From Terrisporobacter sp. (GTDB taxonomy: Bacteria > Bacillota_A > Clostridia > Peptostreptococcales > Peptostreptococcaceae), in contig JARKUZ010000023.1 in NCBI GenBank assembly GCA_029851945.1, positions 1 through 47,632 of the forward strand: a stretch of 47,632 nt of DNA. Reading direction: 5' to 3'. Below, one piece after another: positions 1-47,632 of the stretch (its first letter is position 1; every line of letters begins with the position of its first letter). The position numbers were made by a program, and so were the translations under genes. The notes below the pieces were generated by a model. That model did not search any database. It was not told where the DNA came from and saw only the letters and a list, made by a program, of their open reading frames with translations.

Positions 1-269
1 ATTTAGATTTATACACTTTAAATGATGATAAACTTTCTAAAATAAGAAGAGAAGAGTTTGGATTTATATTTCAAAGTTTTAATTTAATACCTGTCATAAA
101 TGTCTATGAAAATATAATACTTCCAGTTTCACTTAGTGGAGGTAAGGTAGATAAAGAGTATATAGATGATTTAATAAATAAATTAGGGCTAAAATCCCAA
201 GTTAAGAAATTTCCTAATGAACTATCAGTAAGTATTAGTGATATGGAAGCTCATTGGTCTTTGGACTGA
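1..269 (+). pseudogene. ABC transporter ATPase fragment (LolD/MacB/bacitracin type), broken
   Basis: The frame beginning at base 3 reads through a Q-loop segment (EFGFIFQSFNLIP, then VYENIILP) typical of the ATPase of LolD/MacB- or BceA-type exporters, and on to FPNELS. The ABC signature (normally SGGQQQR) should follow directly, but the frame changes to unrelated residues (VSISDMEAHWSLD) and stops at 267-269. Signature motif, Walker B and H-loop are therefore absent. The 5' part with Walker A lies outside the window. Seen: the abrupt loss of homology after base 227. Inferred: a deletion or recombination joint that inactivated the gene. Confidence 0.7.
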
Positions 270-590
270 TGGGCTTTTATTAAGGTGGATGATAAGTGGG
301 AAAGTTGAGCTTTTTAATAAAATTGAATTAAGAAAATCATTGTTAGATTCTTACGAAGGTTTAATAATTATTAAAGAATTTTGTATTGAGAACAAGGTTA
401 CCGAAAGCTAAATTCATTATCATAAAAGTATATTAGAAAAAGAAATAAAGCAATTATCATTAAATTAGTATAATGGAAAATATTACAATATAACGGCGAA
501 ATACTTGGAATTATTTACTTTTAGTGTCATCTTATGATATAACAATAAAGAATATGTTAAGAGGAGGGGAATAATATCACTAAACAAATT
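270..590. other. Gap after broken ABC gene; no intact gene
   Basis: No intact gene is visible. In the third frame an open stretch runs from 232 to the stop at 409-411 (contains LLLRWMISGKVELFNK), with no start codon or ribosome site; I do not recognise it and treat it as decayed coding sequence joined to the ABC fragment. The 3' part carries the promoter and ribosome site of the protease gene downstream. Confidence 0.5.
514..543 (+). promoter_or_regulatory. Candidate sigma-A promoter of the IdeS-like protease gene
   Basis: TTTACT at 514-519 and TATAAC at 538-543 are separated by 18 nt, about 20 nt before the strong ribosome site AGGAGG at 562-567. It is the best promoter-like pair in the gap. 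Prediction by eye only. Confidence 0.4.
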
Positions 591-3500
591 ATGCATAAGT
601 GTATTTCGATTTTTATGGCACTTATTACAGTATTCCAAATGAATACATTAAAGATATATGCCATAGAAGATGCAAAAGAAGTACAAAACACAACAACATC
701 TTATGATGAAAGTTCAGATAAAATAAAAGAAGAACTTTCAAAAAATGGAAATGTAGTTACTCAATATACAAATGAGGAAGATAAAAAATTAAAGACGATA
801 GTTTGGACAAAAGGTATCGATCCACCTAAAATGGGCGGAACAGACAGTGAATTTCGTAAAGAGGTGACCCATGTAAATGGAGAAGTTGCATATGTTGAGT
901 ACAAAGCACCTTATAATACAGGGAAAGGATGGTATGACGTCAATAAAACTGAAGACAGAGTACCAGACTTAAATTTATGCTTTGCAGCAGCAGCTTCAAA
1001 TGCACTCCACTGGTGGCTTGCACAGAATTCCAATTACATTGATCAATATTTAGCTAAAAATCCTAACTATCCAAAAGTTGAAGAATTAAATAAGCTTAGA
1101 GATTCATTTAAAAGTCAGCAAGATAGTGAAGTATACAAACTGTTCCTTAGACAATTTGCATACAAAAAAGAAGGGTACTGGTCAGATATATTGGAAGATC
1201 AATTTATAAATGGTTATTATCCAAAACCAAATGGAGGGACAAATGACTCAGATGCTGATAGAGAAAAACTTTTAACAAATGGGCCAGATCCCAAAGGAGG
1301 ATTTTTCTACGATATATTTGGAACGACTTTGTTGACGCAAAGACGTAATTACAGTTGGAATTATAATGCATTCGGTAATGATTTAAAGCAACTTTTTCTC
1401 GAAGGAAATATGGTTCTTATGGACTATAATATGGGAAGAACAACACACGTTGTAAGCATTTGGGGAGTAGAATTTGATTTGAATGGTCAAATAAGCGCCG
1501 TATATTTATCTGATTCAGACGACGATAAAAGTCAGGGAATGGTACGATATATGGTTAGAAATTCAGGAGGAAAGCCAGTAATCTCTACTCATGTTAGCGG
1601 AAGAGGAAGTGTAATAGAAAACTTGCAAGTCTTATCACCAGGTAAAGATATATGGGAGGACAAGTTAAATATAAATTCAGAAACTTCTAAAAAGACACTT
1701 GACCTTGTATGGGGAAATACGGATTTTACATATAATGGTAAAGTACAAAGACCTACAGTTACTGCAACAAACATAGAAAGTGGTGATGATGTTACAGTTT
1801 CTGTAAAGGGTGAGCAGATAAATGCAGGCACTTACACTGCAACAGCAGTTTTGAGTGGGTCAGCAGCTAATAAATATAAATTGCCAACGGAGCATACTAA
1901 GACATTTACTATTAAGAAAGCACAAGCAAAAATTAACCTTAGTGCCAATACTCAGTATAATAAAAATAGCAATACTGTAATGCTTAAGGCTAATGTGTCT
2001 GGTTTAAATGGTGAAAAACTAGATGGAAGCATTACATTTAAGGATGGAGATACTATAATTGCAAGTAATATTAATGTATCAGGCGGTGAGGCAAGTTATT
2101 ATTGGACAAATCCAATTGTAGGAAATCATAGTATTATAGCTGAGTTTTATCCATCAACTGATGGTATAGGTAAAAACTATGTAAATTCTACTAGCGATGC
2201 TTTAAGTGTAAATATTTCTAAGATTGAGCAGAGTAAACTTTATATTAAGCCAGTTACGGGTAAAAAATTTGGTGATGGAACTTTTACACTTGAAATAATT
2301 GGTGGTAGTGGTAATGGGAAAGTTACCTATTCCTCTGACAAAGATGAAGTAATTTCTATAAATGGAAATACAGCAACTATTGTAGGAGCAGGTACAGCAA
2401 CTATTACGGCAACCAAATTAGGTGATGAAAATTACAACAGTGCAACTGCAACATATGAGATTAATATTGCAAAGGCACCGGCTCCATCTATTACTTATCC
2501 TATTGCAAGTAACCTTATTTACGGACAAAAGCTATCAGATAGTACTTTAACTGGAGGTAGTACACAATATGGAAGTTTTGCATGGGAGAATGAGAATATT
2601 GTTCCAACTGTAGACAACGACGGTTATAGTGTAATATTTAAACCAAATTCTCATACATTGAAAAACTATGAAACTATTCAATCTACAACAAGTAATGTAA
2701 AAGTTAAAGTAACTAAGGCTAATCCTACAGTAACGTTAACTTCAAAGATTTCAGATAAGGTAGGTTCTCGTAAAGTAGTTTTATCTGCATCATTAGATAA
2801 AGTTGGATATGGAGATAATGTGACAGGTACAGTAAAATTTGTCAACTGTACAGGTGATACCGATTTAGATATTGAAGGTGCAACATCTGTTTCTGTAAAA
2901 AATGGAGTGGCAACATATACTTGGACAGGCATGCCTAATAAGTTGCATAAAATAAAAGCAGTATATAGTGGAGATAAAAACTACAACTCAGCATTTAGTT
3001 CAGAAATAAGTGTTGATACTAGTAAAAAGAATCAAGAAAATTTTGAGATTTCTCCAATTGATTCAAAAATATATGGAGATAAACCATTTACTCTTTATAC
3101 AAAAGGAGGAAATGGAAATGGATCAGTGAAATTTGAAAGTTCTGATTCTAGTATTATTAGTATTTCAGGAAATGTTGCTACTATTCATAAGGCAGGAGAT
3201 GTAATAATAACTGCAAAAAAATATGGAGATGAAAATTACAATGAAGCAATATCATCTATTCCAGTAGTGGTAAATAAAAAAGTATTGACTATTAAAGCGG
3301 AAGATAAATTAAATATTATCAAAGGTAGTCCAATGCCGGAATTTACTTATAAGGTAGAAGGTTTAGTAAATGGTGATAGATTTATTTTAACACCAATAAT
3401 GACTACTAATGTAGAAAATACAAATGCAATTGGTGAGTATGAAATTACTATCAGTGGCGGGAATTTAACAAATAGTGAAAATTATGAAATTGTTTATGTA

Positions 3501-4661
3501 AACGGTAAAATGACCATTGTAAATAAGAAGAGTGAAGCACCAAAAATAAATGGAATAAAAGATACAACGATAAAAGTTGGAGAAGTAGATAACTTCAACT
3601 TACTTGATGGAATAACAATAACAGATGATTATGATAATAATTTAAAGGTGACTACAAGTGGAAAAATAGAAAAACCATCTCCAGGTACAAATAAAAAGTC
3701 TACAATAACTTATACCGTAACAGATAGTGATGGAAATACTACTACAGCAACTAGAGTAATAACAGTAACTAATCAACTTCCAGTAATAAGTGGAGCAAAT
3801 AAGATAGTTATCAAAAAAGGTCAATCTATAGATTTATTATCAGGAGTTAAGGCATCAGATGAAGAAGATGGAGATATAACAAAGAATATAGTAATAACAG
3901 GAACTGTTGATATAAATAAAGAAGACACATATAAATTAACTTATACAGTAGTAGATAGTGATGGAAATACTACTCAGATAGAAAGATTAGTAGTTGTTGA
4001 GAAAGGCGATGAAGTTGTACCTCCAACTGAAGAATTAGAAAGTTCATTACCGACTGTAATAGTTGAAGCAATAAATAATAATTTAGTAAATTTAAATTCA
4101 GGAACAGGAGCAGTAGATAATCCATTTGAAATAGAATTTAATAATATTAGTGATGATAAAGTAGATAGTTTATTATCAGATCTAAATAATCTTAATGTAA
4201 AAATAAATAGCTTAGAAAATAGGAATGGATATACATTTGTAAATATTGCAATATTAAGAGATAGCAACTCTAAGACTTTTAGAGAATTAAAAGAAGAAAT
4301 TCATATAGTATTAAAAGTTAAAGATGAGTATGAAAATATAGCTAATAAACTTAGAGAGTTTGCTAAAAATAATATTGAAGATACTAATGATGATAACTTA
4401 AATAGTGATGTAGATAACAATACAGATAATAATAACAATAATAATACAGATAACAATAATAATATAAATAATAATACAAATAACAATAATACAAATAATA
4501 ATGTGAATAATGATAGTACAAATTCTGATAATAATAAGCCTACAGTAGATAATCCAAAGACAGGGGATTATGTAAGTATAGGCATGTTAAGTTCATTAGC
4601 ATCACTAAGCTTATCAGGTATAATTTTAAACACTTTTGGAAGAAAGAAAAATAAAAAATAG
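591..4661 (+). CDS. Wall-anchored IdeS/Mac-like cysteine protease with Ig-like repeats
   Basis: A 1356-residue secreted protein. Residues 1-24 form a signal peptide ending KIYA. Residues about 66-350 match the IdeS/Mac-1 (peptidase C66) fold: VWTKGIDPP with oxyanion Lys74, catalytic Cys130 in NLCFAAAASNALHWW, His286 in RTTHVVSIWG, and Asp308/Asp310 in YLSDSDDD. Known C66 enzymes cleave the hinge of IgG or IgM. Then come MBG/Big-type Ig-like modules, including an internal duplication (about 560-635 and 828-900, each with a GDENYN motif), two DUF5011/HYR-like repeats (about 983-1135), an Asn/Asp-rich linker (about 1267-1310) and a sorting signal NPKTG at 1321 with hydrophobic helix and RKKNKK tail. 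Streptococcal IdeS is about 340 residues and freely secreted, so the long anchored stalk is unusual. Start is uncertain: AGGAGG at 562-567 lies 23 nt before this ATG. Substrate is inferred from family only. Confidence 0.88.
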   Translation: MHKCISIFMALITVFQMNTLKIYAIEDAKEVQNTTTSYDESSDKIKEELSKNGNVVTQYTNEEDKKLKTIVWTKGIDPPKMGGTDSEFRKEVTHVNGEVAYVEYKAPYNTGKGWYDVNKTEDRVPDLNLCFAAAASNALHWWLAQNSNYIDQYLAKNPNYPKVEELNKLRDSFKSQQDSEVYKLFLRQFAYKKEGYWSDILEDQFINGYYPKPNGGTNDSDADREKLLTNGPDPKGGFFYDIFGTTLLTQRRNYSWNYNAFGNDLKQLFLEGNMVLMDYNMGRTTHVVSIWGVEFDLNGQISAVYLSDSDDDKSQGMVRYMVRNSGGKPVISTHVSGRGSVIENLQVLSPGKDIWEDKLNINSETSKKTLDLVWGNTDFTYNGKVQRPTVTATNIESGDDVTVSVKGEQINAGTYTATAVLSGSAANKYKLPTEHTKTFTIKKAQAKINLSANTQYNKNSNTVMLKANVSGLNGEKLDGSITFKDGDTIIASNINVSGGEASYYWTNPIVGNHSIIAEFYPSTDGIGKNYVNSTSDALSVNISKIEQSKLYIKPVTGKKFGDGTFTLEIIGGSGNGKVTYSSDKDEVISINGNTATIVGAGTATITATKLGDENYNSATATYEINIAKAPAPSITYPIASNLIYGQKLSDSTLTGGSTQYGSFAWENENIVPTVDNDGYSVIFKPNSHTLKNYETIQSTTSNVKVKVTKANPTVTLTSKISDKVGSRKVVLSASLDKVGYGDNVTGTVKFVNCTGDTDLDIEGATSVSVKNGVATYTWTGMPNKLHKIKAVYSGDKNYNSAFSSEISVDTSKKNQENFEISPIDSKIYGDKPFTLYTKGGNGNGSVKFESSDSSIISISGNVATIHKAGDVIITAKKYGDENYNEAISSIPVVVNKKVLTIKAEDKLNIIKGSPMPEFTYKVEGLVNGDRFILTPIMTTNVENTNAIGEYEITISGGNLTNSENYEIVYVNGKMTIVNKKSEAPKINGIKDTTIKVGEVDNFNLLDGITITDDYDNNLKVTTSGKIEKPSPGTNKKSTITYTVTDSDGNTTTATRVITVTNQLPVISGANKIVIKKGQSIDLLSGVKASDEEDGDITKNIVITGTVDINKEDTYKLTYTVVDSDGNTTQIERLVVVEKGDEVVPPTEELESSLPTVIVEAINNNLVNLNSGTGAVDNPFEIEFNNISDDKVDSLLSDLNNLNVKINSLENRNGYTFVNIAILRDSNSKTFRELKEEIHIVLKVKDEYENIANKLREFAKNNIEDTNDDNLNSDVDNNTDNNNNNNTDNNNNINNNTNNNNTNNNVNNDSTNSDNNKPTVDNPKTGDYVSIGMLSSLASLSLSGIILNTFGRKKNKK

Positions 4662-4797
4662 CAATATTTAAAAGGTTGTGTCGTACTAAAAATACAGCAA
4701 TTACTTTTTATATTAAAATATTATCTTTAATTCAAGAGAAAATTGAAAAAGTGTTTTGACTTTGTTTAAGTACTCAAATAATGGTATTTACTATTAG

Positions 4798-4842
4798 ACC
4801 CTCGACAATATAGAAATATGTTGGCGAGGGTTATTTATTTTA
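4798..4842 (+). terminator. Intrinsic terminator after the protease gene
   Basis: CCCTCG-A-CAA at 4799-4808 pairs with TTG-G-CGAGGG near 4821-4830, followed by TTATTTATTTT. The T-rich tail is on the + strand, so it serves the protease gene about 140 nt upstream. Confidence 0.7.
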
Positions 4843-4888
4843 TCCTAAAGGAATATGACGATGTTTTTATTTCAATCATATCAACTAT

Positions 4889-6037
4889 TTAAAGATTGTT
4901 AGAGAATGTATCGAAGAAATTAGTTATGCAACGATTTATACAACCAAATAAACTTGATTTACTTCCTAGTCTACATGGAAGAATGTTTAATTCTTTACCT
5001 TTAAGAGTATTCATATTATTTTTTATCAAGTCTAAGTATTCGGGTATAAAGTGGAATATTTCACTATATATAAATATATTATCTGGCGAAAGAAAATTAG
5101 AAATGTTATTTATACCAATTGACATTAGTTCTATATTTTTTGATATTGTATCAATAGCATATTTATTTTTAGCTTTATACAAGTCAGCAAAATGTTTTAT
5201 TGTTAGAGCTTTTATATCTGATATAGAATTAAAATCATCTAATAATGCTGGCATAGAGCAGTATTGTTCAAAACAACCATGGTTTCCACAAGGGCATTTC
5301 TTACCATTAGGAACAATAATCATATGACCAATTTCACCAGCACTACCGTTGAGACCTGTATATAACTTACCATTAACAATCATACCAGAACCAACACCTG
5401 AATGAATATTTATAACTACTGTATTATTTAATGTTTCTATTGAATTTTTAAACTCTCCAATTGCAGCAAGATTAGCTTCGTTTTCAAGATGAAAATCTAA
5501 ATTTGGCATCAATTTAGATAATTCATATTTTAGATCAATTTCATCTAAGTCATAGTAAGGTGTAAATAAAATTTTATCATTACAAACTCTACCATGTACA
5601 GCAATAGTTACACCTATAAGGTTGTACTTATATTCTCTTAATTTATCTTCTATAGAAGTTATAATTTTAACTATAAGTTCCACAACATTATTTTTATTAA
5701 TTTTCTCTTCGTAATAATCATAAATTAAAAGTTTTTTTTGTAAGTCGGTTAATATAAAGCTTACATAGTCAGTGCCTAGTTCTATCCCTAATGCACATCC
5801 AGCTTTATTATTCAGTTCAAGGAGAATTGGTTTTCTTCCGCCACTTGAACTGCTGTTTCCTTGTCCTATTTCTTTTATTAAATCTGTTTCTATTAAAATA
5901 TTTATAATTTCTGAAACACTTGCTTTATTCAAATTAATAAGTTTAGAAATCTCAGCTCTAGATATATTGGGTTTATTAGAAAGGAGATTGAGTATCTCCA
6001 CAGTATTATACTTTCTTATATTAAATTTATTATCCAT
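4889..6037 (-). CDS. xylR: ROK-family transcriptional repressor, xylose regulator XylR
   Basis: A 382-residue ROK protein: an N-terminal winged helix-turn-helix (about residues 10-65, with SRAEISKLINLNKASVSEI) followed by the sugar-kinase-like ROK domain with GIELGTDY and the zinc-binding motif CPCGNHGCFEQY. XylR repressors of this form bind xylose and release operators in front of xyl genes. It is transcribed divergently from xylA, with a palindromic operator candidate on the xylA promoter, so control of that operon is a strong inference. Start: the ATG at 6046 directly abuts its AAGG sequence, whereas the ATG at 6037 lies 9 nt after it, so 6037 is preferred. No kinase activity is expected. 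Confidence 0.88.
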   Translation of the reverse strand: MDNKFNIRKYNTVEILNLLSNKPNISRAEISKLINLNKASVSEIINILIETDLIKEIGQGNSSSSGGRKPILLELNNKAGCALGIELGTDYVSFILTDLQKKLLIYDYYEEKINKNNVVELIVKIITSIEDKLREYKYNLIGVTIAVHGRVCNDKILFTPYYDLDEIDLKYELSKLMPNLDFHLENEANLAAIGEFKNSIETLNNTVVINIHSGVGSGMIVNGKLYTGLNGSAGEIGHMIIVPNGKKCPCGNHGCFEQYCSMPALLDDFNSISDIKALTIKHFADLYKAKNKYAIDTISKNIELMSIGINNISNFLSPDNIFIYSEIFHFIPEYLDLIKNNMNTLKGKELNILPCRLGSKSSLFGCINRCITNFFDTFSNNL

Positions 6038-6162
6038 ATCTACCATCCTTAATGAAAATATAAGAATAATATATCATATAAGAATAAAAAACTCAAAGTT
6101 GAATTACATATTTTGGTAAACATTACAAATGCGTAAAATCATGACTATATATAAGATATTAA

Positions 6163-6232
6163 TACAAAAAAACAAAAAAATTCAAAAAAAGACAAGGAAA
6201 ATGTTTACAAAGTGCGAAATGTGTCGTATAAT
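6163..6232 (+). promoter_or_regulatory. xylA promoter with upstream A-tracts
   Basis: TTTACA (6204-6209), a 17-nt spacer and a consensus TATAAT (6227-6232) form a near-ideal sigma-A promoter. Three A-runs of seven lie just upstream (about 6166-6190), as in UP elements or curved DNA. The palindromic operator candidate starts 3 nt after the -10 box. Confidence 0.75.
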
Positions 6233-6235
6233 AAA

Positions 6236-6254
6236 GTTAGAAAGACAAACTAAC
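6236..6254 (+). promoter_or_regulatory. Candidate XylR operator
   Basis: GTTAG at 6236-6240 and CTAAC at 6250-6254 form an inverted repeat; read from the other strand it gives GTTAGTTTG, like the half-site of known Firmicute xyl operators (TTAGTTTG). It covers the expected transcription start of xylA, where a repressor would block initiation. Confidence 0.55.
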
Positions 6255-6281
6255 TAACTGATTAATTAAGGGGTGATAAAA

Positions 6282-7589
6282 ATGGAATATTTCAAAAACA
6301 TTCCAGATATAAAATACGAAGGACAAAATAGTGAAAATATGTTTTCTTTTCGTCATTATAATCCAGAAGAGGTAGTAATGGGAAAACCCATGAAAGAACA
6401 TCTTAAATTTGCAGTTGCTTATTGGCATACATTTAATCAAGATGGATCTGATCCTTTTGGAGGGGGAACGAATGTAAGAAATTGGAATGGGCAAACTCCA
6501 ATGGAAACTGCAAAAAATAAAGTTGATGCAGCATTTGAATTTTTCAAAAAATTAGGAGTGGAATATTTCTGTTTCCATGACATGGATATAGCACCTTATG
6601 GTGATAGTTTAGAAGAGTTTTTTCATAATTTAGATATTATTACTGATTATATGAAAGAAAAGATGGATGAAACTAATATCAAACTTTTATGGAATACAGC
6701 TGATAGACATTCAAATCCAATTTATGTGAATGGATCAGCTTCAAGCCCTAATGTAGATGTATATGCTATATCAGCAGCTCAAGTAAAAAAAGGAATTGAT
6801 ATAAGTAAAAAGCTTGGTGGAAAAAACTTTGTATTTTGGGGTGGACGTGAAGGATATGAATGTCGACTGAATACAGATATAAAATTTGAAGAAGAAAATA
6901 TTGCAAGATTATATAAAATGGCTATAGATTACACAGAAAAAATAGGTCATAAATTAACTTTCTTAATAGAGCCAAAACCTAAAGAACCAATGACTCATCA
7001 ATATGATTGTGATGTTGCAACTACACTTGCTTTTCTACAAAAATATGACTTAATGGAACATTTTAAGTTAAATATAGAAGCAAACCATGCTACACTTGCA
7101 GGACATACTTTTGATCATGAATTAAATATGGCAAGAATCAACAATGTATTAGGTTCTATAGATGCTAATCAAGGTGATTCTTTATTAGGATGGGATACAG
7201 ATGAATTTCCAACAAATTTATATGATACTACATTAGCTATGATAGAGATACTAAAAAATGGCGGATTACATGATGGAGGAATTAACTTTGATGCTAAAGT
7301 TAGAAGAAGTTCATTTGAGCAAGAAGATCTGTTCATTGGGCATATAGCTGGAATGGATAACTATGCTAGAGCATTAAAATCAGCGGCTAGAATAATTGAA
7401 AGTGGATTTATTGATAATTTAAAGAAAGAAAGATATTCATCATTTGAAAGCGAAATAGGAAAGCAAATATTAAATAATGAAACAGATTTAGATATGCTTA
7501 ATAAATATGCTTTATCAATAGAGAATGTAAATAATAAATCATCACATATAGAATATGTTAAGTCAAGATTAAACGATTTCATATACTAG
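6282..7589 (+). CDS. xylA: Xylose isomerase
   Basis: Converts D-xylose to D-xylulose in the cytoplasm. The 435-residue length is normal for class II enzymes. Visible motifs: FHDMDIAP with catalytic His99 and Asp102, WNTADRHSNP, FWGGREGYE, metal ligands in IEPKPKEPMTHQYD and IEANHATLAGHTFDHE, GWDTDEFP and FDAKVRR. Start: ATG at 6282 lies 7 nt after AAGGGG (6269-6274); a GTG at 6273 overlaps that ribosome site and is rejected. It is the first gene of the xylose/isoprimeverose operon and is followed 12 nt later by the alpha-xylosidase. Regulation by XylR is inferred from the operator on its promoter. Confidence 0.97.
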   Translation: MEYFKNIPDIKYEGQNSENMFSFRHYNPEEVVMGKPMKEHLKFAVAYWHTFNQDGSDPFGGGTNVRNWNGQTPMETAKNKVDAAFEFFKKLGVEYFCFHDMDIAPYGDSLEEFFHNLDIITDYMKEKMDETNIKLLWNTADRHSNPIYVNGSASSPNVDVYAISAAQVKKGIDISKKLGGKNFVFWGGREGYECRLNTDIKFEEENIARLYKMAIDYTEKIGHKLTFLIEPKPKEPMTHQYDCDVATTLAFLQKYDLMEHFKLNIEANHATLAGHTFDHELNMARINNVLGSIDANQGDSLLGWDTDEFPTNLYDTTLAMIEILKNGGLHDGGINFDAKVRRSSFEQEDLFIGHIAGMDNYARALKSAARIIESGFIDNLKKERYSSFESEIGKQILNNETDLDMLNKYALSIENVNNKSSHIEYVKSRLNDFIY

Positions 7590-7601
7590 AGGAGGTAACT
7601 A

Positions 7602-9644
7602 ATGTTTTATGTGGCTGGTAATAAACTTATTCGTAAGTTTGATAATGACATTGTAAGTATAGAGCCATGGGGTGAAAATAGCTTTAGAGTAAAAGCTTCA
7701 CCAAATGGAACTTTGCCAGAGTATGAAAATGCTTTAACAGAAAAAGTGATACAAATAGACCCTAATATAAGTATCTATAATGATATAAATGAAGCAGAAA
7801 TTGTTAATGGAAATATAAAGGCATATATAACAAATAGAAATAGAATAGTATTTAAAAATTCCAATGATGAAATTTTATTAGAAGAATATTTAAGAGAACG
7901 TGCTATTGCAAATGATATGGGTAATGAAGATGTTAATGTTCAATCTATAAGTGGATTTTCATGTACCCTAAAGCTTAAGGCAAGGGAATTTTATCCTTTA
8001 TCAGGAGGAGATTATAAGCTAACTCAAAGGTTTGAATCAGACCCAAAAGAAAAAATATTTGGAATGGGACAATATCAGCAAACGTTTTTAGATTTGAAAA
8101 ATTGTAAGTTAGAATTAGCACATAGAAATAGTCAATTGACAGTTCCTTTCTATATATCAAATAAAAAGTATGGATTTTTATGGAACAATCCTGGTATAGG
8201 TGAAGTTAATTTTGCTAAAAACATTACAGAATGGAAAATGAATTCTACAGATTATATAGATTACTGGATAACATCAGAAGATACACCAAATAAAATAATA
8301 GAAAATTATACAAATGTTGTAGGAAGAGCGCCTGAAATGCCAGATAATTTATTAGGATTATGGCAAAGTAAAATGAGATATCAAACACAAGAAGAAGTTT
8401 TAGAGGTAGCGCATAGATACAAAGAAATGGGTATTACACCATCGGTATTGGTTATAGATTTTTTCCATTGGACTGAGCAAGGTCATTATGATTTTGATAG
8501 TAGATACTGGCCAGATCCAAAGAAAATGGTAGATGAATTAAATGAAATGGGAATAGAAGTCATGATATCTGTGTGGCCGACTGTATCTCAAAATGCTAAA
8601 AACTTTAATGAAGTTATAGAAAAGGGATTATTAGTTAAAGTCAACAGGGGAATAAGAGTTACTATGCAACAATTAAGCAACACTGTTTTTATAGATCCAA
8701 CTAATCCTGAAACTAGAAGCTACGTATGGGACAAGTTGAAAAATAGCTATTATAAGAATGGAATAAATATGTTTTGGTTAGATGTTGCAGAACCAGGATA
8801 TGCTACATATGATTTTGATAATTATAGATATTATTTAGGAACTGACTTAAAGGTAGGTAATTTATATCCTAATGAATTTTCTAAAATAGTTTTCGATGGA
8901 TTAAAGGAAGAAAATAAAACACCAGTAACTTTAATTAGAGGGTGCTGGGCAGGAAGCCAAAAATATGGAACACTTGTATGGTCAGGTGATATAGATTCAA
9001 GCTTTGGTGCATTTAGAAATCAAGTAAATACAGGATTAAATATGAGTATTGCAGGTAATCCTTGGTGGACAACTGATATAGGGGGATTCCATGGTGGTAA
9101 TATCAATAATCCAGAATTTAGAGAGTTAATGATAAGATGGTTCCAATATGCTACATTCTCACCAATTCTTAGAATGCATGGAGACAGACAACCTCATAAG
9201 AAAGCACTAGGTTATGATGGTGGAGGCCAATGTGAAAGTGGTGCAGAGAATGAAATATGGTCGTATGGTGAAGAGGCTCAAGAAATATTTATGAAATACT
9301 TAAATATTAGAGAAAATCTGAAGCCATATATAGCAGAGTTATTTAAAGAAACCCATGAAGTAGGTGCACCTATAATGAGACCAGTATTTTATGATTATCC
9401 CGAGGATAAGATGGCTTGGGAAGTAGATAATCAGTATATGTTTGGTTCAGAATTACTTATTGCACCAATTATTTATTACAAACAAAGAGAAAGAGAAGTC
9501 TATTTACCTAATGGAAATCAATGGGTTGATATAAATACAAATAAAGTATATGACGGTGGACAATTTGTTGTTGTAGAAGCTCCGTTAGAAAGTATTCCTG
9601 TATTTTGTAAAAAAGGATCATTAATCAAAAATAAACTTATTTAA
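7602..9644 (+). CDS. GH31 alpha-xylosidase (isoprimeverose/xyloglucan oligosaccharide type)
   Basis: A 680-residue glycoside hydrolase family 31 enzyme without signal peptide, so cytoplasmic. The barrel has the nucleophile Asp394 in MFWLDVAEPGY, the acid/base Asp463 in LVWSGDIDSS, and the segments GNPWWTTDIGGFHGG and RMHGDRQPH. The WLD-x-AEP form of the nucleophile motif is found in GH31 alpha-xylosidases acting on xyloglucan fragments, distinct from YicI (DFGERIP). It sits between xylA and a sugar PTS and upstream of xylB, so release of xylose from an imported alpha-xyloside such as isoprimeverose (Xyl-alpha-1,6-Glc) is the likely role. An alpha-glucosidase is possible. Strong ribosome site GAGGAGG at 7589-7595. 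Confidence 0.85.
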   Translation: MFYVAGNKLIRKFDNDIVSIEPWGENSFRVKASPNGTLPEYENALTEKVIQIDPNISIYNDINEAEIVNGNIKAYITNRNRIVFKNSNDEILLEEYLRERAIANDMGNEDVNVQSISGFSCTLKLKAREFYPLSGGDYKLTQRFESDPKEKIFGMGQYQQTFLDLKNCKLELAHRNSQLTVPFYISNKKYGFLWNNPGIGEVNFAKNITEWKMNSTDYIDYWITSEDTPNKIIENYTNVVGRAPEMPDNLLGLWQSKMRYQTQEEVLEVAHRYKEMGITPSVLVIDFFHWTEQGHYDFDSRYWPDPKKMVDELNEMGIEVMISVWPTVSQNAKNFNEVIEKGLLVKVNRGIRVTMQQLSNTVFIDPTNPETRSYVWDKLKNSYYKNGINMFWLDVAEPGYATYDFDNYRYYLGTDLKVGNLYPNEFSKIVFDGLKEENKTPVTLIRGCWAGSQKYGTLVWSGDIDSSFGAFRNQVNTGLNMSIAGNPWWTTDIGGFHGGNINNPEFRELMIRWFQYATFSPILRMHGDRQPHKKALGYDGGGQCESGAENEIWSYGEEAQEIFMKYLNIRENLKPYIAELFKETHEVGAPIMRPVFYDYPEDKMAWEVDNQYMFGSELLIAPIIYYKQREREVYLPNGNQWVDINTNKVYDGGQFVVVEAPLESIPVFCKKGSLIKNKLI

Positions 9645-9660
9645 TAAAGGAGGAAAAGAT

Positions 9661-10077
9661 ATGTATAAAATAGTAGTAGCCTCTCATGGAAAATTTTCAG
9701 AAGGTTGTCTAGATACAATAAGGTTTTTCATAAAAGATACAGAAAATATATCAACTTTAGTATTAGATAATGATGGAATAGAAAAATTTGAAAAGTCAGT
9801 TAAAGCATTATTTAATGAGATTAAAGATTCTAATGTGCTAATATTTGTAGATTTATTTCATGGAACACCTTTTAATGTTTGTTCAGAAAATATTGGATTA
9901 ATTAAGGGCGAAGCTGAAATAGTTTCAGGAGTAAATATTCCAATGCTATTTGAGGCAACATTAAACAGTAAAAGTATGTCAGTTTCAGAAGCAGTTCAAA
10001 ATATTAAAAATACACAATATATAAATACTTTATCAGAAGAATTAGCAAACTTAACTACTAACGAAGATGATGAATAA
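9661..10077 (+). CDS. PTS mannose/fructose/sorbose family IIA component
   Basis: A 138-residue ManX-type IIA protein. The phosphorylated His9 is in VASHGKFSEG; FVDLFHGTPFNVCSE is the second conserved segment of the family. It takes phosphate from HPr and passes it to the separate IIB encoded by the fourth PTS gene at 11680. Ribosome site AAGGAGG lies 8 nt before the ATG, 16 nt after the alpha-xylosidase. Placement inside the xyl operon suggests an alpha-xyloside as substrate; this is an inference, since the family also takes mannose, fructose, sorbose and N-acetylgalactosamine. Confidence 0.92.
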   Translation: MYKIVVASHGKFSEGCLDTIRFFIKDTENISTLVLDNDGIEKFEKSVKALFNEIKDSNVLIFVDLFHGTPFNVCSENIGLIKGEAEIVSGVNIPMLFEATLNSKSMSVSEAVQNIKNTQYINTLSEELANLTTNEDDE

Positions 10078-10092
10078 AGGAGGATATGGGAT

Positions 10093-10872
10093 ATGCAAGT
10101 ACAAGTGTGGCAATTAGTAGCGATTGTTTTATATGGGTTTTATATCAATTTTGAGAAAAACAGTACTATGTGTGGTACATATCAACCAGTTACAGCAGGT
10201 TTTGTTGTAGGGTTAATAATGGGAGACGTTTCAACAGGTCTATTTATTGGTGGGACATTACAATTAATGTCATTAGGTATTAGTAACTTTGGAGGAGCTT
10301 CTATACCAGATTATCAAACAGCTAGTGTAGTTGCAACATTTATAACTATTTCAACAGGACAAGATCCTAATGTAGGTATAACAATTGGTATACCAGTTGC
10401 ATTATTAATGGTTCAACTAGATGTATTAAGAAATACAATTGGTGTATGGCTTGCACATAAAGCAGAAAGTTATGTAGATAAAAGAGATTATAGTGGTATA
10501 GGAAAAATGCAAATGTTAGGTGTTGTATTAACATGTGCAACAACAGGTATTCCAATACTATTAGCAGTAATTTTTGGACCAGACTTAGTAAATGGACTAA
10601 TTAATAATAGTCCTGAATGGTTATTAGGCGGACTTCAAGTAGCTGGAGGGATTTTACCAGCGGTAGGTATAGCTTTATTACTTAAAAACCTACCAACAAA
10701 AACTCATTTTCCTTATTTATTAATAGGATTCGTTCTAACAGTATATATGAAAATTCCTTTATTAGGAGTTGCCCTTATAGCAGCAGCTATATCATTAATA
10801 GAATTCAAGAGAGAAAATGAAAGAGAAATGTTATCTTATTCTGTAGTTGGAGGTATGGATGAAGATGAATAA
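10093..10872 (+). CDS. PTS mannose family IIC membrane component
   Basis: A 259-residue ManY-type permease subunit with several hydrophobic helices and the family segment GTLQLMSLGISNFGGASIPDYQTA. With IID it forms the membrane channel that moves the sugar. The gene follows the IIA gene by 15 nt with AAAGGAGG ahead of the start, and its end overlaps the start of the IID gene, which suggests translational coupling. Sugar specificity cannot be read directly; the xyl operon context points to an alpha-xyloside. Confidence 0.92.
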   Translation: MQVQVWQLVAIVLYGFYINFEKNSTMCGTYQPVTAGFVVGLIMGDVSTGLFIGGTLQLMSLGISNFGGASIPDYQTASVVATFITISTGQDPNVGITIGIPVALLMVQLDVLRNTIGVWLAHKAESYVDKRDYSGIGKMQMLGVVLTCATTGIPILLAVIFGPDLVNGLINNSPEWLLGGLQVAGGILPAVGIALLLKNLPTKTHFPYLLIGFVLTVYMKIPLLGVALIAAAISLIEFKRENEREMLSYSVVGGMDEDE

Positions 10873-11665
10873 TAATGAGCTTACACCAAAAAAAATACGT
10901 AGTAAAGTTTTATTAAGATGGATATTTACAAGTAGTGTTTCATCTAATTATGAAAAGATGCAAGCTTTAGCTTATTGCTATGCTATATTACCGTTTTTAA
11001 AATTTACGTACAGAAATGATGAAGATGGTTTACAACAAGCAGCAAAGAGACATTTACAATTCTTTAATACAAATCCTTGGGTTGCTCCATATATTTTCGG
11101 ATTAAATATTGCAATAGAGGAAAAAGAAAAAAATAATGCTGCAGATGCAGTAAGTTCTATAAAAAGTGGATTAATGGGACCTTTAGCTGGGGTTGGAGAT
11201 AGTTTATGTGTTGTTATCCCTTGGACAATATTTGGTGCAATAGCAGCAAATATGGCTATAGATGGAAGCCCAGTAGGAATATTTTTATGGATAGCAGTAA
11301 GTGTAGCTATTAAGTTATGTAGTTTTCCACTATTTAAAGCTGGATATTTTTCAGGAACAAAGTTAGTTAATGCTCTTGAAAGTAAAATGAAATCTATAAC
11401 TAAAGGTACTTCTATATTAGGATTAATGGTTGTAGGTGGATTAATATCAACAGTAATAAGAACTACAGTTGGATTTAGCTTTGTACAAGGTGAAATCGAA
11501 ATGACAGGCCAAAGTATATTAGATCAAATTATGCCAGGTCTATTACCAGCAGCTATAGTTGCAATAATGTATTACTTACTAGGAAAAAAGGTAAAACCAA
11601 CATACTTAATTTTATTAGTGATAGTTATTTCAATAGTTTTATATTCACTAGGAGTACTTAAATAA
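10859..11665 (+). CDS. PTS mannose family IID membrane component
   Basis: A ManZ-type IID protein, about 268 residues. Motifs: LLRWIFTSSVSSNYEKMQ near the N-terminus, NTNPWVAPYIFGLNIAIEE, GLMGPLAGVGDS, and hydrophobic helices in the C-terminal part. It pairs with IIC. Start: GGAGGT at 10849-10854 sits inside the end of the IIC gene; ATG 10859 is 4 nt after it and ATG 10865 is 10 nt after it, so either may be used. A TTG at 10847 overlaps the ribosome site and is unlikely. Overlap with the IIC stop (10870-10872) indicates coupling. Confidence 0.9.
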   Translation: MKMNNNELTPKKIRSKVLLRWIFTSSVSSNYEKMQALAYCYAILPFLKFTYRNDEDGLQQAAKRHLQFFNTNPWVAPYIFGLNIAIEEKEKNNAADAVSSIKSGLMGPLAGVGDSLCVVIPWTIFGAIAANMAIDGSPVGIFLWIAVSVAIKLCSFPLFKAGYFSGTKLVNALESKMKSITKGTSILGLMVVGGLISTVIRTTVGFSFVQGEIEMTGQSILDQIMPGLLPAAIVAIMYYLLGKKVKPTYLILLVIVISIVLYSLGVLK

Positions 11666-11679
11666 GGAGGTATTTAAAT

Positions 11680-12156
11680 ATGGAAGGAATTATACATATA
11701 AGAATTGATGATAGATTAATACATGGACAAGTAGCTACAATGTGGACAAACAATCTTGGAGCAACTCGTATTATGGTTATAAATGATGAGGTAGCAAATA
11801 ATGATTTACAAAAATCAGTATTAAGAATGGCAGCTCCATCAAATGTTAGTACATCTATAATATCAAGAGATACAGCAGTAAAAAATATTTCATCAGGAAA
11901 ATATCGTGGACAAAGAGTATTTATAGTTGTGAAGTCACCTTTAGATATTCTTCACCTTGTAAATAATGGTTTAGATATCAAGAAAATAAATGTTGGTAAC
12001 ATGTCATCTAAATCAAATACTGAGGTAATAAGACCATCTGTAAGTGTTACTCCAGAAGAAAAAGAAGCTTTTAAGGAATTAATAGATAGAGGTGTTGAGA
12101 TAACAGCTATAATGACTCCTACAGATCCATTAGTTATGTTTAAAGAATATTTATAG
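11680..12156 (+). CDS. PTS mannose family IIB component
   Basis: A 158-residue ManX-type IIB domain encoded as a separate protein. The phosphorylated His15 is in RIDDRLIHGQVATMW; DPLVMFKEYL near the C-terminus is also typical. It phosphorylates the incoming sugar. Order IIA-IIC-IID-IIB completes a full transporter with no missing subunit. Ribosome site AAGGAGG precedes the ATG. A hairpin 9 nt after the stop may lower expression of the following xylulokinase gene. Confidence 0.92.
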   Translation: MEGIIHIRIDDRLIHGQVATMWTNNLGATRIMVINDEVANNDLQKSVLRMAAPSNVSTSIISRDTAVKNISSGKYRGQRVFIVVKSPLDILHLVNNGLDIKKINVGNMSSKSNTEVIRPSVSVTPEEKEAFKELIDRGVEITAIMTPTDPLVMFKEYL

Positions 12157-12163
12157 GACTTAA

Positions 12164-12195
12164 AGGGAGACTCTATGTCTCCCTATTTTATTATA
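12164..12195 (+). terminator. Terminator-like hairpin between PTS IIB and xylulokinase
   Basis: AGGGAGAC (12164-12171) and GTCTCCCT (12177-12184) pair perfectly around a 5-nt loop, followed by ATTTTATTATATT. The ribosome site of the next gene follows at once, so it is probably a partial terminator or mRNA stability element within the operon. Confidence 0.65.
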
Positions 12196-12214
12196 TTAAG
12201 GAGAGAAAAATATT

Positions 12215-13669
12215 GTGGAGTATGTAATAGGTTTAGATTTAGGGACAGGAACAATAAAAGGAATAGCAGTAGATTCTAAGGGAGAAATACTAGTTAAACA
12301 TTCTGAAGGATATAAATTATATACAGAAGGAAATGGTTATTCAGAACAAAATCCAGAAGATTGGTATGAGGCTTCCTTAAAAGTTTTAGAAAAAATAGTA
12401 CTAGATTTAAATGGATATAATCTAAAAGCTATTAGTATATCTGGTCAAATGCATAGTTTAGTACTATTAGATAAGGAATATAATGTAATAAGAAGAAGTA
12501 TTTTATGGAATGATACAAGAAATACAAAAGAATGCAATTACGTTATGGATAGAATGGGAGAAAGAATAATTGATATTACAGGTAATAAGTGCCTTGAAGG
12601 ATTTACTTTACCTAAAATACTATGGGTAAAAGAAAATGAGCCAAGTAATTGGGAAAAAACTTTAAAGTTCTGCATGCCTAAGGATTATTTAGTATTAAAA
12701 TATACAGGAAATATATGCACAGATGTATCAGATGCAGCTGCTACACTAATGTTTGACCTTGAAAAAAAGGAATGGTCAGATGAAATCTTAAATTCTTTAG
12801 GAATAGAGAAGGAGAAGTGCCCTAAGGTATATAACTCCATTGAATCTGTAGGTGAGTTAAATGAAGAAATTAAAAGGAAATTAAATATAAAAGGAAATGT
12901 TAAGATTTTTCCAGCTGGAGCAGATAACCCATGTTCTGCATTAGGATCTGGAATAATAAATGAAAACAAAGCATTACTAAGTATAGGAACATCAGGTGTA
13001 TATCTTCAATATGAGGATAGCTATAAAAATTATAATGGTAAATTACATATGTTTAATAATGTTATACCAAATAGTTACTACTCAATGGGTGTTACCCTTT
13101 CAGCTGGAGATTCATTAAGCTGGTTTAGAAATACTTTTGCTCCGGATAAAAATTTTGATGAAGTTTTAGAAGGAATAGAAGATGTTATGCCGGGCTCAAA
13201 TGGATTATTGTTTGCTCCTTATATTGTTGGAGAAAGAACTCCTTATACAGATAGTAAGGTAAGAGGTACATTTATTGGTGTTGATAAGGTACATGAGTTT
13301 AAAGATTTTGTAAGAGCTGTAGTTGAAGGAATTACATTTTCTTTAAAAGATTGTTTTAATATATATAATAACTGCGATGAAAAAGAAATTATTTCAGTAG
13401 GCGGAGGAGCTAAGTCGAAGGCATGGCTTCAAATACAAGCAGATATATTTAATAAAAAAATAATATCTTTAAAAAATGAAGAAGGCCCTTCATTAGGAGC
13501 AGCAATTGTAGCGGCTGTTTCACTAAATTGGTTTGATTCTTTCGAAGATGCTGTAAAATTAATAGTAAAAGAAGAAGAAAGTTTTTATCCTAATAAAGAA
13601 TTAGTAGAGATATATGAAGAAGTATACAATCGTTATAGAAAAATATATAAGTGTATAAAAAATATATAA
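12215..13669 (+). CDS. xylB: Xylulokinase
   Basis: FGGY-family sugar kinase of 484 residues, phosphorylating D-xylulose to xylulose 5-phosphate, which enters the pentose phosphate or phosphoketolase route. Seen: N-terminal phosphate-binding GLDLGTGTIKG, SGQMHSLVLLD, SILWNDTRNTKE, the ADNPCSALGSG segment, LSIGTSG, and C-terminal SVGGGAKSK. The SGQMH and WND-R motifs suit xylulokinase better than gluconate or glycerol kinase. Start is GTG at 12215, 9 nt after AAGGAGAG. It completes the pathway begun by xylA and ends the operon. Confidence 0.93.
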   Translation: MEYVIGLDLGTGTIKGIAVDSKGEILVKHSEGYKLYTEGNGYSEQNPEDWYEASLKVLEKIVLDLNGYNLKAISISGQMHSLVLLDKEYNVIRRSILWNDTRNTKECNYVMDRMGERIIDITGNKCLEGFTLPKILWVKENEPSNWEKTLKFCMPKDYLVLKYTGNICTDVSDAAATLMFDLEKKEWSDEILNSLGIEKEKCPKVYNSIESVGELNEEIKRKLNIKGNVKIFPAGADNPCSALGSGIINENKALLSIGTSGVYLQYEDSYKNYNGKLHMFNNVIPNSYYSMGVTLSAGDSLSWFRNTFAPDKNFDEVLEGIEDVMPGSNGLLFAPYIVGERTPYTDSKVRGTFIGVDKVHEFKDFVRAVVEGITFSLKDCFNIYNNCDEKEIISVGGGAKSKAWLQIQADIFNKKIISLKNEEGPSLGAAIVAAVSLNWFDSFEDAVKLIVKEEESFYPNKELVEIYEEVYNRYRKIYKCIKNI

Positions 13670-13889
13670 ATCACTCTAAAAATGGAAGAGGCACAACAAT
13701 GGCTACACAATCTTATAATCAATGAAATTAGAATAAAACTACTTTAGCTAATAAAAAGTGGATTTTACTATAATTGCAATTGGAAGGATTCTAATGTATA
13801 TAAAGACGACTTTATGATATAGTAATTATTTTGAAAAACATAATCGTGTGTATGACTCTTGAGAATCATCCTCAACATCGAAATCTACG

Positions 13890-14000
13890 AAAACACATTG
13901 ATAATTTTATCAATGTGTTTTTTTATGTTTTAATTAAAGTCTCTTATACACTAACTATGTCATGATTCATACTATTGAGAAAAATAAATATAATATAAAT
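13890..14000 (+). repeat. 111-nt intergenic repeat, copy 1
   Basis: Matches 25545-25655 over its whole length with scattered single-base differences. It begins with the terminator hairpin AAACACATTG...CAATGTGTTT (13891-13920, then a T-run) and goes on through a shared tail containing GATTCATACTATTGAG. The hairpin terminates the xyl operon. Both copies are directly followed by remains of broken genes. Confidence 0.9.
13891..13925 (+). terminator. Terminator of the xyl operon
   Basis: A 13-bp perfect stem (13891-13903 with 13908-13920), a 4-nt ATTT loop, and a continuing T-run. It is the 5' end of repeat copy 1. Confidence 0.85.
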
Positions 14001-14013
14001 CTTAAAAAAGTTA

Positions 14014-14044
14014 TTGACTTGGAGTTAACTTCAATTTAATAAAT
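14014..14044 (+). promoter_or_regulatory. MerR-type promoter with dyad operator, no downstream start
   Basis: TTGACT at 14014-14019 runs into the dyad TTGGAGTTAACTTCAA (14019-14034; 7 of 8 bases symmetric). A dyad filling a long -35/-10 spacer is the hallmark of MerR-family promoters; ATAAAT at 14039-14044 would give the typical 19-nt spacer. No regulator gene or intact target gene is adjacent. Confidence 0.55.
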
Positions 14045-14111
14045 ATGAATTATTATTGGAAAATTTAAAAGGATTATTTGGGATAGAAACTCTAATGTTA
14101 GGTGGAGGTAG

Positions 14112-14789
14112 CATCTTAATGATATTGTAATTAATGCAAGACCAGGAGAAAAGATTGCTTTTGTAGGGGCAACAGGAGCTGGTAAAACAACAATTACAAA
14201 CTTAATAAATAGATTCTATGATATTCAAGATGGTAAGATTCGTTATGATGGAATTAATATAAATAAGATTAAGAAAAATGACTTAAGAAGATCACTTGGA
14301 ATTGTTCTTCAAGACACACATCTATTTACTGGAACGGTTATGGAAAATATAAGATACGGTAAATTAGATGCAACTGATGAAGAAGTAATAGCAGCTGCAA
14401 AACTTGCAAATGCTGACCACTTTATAGATCACCTTCCGGATGGATATGACACTATTTTGACTGGAGACGGTGGAAATTTATCACAAGGTCAAAGACAATT
14501 ACTTGCAATTGCAAGAGCTTCAGTTGCTAATCCTCCTGTATTAATTCTAGATGAAGCAACATCAAGTATTGATACAAGAACAGAAAAAATTGTTCAAGAG
14601 GGTATGGATAAGCTTATGGAAGGAAGAACAGTATTTGTTATTGCCCATAGATTATCTACAATTAAAAACTCAGATGTTATTATGGTTCTTGATCAAGGAA
14701 GAATTATTGAAAGAGGGAATCATGATAGGTTAATTGATAAAAAGGGAGTTTACTACGAACTATACACTGGTTTACTTGAACAAAGTTAA
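14112..14789 (+). pseudogene. 5'-truncated ABC exporter (ATPase domain only)
   Basis: Encodes almost the whole nucleotide-binding domain of an MsbA/LmrA-type multidrug exporter: [18 protein letters not shown] (Walker A), [16 protein letters not shown] (Q-loop), [14 protein letters not shown] (signature), [13 protein letters not shown] (Walker B) and VIAHRLSTI (H-loop). The transmembrane half is missing and the frame is closed by a stop at 14109-14111 with no start codon or ribosome site before Walker A. An ATG at 14340 falls after Walker A and would give a dead fragment. I judge it a remnant of a larger gene after deletion. It keeps its own terminator. Confidence 0.85.
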
Positions 14790-14796
14790 ATATTAT

Positions 14797-14829
14797 AAGA
14801 GTGCTTATTAAATTTAAGCACTCTTTTTT
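14797..14829 (+). terminator. Terminator after the ABC exporter remnant
   Basis: AAGAGTGCTTA (14797-14807) pairs with TAAGCACTCTT (14815-14825), continuing into TTTTTA. Confidence 0.85.
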
Positions 14830-14875
14830 ACATGTGATAATGGTATAATGGTATATATACCAAAAGGGGGTAATT

Positions 14876-15625
14876 ATGAGGGTATTCAATAAGATTAAAT
14901 TAAACAGTGAAATTACCATTAATAATGAAAGATTTAAATGTACAGAAATTGTAGAGTATACTTATATAGAAGGCAGATATACGGAGTACAAACTAAAATC
15001 TATAAATGGTAAAAAAGTAAATTGGCTAGAAGTTGAAGATGGAGAAGCATATCTTTATAAGAGTATTAATAATACAGAATTTAATAATTTTAAAGACAGA
15101 TATTCAAATGGTAAATCATACTCAGGAACAGCAAAAGTTAAATCATTTTCTGAAGATTCGGATGTAGATTTAGATGAAACTGTGAGTTTTATTGAAATTT
15201 ACTCAGATGATGAAGAAGATGTTATAAGTATGGAAACTTGGGAAGATGGAGAAGTTGAATATAGTTTAGGAAAATATATAGATATCAATGATATAATAGT
15301 AGAAGAACTTTATAATAGTAATTATAATTATAATTTTAATAATAATAGTAACTATAGTTTTAATAAGAATTCTAAAAAGAAACTAGTAATAGGATTAGTA
15401 ATAGGTGTTGCCATAGTTTCATTTATTATAGGAAGTGTTAATAGAAAAAAGAACTGTGGACAATTTAATTGCAAACCATCAAATCCAGCATGGTGTTGTA
15501 CAAATACAATTAAATGTAGCATAACTAATGACTATTGTGAATCTATTAAACACTCTAATTCAATAAGGCACAGAAGCTTAGGATTTAGAAGACCTGTAGG
15601 TGGTGGGACTAGTTTTGGAAAATAA
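14876..15625 (+). CDS. DUF4178 membrane-anchored protein
   Basis: A 249-residue protein. Residues 1 to about 130 resemble the DUF4178 beta-rich domain (KCTEIVEYTYIEGRYTEYKL, NWLEVEDGEAYLYKS). An Asn-rich linker leads to one transmembrane helix (about 168-186, LVIGLVIGVAIVSFIIG), then a Cys-rich tail with five cysteines (including WCC) ending GGGTSFGK. Function is unknown; DUF4178 genes often sit with DUF350 and polyamine genes, as here. It starts an apparent operon of four genes with a strong ribosome site AAAGGGGG and 22 nt to the next gene. I infer a membrane-surface role linked to the spermidine synthase but cannot say more. Confidence 0.75.
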   Translation: MRVFNKIKLNSEITINNERFKCTEIVEYTYIEGRYTEYKLKSINGKKVNWLEVEDGEAYLYKSINNTEFNNFKDRYSNGKSYSGTAKVKSFSEDSDVDLDETVSFIEIYSDDEEDVISMETWEDGEVEYSLGKYIDINDIIVEELYNSNYNYNFNNNSNYSFNKNSKKKLVIGLVIGVAIVSFIIGSVNRKKNCGQFNCKPSNPAWCCTNTIKCSITNDYCESIKHSNSIRHRSLGFRRPVGGGTSFGK

Positions 15626-15647
15626 TATAATATAGGGGAGAAATTTA

Positions 15648-16070
15648 ATGTTAGAAATAATGATTATATTAATTTATGTAGCTCTTGGTATAGGGCTTAT
15701 GATAATAGGGAGCATGTTAGTAGACTTAATAATACCAGGAAACTTTCCGGAAGAAATTAAAAAAGGTAATAATGCAATAGGTTTAATTATGGCATCAATT
15801 TCAATAAGTGTAGGTGTTATATTTAAAGCATCAGTTGCTTCACCGTTGACAGAAACAGTAAAGCTAACATTACTTCAAGATTTAGGTGTTGTAGGTATAT
15901 ATTATATACTGGGAATATTAGCGCTTATGGCTGGATATAAAGTAACTTCAATATTTAATAAAAAATATGATTTAGATAATGAAGTATTGAAAGGAAATAG
16001 TGCTGCAGGTTTAGTTGTTTCAGGATTATTTATTGGTATAGCAATTATAATAAGCGGAGTTATAATTTAA
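15648..16070 (+). CDS. DUF350 integral membrane protein
   Basis: A 140-residue protein of four hydrophobic helices arranged as a repeat of two similar halves (NNAIGLIMASISISVGVIF in the first, NSAAGLVVSGLFIGIAII in the second), the hallmark of DUF350 (YjfL family). No biochemical role is established for the family. Ribosome site GGGGAG precedes the ATG. Only 4 nt separate it from the spermidine synthase gene, so co-translation and joint membrane function are plausible. Confidence 0.82.
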   Translation: MLEIMIILIYVALGIGLMIIGSMLVDLIIPGNFPEEIKKGNNAIGLIMASISISVGVIFKASVASPLTETVKLTLLQDLGVVGIYYILGILALMAGYKVTSIFNKKYDLDNEVLKGNSAAGLVVSGLFIGIAIIISGVII

Positions 16071-16074
16071 AGAT

Positions 16075-17622
16075 ATGGAAAAAAAGAGTTTTAATTACAG
16101 AATTTTAATGTTAACAACACTAATTATTTCAGGTTGTTCAATAATATATGAAGTATTAATTAGTGCAGTAAGTTCATATTTAGTTGGTGATAGTGTTAAG
16201 CAATTTTCTATTACAATAGGTTTATACATGTGTGCAATGGGAATAGGTTCCTATATCTCAAAGTATATAAAAGATAAATTATTTGATTGGTTAATTAGTG
16301 TTGAATTAGCAGTAGGAATATTTGGTGGATTATCATCTTTAATTTTGTTTTCTGCTAATGCGTATTTAAGTTCATATACTATAGTTATGCTTTTCTTAAT
16401 TATCATCATAGGTATTCTAGTAGGTCTTGAAATTCCTTTATTAACTAGAATAATGGAAGAAAATAAAAGTGATTTAAGTGTTACTTTATCAAATATTTTT
16501 AGTTTTGATTATATAGGTGGTCTTATAGGATCAGTATTATTTCCATTGTTATTACTACCTCAATTAGGATACTTTACTACATCTTTTTTAGTTGGAAGTG
16601 TTAATATTACAGTGGCTATATTAATATTATTATCATACAAAGATTATATATTTAACTATGAAAAGTTTAAGTATATAATGATAACTTTTTTAGCTATAAT
16701 GACTTTAGGTACATTCTTCTCAGAAGATTTATCAGCAACTATTGAGGATAAAATGTATAGGGATAAGGTCATATATTCAAAGCAAACTGAATATCAAAGA
16801 ATAGTTATGACAAAATATAAAGATGATCTTAGATTATTTTTAGATGGGAATATTCAATTTGGATCTATAGATGAATATAGATATCATGAAGCTTTAGTAC
16901 ATATACCAATGTCAGTATCTAAAAGTAAGGGAAATATATTAATACTTGGCGGTGGGGATGGAATGGCAGCAAGAGAAATATTAAAGTATGATGAAGTAAA
17001 AAATATTACTTTAGTAGATTTAGACAAAGAAATGGTTGAGCTTTGTAAAACTAACAATAATATAGTATCTTTAAATGAAGGATCTTTAGATAATAAAAAG
17101 CTAAAGGTAATCAATGATGATGCTTTTAAGTTTTTAGAAAATTCAAGTAACCTTTATGATGTAATAATAGTAGATTTGCCTGATCCTAATAATGAAAGTT
17201 TAAACAAATTATATACAAACTTATTTTATAGATTATGCTATAGAAATTTAAGTGAAGATGGAGTTATGGTTGTACAGTCTACCAGTCCATATTCAGCACC
17301 TAAAGCCTTCTGGTCTATTAATAAAACTATAGCATCAGAAGGATTTGATGTATATCCATACCACTTACAAGTTCCTTCCTTTGGAGACTGGGGATTTAAT
17401 TTAGCAATAAAATCTAGTTCAAATAACATAAAAAATGAAGATATTTATAAATTAATAGATTTTGATAATATAAAATTAAAGTATCTAAACGAAGATATTT
17501 TACCTGGATTATTTTCATTTTCACAAGATGAAAAAGTTGATACATCTAAATTAGATATAAATTCTTTATCTAACCCTAAACTAATAAATTACTATCAAGA
17601 AGCATTAGAGAAATGGAATTAA
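16075..17622 (+). CDS. speE: Membrane-embedded polyamine aminopropyltransferase (spermidine synthase)
   Basis: 515 residues. The N-terminal half (to about residue 220) has about seven transmembrane helices; the C-terminal half is a spermidine synthase domain with LILGGGDGMAAREILKY (SAM-type nucleotide loop), ITLVDLDKEMVELCK, VINDDAFKFL and the catalytic DLPDPNNESLNKLYT. It would transfer an aminopropyl group from decarboxylated SAM to putrescine or a related amine. Soluble SpeE is about 290 residues; the fused membrane half marks a distinct subfamily. The AdoMet decarboxylase that supplies its co-substrate is 7 nt downstream. No clear Shine-Dalgarno sequence before the ATG, so coupling to the DUF350 gene is likely. 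Confidence 0.9.
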   Translation: MEKKSFNYRILMLTTLIISGCSIIYEVLISAVSSYLVGDSVKQFSITIGLYMCAMGIGSYISKYIKDKLFDWLISVELAVGIFGGLSSLILFSANAYLSSYTIVMLFLIIIIGILVGLEIPLLTRIMEENKSDLSVTLSNIFSFDYIGGLIGSVLFPLLLLPQLGYFTTSFLVGSVNITVAILILLSYKDYIFNYEKFKYIMITFLAIMTLGTFFSEDLSATIEDKMYRDKVIYSKQTEYQRIVMTKYKDDLRLFLDGNIQFGSIDEYRYHEALVHIPMSVSKSKGNILILGGGDGMAAREILKYDEVKNITLVDLDKEMVELCKTNNNIVSLNEGSLDNKKLKVINDDAFKFLENSSNLYDVIIVDLPDPNNESLNKLYTNLFYRLCYRNLSEDGVMVVQSTSPYSAPKAFWSINKTIASEGFDVYPYHLQVPSFGDWGFNLAIKSSSNNIKNEDIYKLIDFDNIKLKYLNEDILPGLFSFSQDEKVDTSKLDINSLSNPKLINYYQEALEKWN

Positions 17623-17628
17623 TATAAG

Positions 17629-18000
17629 ATGAGTGATAAAGCATTAGGAATACATATATTAGTAGAATATTACAATTGCAATAAAGAAATATTAAAAAAT
17701 GTAGAAATAATCGAACAATCAATGTTAATAGCTGCAAAAGAATCAAAAGCAACCATAGTTGAATCAGTATTTCATCAGTTTAATCCATGGGGGGTTAGCG
17801 GAGCAGTTATAATAGCTGAATCACATTTAACTATACACACTTGGCCAGAACATGCTTATGCTGCAGTTGATTTATTTACATGTGGAGATATAGATTATGA
17901 AGCTGGTCTCAATACATTAAAAGTTTTTTTAGAATCTAAGCGATGTGAGGTTAAAAAGATGTTTAGAGGTGAATTTAGTAAAGTAAAGATATCTGAGTGA
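17629..18000 (+). CDS. speH: S-adenosylmethionine decarboxylase proenzyme
   Basis: A 123-residue pyruvoyl enzyme of the short bacterial class (SpeH/SpeD class 1b). The self-cleavage site is Glu64-Ser65 in IIAESHLTIHTWPEH, giving a beta chain and a pyruvoyl-capped alpha chain; Cys85 in LFTCGD is the conserved catalytic cysteine, and His70 is in place. It makes decarboxylated SAM for the spermidine synthase encoded immediately upstream. Last gene of the four-gene unit, followed by a terminator. Confidence 0.95.
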   Translation: MSDKALGIHILVEYYNCNKEILKNVEIIEQSMLIAAKESKATIVESVFHQFNPWGVSGAVIIAESHLTIHTWPEHAYAAVDLFTCGDIDYEAGLNTLKVFLESKRCEVKKMFRGEFSKVKISE

Positions 18001-18042
18001 TATATAAATGATATAGGTGTAACAAAGGTAGTAATCGTATAT

Positions 18043-18084
18043 AAAGACCACGTTGAAGTTGTATTCAATGTGGTCTTTTCTTTT
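18043..18084. terminator. Terminator between speH and the convergent yeiH-like gene
   Basis: AAAGACCACGTTGAA (18043-18057) pairs with TTCAATGTGGTCTTT (18063-18077), 14 of 15 bases, then TCTTTTGTT. Best suited to the + strand, but may serve both converging genes. Confidence 0.85.
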
Positions 18085-18103
18085 GTTGAATATAGTTTAA
18101 GTT

Positions 18104-19132
18104 TTATAATAATACACTAATTAAAATTATTGCCGAAATAATTTGAAGTGATCCTATAAATAATCCATATAAGGATACTGATTTTCCTTGTTTAATTAAA
18201 TCTTTTACATTAACTCTTAATCCTATAGCAGCTAAAGCAATTATTTCGAATTTATTGCTTATTTCTTTGCAAAGAATGGAAACATCATTGCTTATTATGT
18301 TTAAAGAGAATAAGGCACAAGTTATAAAGAATCCTATTACATACCATGGAACCTTTATTTTTCCTTTTTCTATATCTTGTACTTCATCTTTTAGTATTTC
18401 CTTATTTGATTTATGCTTTAAATGACCTAATACAAATACAACAACTACTAAAAATATTATACGTACAATTTTAAATATTGTAGACAAATCTTTTACGTGC
18501 TCACTTACCATTGCTCCACTAGCTACAACTTGTCCTACGGATTGTAATATTCCTCCTATCATGGCAGATGTTTGAGTAAGCTCATTATTATATAAGAATT
18601 GAGAGATTATTGGTAATAAGAACATAAGGACTATACCAGTTACATTAACAATAGTTATTGATATTCCTTTTTCTTTATCATCAGCTCCAATTACAGGTGA
18701 TGTGGCTGCTATTGCAGAAGATCCACATACTGCATTACCACTTGCCATCATATATCTGAAGTTATCTGAAAATCCTAATTTTTTACCTATATATAATGCT
18801 CCTATTATTGTAATTGTCATTTGCAATACTATAAATATTACTCCAGAAAATCCAATTTCAGATATAGTAGATATACTTAGTGTTGCACCTAATAATACTA
18901 TTGAGTATGATAACAAATCAGTTTCTGAAAATTTATATCCTTTTTGGAATATATCCTGATTTAAAAATAAATTACCTACAAACATACCTAAGAATATAGC
19001 TATAGATGCTGCTCCAAGTTTTGGAATAAATTTGGCAATAATCATACTTAAACATGCTACTAATATAGAAACTATAAGCCCTGGTAATATATCCTTTATA
19101 TTTTTTATAAAATTATTATTGAGTTTTTTCAT
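18104..19132 (-). CDS. YeiH-family putative sulfate/anion exporter
   Basis: A 342-residue membrane protein of about ten helices, of the PSE/YeiH family (UPF0324). Seen: LGAASIAIFLGMFVGN, the family core MASGNAVCGSSAIAATSPVIGA, and VGQVVASGAMV. Members are predicted anion exporters, often controlled by a LysR regulator; a LysR gene lies about 1.6 kb away at 20767. Divergent from an MFS gene across a 214-nt AT-rich spacer with a long inverted repeat. Ribosome site AAAGGAG precedes the ATG. The substrate is not certain for the family. Confidence 0.85.
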   Translation of the reverse strand: MKKLNNNFIKNIKDILPGLIVSILVACLSMIIAKFIPKLGAASIAIFLGMFVGNLFLNQDIFQKGYKFSETDLLSYSIVLLGATLSISTISEIGFSGVIFIVLQMTITIIGALYIGKKLGFSDNFRYMMASGNAVCGSSAIAATSPVIGADDKEKGISITIVNVTGIVLMFLLPIISQFLYNNELTQTSAMIGGILQSVGQVVASGAMVSEHVKDLSTIFKIVRIIFLVVVVFVLGHLKHKSNKEILKDEVQDIEKGKIKVPWYVIGFFITCALFSLNIISNDVSILCKEISNKFEIIALAAIGLRVNVKDLIKQGKSVSLYGLFIGSLQIISAIILISVLL

Positions 19133-19187
19133 TTATAATGCTCCTTTCATGTGATGTACATGTTTAATTTTAAATCTATATTTATAA

Positions 19188-19281
19188 TTTGTTAAATATG
19201 TATTTTTTATAATGTATATAAGTATTTACATATATATAAGTGATTACCTATATATAACATAAAAAAAATGTATTTAACAAA
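19188..19281. promoter_or_regulatory. Long inverted repeat in the yeiH-MFS divergent promoter region
   Basis: TTTGTTAAATA at 19188-19198 and its exact reverse complement TATTTAACAAA at 19271-19281 are symmetric about the middle of the divergent spacer, each followed inward by T/A runs. Symmetric placement suggests a shared regulator, perhaps the nearby LysR protein. A second small palindrome, CATGTgatgtACATG, lies at 19149-19163 near the yeiH-like start. Confidence 0.4.
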
Positions 19282-19346
19282 TAAAAAAAATAGTTTTAAT
19301 ATAGACATTGTGAAATTTACATTTGAAATATGAAAGGAGTATTATC

Positions 19347-20633
19347 ATGGAAAAAGATATACTAAAAAATAATAGCAGTAGTAAGAAAAAATATCTTATG
19401 GTATTTGTATGTATGTTTATGCAAGCAATACCATTTGGGGTTGCACAAAATATTCAACCTTTATTTATACCGTATGTAATCAAAGATTTTGGATTCTCAT
19501 TAGCGGCATTTTCTTTAATATTTACATTTGGAGCTATGGCATCAGCAGCATTTTCTCCATTTTTAGGTAAGTTATTTGGTAAAGTAAATATAAAAGTACT
19601 ATTTATAATAGGTACAGTATTATCATCATTAGGATTTTTAGGATTTGGTTTTTCTAAAACATTACCTCAATTTTATATATTATCTGCAGTATCTCAAGTA
19701 GGATGTGTTTTATTCTCTGGGTTAGGTGTTCCATATGTAATAAATAACTGGTTCCCTAAAAAAGGTAGAGGTAAAGCGTTAGGTATAGCATTCTCTGGTG
19801 GTTCAATAGGTAATGTGTTTTTACAACAAATTACATCACAAATGTTAGCATCAAATGGTGCTAGTTATAGTTATATAGTATTTGGATTAATTTCGTTATT
19901 ATGTAGTCTACCAATAATTTTATTATTTATAAGAATGCCTAAGCCTGATGAGGTAGAAATAGTTGAGGAAAATGTGAATGAATTAAATGAAGAGAATAAA
20001 GGATTTGAAGGTTTAGGAGTAAAAGCAACTACTAAGAATAAGTATTTCTGGACATTCTCAATAGGATACGCAATAATAGCAATTGCTATATCAGCATTAA
20101 GTACTCAATATGCAACATATTTTACAGGTGAGCTTGGAATGAGTGCAACACTAGTTGGTACATTAGGTTCAGTATTTGCGTTATTCTGTTTAATAGGAAA
20201 TGTAACAGGAGGAGCTTTATTTGATAAAATAGGAACATTAAAAACAATGTCTATATCATTAATACTTTCAATCATAGCTATAATAGGATTAATGATAGCT
20301 GGTGAAATTCATAGTTTAGCATTTTTATTCTCTATAGCATATGGATTAAATGTTTATTCATATATGTCAGCTCCAGCATTTATGGCTACAGATGTATTTG
20401 GTAAAAAAGAATCTAGTGTAATATTAGGTATTATAAGTTTACTATTCGCACTAGGATTTGCATTTGGTTCAACATTATTTGGTATGATAGTAGATAATTT
20501 TGGATTTAATACAGGATGGATTGTAATGATAGGATGTATACTTTTAGGATATACTTTACTACTTACATCAATAAAAAAAGTTAAAGATCAAAATAAAAAA
20601 TTGGTACAAGCAATTAACGATAACACAATATAA
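19347..20633 (+). CDS. MFS transporter, OFA (oxalate/formate antiporter-like) family
   Basis: A 428-residue, roughly 12-helix major facilitator. Seen: FGKVNIKVLFIIGTVL (loop after TM2), the WFPKKGRGKALGIAFSGGSIG segment common to OFA-type and monocarboxylate MFS carriers, a charged central loop (about 202-230, rich in Glu/Asn), and GALFDKIGTLKTM in the second half. The substrate is probably a small organic acid; not determinable here. Start: ATG 19347 lies 8 nt after GAAAGGAG; the TTG at 19323 has no ribosome site. Divergent from the yeiH-like gene and followed by a terminator and a LysR gene. Confidence 0.82.
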   Translation: MEKDILKNNSSSKKKYLMVFVCMFMQAIPFGVAQNIQPLFIPYVIKDFGFSLAAFSLIFTFGAMASAAFSPFLGKLFGKVNIKVLFIIGTVLSSLGFLGFGFSKTLPQFYILSAVSQVGCVLFSGLGVPYVINNWFPKKGRGKALGIAFSGGSIGNVFLQQITSQMLASNGASYSYIVFGLISLLCSLPIILLFIRMPKPDEVEIVEENVNELNEENKGFEGLGVKATTKNKYFWTFSIGYAIIAIAISALSTQYATYFTGELGMSATLVGTLGSVFALFCLIGNVTGGALFDKIGTLKTMSISLILSIIAIIGLMIAGEIHSLAFLFSIAYGLNVYSYMSAPAFMATDVFGKKESSVILGIISLLFALGFAFGSTLFGMIVDNFGFNTGWIVMIGCILLGYTLLLTSIKKVKDQNKKLVQAINDNTI

Positions 20634-20689
20634 AAGTATTAGAAACAATAAAAGAAGGTAATACAATATATAAAAAATAATAATAATAT

Positions 20690-20729
20690 TAAAAAAGAGG
20701 TGGGATTTTATTTTCACTTCTTTTTTATT
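20690..20729 (+). terminator. Terminator after the MFS gene
   Basis: AAAAAGAGGTG (20692-20702) pairs with CACTTCTTTTT (20715-20725) with one G-T pair, followed by T residues. Confidence 0.8.
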
Positions 20730-20766
20730 AGTAATATGGTATTATATACATTAGGAGGACATACCT

Positions 20767-21660
20767 ATGAATATTAGAAAATTAGAGATTTTTTATAAAA
20801 CAGCAAAATACTTAAATATGAGTAAGGTTGCAAAAGATATGTATATTAGCCAGCCATCGATAAGTCAATCTATCTCAGAAATTGAGTCAGAAATAGGTAC
20901 AAAATTGTTTGATAGAATAGGCAAGAAATTATATTTAACGCATGAAGGTGAAGTTTTTTATGAATATACAAGAAGAATACTAAATATTTATGAAGAAGGT
21001 ATAAATATAGTACGTTCATCTAAAAGTAATAAAGGAAAATTAGTTATAGGTGCAAGTACAACTATAGGTACATATATAATGCCCTATATAATACATAATT
21101 TTAATGAAGAGGAAAAAGATATTGAAGTATCTATGATAGTAGATAATAAGCATAATATAGAGGAGCTTTTATTGAACAATAAAGTAGATGTTGCCTTTAT
21201 AGAAGGTAGGGCAGATTCAAAGGAGATAATATTAAAAGATATATGGAAAGATGAGCTTGTATTTATAAGCTCCATATATCATAAATGGAATGGAAAAACA
21301 CAATTAACAGTAGATGATTTAAAAGATAGTAAATTTATTATAAGGGAAGATGGTAGTGGAACTAGAGAACGATTCGAAGATTTTCTAGAAAATGAAGATA
21401 TTAAATTTAACTCATATATAGAATTAAGTAATCTAGAAGCTATTATAAATTATGTGAAGTTAAATATGGGTGTGAGCTGTGTTCCATATATATCTGTTTT
21501 AGATGAAGAAAATACAAAATCAATAAATATATATAGATTAAAAGATTATAACATTAAGAGATCTTTATATAGTGCTATACACAAAGATAAGTATATATCT
21601 AAGCCTATAAAATGCTTTATGGAGTTTTGTGAAAAAATAGAGAGTTTAAACAATAAATAA
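20767..21660 (+). CDS. LysR-family transcriptional regulator
   Basis: 297 residues: N-terminal winged helix (about 1-60, MNIRKLEIFYKTAKYLNMSK, QPSISQSISEIE) and a LysR substrate-binding domain (about 90-290, KLVIGASTTIGTYIMPYII). The domain resembles CysB/CbbR/YeiE-like regulators that control anion or sulfur transport genes, which fits the nearby yeiH-like gene. AGGAGG lies 8 nt before the ATG. It is convergent with the AraC gene. Ligand unknown. Confidence 0.88.
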   Translation: MNIRKLEIFYKTAKYLNMSKVAKDMYISQPSISQSISEIESEIGTKLFDRIGKKLYLTHEGEVFYEYTRRILNIYEEGINIVRSSKSNKGKLVIGASTTIGTYIMPYIIHNFNEEEKDIEVSMIVDNKHNIEELLLNNKVDVAFIEGRADSKEIILKDIWKDELVFISSIYHKWNGKTQLTVDDLKDSKFIIREDGSGTRERFEDFLENEDIKFNSYIELSNLEAIINYVKLNMGVSCVPYISVLDEENTKSINIYRLKDYNIKRSLYSAIHKDKYISKPIKCFMEFCEKIESLNNK

Positions 21661-21697
21661 TGATGTGTTACATAAAAAGTAACGGAGATTGGATAAG

Positions 21698-21728
21698 AAA
21701 TAGTTAATATTAATATTAACTATTTTTT
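21698..21728. terminator. Bidirectional terminator between LysR and AraC genes
   Basis: AAATAGTTAATATT (21698-21711) is followed directly by its reverse complement AATATTAACTATTT (21712-21725) and further T residues. The palindrome can serve both converging genes. Confidence 0.7.
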
Positions 21729-22950
21729 ATTTGGATTTTAAACTATTTCTATATTGTTTTGGTGAAATTCCAATCTCCCTTTTAAATAGTGTATAGAAGT
21801 AAGAAGTATTACTTAGACCAATTAAATCTCCAATTTCCTCAATAGATAAGTTTGTGTTTTTTAATAATTTGAGTGATCTATAAATTCGTTTTTGGTTTAT
21901 ATAAGTAATAACCGTAACTCCTAACTCTTTTTTAAATAAACGAGTTAGATAATCGGGAGATAGATTAACCTCAAGAGCAACTTTTTTTACTGTAAGATTA
22001 GACGAAAGATTTAAGTTAATAAATGTAAGTGCCTGTTTTATAATTGGTGAATATTGTGAAAGAGAATGCTCTTTAGTAAGAAGACAATAAGAACGTACCA
22101 TTTGAAGCAACATATTATTCAGAGCTTCCAATGAAAGAGATTGCTCTATTTTCATTGCCCATTTATTTGATAATTCATCTATATATATAGGATGGACACC
22201 TCCAACATGTGCAGCTTTACGAAATAGTGTATTAGTACTTAATAAGAGGTTTTTCGTATTTCTTACTGTATCTTTAGTACGAATAATTTCTGAGCAACGT
22301 ATAAGAAAATTTTCCAATTGGGACTGAGCAAGTATTACATCACCATTTGTAATATAAGATAATAACTTATCTTCATCAGCATATCTACATTCAAGTTTTT
22401 TATACATAGATGTACGATTCATATTTTCAATAAATAAATCATAACTAGAATCTTGCTTTGGTATAACACTTAAATCAATAGTATTTACACTAGGAGGTAG
22501 TTGATTTTTTGTGACATATTCATTTATAGTAAATAAAATTTCAAATACTGATGATGTATCAATGGATGGAACCGATTGATAATAAAGTTTTAGCTTGGCA
22601 GCATAATCTAAGTTAAGCTTTAGATTATTAATAATAGGATAAACAAGATTATCGGTGATAGGATTTTCTACAAAAGGTCCTACCATAAGATGTTCATCCT
22701 GCTCTTTTGATATACACAATATATAATATTGAGTATGAAATGGGGTGATAACACTGGTAATTTTAGAAGTTTCACATTGTTTAAGATATTGTTTTATACA
22801 CTTAACAAGATGGTAATTTATCATAGAGGAAAAATCTGAATCTTCTTCAAAAACAAGAGAATCTAACTGGGACTTTTTGAACTGTCGTACTTTCACTGGA
22901 ATACATTTGGATAATAATTTTTTTGTAAAATCTAAAATGTCTAATTGCAT
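21727..22950 (-). CDS. AraC-family transcriptional regulator
   Basis: 407 residues. The C-terminal 100 residues hold two helix-turn-helix motifs (NLTVKKVALEVNLSPDYLTR, LFKKELG, LSIEEIGDLIGLSNTSYFYT) with the family ending FKREIGISPKQYR. The N-terminal 300 residues are a large sensor region with no membrane helices that I can see and no family I can name with certainty; it includes ITPFHTQYYILCIS and LMVGPFVENP, reminiscent of sensor regions of YesN-like regulators. It is divergent from the GH2 enzyme gene and probably activates it through the direct repeats at 23020-23055. Confidence 0.88.
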   Translation of the reverse strand: MQLDILDFTKKLLSKCIPVKVRQFKKSQLDSLVFEEDSDFSSMINYHLVKCIKQYLKQCETSKITSVITPFHTQYYILCISKEQDEHLMVGPFVENPITDNLVYPIINNLKLNLDYAAKLKLYYQSVPSIDTSSVFEILFTINEYVTKNQLPPSVNTIDLSVIPKQDSSYDLFIENMNRTSMYKKLECRYADEDKLLSYITNGDVILAQSQLENFLIRCSEIIRTKDTVRNTKNLLLSTNTLFRKAAHVGGVHPIYIDELSNKWAMKIEQSLSLEALNNMLLQMVRSYCLLTKEHSLSQYSPIIKQALTFINLNLSSNLTVKKVALEVNLSPDYLTRLFKKELGVTVITYINQKRIYRSLKLLKNTNLSIEEIGDLIGLSNTSYFYTLFKREIGISPKQYRNSLKSK

Positions 22951-23019
22951 AAATACTTCTCCTTATAAGTAATTAATTTCGATATAATACAATTTAAAAT
23001 AAATAAATTTTGAAAAAAA

Positions 23020-23055
23020 ACGGATATGTAAATATTATAGACGGATTTGTGAATA
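23020..23055 (+). promoter_or_regulatory. Direct-repeat operator candidate for the AraC regulator
   Basis: ACGGATATGTAAATA (23020-23034) and ACGGATTTGTGAATA (23041-23055) are direct repeats with a 21-nt period (two helical turns), matching at 13 of 15 bases. The second copy abuts the expected -35 of a promoter with TATAAT at 23076-23081 and no good -35, as usual for AraC-activated promoters. Confidence 0.6.
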
Positions 23056-23075
23056 AATAAAAGAATATTTTTTGA

Positions 23076-23081
23076 TATAAT
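23076..23081 (+). promoter_or_regulatory. -10 element of the GH2 gene promoter
   Basis: A consensus TATAAT whose -35 position (about 23053-23058) is A/T-rich and unlike TTGACA, and overlaps the end of the AraC-type direct repeat. This implies a 5' leader of about 145 nt before the GH2 start; I see no riboswitch in it. Confidence 0.5.
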
Positions 23082-23233
23082 TAAGTCTATATTTAGGAAA
23101 AGCTTTGTTTAAGTATGGTATTAAAAGTAGTTAATATTGCAATTAATTACAGTATAAAATCAAAGGATTCTAATTTTAAATTGCTTAAAATGACAGATAG
23201 ACTTTGTACATTTAAATTTAGGGGGAAGAATAT

Positions 23234-25483
23234 ATGAGATCAGTATATAATTTTAATACGAAATGGGCATTTTCAAAAGAAGCTGTAGAAGCACCAAAAG
23301 TTATGCCAGAAAAATGGTATTGGGTTACATTACCTCATACTTGGAATGATATAGATGGACAAGATGGAGGAAACGACCTTTACAGAGGAACAGCTTATTA
23401 TGCAAAAGAATTAGAAAAAATGGATTTACCAAAGGCAGATCAATACTATTTAGAATTCAAAGGAGCAAATTCTTCTGCAACTGTATATGTTAACGGAAAG
23501 AAATTAGCACATCATGATGGAGGGTACTCTACATGGAGAGTAAACATTACTGATGTATTAGAAGATAAAAACTTATTTGTAGTTGAAGTAGATAATGCGC
23601 AAAATGATAGAATATATCCTCAAAATGCAGATTTTACTTTCTACGGTGGACTTTATCGTGATGTAAATATTATTGCAGTAAACAATTCACATTTTGATTT
23701 AGAATATTATGGTGGACCTGGTATTAAGGTAACTCCAGAAGTAGTAGGTAAAGATGCTAAGGTTTCTATAGAAGTATTTGTAAAAAATGTAACAGAAAAT
23801 CAAAAATTAACTTATATATTAAAAGATGCACAAGGAAATATAATTGCAGAAAAAGAAGAAGCTGCATCAAAAACAGAAGTTATATTTGATATTGAAAATG
23901 TTCACTTATGGCATGGTAAAAAAGATCCATATCTATATACAGCTGAAGTATATTTAAAAGAAGAAGAAATTTTAGATAATGTAAGCGCTAGATTTGGATG
24001 CCGTACTTTTAAAATAGATCCTGAATTAGGATTCATATTAAATGGTGAAGAGTATCCTCTTAGAGGTGTATCTCGTCATCAAGATAGATGGGGAATTGGT
24101 AATGCATTACTTCCAGAACATCATGAAGAAGATATGGACATGATATGTGAAATGGGTGCAACTACAATACGTCTTGCTCACTATCAACATGACCAATACT
24201 TCTATGATTTATGTGATGAAAAAGGTATGGTTGTTTGGGCAGAGATACCTTACATATCTACACATATGCCAAAAGGTCGTGAAAATACAATTTCACAAAT
24301 GAAAGAATTAATAGCTCAAAACTACAACCATCCATCTATAGTTGTATGGGGATTATCTAATGAGATAACAATGTCAGGAGAATCTACTGAAGATTTAAGA
24401 GAAAACCATGTGATTTTAAATGATTTAGCACATGAAATGGATAAAACAAGACTTACAACAATTGCTTGTGTATCTATGTGTAGTATGGATGATCCATATG
24501 TACAAATTCCTGATACAGTATCTTATAATCATTACTTTGGATGGTATGGAGGAGATACTTCTCAAAATGGTCCTTGGTTTGATGAATTCCACGCAAAATA
24601 TCCAAATATTCCTATAGGATGTAGTGAATATGGATGTGAAGCATTAAACTGGCATACATCTAATCCTGAACAAGGTGATTATACAGAAGAATATCAAGCA
24701 TACTATCATGAAGAATTAATTAAACAACTATTCTCAAGAAAATACTTATGGGCAACACATGTATGGAATATGTTTGATTTTGGAGCAGATTCACGTAATG
24801 AAGGTGGGGAAAATGGACAAAACCATAAAGGTTTAGTTACTTTTGACCGTAAATACAAAAAAGATTCATTCTATGCTTATAAAGCTTGGTTATCAGATGA
24901 ACCATTTGTACATATATGTGGTAAGAGATATGTTGATAGGGTAGAAGAAACTACAAAAGTTACTGTTTACTCAAATCAACCCGAAGTAGAATTATTTGCA
25001 AATGGTGAAAGCCTTGGTAAACAAACTTCACCAGAACACTTCTTCTATTTTGAAGTACCTAATGCAGGAGAGACTAATTTAGTAGCTGTAGCTGGTAACT
25101 GTAAGGATAATAGCTTTATACGTAAAGTAGATGTATTTAATGAAGAGTATCGTTTAAAAGAAAAAGGAGCAATTTTAAACTGGTTTGATGTAAATGCACC
25201 AGAAGGATACTTCTCTCTTAACAATAAGATATCTGAAATTATGGAATCAGAGGAAGCTGGTAAGTTATTTGTTGAATTTATAACTCCTTTAATGTCTGGT
25301 ATGATGGGTGCAGATACAGTAGGAGAAGAAAAGAAAGAAAAGAAAGATTTAAGTGGCATGATGACAATGCTTGGAAGCTTTACAATTATTAGATTAACAA
25401 GTCTTCTTGGTGCTGGTAATGTACAAGTTACAAAAGAACAATTACTTGACTTAAATGAACAATTAAATAAAGTTAAATGCTAA
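23234..25483 (+). CDS. GH2-family beta-galactosidase-like glycoside hydrolase
   Basis: A 749-residue cytoplasmic enzyme without signal peptide. Order: sugar-binding jelly roll (about 1-165, LPHTWNDIDGQDGGNDLYRGTA), Ig-like domain (about 175-260), TIM barrel (about 265-560) with acid/base Glu377 in VVWGLSNE and nucleophile Glu465 in GCSEYG, then Ig-like C-terminal parts. Beta-galactosidase is the likeliest activity, though other GH2 activities (beta-glucuronidase, beta-mannosidase) share the layout. The last 90 residues (helical, Met/Glu/Lys rich) are a tail I do not recognise. AraC control is inferred. A link to the alpha-xylosidase 14 kb upstream, since xyloglucan side chains carry beta-galactose on xylose, is possible but unproven. 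Confidence 0.87.
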   Translation: MRSVYNFNTKWAFSKEAVEAPKVMPEKWYWVTLPHTWNDIDGQDGGNDLYRGTAYYAKELEKMDLPKADQYYLEFKGANSSATVYVNGKKLAHHDGGYSTWRVNITDVLEDKNLFVVEVDNAQNDRIYPQNADFTFYGGLYRDVNIIAVNNSHFDLEYYGGPGIKVTPEVVGKDAKVSIEVFVKNVTENQKLTYILKDAQGNIIAEKEEAASKTEVIFDIENVHLWHGKKDPYLYTAEVYLKEEEILDNVSARFGCRTFKIDPELGFILNGEEYPLRGVSRHQDRWGIGNALLPEHHEEDMDMICEMGATTIRLAHYQHDQYFYDLCDEKGMVVWAEIPYISTHMPKGRENTISQMKELIAQNYNHPSIVVWGLSNEITMSGESTEDLRENHVILNDLAHEMDKTRLTTIACVSMCSMDDPYVQIPDTVSYNHYFGWYGGDTSQNGPWFDEFHAKYPNIPIGCSEYGCEALNWHTSNPEQGDYTEEYQAYYHEELIKQLFSRKYLWATHVWNMFDFGADSRNEGGENGQNHKGLVTFDRKYKKDSFYAYKAWLSDEPFVHICGKRYVDRVEETTKVTVYSNQPEVELFANGESLGKQTSPEHFFYFEVPNAGETNLVAVAGNCKDNSFIRKVDVFNEEYRLKEKGAILNWFDVNAPEGYFSLNNKISEIMESEEAGKLFVEFITPLMSGMMGADTVGEEKKEKKDLSGMMTMLGSFTIIRLTSLLGAGNVQVTKEQLLDLNEQLNKVKC

Positions 25484-25544
25484 TTTAAATACTTAGTGTA
25501 AGATATAGATAAGTCTCAAAACAGAATATATATAGTTGAAAATA

Positions 25545-25583
25545 AAAACACATTGGTAATTTTATCAATGTGTTTTTTATATT
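25545..25583 (+). terminator. Terminator of the GH2 gene
   Basis: Stem AAAACACATTG...CAATGTGTTTT followed by TTATATTTT; the 5' part of repeat copy 2. Confidence 0.8.
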
Positions 25584-25655
25584 TTAATTAAAGTCTTTTA
25601 TATGCTAACTATGCTATGATTCATACTATTGAGAAAAATAAATATAATACAAACT
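25545..25655 (+). repeat. 111-nt intergenic repeat, copy 2
   Basis: Second copy of the sequence at 13890-14000. It again begins with the terminator stem (ACACATTGGTAA with TTATCAATGTGT, one mismatch or wobble) and T-run, which terminates the GH2 gene. It ends where homology to a RibD_C-like coding fragment begins. Confidence 0.9.
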
Positions 25656-25780
25656 TGCAAGCAGGTCTTTGTGATGAAATAAGCTTTGTCATAGCAGCTA
25701 CAGCAGATGGTTCAGCACAAACACCTACACTGTTTATGACAAAAGAAGGAATTACTGAAGAATATTGTACACTAATTTGA
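25652..25780 (+). pseudogene. 3' fragment of a RibD_C / dihydrofolate-reductase-like gene
   Basis: The frame reads NLQAGLCDEISF, then VIAATADGSAQTPTLF, which matches the C-terminal beta-strand region of RibD_C-family reductases (commonly LQAGLIDELSL then PTLF). It stops at 25778-25780. The upstream 80% of such a gene is missing; homology starts exactly at the end of repeat copy 2. There is no start codon with a ribosome site. Confidence 0.65.
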
Positions 25781-25845
25781 CTAATGTATCTATTCTAAAA
25801 ATTAAAATGTAAATTCTTTGCAACATATTTGTAAATAAAAATTAG

Positions 25846-25875
25846 TTGAGCGTTTAATGTTATATGGTCTATACT
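25846..25875 (+). promoter_or_regulatory. Promoter of the DUF4300 lipoprotein gene
   Basis: TTGAGC (25846-25851), 18-nt spacer, TATACT (25870-25875); the gene starts 71 nt after the -10. Confidence 0.55.
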
Positions 25876-25945
25876 GTAGAAAGTGGACACAGAAAAATAA
25901 ATTAATTAATTTAGACATCAAACTTTATAGAGGAGAAGAAATAAT

Positions 25946-26818
25946 ATGATAAAACGCATAATACCATTAATACTATCTGGAGTATTACTTATGACAGGAT
26001 GTACAAATAATAAAACAGAAACAAACGAGACTGTAGAGTCAACAAAGCTTACGTATTCTAATTTAGTAGATGAAAAAACTCAAAATGAGATAAGAGATAT
26101 ATTAATAGAAAATAAAATAGATAAAAAACAAGCAGATTATTTTATTAAACTTGTACAAAATTATAATGAAAAATCAGATATAAATAAGTTAGAAACATCT
26201 AAGGAAGGTTTTACAAGCATAAAAACACAGCAAGTTAAATACGATGAATTATATTTAGATCAAAAATGGGACATTGAAGAACTGGGCTATATGGATTTTA
26301 ATTGTAGATTAACTGCATTTTCAATATTTAAAGATTATATTAAATCAGGAGAAAAATTTACCGGTGATGATATTAATTTAATGTTTGATATGGAGGCAAT
26401 AAATAATAACCCTGTGAGTGAATTTAGCAAAGAAGATGTAGAAAAATTTACTAACTTATATGCAGCTATAAAAGTGGAAAATACACAAGATGTAAATAAG
26501 CATGCAGAAGCTATAAAGAAAGAATGGGAAAAAAGAAAAATATCATTCGTAGATAATAAAAATATATCAATGATAAATGTATTTTTACATTCACCAGAAG
26601 ATAGTGAAGTATTTGTAGGACATGTAGGTATTTTATTACAAACAAAAGATGGATTATTATTTATTGAGAAATATGCACCATCTTTACCATACCAAGTTTC
26701 TAAATTTAAAAATAAATCAGAATTAAAAACATATTTAATGGATAGATTAGATAATGATACATCTGATAACGGATCATCAAAACCAATAATAATGGAAAAT
26801 AATGAGTTAATTAAATAG
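25946..26818 (+). CDS. DUF4300-type lipoprotein
   Basis: 290 residues with a lipoprotein signal: MIKRIIPLILSGVLLMTGC, lipidated Cys19. The mature part (YMDFNCRLTAFSIFKDYI, VFVGHVGILLQTKDGLLFIEKY) matches what I recall of DUF4300 proteins of Clostridia and streptococci. The late GHVGILL and KYAPSLPYQ segments and the single Cys in DFNCRLTAF are reminiscent of a papain/NlpC-like fold, but this is only a resemblance. Surface-exposed on the outer face of the membrane; function unknown. Single-gene unit with its own promoter and terminator; ribosome site GAGGAG. Confidence 0.75.
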   Translation: MIKRIIPLILSGVLLMTGCTNNKTETNETVESTKLTYSNLVDEKTQNEIRDILIENKIDKKQADYFIKLVQNYNEKSDINKLETSKEGFTSIKTQQVKYDELYLDQKWDIEELGYMDFNCRLTAFSIFKDYIKSGEKFTGDDINLMFDMEAINNNPVSEFSKEDVEKFTNLYAAIKVENTQDVNKHAEAIKKEWEKRKISFVDNKNISMINVFLHSPEDSEVFVGHVGILLQTKDGLLFIEKYAPSLPYQVSKFKNKSELKTYLMDRLDNDTSDNGSSKPIIMENNELIK

Positions 26819-26824
26819 AGTAAA

Positions 26825-26858
26825 TAAAAAAATAGAGGCCATGACCTCTATTTTTTTA
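26825..26858 (+). terminator. Terminator after the DUF4300 gene
   Basis: AAAAAATAGAGG pairs with CCTCTATTTTTT around a 6-nt loop, ending in a T-run. Confidence 0.85.
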
Positions 26859-26992
26859 TTGCAAGTAATTATATATATTAAAACAATAGCAAAAGTAATC
26901 ATTAAAAAAGCAGAGTAATCTGTATTTTTTTAGTAAAATAGTTGTAGAGCATAAAGAAAATAATAAAATAATTAAAATTTATCATAAAAAAT

Positions 26993-27018
26993 AAAACCTT
27001 TTATAAAAACACCTCGTT
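26993..27018 (+). promoter_or_regulatory. Candidate ECF-type autoregulated promoter
   Basis: AAAACC (26993-26998) and CGTT (27015-27018) are 16 nt apart, the spacing and form (AAC motif, then CGT) of ECF sigma promoters. It lies directly ahead of the ECF sigma gene, as expected for autoregulation. The transcript leader would be very short. Confidence 0.45.
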
Positions 27019-27042
27019 ATATAAGTGAAAGGGGGGAATAAA

Positions 27043-27627
27043 TTGCCACAGACTGATGAAAAATTAATAAAAGAGATACTAAAAGGAAATGAAAGCGCAA
27101 TGGAAATACTAGTCAAAAGGCACTATGACCTAGTACATAGCTACATATATAGAGCTACAAATGACTATAATATATCCTACGATATAACCCAAGATGTATT
27201 TGTAAAAATGATGAAAAACATAAATAAATATAATTTAGAAAATGGGAAATTTAAAAATTGGTTATTAAAAATAGCAGTAAATACAACAAAAGACTATTTT
27301 AAAAGTAGCACATATAAACAAAGAGTTGAAAACTGTGATATAGAAAATCATCAAATAGAAGATACATCAAATGTTATTGATATAATTTCTAAAAAAGAGG
27401 AAGCAATAAAAATAAAAGAAGCTATTGAGAATTTACCAAGTCTTCAAAGGGAAGCAATACTCCTAAAGTACTACAATGATTTAAAAATAAAAGAAATAAG
27501 CAACATTACTGGAGATAATGAAAATACAATAAAATCAAGATTATTTAATGGAATCAGAAACTTAAAGAAATTACTTGGAGGTGATCTATTTGAAGAAGAA
27601 TCACAACATTCACAAACTAAGATGTGA
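27043..27627 (+). CDS. ECF-type RNA polymerase sigma factor
   Basis: 194 residues. Region 2 (about 20-85) includes YDITQDVFVKMMKNI and FKNWLLKIAVNTTKDYF; region 4 (about 130-180) has LPSLQREAILLKYYNDLKIKE and ENTIKSRLFNGIRNLKKLL. Start is TTG at 27043, 6 nt after AAAGGGGGG; the GTG at 27025 overlaps the ribosome site. The next gene overlaps its 3' end by 38 nt. Together with a membrane protein and a two-gene ABC transporter it forms a unit like the Bacillus sigY-yxlCDEFG operon. An envelope-stress or antibiotic-response role is inferred. Confidence 0.92.
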   Translation: MPQTDEKLIKEILKGNESAMEILVKRHYDLVHSYIYRATNDYNISYDITQDVFVKMMKNINKYNLENGKFKNWLLKIAVNTTKDYFKSSTYKQRVENCDIENHQIEDTSNVIDIISKKEEAIKIKEAIENLPSLQREAILLKYYNDLKIKEISNITGDNENTIKSRLFNGIRNLKKLLGGDLFEEESQHSQTKM

Positions 27628-28438
27628 AAACATAGAAGATGAACAATTTGAAGATTTACTAGAAGCAGATTTAATGGATATAGAAGATTATTTAGATAGT
27701 TATGTAGTCAATCAAGTTGACGAAGAAAAAATAGATTCTACAATTGATATATTAAAAGCATATATGCCAAAAGAAGAAGTAGAGACTGCTAAGAAAGATA
27801 TTAGAATTTTTGATGTAATAAAAGAAAATCTAGGGTTAATTAAATTACAACTTAGTTTAATTAGCAAATCATATCTAATACTATCATTGTTATTAATATT
27901 AGTAGGTACTATAGCTACTGTTAAGTTAAATCTAAGTGTATATTTAAGTGCATCCATAATCGCACCTATACCAATCTTACTTGGAATATTTGAGGTTATA
28001 AAAGGAAGAGAAGAAAATGTATGGGAGCTGGAGCTTAGTTATAAGTACTCATTAAGAGAAATTATTTTATCAAGATTAATAATTATAAATATGATTTCCA
28101 TATTAATAAGCATTATTATCAGCATTAATTTAAATAATATTTATTCACAGATTAACTTATTTAATATGATTAGTATATGGTTAATTCCTATATTTGCAAT
28201 ATCGTCAGTATCTTTAGTTATTACTTCTGTGTATAGAAGCATGAACAGTATTGCTTTATGTATGGCAGTATGGATACTTGGAGCAATGGGAATTAGTTTA
28301 TATGAAAAAATGGCAAACATAGCTAATATTAATTTATCTATAGCATTAGGTATATCAGCAATAGGTGTAGTTATATCGTCAAAATTATTTTATAAGAAAA
28401 GCATAACTAGTATAGATTACAGAACATTTGATTTTTAG
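27590..28438 (+). CDS. Membrane protein of the ECF unit, possible anti-sigma factor
   Basis: 282 residues. Residues 1 to about 85 are soluble and acidic (EDEQFEDLLEADLMDIEDYL), followed by about six transmembrane helices from residue 95. It has no zinc-binding HXXXCXXC motif of ZAS anti-sigma factors. Start is TTG at 27590, 8 nt after GGAGG, inside the sigma gene; translation is therefore coupled. Position after an ECF gene suggests a membrane anti-sigma factor whose cytoplasmic N-terminus holds the sigma factor, but an accessory transporter subunit is also possible. I do not recognise the family. Confidence 0.65.
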   Translation: MKKNHNIHKLRCENIEDEQFEDLLEADLMDIEDYLDSYVVNQVDEEKIDSTIDILKAYMPKEEVETAKKDIRIFDVIKENLGLIKLQLSLISKSYLILSLLLILVGTIATVKLNLSVYLSASIIAPIPILLGIFEVIKGREENVWELELSYKYSLREIILSRLIIINMISILISIIISINLNNIYSQINLFNMISIWLIPIFAISSVSLVITSVYRSMNSIALCMAVWILGAMGISLYEKMANIANINLSIALGISAIGVVISSKLFYKKSITSIDYRTFDF

Positions 28439-28449
28439 GGGGAGATTTT

Positions 28450-29331
28450 ATGGAACTGATTATAAATAATATAAGTAAAGAATTTAAAGATAAAGTAGCA
28501 GTAGATAAATTTAATGTTACTCTTAATGAAGGTATATATGGCTTACTTGGACCAAATGGTTCAGGAAAAACTACTCTTATGAGAATACTTGCAGATGTAT
28601 CGAATCCTAGTAGTGGAGATATTTTAGTAAACGGAGAGAGCAAAAATAAGTTGGGGGCTGATTATAGGGATTTAATAGGATATATGCCTCAAAATATAGG
28701 ATTTTATAAAAATTTTACAGCAGAAAAGTATTTATATTATGTAGCAGCATTAAAGGGAGTAGATAAAGAAATTGAAAAAAGTAAAATTGATGAGCTTTTA
28801 CACTTTGTAAATTTAGAAAAAGACAGAAAAAGAAAAATAGGAAAGTTTTCAGGTGGTATGAAACAAAGATTAGGCATTGCACAAGCTATTTTAAATGACC
28901 CGAAGATACTTATATTGGACGAGCCAACAGCAGGACTTGATCCAAATGAAAGAATAAGATTTAAAAATTTAATAGCACAATTAGCTAAAGATAAAATAGT
29001 AATATTGTCTACTCATATAGTTTCAGATATAGAGTTTATAGCAAATGGAATACTTGTCATGAAAAATGGTAAATTAGTTGAAAAATCATCACCAGAGGAT
29101 ATTTTAGATACTGTAAGAGGTAAGGTACATACATTAAGCATTCGTGAAAGTGATTTAGGGAAAGTTGAAAATAAGTTTAAAATATCTAGTATGATAAGAA
29201 ATCACAATGAAATCAACGTAAGAGTAGTTGGAGATAATAAGGATGATATAAAAGAGTTTAAACATATGGAAGAAGAACCAAATTTGGAAGACGTATTTTT
29301 ATATTATTTTAATGAAAGTGTGAGTATATAG
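28450..29331 (+). CDS. ABC transporter ATP-binding protein
   Basis: 293 residues. Walker A GPNGSGKTT (about 35-43), Q-loop in YMPQNIGFYKNFTA, signature FSGGMKQRLGIA, Walker B ILILDEPTAGLDP and H-loop STHIV are intact. The form is that of ABC-2-type exporter ATPases (YxlF, CcmA, BcrA). The C-terminal 70 residues are an accessory domain ending LEDVFLYYF. It pairs with the permease gene 13 nt downstream. Ribosome site GGGGGAG. Confidence 0.9.
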   Translation: MELIINNISKEFKDKVAVDKFNVTLNEGIYGLLGPNGSGKTTLMRILADVSNPSSGDILVNGESKNKLGADYRDLIGYMPQNIGFYKNFTAEKYLYYVAALKGVDKEIEKSKIDELLHFVNLEKDRKRKIGKFSGGMKQRLGIAQAILNDPKILILDEPTAGLDPNERIRFKNLIAQLAKDKIVILSTHIVSDIEFIANGILVMKNGKLVEKSSPEDILDTVRGKVHTLSIRESDLGKVENKFKISSMIRNHNEINVRVVGDNKDDIKEFKHMEEEPNLEDVFLYYFNESVSI

Positions 29332-29344
29332 GAGGAGTTATAGC

Positions 29345-30496
29345 ATGTTAGATTTAATAAAATTTGAGTTATATAAAATATTTTCTAAAAAGTCAGTACG
29401 TATAGTTTTACTATTAACTGTGTTATTTGCTGCTTTAAATCCATTTGCTACAAGTATAAACTTGAAATCTAAAGGATTAGATATGGATGATGTGTATACT
29501 GTTATGAAAGAGCATGAAGGAAAAGTAATAACACCAGAAGGAGTAACTAAAGCAGAAGAAATAATAGAAAATTTAAGTCAAAAAGAACAAAAGGGAGAGA
29601 AACTTACTAAAGAAGAAATAGTATATAGATATTTTTTATATGATGCAATAATAATAGATCCCACATATATAGTAAACAATCAATATTATAAAATAGATGA
29701 GATGAAAAATGAAATAAGTAAGTTAGAAAAAGAAAATAAGATAGATACATATGAATATAAAAATATTAAGTTTGTATATGATAAAGTCAAAAATATAGAA
29801 GAAGCAAAATACTACTTCTCATCTGGATGGTTATCAACTACTGATTTTAATGTTATAGCAACTTTAATAACGACAATGATAGCAGTAGGATTAGCTACAA
29901 TGTTTAGTGATGAATATCAAAGTAATAGTGCCCAAATAGTTTTGAGTTGTAAGCGAGGAAAGAATAAGTTAGTCTCATCTAAGATAATATCTGGATTAAT
30001 ATACACAGCTATAGTATTTATTATAATAAATGGTGTGTATATGTTTGGAGCATTGCAATTTGATTTTATAGGATGGGATAAACCTTTAGAATTATTTAAA
30101 TACTATAGAACAACTCCTTTTAACATGAGAATTATTGATTATTATATTGCTGGACTGGGAACTAGCTTTATAGGTGCTATGTTATTTTCTTTAGTAACTA
30201 TGTTAATGTCTTTAATAGTAAAAAATAATATGATATCACTATTACTAAGTTTAGGTATGTATTATACTCCAGCTTTTGTTGGAAGTTTTATTCCTATAGG
30301 CTCTGTAGCAAGAATTTTTAGTGAAATAAATTTAGCAGAAGCTGTAAGAATAGTGAGTATGTTTAGAGGTACGAGTACTTATAATATTTTTGGGAATCCA
30401 GTATTATATTCAACTGTATTAATAAGTTTGGTAGTGGTATCTATACCAGTTGTAATATACTTAATAAAATATTTTGGAAAAAGACAAGCTATATAA
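29345..30496 (+). CDS. ABC-2-type transporter permease
   Basis: 383 residues. An N-terminal helix (about 19-35), then a large extracytoplasmic charged region (about 40-160, rich in Lys/Glu), then about five helices clustered in the C-terminal two-thirds. This layout is common for permeases partnering YxlF/BcrA-like ATPases. It is the last gene of the ECF-ABC unit. Substrate not determinable. I see no convincing terminator directly after it; a 29-nt repeat follows 6 nt after the stop. Confidence 0.8.
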   Translation: MLDLIKFELYKIFSKKSVRIVLLLTVLFAALNPFATSINLKSKGLDMDDVYTVMKEHEGKVITPEGVTKAEEIIENLSQKEQKGEKLTKEEIVYRYFLYDAIIIDPTYIVNNQYYKIDEMKNEISKLEKENKIDTYEYKNIKFVYDKVKNIEEAKYYFSSGWLSTTDFNVIATLITTMIAVGLATMFSDEYQSNSAQIVLSCKRGKNKLVSSKIISGLIYTAIVFIIINGVYMFGALQFDFIGWDKPLELFKYYRTTPFNMRIIDYYIAGLGTSFIGAMLFSLVTMLMSLIVKNNMISLLLSLGMYYTPAFVGSFIPIGSVARIFSEINLAEAVRIVSMFRGTSTYNIFGNPVLYSTVLISLVVVSIPVVIYLIKYFGKRQAI

Positions 30497-30502
30497 GAGC
30501 TA

Positions 30503-30531
30503 AAGGTTGTCCCAAAAATGTCACACCCTTT
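30503..30531 (+). repeat. 29-nt direct repeat, copy A
   Basis: Identical to 31442-31470. Starts AAGGTTGTCCC and ends GTCACACCCTTT; the ends form an imperfect inverted repeat (AAGGTTGT with ACACCCTT). It flanks the gene at 30709. Confidence 0.9.
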
Positions 30532-30708
30532 AAGGTTGATTAATGGAAGTTAGTGTAATAAACTTTTTATCATTGTTAGATTATAAGTAAATATCACTAC
30601 ATATAGAATTTCTAAAGTAAATTATCTCACATAAATAAGAAACATTCTCTAATATTTACATATGATATATAGAAAACAATATTTATATCAGAAAAAGGGG
30701 AATCAACA

Positions 30709-31305
30709 ATGGAAAGAAATTATTGGGAAGAATACTGGGATAATTATTATAAGTTTATGGCTGTATACCTTAGAGAGTTACAAGATGCATATCCTGATGT
30801 GGACATAAAAAGTGAATACGTAGAAGTTGCTAACTTATTTGAGCCTTCTATGCCTCTTGAATATTACGATAGTGATGACGAATATGATGACTATGATGAT
30901 TATGACGAATATGATGATGGTGGTTATGACTATTCACAAGAAGATAACGATCCACCTTTTATATCACCTGTTGGTGGGCAATCTGCTACACCTTTTACAC
31001 TACCTAACTTACCTGGTGGTGGTCAATTTGGTGCTCCATCTATATCACCTGGTGGCGGGCAATCTGCTACACCTTTTATATCACCTGGTGGAGGACAATT
31101 TACTATAAATAACTGTAGAAGAATGGCGATAGTTAGGATAGTAATGAGGAGAGGTTTTACCCCTTCTAATTTCTATATGGTAGTAGATAGAGCTGATAAT
31201 AGAAGTATTCAAGGATTTAGAATAGCTTGCCAATCTGGTACAATTAGATTTGTGCCAATGGCTGTAGAATATAGAAATATTAACCTTATAGAATGTGCAT
31301 TTTAG
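30709..31305 (+). CDS. Low-complexity Asp/Tyr- and GGGQ-repeat protein, possibly spore/surface
   Basis: 198 residues in three parts: an aromatic N-terminus (WEEYWDNYYKFMAVYLRELQ), an acidic Asp/Tyr tract (about 54-75) and imperfect repeats of about 12 residues built on ISPGGGQSATPF (about 83-130), ending in a folded C-terminus with basic residues (RRMAIVRIVMRRGF) and two cysteines. No signal peptide or membrane helix. I do not recognise the family. The composition recalls spore coat/exosporium or other surface-layer proteins of Clostridia, which is only a guess. The gene stands alone between two 29-nt direct repeats. AAAAGGGG precedes the ATG. Confidence 0.65.
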   Translation: MERNYWEEYWDNYYKFMAVYLRELQDAYPDVDIKSEYVEVANLFEPSMPLEYYDSDDEYDDYDDYDEYDDGGYDYSQEDNDPPFISPVGGQSATPFTLPNLPGGGQFGAPSISPGGGQSATPFISPGGGQFTINNCRRMAIVRIVMRRGFTPSNFYMVVDRADNRSIQGFRIACQSGTIRFVPMAVEYRNINLIECAF

Positions 31306-31384
31306 ATTGAATTTTGATATTATGAGTTCCATGGTTTTGGCACTTTTAGTTTATATAATAGGCAAAATATAAAATGAATAATAT

Positions 31385-31421
31385 TTAAGCCGAGGGATTA
31401 TACTCTTGGCTTATTTTTTAT
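31385..31421 (+). terminator. Terminator after the GGGQ-repeat gene
   Basis: TAAGCCGAG pairs with CTTGGCTTA (one G-T pair) around ggattatact, followed by TTTTTTATTT. Confidence 0.8.
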
Positions 31422-31441
31422 TTGAAGTTATATGAAATTCC

Positions 31442-31470
31442 AAGGTTGTCCCAAAAATGTCACACCCTTT
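31442..31470 (+). repeat. 29-nt direct repeat, copy B
   Basis: Exact copy of 30503-30531 in the same orientation, lying after the terminator of the GGGQ-repeat gene and before the helicase gene. Confidence 0.9.
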
Positions 31471-31582
31471 TACTATAATATTAAATCTATATATAGAAAT
31501 ATAAGAATATATTTTCATATATAAGAATTTAATATAAAATTATTGTAGAAAAATAATCAATAAAAGTAGAGGGGAAAAAGAT

Positions 31583-34507
31583 ATGGGAACAGACTATGGA
31601 TTTTCAGGCAAAATACAAGTCTCAGAAAGTAATAATCCAAGAGGACTGTATGTACATCAAAAGGAAGCAATAAAAGCATTAACAGAAAGTAGCAAAAAGA
31701 AGATATTAAAATCTTTATTAGTTATACCAACTGGTGGAGGAAAAACATTTATATCTGTTTATTGGGTGCTAAAAGAAATTATAAATAAAAATAAAAAAGT
31801 ATTGTGGCTAGCACATAGACATGAACTTTTAAACCAAACACTAAAAACAGCAGTTAATAGTGCTTATAAAGATGTTTTACCAAATAGAAAAGAATTTTCT
31901 TATAGAATAATATCTGGCTCAACAGCACATGATAATTCCGTTAATATTGATAAAGATGATGATTTCATTATAGCTAGTAAGGATAGTTTAAATTATAATA
32001 TAGAATTTTTGAAACAATGGCTAGATAGTAATAAAGACAATATTTGTCTAGTAATTGATGAGGCACATCATGCCACTGCAAAATCATATAGAAATATTAT
32101 AAACACGGTACAAAGTTATTGTAAAAATGATTTAAAGATAATAGGTCTTACAGCCACACCTATGAGAACTTGTGAAAAAGAAAAAGGGTTATTAGGTAAA
32201 ATTTTCGAAGATGGAATTAGTTATAGTGTAGATTTAAAGACTCTTATAAATAATGGAATTTTATCAAAACCTATAATAAGAGATTTAAAAACTGACTTTA
32301 AAATGAAGAGGGAACTTAGCAATAGTGAACTTAATTATCTTAGAAAATTTGCAAATCTTCCAGAAAAAATAGCTAAAGATATAGTATTAAATAAAGAAAG
32401 AAATAGATTTATAGTTGATCATTATATACAAAATAAAAAAGAATACGGTAAGTGTCTAGTATTTGCCATAAATGTAGACCATGCAATATCACTTAATACT
32501 TTATTTAATGATAAAAATATAAAGAGTGATTTTGTTGTATCTAGTATAAAGGATAGCTTTACAGGTTCAACTATTGGTACGGAGGAAAATGAAAGAAAAA
32601 TAAGTGATTTTAGAAATAATAAACTAGATGTATTGATAAATGTAAATATTTTGACAGAGGGAACAGATATACCAGATGTACAAACTGTATTTTTAACAAG
32701 ACCTACAACATCTTCTATATTAATGAATCAGATGATAGGAAGAGGTCTTAGGGGAAAATCAGCAGGAGGTACAGAAAATGCCTATATAGTAAGTTTTATA
32801 GATGATTGGCAGTATAGAATAAATTGGGTTAGCCCAAAAGATTTAATAAAGTGTGGAGAATTTGAAGATGGAGAAGTGGCTAAACGTAAGCTTTCAGAGA
32901 CGCTTGTTCCTATAAAAATGATAGAAGAGTTTACTAAATTTATGGATTCATCAATTGAAAAAAGAATAATGGGTAATAAATATTTAGACTTAGTTCCAGT
33001 AGGCTCATATTATTTTCATATATTTGATGAAGAAGATAATATAGATAAAAACTGTGAGGTTTTAGTTTTTGATAACCTTAGAGAACCATATGAGCAATTA
33101 ATGGAAAATCTATATTCTATATTTAGAAAGTTTAAAACTACCGAAGATAAACTAGATAATAAAACTCTCAATAAGATGTATAGATATATTAAAAATGAGA
33201 TATTTGATGGATATGATTTATCAATTGGATTTAATGAGGAAGATATAAAAGATATATTGTCCTATTATGAATTAACTGAAGAACGCTTAGAGCTAATAGA
33301 TTTTGAAGGTAGAGAAGAATTTGATATTTCAAAGCTGGTATACGAGATAATAGATAATAAATTTAATCGTATAGAAGAAGCCGACTACATAAAAGGTAAA
33401 TGGAATGATACTTCTTTAGGTTGGAAAATATATTTTAATGATGATTTTTTACTGTTCAATAGTGAAATAGATAGAGTTATGAGGAGTATACTTATGGATG
33501 ATTCAGCACATCATAATCCAAAAGTTAAACCTGACCAAATAGATTTTGAAAAATTAAGTTTATATCAGATAAAATTAAGAGATTTAAATTATTGGAGGGA
33601 GTTAACTGATGAAGTTTATAATAAATATAAAGATGAAGAAGGATATTTTGTAAGTGCTAGTAAAAGATATAAAAGTAAGAATAAGAGATATTTCCAAATA
33701 GATCATATTGTGCCATTATCAAAAGGCGGTCTTACTAAAAGAGATAATTTACAATTACTTACAAGGTGGGAAAATCTTATAAAGAAGGATAAACTAGATT
33801 TTAAATTTGATGAATTAGAAGATGAATTTAAAGAAGAGGCATTACTGGAGTCTTATGAAAATCAAGAGGTTAAAAAAGCTGAAGAAATTATAAAAATTCT
33901 TTTAAATAAAGATGAAAACTGTATTACTGCATTAAATGTAAAATCTAGAATACAGTATGATAATGAAAAATATGTGGGCTCAATAAGAACATCAAATAAA
34001 GTATTAAATATTGAACATTACAATATGGAAGCATTATATAATAAATCATATTGTTATATGGCACAAGGTAAATATAAAAAAGCTATTGAGATTGCAGAGG
34101 ACATACTAAGTATATATGCTTATGAAATAGATGCTTTTATTATAATAGCTGATTGTTATTATGAACTAAGAAAATATAATATATCTATTAATTATTATCA
34201 TAAAGCTTTAGATATAGATGAAGATATATGTTGGCCTAATTTTAGATTAGGGTGGATATACTCTAGAAATAGAAGATATGAGGAGTCTAATAAATATTAT
34301 CATAAAGCATTAGAATTGGATAAAGAGTGCTTAGCTACATTAAATAATATAGGTCATAATTTATTTAAAATGAAGGACTATGATAATGCAATAAAATACT
34401 ATGATATGGCATTGGATATAGATTCAGATTATAAATTATGTATTGAAAATAAAAGATTGGCTTTAGAAGAGTTGAAGAAGACAGGAATTGAAATGTTAGT
34501 TAATTAA
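31583..34507 (+). CDS. SF2 helicase-HNH nuclease-TPR fusion protein
   Basis: 974 residues. Residues about 20-400 are an SF2 (RecG/UvrB/DEAD-like) helicase core: Walker A PTGGGKT (49-55), DEAH box (159-162), TAT (190-192) and motif VI QMIGRGLRG (383-391). A middle region (about 400-690) has no name I can give. An HNH nuclease follows: Asp707-His708 in FQIDHIVPLSKGG, Asn722 in DNLQLL, Asn731 in TRWEN. Residues about 765-960 are TPR-like repeats (YHKALDIDEDICWPNFRLGW, YYHKALELD, YYDMALDID). All helicase and HNH catalytic residues appear intact. It is a single-gene unit with its own terminator, 349 nt upstream of cas6. Role in defence or nucleic-acid processing is inferred from domains and position; it is not a known Cas protein. 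Confidence 0.85.
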   Translation: MGTDYGFSGKIQVSESNNPRGLYVHQKEAIKALTESSKKKILKSLLVIPTGGGKTFISVYWVLKEIINKNKKVLWLAHRHELLNQTLKTAVNSAYKDVLPNRKEFSYRIISGSTAHDNSVNIDKDDDFIIASKDSLNYNIEFLKQWLDSNKDNICLVIDEAHHATAKSYRNIINTVQSYCKNDLKIIGLTATPMRTCEKEKGLLGKIFEDGISYSVDLKTLINNGILSKPIIRDLKTDFKMKRELSNSELNYLRKFANLPEKIAKDIVLNKERNRFIVDHYIQNKKEYGKCLVFAINVDHAISLNTLFNDKNIKSDFVVSSIKDSFTGSTIGTEENERKISDFRNNKLDVLINVNILTEGTDIPDVQTVFLTRPTTSSILMNQMIGRGLRGKSAGGTENAYIVSFIDDWQYRINWVSPKDLIKCGEFEDGEVAKRKLSETLVPIKMIEEFTKFMDSSIEKRIMGNKYLDLVPVGSYYFHIFDEEDNIDKNCEVLVFDNLREPYEQLMENLYSIFRKFKTTEDKLDNKTLNKMYRYIKNEIFDGYDLSIGFNEEDIKDILSYYELTEERLELIDFEGREEFDISKLVYEIIDNKFNRIEEADYIKGKWNDTSLGWKIYFNDDFLLFNSEIDRVMRSILMDDSAHHNPKVKPDQIDFEKLSLYQIKLRDLNYWRELTDEVYNKYKDEEGYFVSASKRYKSKNKRYFQIDHIVPLSKGGLTKRDNLQLLTRWENLIKKDKLDFKFDELEDEFKEEALLESYENQEVKKAEEIIKILLNKDENCITALNVKSRIQYDNEKYVGSIRTSNKVLNIEHYNMEALYNKSYCYMAQGKYKKAIEIAEDILSIYAYEIDAFIIIADCYYELRKYNISINYYHKALDIDEDICWPNFRLGWIYSRNRRYEESNKYYHKALELDKECLATLNNIGHNLFKMKDYDNAIKYYDMALDIDSDYKLCIENKRLALEELKKTGIEMLVN

Positions 34508-34557
34508 AATAAGTACAGTTGAGCTATAAGTAATTATGATTTTAAAATGAGTGATAC

Positions 34558-34596
34558 AGGAGTGGAGATAAGTTATTATATCCACTCCTTATTTTA
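34558..34596 (+). terminator. Terminator after the helicase-HNH-TPR gene
   Basis: AGGAGTGGA (34559-34567) pairs with TCCACTCCT (34581-34589) around a 13-nt loop, then TATTTTATAT. Its tail touches the outer degenerate CRISPR repeat of the mini-array. Confidence 0.85.
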
Positions 34597-34678
34597 TATA
34601 ATCCAATGTGGTCTACTATTGAAATTTAATCAGTTAAAATAATAATCTGTTTTACATTCCAATATGGTCTACATAATA
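34594..34678 (-). CRISPR. Degenerate two-repeat mini-CRISPR, candidate crRNA-like regulatory RNA
   Basis: On the minus strand, 34678-34650 matches the array repeat at 23 of 30 positions (one base deleted; ends TTGGAATGTAAAA) and 34623-34594 matches at 19 of 30 (core AGTAGACCACATTGGA). Both share the same two changes against the array repeat: loss of one A in AGAACC and ACTGG changed to ATTGG. Between them is a 26-nt spacer (34649-34624), shorter than the 34-38 nt of the real array. The spacer matches 34766-34791, upstream of cas6, at 20 of 26 positions next to a CCA. This architecture is known from CreA and CreR RNAs of type I systems. Candidate minus-strand promoter: TTGATT, 19 nt, TATTAT, reading from about 34739 downward. 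Transcription is not proven. Confidence 0.75.
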
Positions 34679-34743
34679 AAAGCTATCAGATAATGGAGAT
34701 AAAGTCAAATAATAAGATGCATCTTTACTTTAAAATCAAATAG

Positions 34744-34773
34744 TTTACCATAAATAATAAAACCACAGATAAT
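34744..34773 (+). promoter_or_regulatory. Candidate cas operon promoter
   Basis: TTTACC (34744-34749), 18-nt spacer, GATAAT (34768-34773). It is the best pair I find between the helicase terminator and cas6, and would give a leader of about 75 nt. Its -10 lies inside the protospacer-like site of the mini-CRISPR spacer. Confidence 0.45.
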
Positions 34774-34791
34774 TATCTTATAAGATTATAT
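34763..34791 (+). promoter_or_regulatory. Protospacer-like target of the mini-CRISPR spacer, with CCA PAM
   Basis: CCA at 34763-34765 is followed by CAGATAATTATCTTA. The mini-array spacer reads CAGATTATTATTTTA. Over 26 nt the matches are positions 1-5, 7-11, 13-15, 19-23, 25 and 26; mismatches are 6, 12, 16, 17, 18 and 24. Positions 6, 12, 18 and 24 are the ones flipped out and not read in type I Cascade, leaving only 16 and 17 as true mismatches. CCA is in the expected PAM place for clostridial I-B systems. Confidence 0.65.
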
Positions 34792-34856
34792 TAATTGTTG
34801 CGAATCCCATAATATGTTGCTAATATTTAAGTATAAATACAAAAGGGGAGATAAAT

Positions 34857-35591
34857 ATGAGATTTTGTTTAGATTTTCAACTGGAGAAAAACACTTTTTC
34901 CAAAGATTATAGAAAAATAATTTTAAGTTATATAAAGAAATCATTATGTGAAATATCAGATGGAATATACTATGACAAATTTTTTAAAGATAATATACAA
35001 AAAGACTTTTCCTTTAGTGTTAAGTTTCCTCCAAATTCAAAGTTTACAAAAGATGAGATAATACTTGGAGAGCCTAATATTAAAGTATTATTTACAACAG
35101 ATGATAGAAATAAGACAGGATTTATTTTACAACAGGCTTTCCTAAAGCAACGATATATAAAATTTCTAATCAGCAATAAAAATTCAATTAAACTAAACTC
35201 AATTCAACAATTAAGAAGTCAAAAGATAACAAGTTCCAAAGTAATATTTAAAACATATGGCTTATGTGTAAGAGACCATTGCAAAGAAAGAGATAACAAA
35301 GATATATACTATGTATATAGTGATGAAAAATTTAATGAACAACTGAAAATAGTTTTGAAAAATCAAGCTAAGCAAGGTGGTTTTAATGAAAATATTGTAG
35401 ATGACATGAAATTTACACCACTGAATTGTAAAAAGGTGCTGGTGTCACATTACAATAATTTAATTGATACAACAGTAGGATCTTTTTTATTGGAGGGGAA
35501 TCCTTTGTTTCTTCAATATTTATACAATGTAGGCATGGGAAGTCGCAATACCAGTTTTGGGTATTTAGATATAGTTACACAAGATTTGTAG
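34857..35591 (+). CDS. cas6: CRISPR pre-crRNA endoribonuclease Cas6
   Basis: 244 residues, RAMP superfamily. The C-terminal Gly-rich loop GMGSRNTSFGYLDIV is the recognisable Cas6 signature; the protein opens with the usual first strand MRFCLDFQLEKN. It cuts the array transcript within each repeat, leaving an 8-nt handle (here ATGTAAAT) on each crRNA. First gene of the cas operon, with AGGGGAG 7 nt before the ATG. Its promoter region carries the mini-CRISPR target site, so it may be under Cascade-based autorepression. Confidence 0.88.
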   Translation: MRFCLDFQLEKNTFSKDYRKIILSYIKKSLCEISDGIYYDKFFKDNIQKDFSFSVKFPPNSKFTKDEIILGEPNIKVLFTTDDRNKTGFILQQAFLKQRYIKFLISNKNSIKLNSIQQLRSQKITSSKVIFKTYGLCVRDHCKERDNKDIYYVYSDEKFNEQLKIVLKNQAKQGGFNENIVDDMKFTPLNCKKVLVSHYNNLIDTTVGSFLLEGNPLFLQYLYNVGMGSRNTSFGYLDIVTQDL

Positions 35592-35606
35592 ATAGGGGGT
35601 GATAAA

Positions 35607-37013
35607 TTGAAAACCATATTAGATAATAATGAAAAGTTTGATATAAGATTGGAGCCATCTGATTGGAGATATTCTGCTTCAATCTTAGGTCTTTTAGAGT
35701 ATTTTTCTGAAATAGATCCATTAGGAGAATTTCATGAAATTAAAGGTGATTGTATTGAGTATAGTAGTAAAGCTCTAAGTAAGGATAATTATTTGAAGTT
35801 TGTAGAAATAAAGTATGGTGAAAATCTTCATCATAAGTATGTGGAATCCAAATTAGAAGGATATACGTTTGATGATAAGAATGAAAATAATAAGGATTTT
35901 ATAAAACAAATAAATGAAAAACTTAATGGCAACACCATAATGAAAAAAGTATTTAAAAAAGTCAAATTTGATGGAACTAATAAAAATGAAATTCTATCTT
36001 TAATTGAGGACAATAGAGAAGAATTAACACTTGAAACATTTAGAAATAAACAAGATATGTATAGAAACTACTGTAATACGAACCAATTATTTAATGAATC
36101 TCAAAATTATTGCAGACTAGTGGGATACTATATTGATGCCAATAGAAAATCTAAGTCTACAGGATATGCTTTTAACATGAATAGTTTTATAGGACAAGAT
36201 ATACCGGAGTTTGACTATATACCATTTGCATTTGTAAATGATCGACAATCAATATTTATAAACGATAACTATGAAATAAAAAGGCTACAAGTTTCTAAAA
36301 AAATATTAGAAGATAAGATAAAAGCAGCCAAATCAGATTTAGAATTAGAAAATAAAAAAATAAGTGCAAAATATTCTTTATTTAAAGCCATTATGGAGTC
36401 ATCTGATTTTATTGAATATGATGTGGAGGTTATAGTAAAAGACAGAAATAAGGATTATTTTGAAACGTTATACATAAGAAAACAAAGTATAGATATACTG
36501 AAAAAAATTAATAAAAGTAAAATTGATTATAATTCTTTATGCTTTTCCTATAAGATAAGTGAGGATTACTATATAAATGTGTATGAGAAAGTAATGGAGT
36601 CCATATTAAACAATATACTTTTAGATGAAATTATAGATTTCTTATTAAAGGACAATAGAAATAGCTATATAGTTTATCAGTTAATTAATATAAATGAGTT
36701 AATTAGGGGTGAAAATAAAATGGAAGATAATATGAGAAAAAATATTCATGCTTGTGCCAATGAAGTAATAAGGAAAATTCAAGCAAATAAGTTGGAAAGT
36801 TATAGAAATAAACTTACTAGTTCTATAATATTTAAAGATTATGACAGATTTTGTGAAATTTTATTACAATTATCAAACTATGCAGATGTTTATTTTAGTT
36901 TTGCAGACAAATTATTTATAAATTTTGAAGATAATAAAGATATAGCTTACATGTTTATAAATGCACTAAGTAAAAACAAAATCAATGATAATTCAAATGA
37001 ATCAAATAAATAA
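35607..37013 (+). CDS. cas8b: Type I-B Cascade large subunit Cas8b (Cst1-like)
   Basis: 468 residues. I assign it by position (cas6-X-cas7-cas5), length and an N-terminus (FDIRLEPSDWRYSASILGLLEYF) like Cst1/Cas8b proteins of the Tneap subtype. Large subunits are poorly conserved, so sequence alone is weak evidence. It recognises the PAM and holds the target in Cascade. Start is TTG at 35607, after AGGGGGTGA (35594-35602). An internal ribosome site at 36705-36712 with an in-frame ATG at 36720 would produce a separate small subunit from its last 97 residues. Confidence 0.82.
   Translation: MKTILDNNEKFDIRLEPSDWRYSASILGLLEYFSEIDPLGEFHEIKGDCIEYSSKALSKDNYLKFVEIKYGENLHHKYVESKLEGYTFDDKNENNKDFIKQINEKLNGNTIMKKVFKKVKFDGTNKNEILSLIEDNREELTLETFRNKQDMYRNYCNTNQLFNESQNYCRLVGYYIDANRKSKSTGYAFNMNSFIGQDIPEFDYIPFAFVNDRQSIFINDNYEIKRLQVSKKILEDKIKAAKSDLELENKKISAKYSLFKAIMESSDFIEYDVEVIVKDRNKDYFETLYIRKQSIDILKKINKSKIDYNSLCFSYKISEDYYINVYEKVMESILNNILLDEIIDFLLKDNRNSYIVYQLININELIRGENKMEDNMRKNIHACANEVIRKIQANKLESYRNKLTSSIIFKDYDRFCEILLQLSNYADVYFSFADKLFINFEDNKDIAYMFINALSKNKINDNSNESNK
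36720..37013 (+). CDS. cas11b: Cas11b small subunit, internal translation product of cas8b
   Basis: In-frame ATG at 36720 (residue 372 of Cas8b; MEDNMRKNIHACANEV) lies 7 nt after AGGGGTGA (36705-36712), as strong a ribosome site as those of the other cas genes here. The product is 97 residues, mostly helical, the expected size of Cas11. Independent translation of Cas11 from within the cas8 gene is established for I-B, I-C and I-D systems, and this Cascade has no separate small-subunit gene. Expression here is inferred. Confidence 0.7.
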   Translation: MEDNMRKNIHACANEVIRKIQANKLESYRNKLTSSIIFKDYDRFCEILLQLSNYADVYFSFADKLFINFEDNKDIAYMFINALSKNKINDNSNESNK

Positions 37014-37027
37014 GGGGGATATAAAAT

Positions 37028-37924
37028 ATGAAAAAGAATTCTTTAACATTAACAGCAGTAGCGAATATGACTTCAAATTATTCAGAGGGTCTAGGTAATA
37101 TAGCAAGCGTACAAAAAGTATTTAGAAATAGAAAAGTATACTCTATAAGAAGTAGAGAAAGTTTAAAAAATGCAATCATGGTACAAAGCGGAATGTATGA
37201 TGATTTACAAACAGAAGAAAATGGTGCAACTCAAAAATTAGCAAACCTAGAATTAAATGCATCTAACTGTAGAGCACTTGAAGGTGGATATATGAATACA
37301 AAAGGAACTACAACTATAAGAAAAAGTTCTTTTTATCTAACAGATGCCATATCTTGTGAAAGTTTCGTAAATGAAACAAGATTCCATAATAATTTATACT
37401 TAGCAAGCAACTTAGCTAAAGCAAAAAATATAAATTTACAGGAAAAGGCAGGAGAAGCAGGTCTTATGCCTTATCAATATGAATACGACAAATCTCTAAA
37501 AGTATACAGTATCACTATAGATTTAGAAATGATAGGAAAAGATGAGAATTTTGAAAATGAAGAAGGCTATAAAGAAGCAGATAATAAAGAAAAAGCTGAT
37601 AGAGTAAATTCCATATTAGATGCCATAGAAAATTTAAGCCTTACAGTAAAAGGAAACCTAGACAATGCAGAGCCTGTATTTGTAGTAGGGGGATTATCGA
37701 ATAGAAAAACACATTATTTTGAAAATGTAGTAAAAGTAGAAGAAGGAAGATTGGTCTTATCAGATGATTTAGTAGAAAAAGTATCAAAAGGCTATAATGT
37801 TGGTCTACTAAAAGGAGATACATTTATGAATGAAGGCGAAATCATAGAAAAGTTAAATCCTACTAGTATAATTAAATTTTTTGATCAATTAAGAGAAGAT
37901 GTAAATGCTTACTTTGAGGTATAA
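37028..37924 (+). CDS. cas7: Cascade backbone protein Cas7 (Cst2/DevR family)
   Basis: 298 residues. The N-terminus (SLTLTAVANMTSNYSEGLGN) and the early SIRSRESLKNAIM are typical of the DevR/Cst2 branch of Cas7. Several copies coat the crRNA spacer, with a kink at every sixth base. Very regular codons and a good ribosome site (AAGGGGGA) suggest high expression, as expected for a multi-copy subunit. It lies 14 nt after cas8b and 18 nt before cas5. Confidence 0.92.
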   Translation: MKKNSLTLTAVANMTSNYSEGLGNIASVQKVFRNRKVYSIRSRESLKNAIMVQSGMYDDLQTEENGATQKLANLELNASNCRALEGGYMNTKGTTTIRKSSFYLTDAISCESFVNETRFHNNLYLASNLAKAKNINLQEKAGEAGLMPYQYEYDKSLKVYSITIDLEMIGKDENFENEEGYKEADNKEKADRVNSILDAIENLSLTVKGNLDNAEPVFVVGGLSNRKTHYFENVVKVEEGRLVLSDDLVEKVSKGYNVGLLKGDTFMNEGEIIEKLNPTSIIKFFDQLREDVNAYFEV

Positions 37925-39022
<1,098 letters not shown>

Positions 39023-39028
39023 TTTGAG

Positions 39029-39052
39029 AGCAGTAGGTAATTGCCTACTGCT
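39029..39052 (+). terminator. Hairpin between cas5 and cas3
   Basis: AGCAGTAGG (39029-39037) pairs with CCTACTGCT (39044-39052), 9 bp and a 6-nt loop. There is no T-run, and AAAAAGGAG of cas3 follows at once. More likely an mRNA stability or partial attenuation element that lowers cas3 relative to Cascade than a true terminator. Confidence 0.5.
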
Positions 39053-39067
39053 TAAAAAGGAGTAAAA

Positions 39068-41434
39068 ATGAGGAAAATATATGAAAAGTTATTAGAAGAA
39101 TCTATTATATCATGTATAAAAGAGAAAAACGCAAAGCCAAATATAACAATATTAGAACATACAAATGATTTACTTGATGTATTAGATTTATTATGGGAAC
39201 TAGGATATATAAAAGAGGAACGTATTTATAAATTAGTTCAAGCAGCATGTGTATATCATGATATTGGAAAAATAAATGAAGAATTTCAAAAAAGAGTTAA
39301 TAGTAAAACATTAATAAGATTTAATGAAAATAAAGAAGTAGCTCATAATGTATTATCTGTATATTTTATAGACGATAGTAAATTTGATAACAAAGAAGAT
39401 TATTTTAGAGTAGTAAATGCAGTAATTAATCACCATGATTATTGTGATATAGATGTTGCTATGTCTGATAAAAGTGAAATAATAGAGAAGTTGTTGCTAG
39501 AATTTGAACATAAAAAACTTAAAAAAGCAACTATTAGAAGAGTAGCAAAAATTGCACATGATATAGATTCTATAAAAATAAAAGGTTATCTACATAAATG
39601 TGATTATAGTGCAAGCTCTGGTAATATAGCAGAATACAAAAATGACTTTTTAGAAGAAGTATTGGAAAATGTACTTAATACATGGAAAGAATCAAATGCA
39701 AATGCAAACTGGAATGAATTACAAAAGTTTTGTATAGAAAATAAAGATGAAAACATCATAGCAATAGCTCAGACAGGTATGGGAAAAACAGAAGCAGGAT
39801 TATTATGGATGGGAAATAATAAAGGATTTTTCATATTACCAATAAGAACAGCTATAAATGCTATTTATGATAGAACTAAAAAATATATTTTGGATTATTA
39901 TAAAGATACTTCAAATGAAGAATTAAATCATAAACTAGGATTATTACACTCAAGCTCTTTAGAGTATTTACTCTCTAAGAAAGATGGTGAAAATAGTTAT
40001 TTAGAAACTATAGAAGATGATATAGGTAATAAAGAAAATCAAGAAATAATCAAATATGATAATGAGGCTAAACAATTATCTCTTCCAATAAATATTTCAA
40101 CAATAGATCAATTATTTGATTTTGTATATAAATATCCAGCATATGAATTAAAACTTACAACATTGGCATACTCAAAAGTCGTAATAGATGAAATACAAAT
40201 GTATGGTCCAGATTTACTAGCGTATTTAATATATGGTTTAGAAAAAATAGTAGAACAAGGAGGGAAAGTGGCTATTTTAACTGCTACTCTACCACCATTT
40301 GTAAGAGATTTATTATGTGAAAATATAGATTTTAAAATGAATGAAAATGGATTTGTGGATAATTCAATAAGACATAATTTAAAAACTATAGATGCAAAAA
40401 TCAGCTCAGATGATATATGCAACAAATATAATGAAAATAATGAGAAGGGTATAAGTAATAAAATACTAGTAGTTTGCAATAGTATTACAGAAGCTCAAAA
40501 TTTATATGAAGAGATAGAAGGTAAAATAGGCAATGCAAACTTACATATATTGCATGCTAAATTTATAAAATGCGAGCGTTTAGAAAAAGAATCACAAATT
40601 ATTGATTTTGGTAAAACTTATAAAAAGGATAGTGAAGAGATTGATAAGCAAAGTGGAATCTGGATATCTACATCAATAGTAGAAGCTAGTTTAGATATAG
40701 ATTTTGATTATTTATTTACAGAATTACAAGATTTAAACTCATTATTCCAAAGGCTAGGAAGATGCAATAGAAAAGGTAAAAAAGATAGCAGTGAAACTAA
40801 TTGTTTTGTTTATACTCAAATAGATGAAAGAAGTTTTATAAATGGAGAAAAAGGATATATAGATAGAGATATTTTTAATTTATCAAAAGAAGCTATATGT
40901 TCATGGGATGGACAAATTTCTGAATCTGAAAAAATAGATTTAATTAATAAGTATCTTACTATGGAAAAAATAAAGAATAGTAGTTATATCAAAGAATACA
41001 AAAATACTTATAATTTTATAAAGAATTTGACACCAGATACATTTAAGGCAGATGAAGTTAAACTGAGAAATATATTATCAAAAGATATAATCCCAAGTCC
41101 TATTTATCATAAATATAACGGTGAAATAAAAGAACTAGAATTAATGTTAAATGATAAATCATTGAATTCAAAAGATAAAATACCAGAAAAAATAAAACTA
41201 CAAAATGAATTAAAGAAATATACAGTATCTATTCATCCAAATCATATATCAAACTATTATAGAGCATTAAATAATAAGCTAGCAACAGAATATGATAAGG
41301 TGAGAGTGAGTGATTATGAGTATATACCAGTTATAGAATGTGAATATAATGAAGTAGGATACAGACAAAAGAAATTTAACAATCAAGATAATATGAATTC
41401 TACTTGTAAAAGTATATATGATTTTATGTTCTAA
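39068..41434 (+). CDS. cas3: CRISPR helicase-nuclease Cas3
   Basis: 788 residues. The N-terminal HD nuclease has His31, the HD pair 64-65 (CVYHDIGKINEEF), EVAHNVLS and INHHDYCD. The SF2 helicase follows: QTGMGKT (235-241), DEIQ box (374-377, in VVIDEIQMYG), LTATLPP, and QRLGRCNRKG as motif VI. All catalytic motifs are present, so it should be active in target degradation after recruitment by Cascade. It ends 36 nt before the preferred cas4 start. Ribosome site AAAAAGGAG. Confidence 0.95.
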   Translation: MRKIYEKLLEESIISCIKEKNAKPNITILEHTNDLLDVLDLLWELGYIKEERIYKLVQAACVYHDIGKINEEFQKRVNSKTLIRFNENKEVAHNVLSVYFIDDSKFDNKEDYFRVVNAVINHHDYCDIDVAMSDKSEIIEKLLLEFEHKKLKKATIRRVAKIAHDIDSIKIKGYLHKCDYSASSGNIAEYKNDFLEEVLENVLNTWKESNANANWNELQKFCIENKDENIIAIAQTGMGKTEAGLLWMGNNKGFFILPIRTAINAIYDRTKKYILDYYKDTSNEELNHKLGLLHSSSLEYLLSKKDGENSYLETIEDDIGNKENQEIIKYDNEAKQLSLPINISTIDQLFDFVYKYPAYELKLTTLAYSKVVIDEIQMYGPDLLAYLIYGLEKIVEQGGKVAILTATLPPFVRDLLCENIDFKMNENGFVDNSIRHNLKTIDAKISSDDICNKYNENNEKGISNKILVVCNSITEAQNLYEEIEGKIGNANLHILHAKFIKCERLEKESQIIDFGKTYKKDSEEIDKQSGIWISTSIVEASLDIDFDYLFTELQDLNSLFQRLGRCNRKGKKDSSETNCFVYTQIDERSFINGEKGYIDRDIFNLSKEAICSWDGQISESEKIDLINKYLTMEKIKNSSYIKEYKNTYNFIKNLTPDTFKADEVKLRNILSKDIIPSPIYHKYNGEIKELELMLNDKSLNSKDKIPEKIKLQNELKKYTVSIHPNHISNYYRALNNKLATEYDKVRVSDYEYIPVIECEYNEVGYRQKKFNNQDNMNSTCKSIYDFMF

Positions 41435-41469
41435 ATATGTTTAAAACTTATATTAAAGAGGTGTATTAT

Positions 41470-41964
41470 TTGGAAAAACAAATTACAGGGGTAATGGTAT
41501 ACTACTATGAAGTATGCAAAAGGAAGCTGTGGTATTTTTATCATGAAATACAGATGGAACAAGGAAATGAAAATGTTGAAATAGGAAAAGTATTAGATGA
41601 AGAAACTTATAAAAGAGATAAAAAACATATTAACATAGATAATATTGTAAATATTGACTTTATACGTTCAAAGGGAATATTGCATGAAGTTAAAAAGAGT
41701 AAGAAGATTGAAGAAGCAAGTATACTACAAGTAAAATATTACTTATATTTTTTACATAAAAGAGGGGTTAAGAATATAAAAGGTAAGATAGATTATCCAC
41801 TTCTAAAGCAAAATATAGATATAGAATTAAAAGATGAAGATATGGAAAATATGGAAGAAGTACTAAATAACATACATGACATAGTGATGAAAGACACTCC
41901 ACCAATATTGGATAAGAAAAGAATATGTAAGTCTTGTGCATATTATGATTTATGTTTTATCTAA
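41470..41964 (+). CDS. cas4: CRISPR adaptation exonuclease Cas4
   Basis: 164 residues from TTG at 41470, which lies 6 nt after AAAGAGGTG; the upstream ATG at 41437 has no ribosome site. RecB-like nuclease: early Cys in YYYEVCKRKLWYFYH, motif II/III region HEVKKSKKIEEASILQVKYY (with the QxxxY motif) and three C-terminal cysteines in ICKSCAYYDLC, giving the four-Cys iron-sulfur cluster. It selects and trims prespacers with a correct PAM. Confidence 0.92.
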   Translation: MEKQITGVMVYYYEVCKRKLWYFYHEIQMEQGNENVEIGKVLDEETYKRDKKHINIDNIVNIDFIRSKGILHEVKKSKKIEEASILQVKYYLYFLHKRGVKNIKGKIDYPLLKQNIDIELKDEDMENMEEVLNNIHDIVMKDTPPILDKKRICKSCAYYDLCFI

Positions 41965-41986
41965 ACTAATATAAAAGGGGAAACTT

Positions 41987-42979
41987 ATGAAGAGAAGTTA
42001 TTACATTTATAATAATGGAATTTTAAAAAGACAAGATAATACAATAACATTTATTGATGAAACTGGAGAAAAAAGATATATACCAATAGAAACAGTTAAT
42101 GAAATTTATGTAATGTCTGAGATGGATTTTAATACAAATTTAATTAATTATTTATCTCAATATGGAGTAGTAGTACATTTTTTTAATTATTATAGTTTTT
42201 ACACAGGTACTTTTCAGCCTAGGGAAAAACTAGTTTCTGGAAATCTTTTAGTAAATCAAGTTGAACATTATACTAATGAAGAAAAAAGATTAGATATAGC
42301 TAAGAGATTTATAGATGGTGCAAGTTTTAATATATATCGTAATTTAAGATACTATAATGGTAGAGGAAAAGATGTACAAGTTTATATGGATAAAATAGAA
42401 GAGTTGAGAAAGCAGATACCTAAAAGTAAAAGCATACAAGAGTTAATGGGATATGAAGGTAATATTAGAAAAACATATTATGAGTCATGGAATATTTTAA
42501 TAGACCAAGATATAAATTTTGATAAAAGAGTAAAAAATCCACCTGATAATATGATTAATACATTAATATCTTATGTTAATACATTAGTTTATACAAAGGT
42601 GTTAAGTGCTATATATAATACTCAATTAAATCCTACAGTAAGTTATTTACATGAGCCAGGTAGTAGAAGATTTTCACTAAGTTTGGATATTGCAGAAATA
42701 TTTAAACCTATAATTGGTGATAGACTGATATTTTCTCTACTAAATAAAAAGCAAATAACTGAGAAAAGTTTTACAAAAGATCTTAATTATTTACATTTAA
42801 CAAAAGAAGCATCAAAGACCATAGTAGCAGAGCTTGATAAAAAATTACAAACAACAATAAAACATAAAGAATTAAATAAAAATGTATCCTATGAATATTT
42901 AATGAGATTAGAATGTTATAAGTTAATAAAGCATTTATTAGGAGAAAAAGAATATGAGCCATTTAAAATATGGTGGTAA
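41987..42979 (+). CDS. cas1: CRISPR integrase Cas1
   Basis: 330 residues, type I-B form. Metal ligands are Glu157 in LMGYEGNIRK, His222 in YLHEPGSRRFSL, and Asp234/Glu237 in LSLDIAEIFKPIIGDR. With Cas2 it inserts new spacers at the leader end. Ribosome site AAAAGGGG before the ATG, and cas2 starts 17 nt after its stop. An active-looking integrase fits the long array of identical repeats next door. Confidence 0.96.
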   Translation: MKRSYYIYNNGILKRQDNTITFIDETGEKRYIPIETVNEIYVMSEMDFNTNLINYLSQYGVVVHFFNYYSFYTGTFQPREKLVSGNLLVNQVEHYTNEEKRLDIAKRFIDGASFNIYRNLRYYNGRGKDVQVYMDKIEELRKQIPKSKSIQELMGYEGNIRKTYYESWNILIDQDINFDKRVKNPPDNMINTLISYVNTLVYTKVLSAIYNTQLNPTVSYLHEPGSRRFSLSLDIAEIFKPIIGDRLIFSLLNKKQITEKSFTKDLNYLHLTKEASKTIVAELDKKLQTTIKHKELNKNVSYEYLMRLECYKLIKHLLGEKEYEPFKIWW

Positions 42980-42996
42980 ACTATGGGGGATATACT

Positions 42997-43275
42997 ATGT
43001 ATGTAATTTTAGTTTATGATATAAAAAGTGATGAAGGTGGTCAAAGGGTATTAAGCAAAACTTTTAAAACCTGCAAAAAATATTTATCACATATTCAAAA
43101 TTCAGTTTTTGAAGGGGAGCTATCAAATTCACAAATTGTTAAGCTACAGTATGAATTAAATGATATAATAAGAAGAGATAAAGATTCAATAATTTTGTTT
43201 AAGAGTAGAAGTGATAAGTGGTTAGAAAAGGAAATGTGGGGTATAGATACTGATAAAACTAGTAACTTTATTTAA
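42997..43275 (+). CDS. cas2: CRISPR adaptation protein Cas2
   Basis: 92 residues from ATG 42997, preceded by GGGGGAT at 42985-42991; the ATG at 42970 overlaps the end of cas1 and has no proper ribosome site. Opens with the Cas2 strand MYVILVYDIKSDEGGQR and has the NSVFEGELS segment. It dimerises as the scaffold between two Cas1 dimers. Last cas gene, 178 nt before the first repeat. Confidence 0.95.
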   Translation: MYVILVYDIKSDEGGQRVLSKTFKTCKKYLSHIQNSVFEGELSNSQIVKLQYELNDIIRRDKDSIILFKSRSDKWLEKEMWGIDTDKTSNFI

Positions 43276-43453
43276 TTGTCTACCTGAGATAGTGTAAGAA
43301 ATAAGGTGTACAGACAATAGTAGAAATATCAATTAGTTTGGTCTTATATAGGTAGGGTTTAGACTGGAGAAACTTGATTGATGATGTTGAATTTTTTAGG
43401 TAGACAAAATAGATGGATGAATAGATTTAAAAATCTAGTGTTTGTACACTACG
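43276..43453 (+). promoter_or_regulatory. CRISPR leader
   Basis: The 178 nt between cas2 and the first repeat, on the upstream side given the handle-forming 3' repeat end ATGTAAAT. Contains a 10-bp inverted repeat (TTGTCTACCT at 43276-43285 and AGGTAGACAA at 43398-43407) and a hairpin TAGTGT-ttgt-ACACTA at 43436-43451 that ends 2 nt before repeat 1. New spacers should enter here. The array promoter was not clearly identified. Confidence 0.65.
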
Positions 43454-45994
43454 ATTAAAGTAGAACCATACTGGAATGTAAATCAATTTGACAATACTTT
43501 TATTTAACTATATCATCAATTAAAGTAGAACCATACTGGAATGTAAATAGATAAAAACCTAAGAAAACATATCCGCATCCAAGATTAAAGTAGAACCATA
43601 CTGGAATGTAAATTATTATAAGTTAAATCATTTATTATTTCTGCTTCATTTATTAAAGTAGAACCATACTGGAATGTAAATAAATTATTGCTATATAGAT
43701 TATCCTAGTATTATAAAAATTAAAGTAGAACCATACTGGAATGTAAATTTAGGGGGATGAAAATAGTAATGATAATAATTTCATTAAAGTAGAACCATAC
43801 TGGAATGTAAATTATTAACCACTGCTTTTGACAATAGAATCGAACCAGATTAAAGTAGAACCATACTGGAATGTAAATGCTTTTTTTATTTTTATAAAGA
43901 AAGTGGGTGATTGATTAAAGTAGAACCATACTGGAATGTAAATAGGGTTAATGCAGATGGAACTGCTGACTTATTGTATTAAAGTAGAACCATACTGGAA
44001 TGTAAATCTTATATCTGTATCTGCTCTTACACCATATCTAGTCTATTAAAGTAGAACCATACTGGAATGTAAATAAATAGCAAGTACCTGGAAAAACATA
44101 GAGATAAAAGATTAAAGTAGAACCATACTGGAATGTAAATTCTAATTCATTCCTTTCTTAACATATTTTAATTTTAATTAAAGTAGAACCATACTGGAAT
44201 GTAAATACAGGTCTTATCCGAGTTACTACATTATCTATATTAATTAAAGTAGAACCATACTGGAATGTAAATTGAAAAAGGTGAGGAATATGCTGTATTT
44301 TTATTAAAATTAAAGTAGAACCATACTGGAATGTAAATCTAGGTAACCAACCGTCGCCATTATTTTCAGTCATAATTAAAGTAGAACCATACTGGAATGT
44401 AAATTATATTTAAAGCACATCCTAATAGTGCCATTATTAATTAAAGTAGAACCATACTGGAATGTAAATATTAAAGAGACATAAAGCGAAAGTGAAAACT
44501 GTATGATTAAAGTAGAACCATACTGGAATGTAAATTTATATCCTAGAACTTGTGAAGGAGTGCTATTTTTATATTAAAGTAGAACCATACTGGAATGTAA
44601 ATTAGAAATAGAGTGGGAAAAGAGTATAAGGATATTAATATTAAAGTAGAACCATACTGGAATGTAAATAATATCATCTTTCACATCATGTCGTTCTATT
44701 TTATTATTAAAGTAGAACCATACTGGAATGTAAATAATAACATTATTAAAGGAGAATATATTTGTTCTCCTATTAAAGTAGAACCATACTGGAATGTAAA
44801 TTCATTTTCAGTATTACTATAGTAATCACTATCAATTAATTAAAGTAGAACCATACTGGAATGTAAATGGTTATGGTAAAAAAGGTATGGGTTGGGTTAA
44901 AAATATTAAAGTAGAACCATACTGGAATGTAAATAAGCAAATCCAATGGGCTATTAAATTGAGATATGCTAATTAAAGTAGAACCATACTGGAATGTAAA
45001 TAGTATAGATATGAACGTTATAAGAGAAAGAGCTATTATTAAAGTAGAACCATACTGGAATGTAAATTTGGAATTTCTTCTTCCTGTTCTTTCTTAACTT
45101 TTTATTAAAGTAGAACCATACTGGAATGTAAATGAGGTTAAGGAGCATGTAAGAAATATAGATAATGTTATTAAAGTAGAACCATACTGGAATGTAAATA
45201 TTATTATTTCACTATTATTTTTATCAAATAAATTTAATTAAAGTAGAACCATACTGGAATGTAAATTTTTTCGGAGATACAAAATTAGCAGATTTAACAG
45301 TTATTAAAGTAGAACCATACTGGAATGTAAATTTTTTAATATTGTACAAGTAAATATTATTACAACTAATTAAAGTAGAACCATACTGGAATGTAAATTT
45401 CCTTAAAAAAACCATTTTTTATATTTCTTCGTAGATTAAAGTAGAACCATACTGGAATGTAAATTAGTTTGTAGTAGTTTGAACACAGTTTTTATTTCCA
45501 TTAAAGTAGAACCATACTGGAATGTAAATCGAAGTAATATCTCCATATATTTGTATATCTACTTCAATTAAAGTAGAACCATACTGGAATGTAAATTACG
45601 TATTTTATCATTATCTCTTATAGAACTGTCCTATTAAAGTAGAACCATACTGGAATGTAAATTAACCTCCACAGGAATAAAGTCAGTCTGTACATTTCCA
45701 TTAAAGTAGAACCATACTGGAATGTAAATAGGTCTAGAATCTTTCATTTCATCATTTAACTGAGAATTAAAGTAGAACCATACTGGAATGTAAATTCATA
45801 TTTAACTTCTGAACATTCCTCAAGCCATATAAATTAAAGTAGAACCATACTGGAATGTAAATCTAAATCATCGTTGGATATTAATTTTCTTCGATATCAT
45901 TAAAGTAGAACCATACTGGAATGTAAATGCTAATTGGAGGGATAGATGGCCTGATTATTATAAAATTAAAGTAGAACCATACTGGAATGTAAAT
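43454..45994 (+). CRISPR. CRISPR array, 39 repeats and 38 spacers, type I-B
   Basis: A 30-nt repeat that begins ATTAAAGTAGAACC and ends TGGAATGTAAAT occurs 39 times (first at 43454-43483, last at 45965-45994) with period 64-68 nt. I find no base change in any copy, including the last. The spacers are 34-38 nt and look unrelated to each other. The repeat 3' end gives the 8-nt handle ATGTAAAT, so transcription is on the + strand from the cas2 side. The repeat is only weakly palindromic, as is usual for I-B. Spacer origins could not be searched. Short in-frame peptides from the repeat (IKVEPYWNVN) are not genes. Confidence 0.99.
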
Positions 45995-46017
45995 TTAGAA
46001 CTGATATTATACTAACA

Positions 46018-46122
46018 TCAGTTGTCTAGATATAAGTTCATTGAATTTTTTGAACTTGAGCAACCAGCAATAAGTATTGTTGACATTATTATTAATAATA
46101 GTATTGTTGTTATTTTCTTCAT
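46018..46122 (-). pseudogene. Lipoprotein gene stub at the distal end of the array
   Basis: A 34-codon frame starts at ATG 46122 after a run of seven G (good ribosome site) and reads MKKITTILLLIIMSTILIAGC, then SSSKNSMNLYLDN and a stop at 46018-46020. It is a complete lipoprotein signal with lipobox IAGC but almost no mature protein. It ends 24 nt from the last CRISPR repeat. Most likely the 5' remnant of a longer lipoprotein gene; a genuine tiny lipoprotein cannot be excluded. Confidence 0.55.
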
Positions 46123-46675
46123 GAATATTCCCCCCCTAAATAAGCTAACCTTTAGTTCTAATTATATAATAATAGTGAACTTTCTTATATTATAAACTTT
46201 ATTAAATAATTTACAAAATAAAAATAGCTCTATTAAGAACTTATTGAACTTAGGTTAATACAATATATCTATTTCTAATAGTATTTATAGTAATGTAAGT
46301 ATTTTTAGTTGCTGCATTAGTATTATACAATAGAAAAATAACAATAACAAAAACTAAAGGCTATGCTTTAAAATAATGTTGAAAATAAGTAATGTAACAT
46401 ATGCTTACACTAAAATAAAATATTTAAAATTAAGAACGCCAGAGTTCGTATAAATAGTTATAGATGAATTGAAAGAATGCTATAATAAAAATAATTACGC
46501 AATTGCTATATATTGCGAAGCAAATTTTAATATTACTTTATGTATTCACGAAAATATCTATTTTAGTGGAAGTTTGTGAAAATACTATATATAAGTGCAT
46601 TATTAAGAATTTGCTTATTTAACTAGGTTTTGGTGTAATTCTACTTAAAAAAATAGTATATAAAGGAGTGAACCT
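46123..46675. other. Gap between lipoprotein stub and GNAT gene
   Basis: No intact gene seen on either strand. A short closed frame near 46298-46375 reads LVAALVLYNRKITITKTKGY and stops, like the tail of a membrane protein, without start or ribosome site; possibly decayed coding sequence. The left end holds the promoter region of the lipoprotein stub (minus strand). Confidence 0.45.
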
Positions 46676-47137
46676 ATGATAATAAGAAAAGCAAATGTTG
46701 ATGATATTACTAAAATCTCAAACTTATATTGTGAGTTAATAGAAACAATATCTAAACTTCAACCATACTTTTTTAAAGAAAGCAGACAAGATGAAATGTT
46801 TATTAAGTCTATGATAGAAAATGATAATTCGGAAATATTTATTTCATGTGAAAATGATAAAATAATAGGATTTTCAGTTGTTCAAGAGCAAGAAACTCCT
46901 CCATACAATATGATTGAATATCATAAATTTGGTTATATATTCGATATTATAGTTTCTTCAAACTATAAATCAAATGGAATTGGAAGAGAGTTAATAAATA
47001 AATGTAAAAATTGGTGTAAAGGAAGAAATTTGGAATATGTACAACTAAGTGTACTTGATAATAATGAATCAGCAATTAAATTCTATGAAAGTCAAAATTT
47101 TGAAAAGCAAATGATTACGATGTATTCTAAATTATAA
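46676..47137 (+). CDS. GNAT-family N-acetyltransferase
   Basis: 153 residues, a single GNAT domain: N-terminal MIIRKANVDDITKISNLY, central strand YIFDIIVSSNYKSNGIGREL with the acetyl-CoA pyrophosphate-binding pattern (S/R-x-x-G-I-G), and C-terminal LSVLDNNESAIKFYESQNF. The FYES-NF ending is typical of RimI-like and small-molecule acetyltransferases. Substrate unknown. Ribosome site AAAGGAG before the ATG. It stands alone beyond the CRISPR array. Confidence 0.9.
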   Translation: MIIRKANVDDITKISNLYCELIETISKLQPYFFKESRQDEMFIKSMIENDNSEIFISCENDKIIGFSVVQEQETPPYNMIEYHKFGYIFDIIVSSNYKSNGIGRELINKCKNWCKGRNLEYVQLSVLDNNESAIKFYESQNFEKQMITMYSKL

Positions 47138-47357
47138 CTTTGATAATGAAAATAGTGTTAACTATTTCTTAAATCTAGCTTTAGTGAAGTATCAAAAGAA
47201 TAAATAATTTTATTGATTAATATAGTGTCAATAGGAGATGCTCTTTTTAGTGTTCAAAAAATAATATAAATAAAATTAACTTAATAAAACATTGTTCAAG
47301 AAATAAAAATGAGGTTTTCTTTGGCAGAATATTAGATTGGTAAATTAATATATTGCG

Positions 47358-47395
47358 AACCAAAAAGTAGGATTATATGCACCTACTTTTTGGTT
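47358..47395. terminator. Strong isolated hairpin
   Basis: AACCAAAAAGTAGG (47358-47371) pairs perfectly with CCTACTTTTTGGTT (47382-47395) around a 10-nt loop; outer GC pairs extend it with a bulge. Either a two-way terminator, with T-tracts inside the stem, or part of a small RNA. Confidence 0.55.
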
Positions 47396-47485
47396 GCTAA
47401 AATAAGTTATAAAATCAACATTGATTCAAAATATAGCCAAACTAAACAACATTAAAACAATAAATTAATAAAAAACAACAAATAT

Positions 47486-47500
47486 TGATAATGGTTATCA
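47486..47500. promoter_or_regulatory. Fur-box-like palindrome
   Basis: TGATAATGGTTATCA is a palindrome (TGATAA, TGG, TTATCA) with the core of Firmicute Fur boxes (TGATAATNATTATCA). A half-site-like TTATCAATA follows at about 47512-47520 and TATAAT at 47529-47534. Suggests an iron-regulated gene starting beyond the window. Confidence 0.5.
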
Positions 47501-47632
47501 TTTATAAGTTCTTATCAATATGGTAGAATATAATCAAGTTAGAAATAAAAGATATCTAGTATAAATAAATACACAATTTACCATGTAAATAAGCCATAAA
47601 AACACCTTAATTATATGAAAGTATATTTATGC

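Follow-up and report, generated by a model that had tools for sequence, protein, structure and literature searches.

A mini-CRISPR unit before cas6 as a probable CreR-type guide in a Csx8-type I-B system of Terrisporobacter

The cas locus and its relatives

The window, by which the whole analysed stretch of 47,632 nucleotides is meant, carries a complete type I-B system of the Csx8 variant with the full gene set of Cas8a1/Csx8, Cas7/Cst2, Cas5b, Cas3, Cas6b, Cas1b, Cas2 and Cas4. The operon runs in the order cas6-cas8(Csx8)-cas7-cas5-cas3-cas4-cas1-cas2 (34857-43275), and the array then follows:

34857-35591, plus strand: cas6 (Cas6b), first gene of the operon (TIGR01877 above cut-off; Cas6b in PADLOC)
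35607-37013, plus strand: cas8 (Cas8a1/Csx8, type I-B; TIGR02670, 521 bits)
37028-37924, plus strand: cas7 (Cst2/DevR; TIGR02585)
37943-39022, plus strand: cas5b (of the profile models only the general Cas5 one scores above cut-off; PADLOC Cas5b matches over the full length)
39068-41434, plus strand: cas3 (HD and helicase; profile matches and PADLOC)
41437-43275, plus strand: cas4, cas1 and cas2 (profile matches)
43454-45994, plus strand: CRISPR array of 39 exact repeats and 38 spacers of 34-38 nt

Directly upstream of the unit described below, a gene at 31583-34507 encodes a 974-aa SF2 helicase (ResIII/DEAD) with HNH and TPR repeats, possibly a defence gene. A near-identical intergenic repeat (AAGGTTGTCCCAAAAATGTCACACCCTTT) at 30486-30531 and 31425-31470 flanks a small ORF; the ORF at 30709-31305 has internal repeats and no Pfam match. 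In the 1356-aa product of 591-4661, Pfam identifies a Mac-1 domain together with several Ig-like domains.

The Cas8/Csx8 family was searched in overlapping sets of 71 genomes (the family of G002; 8 with matches), 393 genomes (the order; 16), 391 genomes (the class; 6) and 68 genomes (the genus of G459; 8). The closest relative found, L001, belongs to a Terrisporobacter MAG and has a Cas8 96% identical to that of the window; the same MAG has a second Cas8 (L003), 85% identical over the matched part. The next relative, L002, is from Romboutsia timonensis, with a Cas8 71% identical. Altogether 26 Csx8 loci including the window were scanned over the 700 nt before cas6; L035, a sub-threshold Cas8 match with no cas genes by tblastn, and L003/L006, the second Cas8 contig of the sister MAG with no DNA upstream of cas8, were left out.

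Anatomy of the unit

On the minus strand, between the end of the upstream gene at 34507 and cas6, two degenerate copies of the array repeat flank a short spacer, which is matched by a site in the cas6 leader:

34703-34708, minus strand: predicted -35 of the putative creR, TTGACT (TTGACT-N17 is kept in the window, L001 and L002)
34680-34685, minus strand: predicted extended -10 of the putative creR, TGA-TAGCTT (TGn-TAnnTT with 17-nt spacing also in L001, L002, L053 and L054)
34650-34679, minus strand: psiR1, degenerate repeat giving the 5′ handle ATGTAAAA (25/30 against the array repeat in a gapped alignment; kept in L001 and L002)
34623-34649, minus strand: putative CreR spacer, seed CAGAT-N-ATTAT, about 24-27 nt
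about 34594-34622, minus strand: psiR2, degenerate repeat with mainly the 3′-handle part kept (position conserved in relatives)
34559-34588, minus strand: hairpin after psiR2 from RNA folding, a possible terminator, perhaps common with the upstream gene
34763-34765, plus strand: PAM CCA of the target, adjoining the protospacer
34766-34792, plus strand: putative CreR target (protospacer) in the cas6 leader (10/10 seed, 18/20 non-kink positions)
34798-34826, plus strand: preferred predicted cas promoter, TTGCGA-N17-TAATAT with TG before the -10 (identical in L001)

The two degenerate repeats in reverse orientation had been claimed in an earlier note on this DNA, and the claim holds: none of 5,000 dinucleotide shuffles of the 350-nt leader scores as high as psiR1 in local alignment, and the final 8 bases of psiR1 agree with the array handle at 7/8. 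psiR2 taken alone is within chance (492/5,000 shuffles of the leader score equally in local alignment) but its core lies at the equivalent place in all six relatives with the unit. Gapped alignment gives the spacer a length of 24 nt and counting by hand one of 27 nt, short in comparison with the 34-38 nt of the array spacers; the spacers of the seven units described below range from 12 to 25 nt by gapped alignment. The fold of the whole predicted RNA gives z = -1.57, with 11/200 shuffles folding equally well. A terminator scan listed none at the hairpin after psiR2, where the minus strand has no T run, and Rfam and tRNA scans of the window gave no match.

Both degenerate repeats also carry the common one-base loss and C-to-T change against the window array repeat that had been noted before. 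CATACTGG is the repeat of the Terrisporobacter-type arrays, with C in the window array (39 exact copies) and in that of L003, and CATATTGG is the version in the other related arrays (L002, L022 and L024) as well as in the psiR1s of the window, L001 and L002. Since the arrays of L002, L022 and L024 have T, this is probably the older state, and the degenerate repeats probably keep the older repeat base.

The guide-target match in the cas6 leader

The target begins 91 nt before cas6, which starts 64 nt past the target end. On re-check, spacer and target pair at 20/26 positions with mismatches at 6, 12, 16, 17, 18 and 24 and with CCA at the PAM position, just as first described, and all ten seed bases (1-5 and 7-11) are paired. 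Shuffled spacers reached 18/20 non-kink positions beside CCA or CCT within 350 nt in 0/20,000 trials and had a best site with a full seed in 12/20,000; with the PAM requirement dropped, 0/2,000 matched as well. The best of the 38 real array spacers against the leader reaches 13/20 non-kink positions, and the target is the only CCN site with at least 9/10 seed bases for the putative CreR spacer in the whole 47.6 kb. CCA and CCT are reported as confirmed PAMs in type I-B of Clostridioides difficile (PMC8406132, available text). Among the phage protospacer matches listed for the window array (best 30 of 482; weak, probably chance) there was no convincing protospacer from which a PAM could be derived; the first 25-27 nt of 4/38 array spacers had 0 matches in viral contigs, and a plasmid search with the leader and cas6 gave no match.

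Promoters and reading frames of the leader

The predicted creR promoter would start the RNA at about 34673, and therefore inside psiR1. L053 and L054 have TTGTAA-N17-TATATT with TG before the -10 as predicted creR promoter. For the cas operon, the element at 34798-34826, with a predicted transcript start at about 34833, ties at 9 with other candidates in the scoring and is preferred because it is conserved: in L002, TGnTAnnAT ends at an equal distance (-31) from the start codon, and L022 has a similar element. Its hexamers score 8/12 and are hence unlisted in the simple promoter scan, the limit of which is 9/12. GATAAT at 34768-34773, which the earlier note had taken for the cas -10, is probably not this element. 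Its score of 9/12 is shared in kind by seven further promoter-like sites, 8 in all, where shuffled sequence gives a mean of 3.9 (sd 1.8). It also lies within the changing seed and is for this reason not kept in L001 and L002.

In L053 and L054 a predicted strong promoter, TTGACA-N17-TATTAT (11/12), stands beside the target, which runs into or up to the predicted -35. The window target ends 5 nt before the predicted cas -35, so that L053 and L054 would allow a more direct block than the window does. In L027 the target is on the opposite strand and seems to follow closely after the predicted promoter of that locus.

A similar unit with another aim is found at L052 (14876-15308, minus strand, G777). 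There a mini-CRISPR with a hairpin behind it has a 10/10 seed beside the PAM CCG, and its target immediately precedes a separate HTH-like ORF of 46 aa, which is located between array and cas6; the best unconstrained site of its spacer is a palindrome. This unit looks CrePA-like. In the sister locus L051 (3700-3852, G778) the mini-CRISPR, the target and the ORF start are missing together, and a truncated remnant is left.

The best-surviving alternative is that the window guide represses a toxin RNA or a small toxin protein in the leader, as in CreTA or CrePA, which would make Cascade addictive and any effect on cas incidental. The guide anatomy reported for CreTA is identical (PMC8501985, available text), and the L052 unit aims at the start of a small separate gene. 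The window leader argues against it, as the sole plus-strand ORF of at least 20 aa that starts between target and cas6 (34814-34912, 32 aa) begins before the predicted cas transcript start and has no Shine-Dalgarno sequence by eye, and so does the promoter beside the target of L053 and L054, which leads straight into cas6. A 52-aa minus-strand frame (34944-34786) also overlaps the leader. Among leader ORFs of at least 20 aa there is no convincing toxin gene, no mini-ORF preceded by a Shine-Dalgarno sequence was seen in the leader, and cas6 is the next gene. The hidden toxin that had been raised as a second possibility left no sign in these frames, and this explanation is quite improbable, though a non-coding toxin RNA would escape such a check of reading frames.

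Distribution, covariation and the six-base period

A mini-CRISPR directed at its own leader is present in 7/26 loci, the window, L001, L002, L024, L027, L053 and L054, with a seed match of 10/10 in the first six and 9/10 in L054, and with the PAMs CCA (4), CCT (2) and CCG (1). When the 1.4 to 7 kb of upstream DNA from each of the six relatives with the unit and from L022 were compared by tblastn (1e-3) with the helicase-HNH-TPR gene that precedes the window unit, none gave a match, and the unit is preceded by glutamate dehydrogenase in L001 and by an 87-aa ORF in L002. Because the upstream gene differs in relatives that have the unit, the unit goes along with cas rather than with the gene next to it. 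By the criteria used, 19 of the remaining 25 Csx8 loci, L022 (Cas8 67% identical) among them, lack a unit aimed at cas in the 700 nt scanned. Weak matches were not counted in L033 (seed 10/10, 3/10 beyond, repeat tail only 11/18), L028 (9/10 seed, repeat tail 11/18) and L056 (where the spacer merely matched itself in its original position). Mapped on a 26-row Cas8 tree, unit presence needs 4 changes (bootstrap 3-5), a value as low being found in 4/500 shuffles, and the distribution is thus clustered but patchy.

A generic scan covered 30 cas6 loci of the same family (30 of 51 matches), L063 and L069 being without clear orientation. It refound the units of L002 and G035 and gave one new unit, L083 (reverse strand)/L087 at about 13161-13254. 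This eighth mini-CRISPR belongs to a different cas6 locus, where it occupies the 5′ leader and points the same way as cas6. Its target is just upstream of its own predicted TTTACA-N17-TATAAT promoter, and among the first 18 positions those at 6 and 18 are mismatched.

Guide and target seeds match within each locus while differing between loci (CAGAT in the window, TAAAT in L001, TGAAT in L002, TTTAA in L024, TAGAT in L027, TGAAT in L053 and L054). Since unit and leader can be aligned between the window, L001 and L002, the change is a compensating one at one site. When the eight pairs including L083 were permuted, 2/40,320 re-pairings reached the true total, namely the true pairing and the swap of the near-identical L053 and L054. 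Related genomes had been proposed as a check, and in them spacer and target change together with no independent divergence.

Over positions 1-24 of the seven pairs, 21/28 sixth positions are mismatched versus 22/140 elsewhere, and the counts by phase (position modulo 6, from 0 to 5) are 21, 3, 4, 2, 5 and 8 of 28. Ranking the sites by their non-kink positions biases this count towards mismatches at kinks, and the rows are related, so that p-values are only indicative; among the five pairs whose site also ranks best over all 24 positions, the mismatches are 15/20 at kink versus 11/100 at other positions. The top site by non-kink positions, with no PAM asked, is the named target in all seven loci and has CC beside it in 7/7, L027 being tied on total score; a count over the full 24 positions puts a different site ahead in L002 (17 versus 16) and level in L027 (15). 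The reading of the mismatches at 6, 12, 18 and 24 as Cascade kinks is supported across loci, the six-base period being the pattern that would be expected for pairing inside Cascade. Covariation and period together indicate that the guide-target match is kept by selection.

None of 831 near-exact repeats from the 26 loci, when used as guides against their own 300-nt leader, gave a 9/10 seed beside CC. Of the degenerate repeat-like sites, such a match is confined to the seven units and to a single additional weak one in the window, which pairs at 9/10 seed bases and 5/10 beyond. Among 434 control windows of 730 nt elsewhere in the loci, 3/434 combine a handle-like octamer with a full seed and CC, and 0 have a repeat tail of 12/18 in addition; this complete filter passes 7 of the 26 leaders, the six 10/10 units and L052, and misses L054.

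These results bear on the idea that the unit is the functionless, decayed remnant of an old array, the last spacer of which resembles the leader by chance. Degenerate repeats that keep what looks like an older base and a patchy distribution with 4 changes on the Cas8 tree would suit it, but seed-target covariation in several lineages, the six-base mismatch period, the conserved predicted promoter upstream of psiR1 and the 0/434 controls speak against it and make it very unlikely. Least probable of all is a local duplication in AT-rich DNA with no selection for pairing, which the short AT-rich sequences would allow, but which would not put mismatches at 6, 12, 18 and 24, re-match after each seed change, or set CC beside the target in 7/7 loci.

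Proposed mechanism

The mini-CRISPR is thus very probably a CreR of the type I-B system, a guide with which Cascade would repress its own cas operon; this core proposal of the earlier note is strengthened by the covariation and the kink pattern. While the unit, its match and the change of guide with target between species can be read directly from the DNA, we infer transcription, processing, binding and repression as follows. A minus-strand transcript would start near 34673, and Cas6 would cut it at the degenerate repeats to yield a crRNA-like guide with a short spacer. Loaded with this guide, Cascade (Cas8/Csx8, Cas7 and Cas5) would recognise CCA and the adjoining target (34766-34792), which lies a short way ahead of the predicted cas6 -35, hinder RNA polymerase and reduce transcription of the cas operon, and would in this way limit its own synthesis. 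Competing ordinary crRNAs or anti-CRISPR proteins that disable Cascade might lift the brake, a sensing role taken by analogy from the published CreR model, in which both relieve it (PMC12737573 and PMC13131331, available text).

No cutting by Cas3 is expected because the spacer is short and positions 16-17 are unpaired. That such features favour binding over cleavage had been suggested before, and the spacer is indeed near the published length at which cleavage switches to repression: in the available texts, cleavage is lost and repression kept at 24 nt or less in type I-B of Haloarcula hispanica (PMC10989794) and at 26 nt or less in that of Parageobacillus thermoglucosidasius (PMC10551041). 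The latter still cuts at 27 nt with full pairing (PMC10551041), and the unpaired positions 16-17 of the window may therefore matter too.

More tentatively, guide and site may be a pair that turns over quickly, is specific to each lineage and moves together with the cas module in this clade, which would connect every cas operon to none but its own Cascade. The level of cas expression could in that case serve as a readout of how far Cascade is occupied and of anti-CRISPR action, and in the more distant locus L052 the device would have been re-aimed at a separate HTH gene, with Cascade controlling a second regulator. This broader picture is rather less probable than not.

Comparison with known systems

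CreTA consists of an antitoxin guide, CreA, and a toxin RNA, CreT. As far as its description in PMC8501985 goes, it has in common with the window unit two degenerate repeats, a partial match, a seed of 1-5 and 7-11 and a PAM in the target promoter, which is a predicted one in the window; haloarchaeal type I-B CreA needs exactly nucleotides 1-5 and 7-11, positions 6 and 12 being free (PMC8501985). It differs in that the window target lies before cas6, where CreTA has its toxin RNA (PMC8501985). CrePA, in which a CreA guide controls the protein toxin CreP, likewise depends on guide-mediated repression by the Cas effector, as is proposed for the window, but in the window none of the leader ORFs of at least 20 aa makes a plausible small protein gene of its own behind the targeted promoter, and L052 is closer to CrePA in this respect (PMC12737573, available text).

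The likeness to CreR is closest. The original CreR paper of 2023 reportedly described a crRNA-like RNA from a mini-CRISPR. CreR autorepression is known in types I-B, I-E and V-A (PMC13131331, available text), and its published features are a crRNA-like RNA near cas that matches the cas promoter in part, as a rule the absence of a toxin gene, and autorepression that depends on the effector (PMC12737573 and PMC13131331, available text). In contrast to known CreR, the window unit belongs to a Csx8-type I-B system of Clostridia, pairing in several loci here extends beyond the seed as far as about position 23 and is interrupted at each sixth base, and the strand of the guide with respect to cas can be either one. 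Among the literature matches listed for CreR, CreTA and cas regulation, Csx8 systems, Terrisporobacter and Romboutsia are named in none of the titles or opening lines of abstracts, and the original CreR paper may list such loci; Clostridi-, Terrisporobacter and Romboutsia do not occur within PMC8501985 or PMC9458426. RNA-guided autorepression of cas is therefore already known, and the window unit adds to it, as far as checked, a Csx8-type I-B case, which would extend it to such systems of Peptostreptococcaceae and other Clostridia. The comparative signature of seed covariation, sixth-base breaks and CC beside the target is specific enough to find units from sequence, and the natural guide-target pairs offer material for testing the minimal pairing that Cascade needs to repress.
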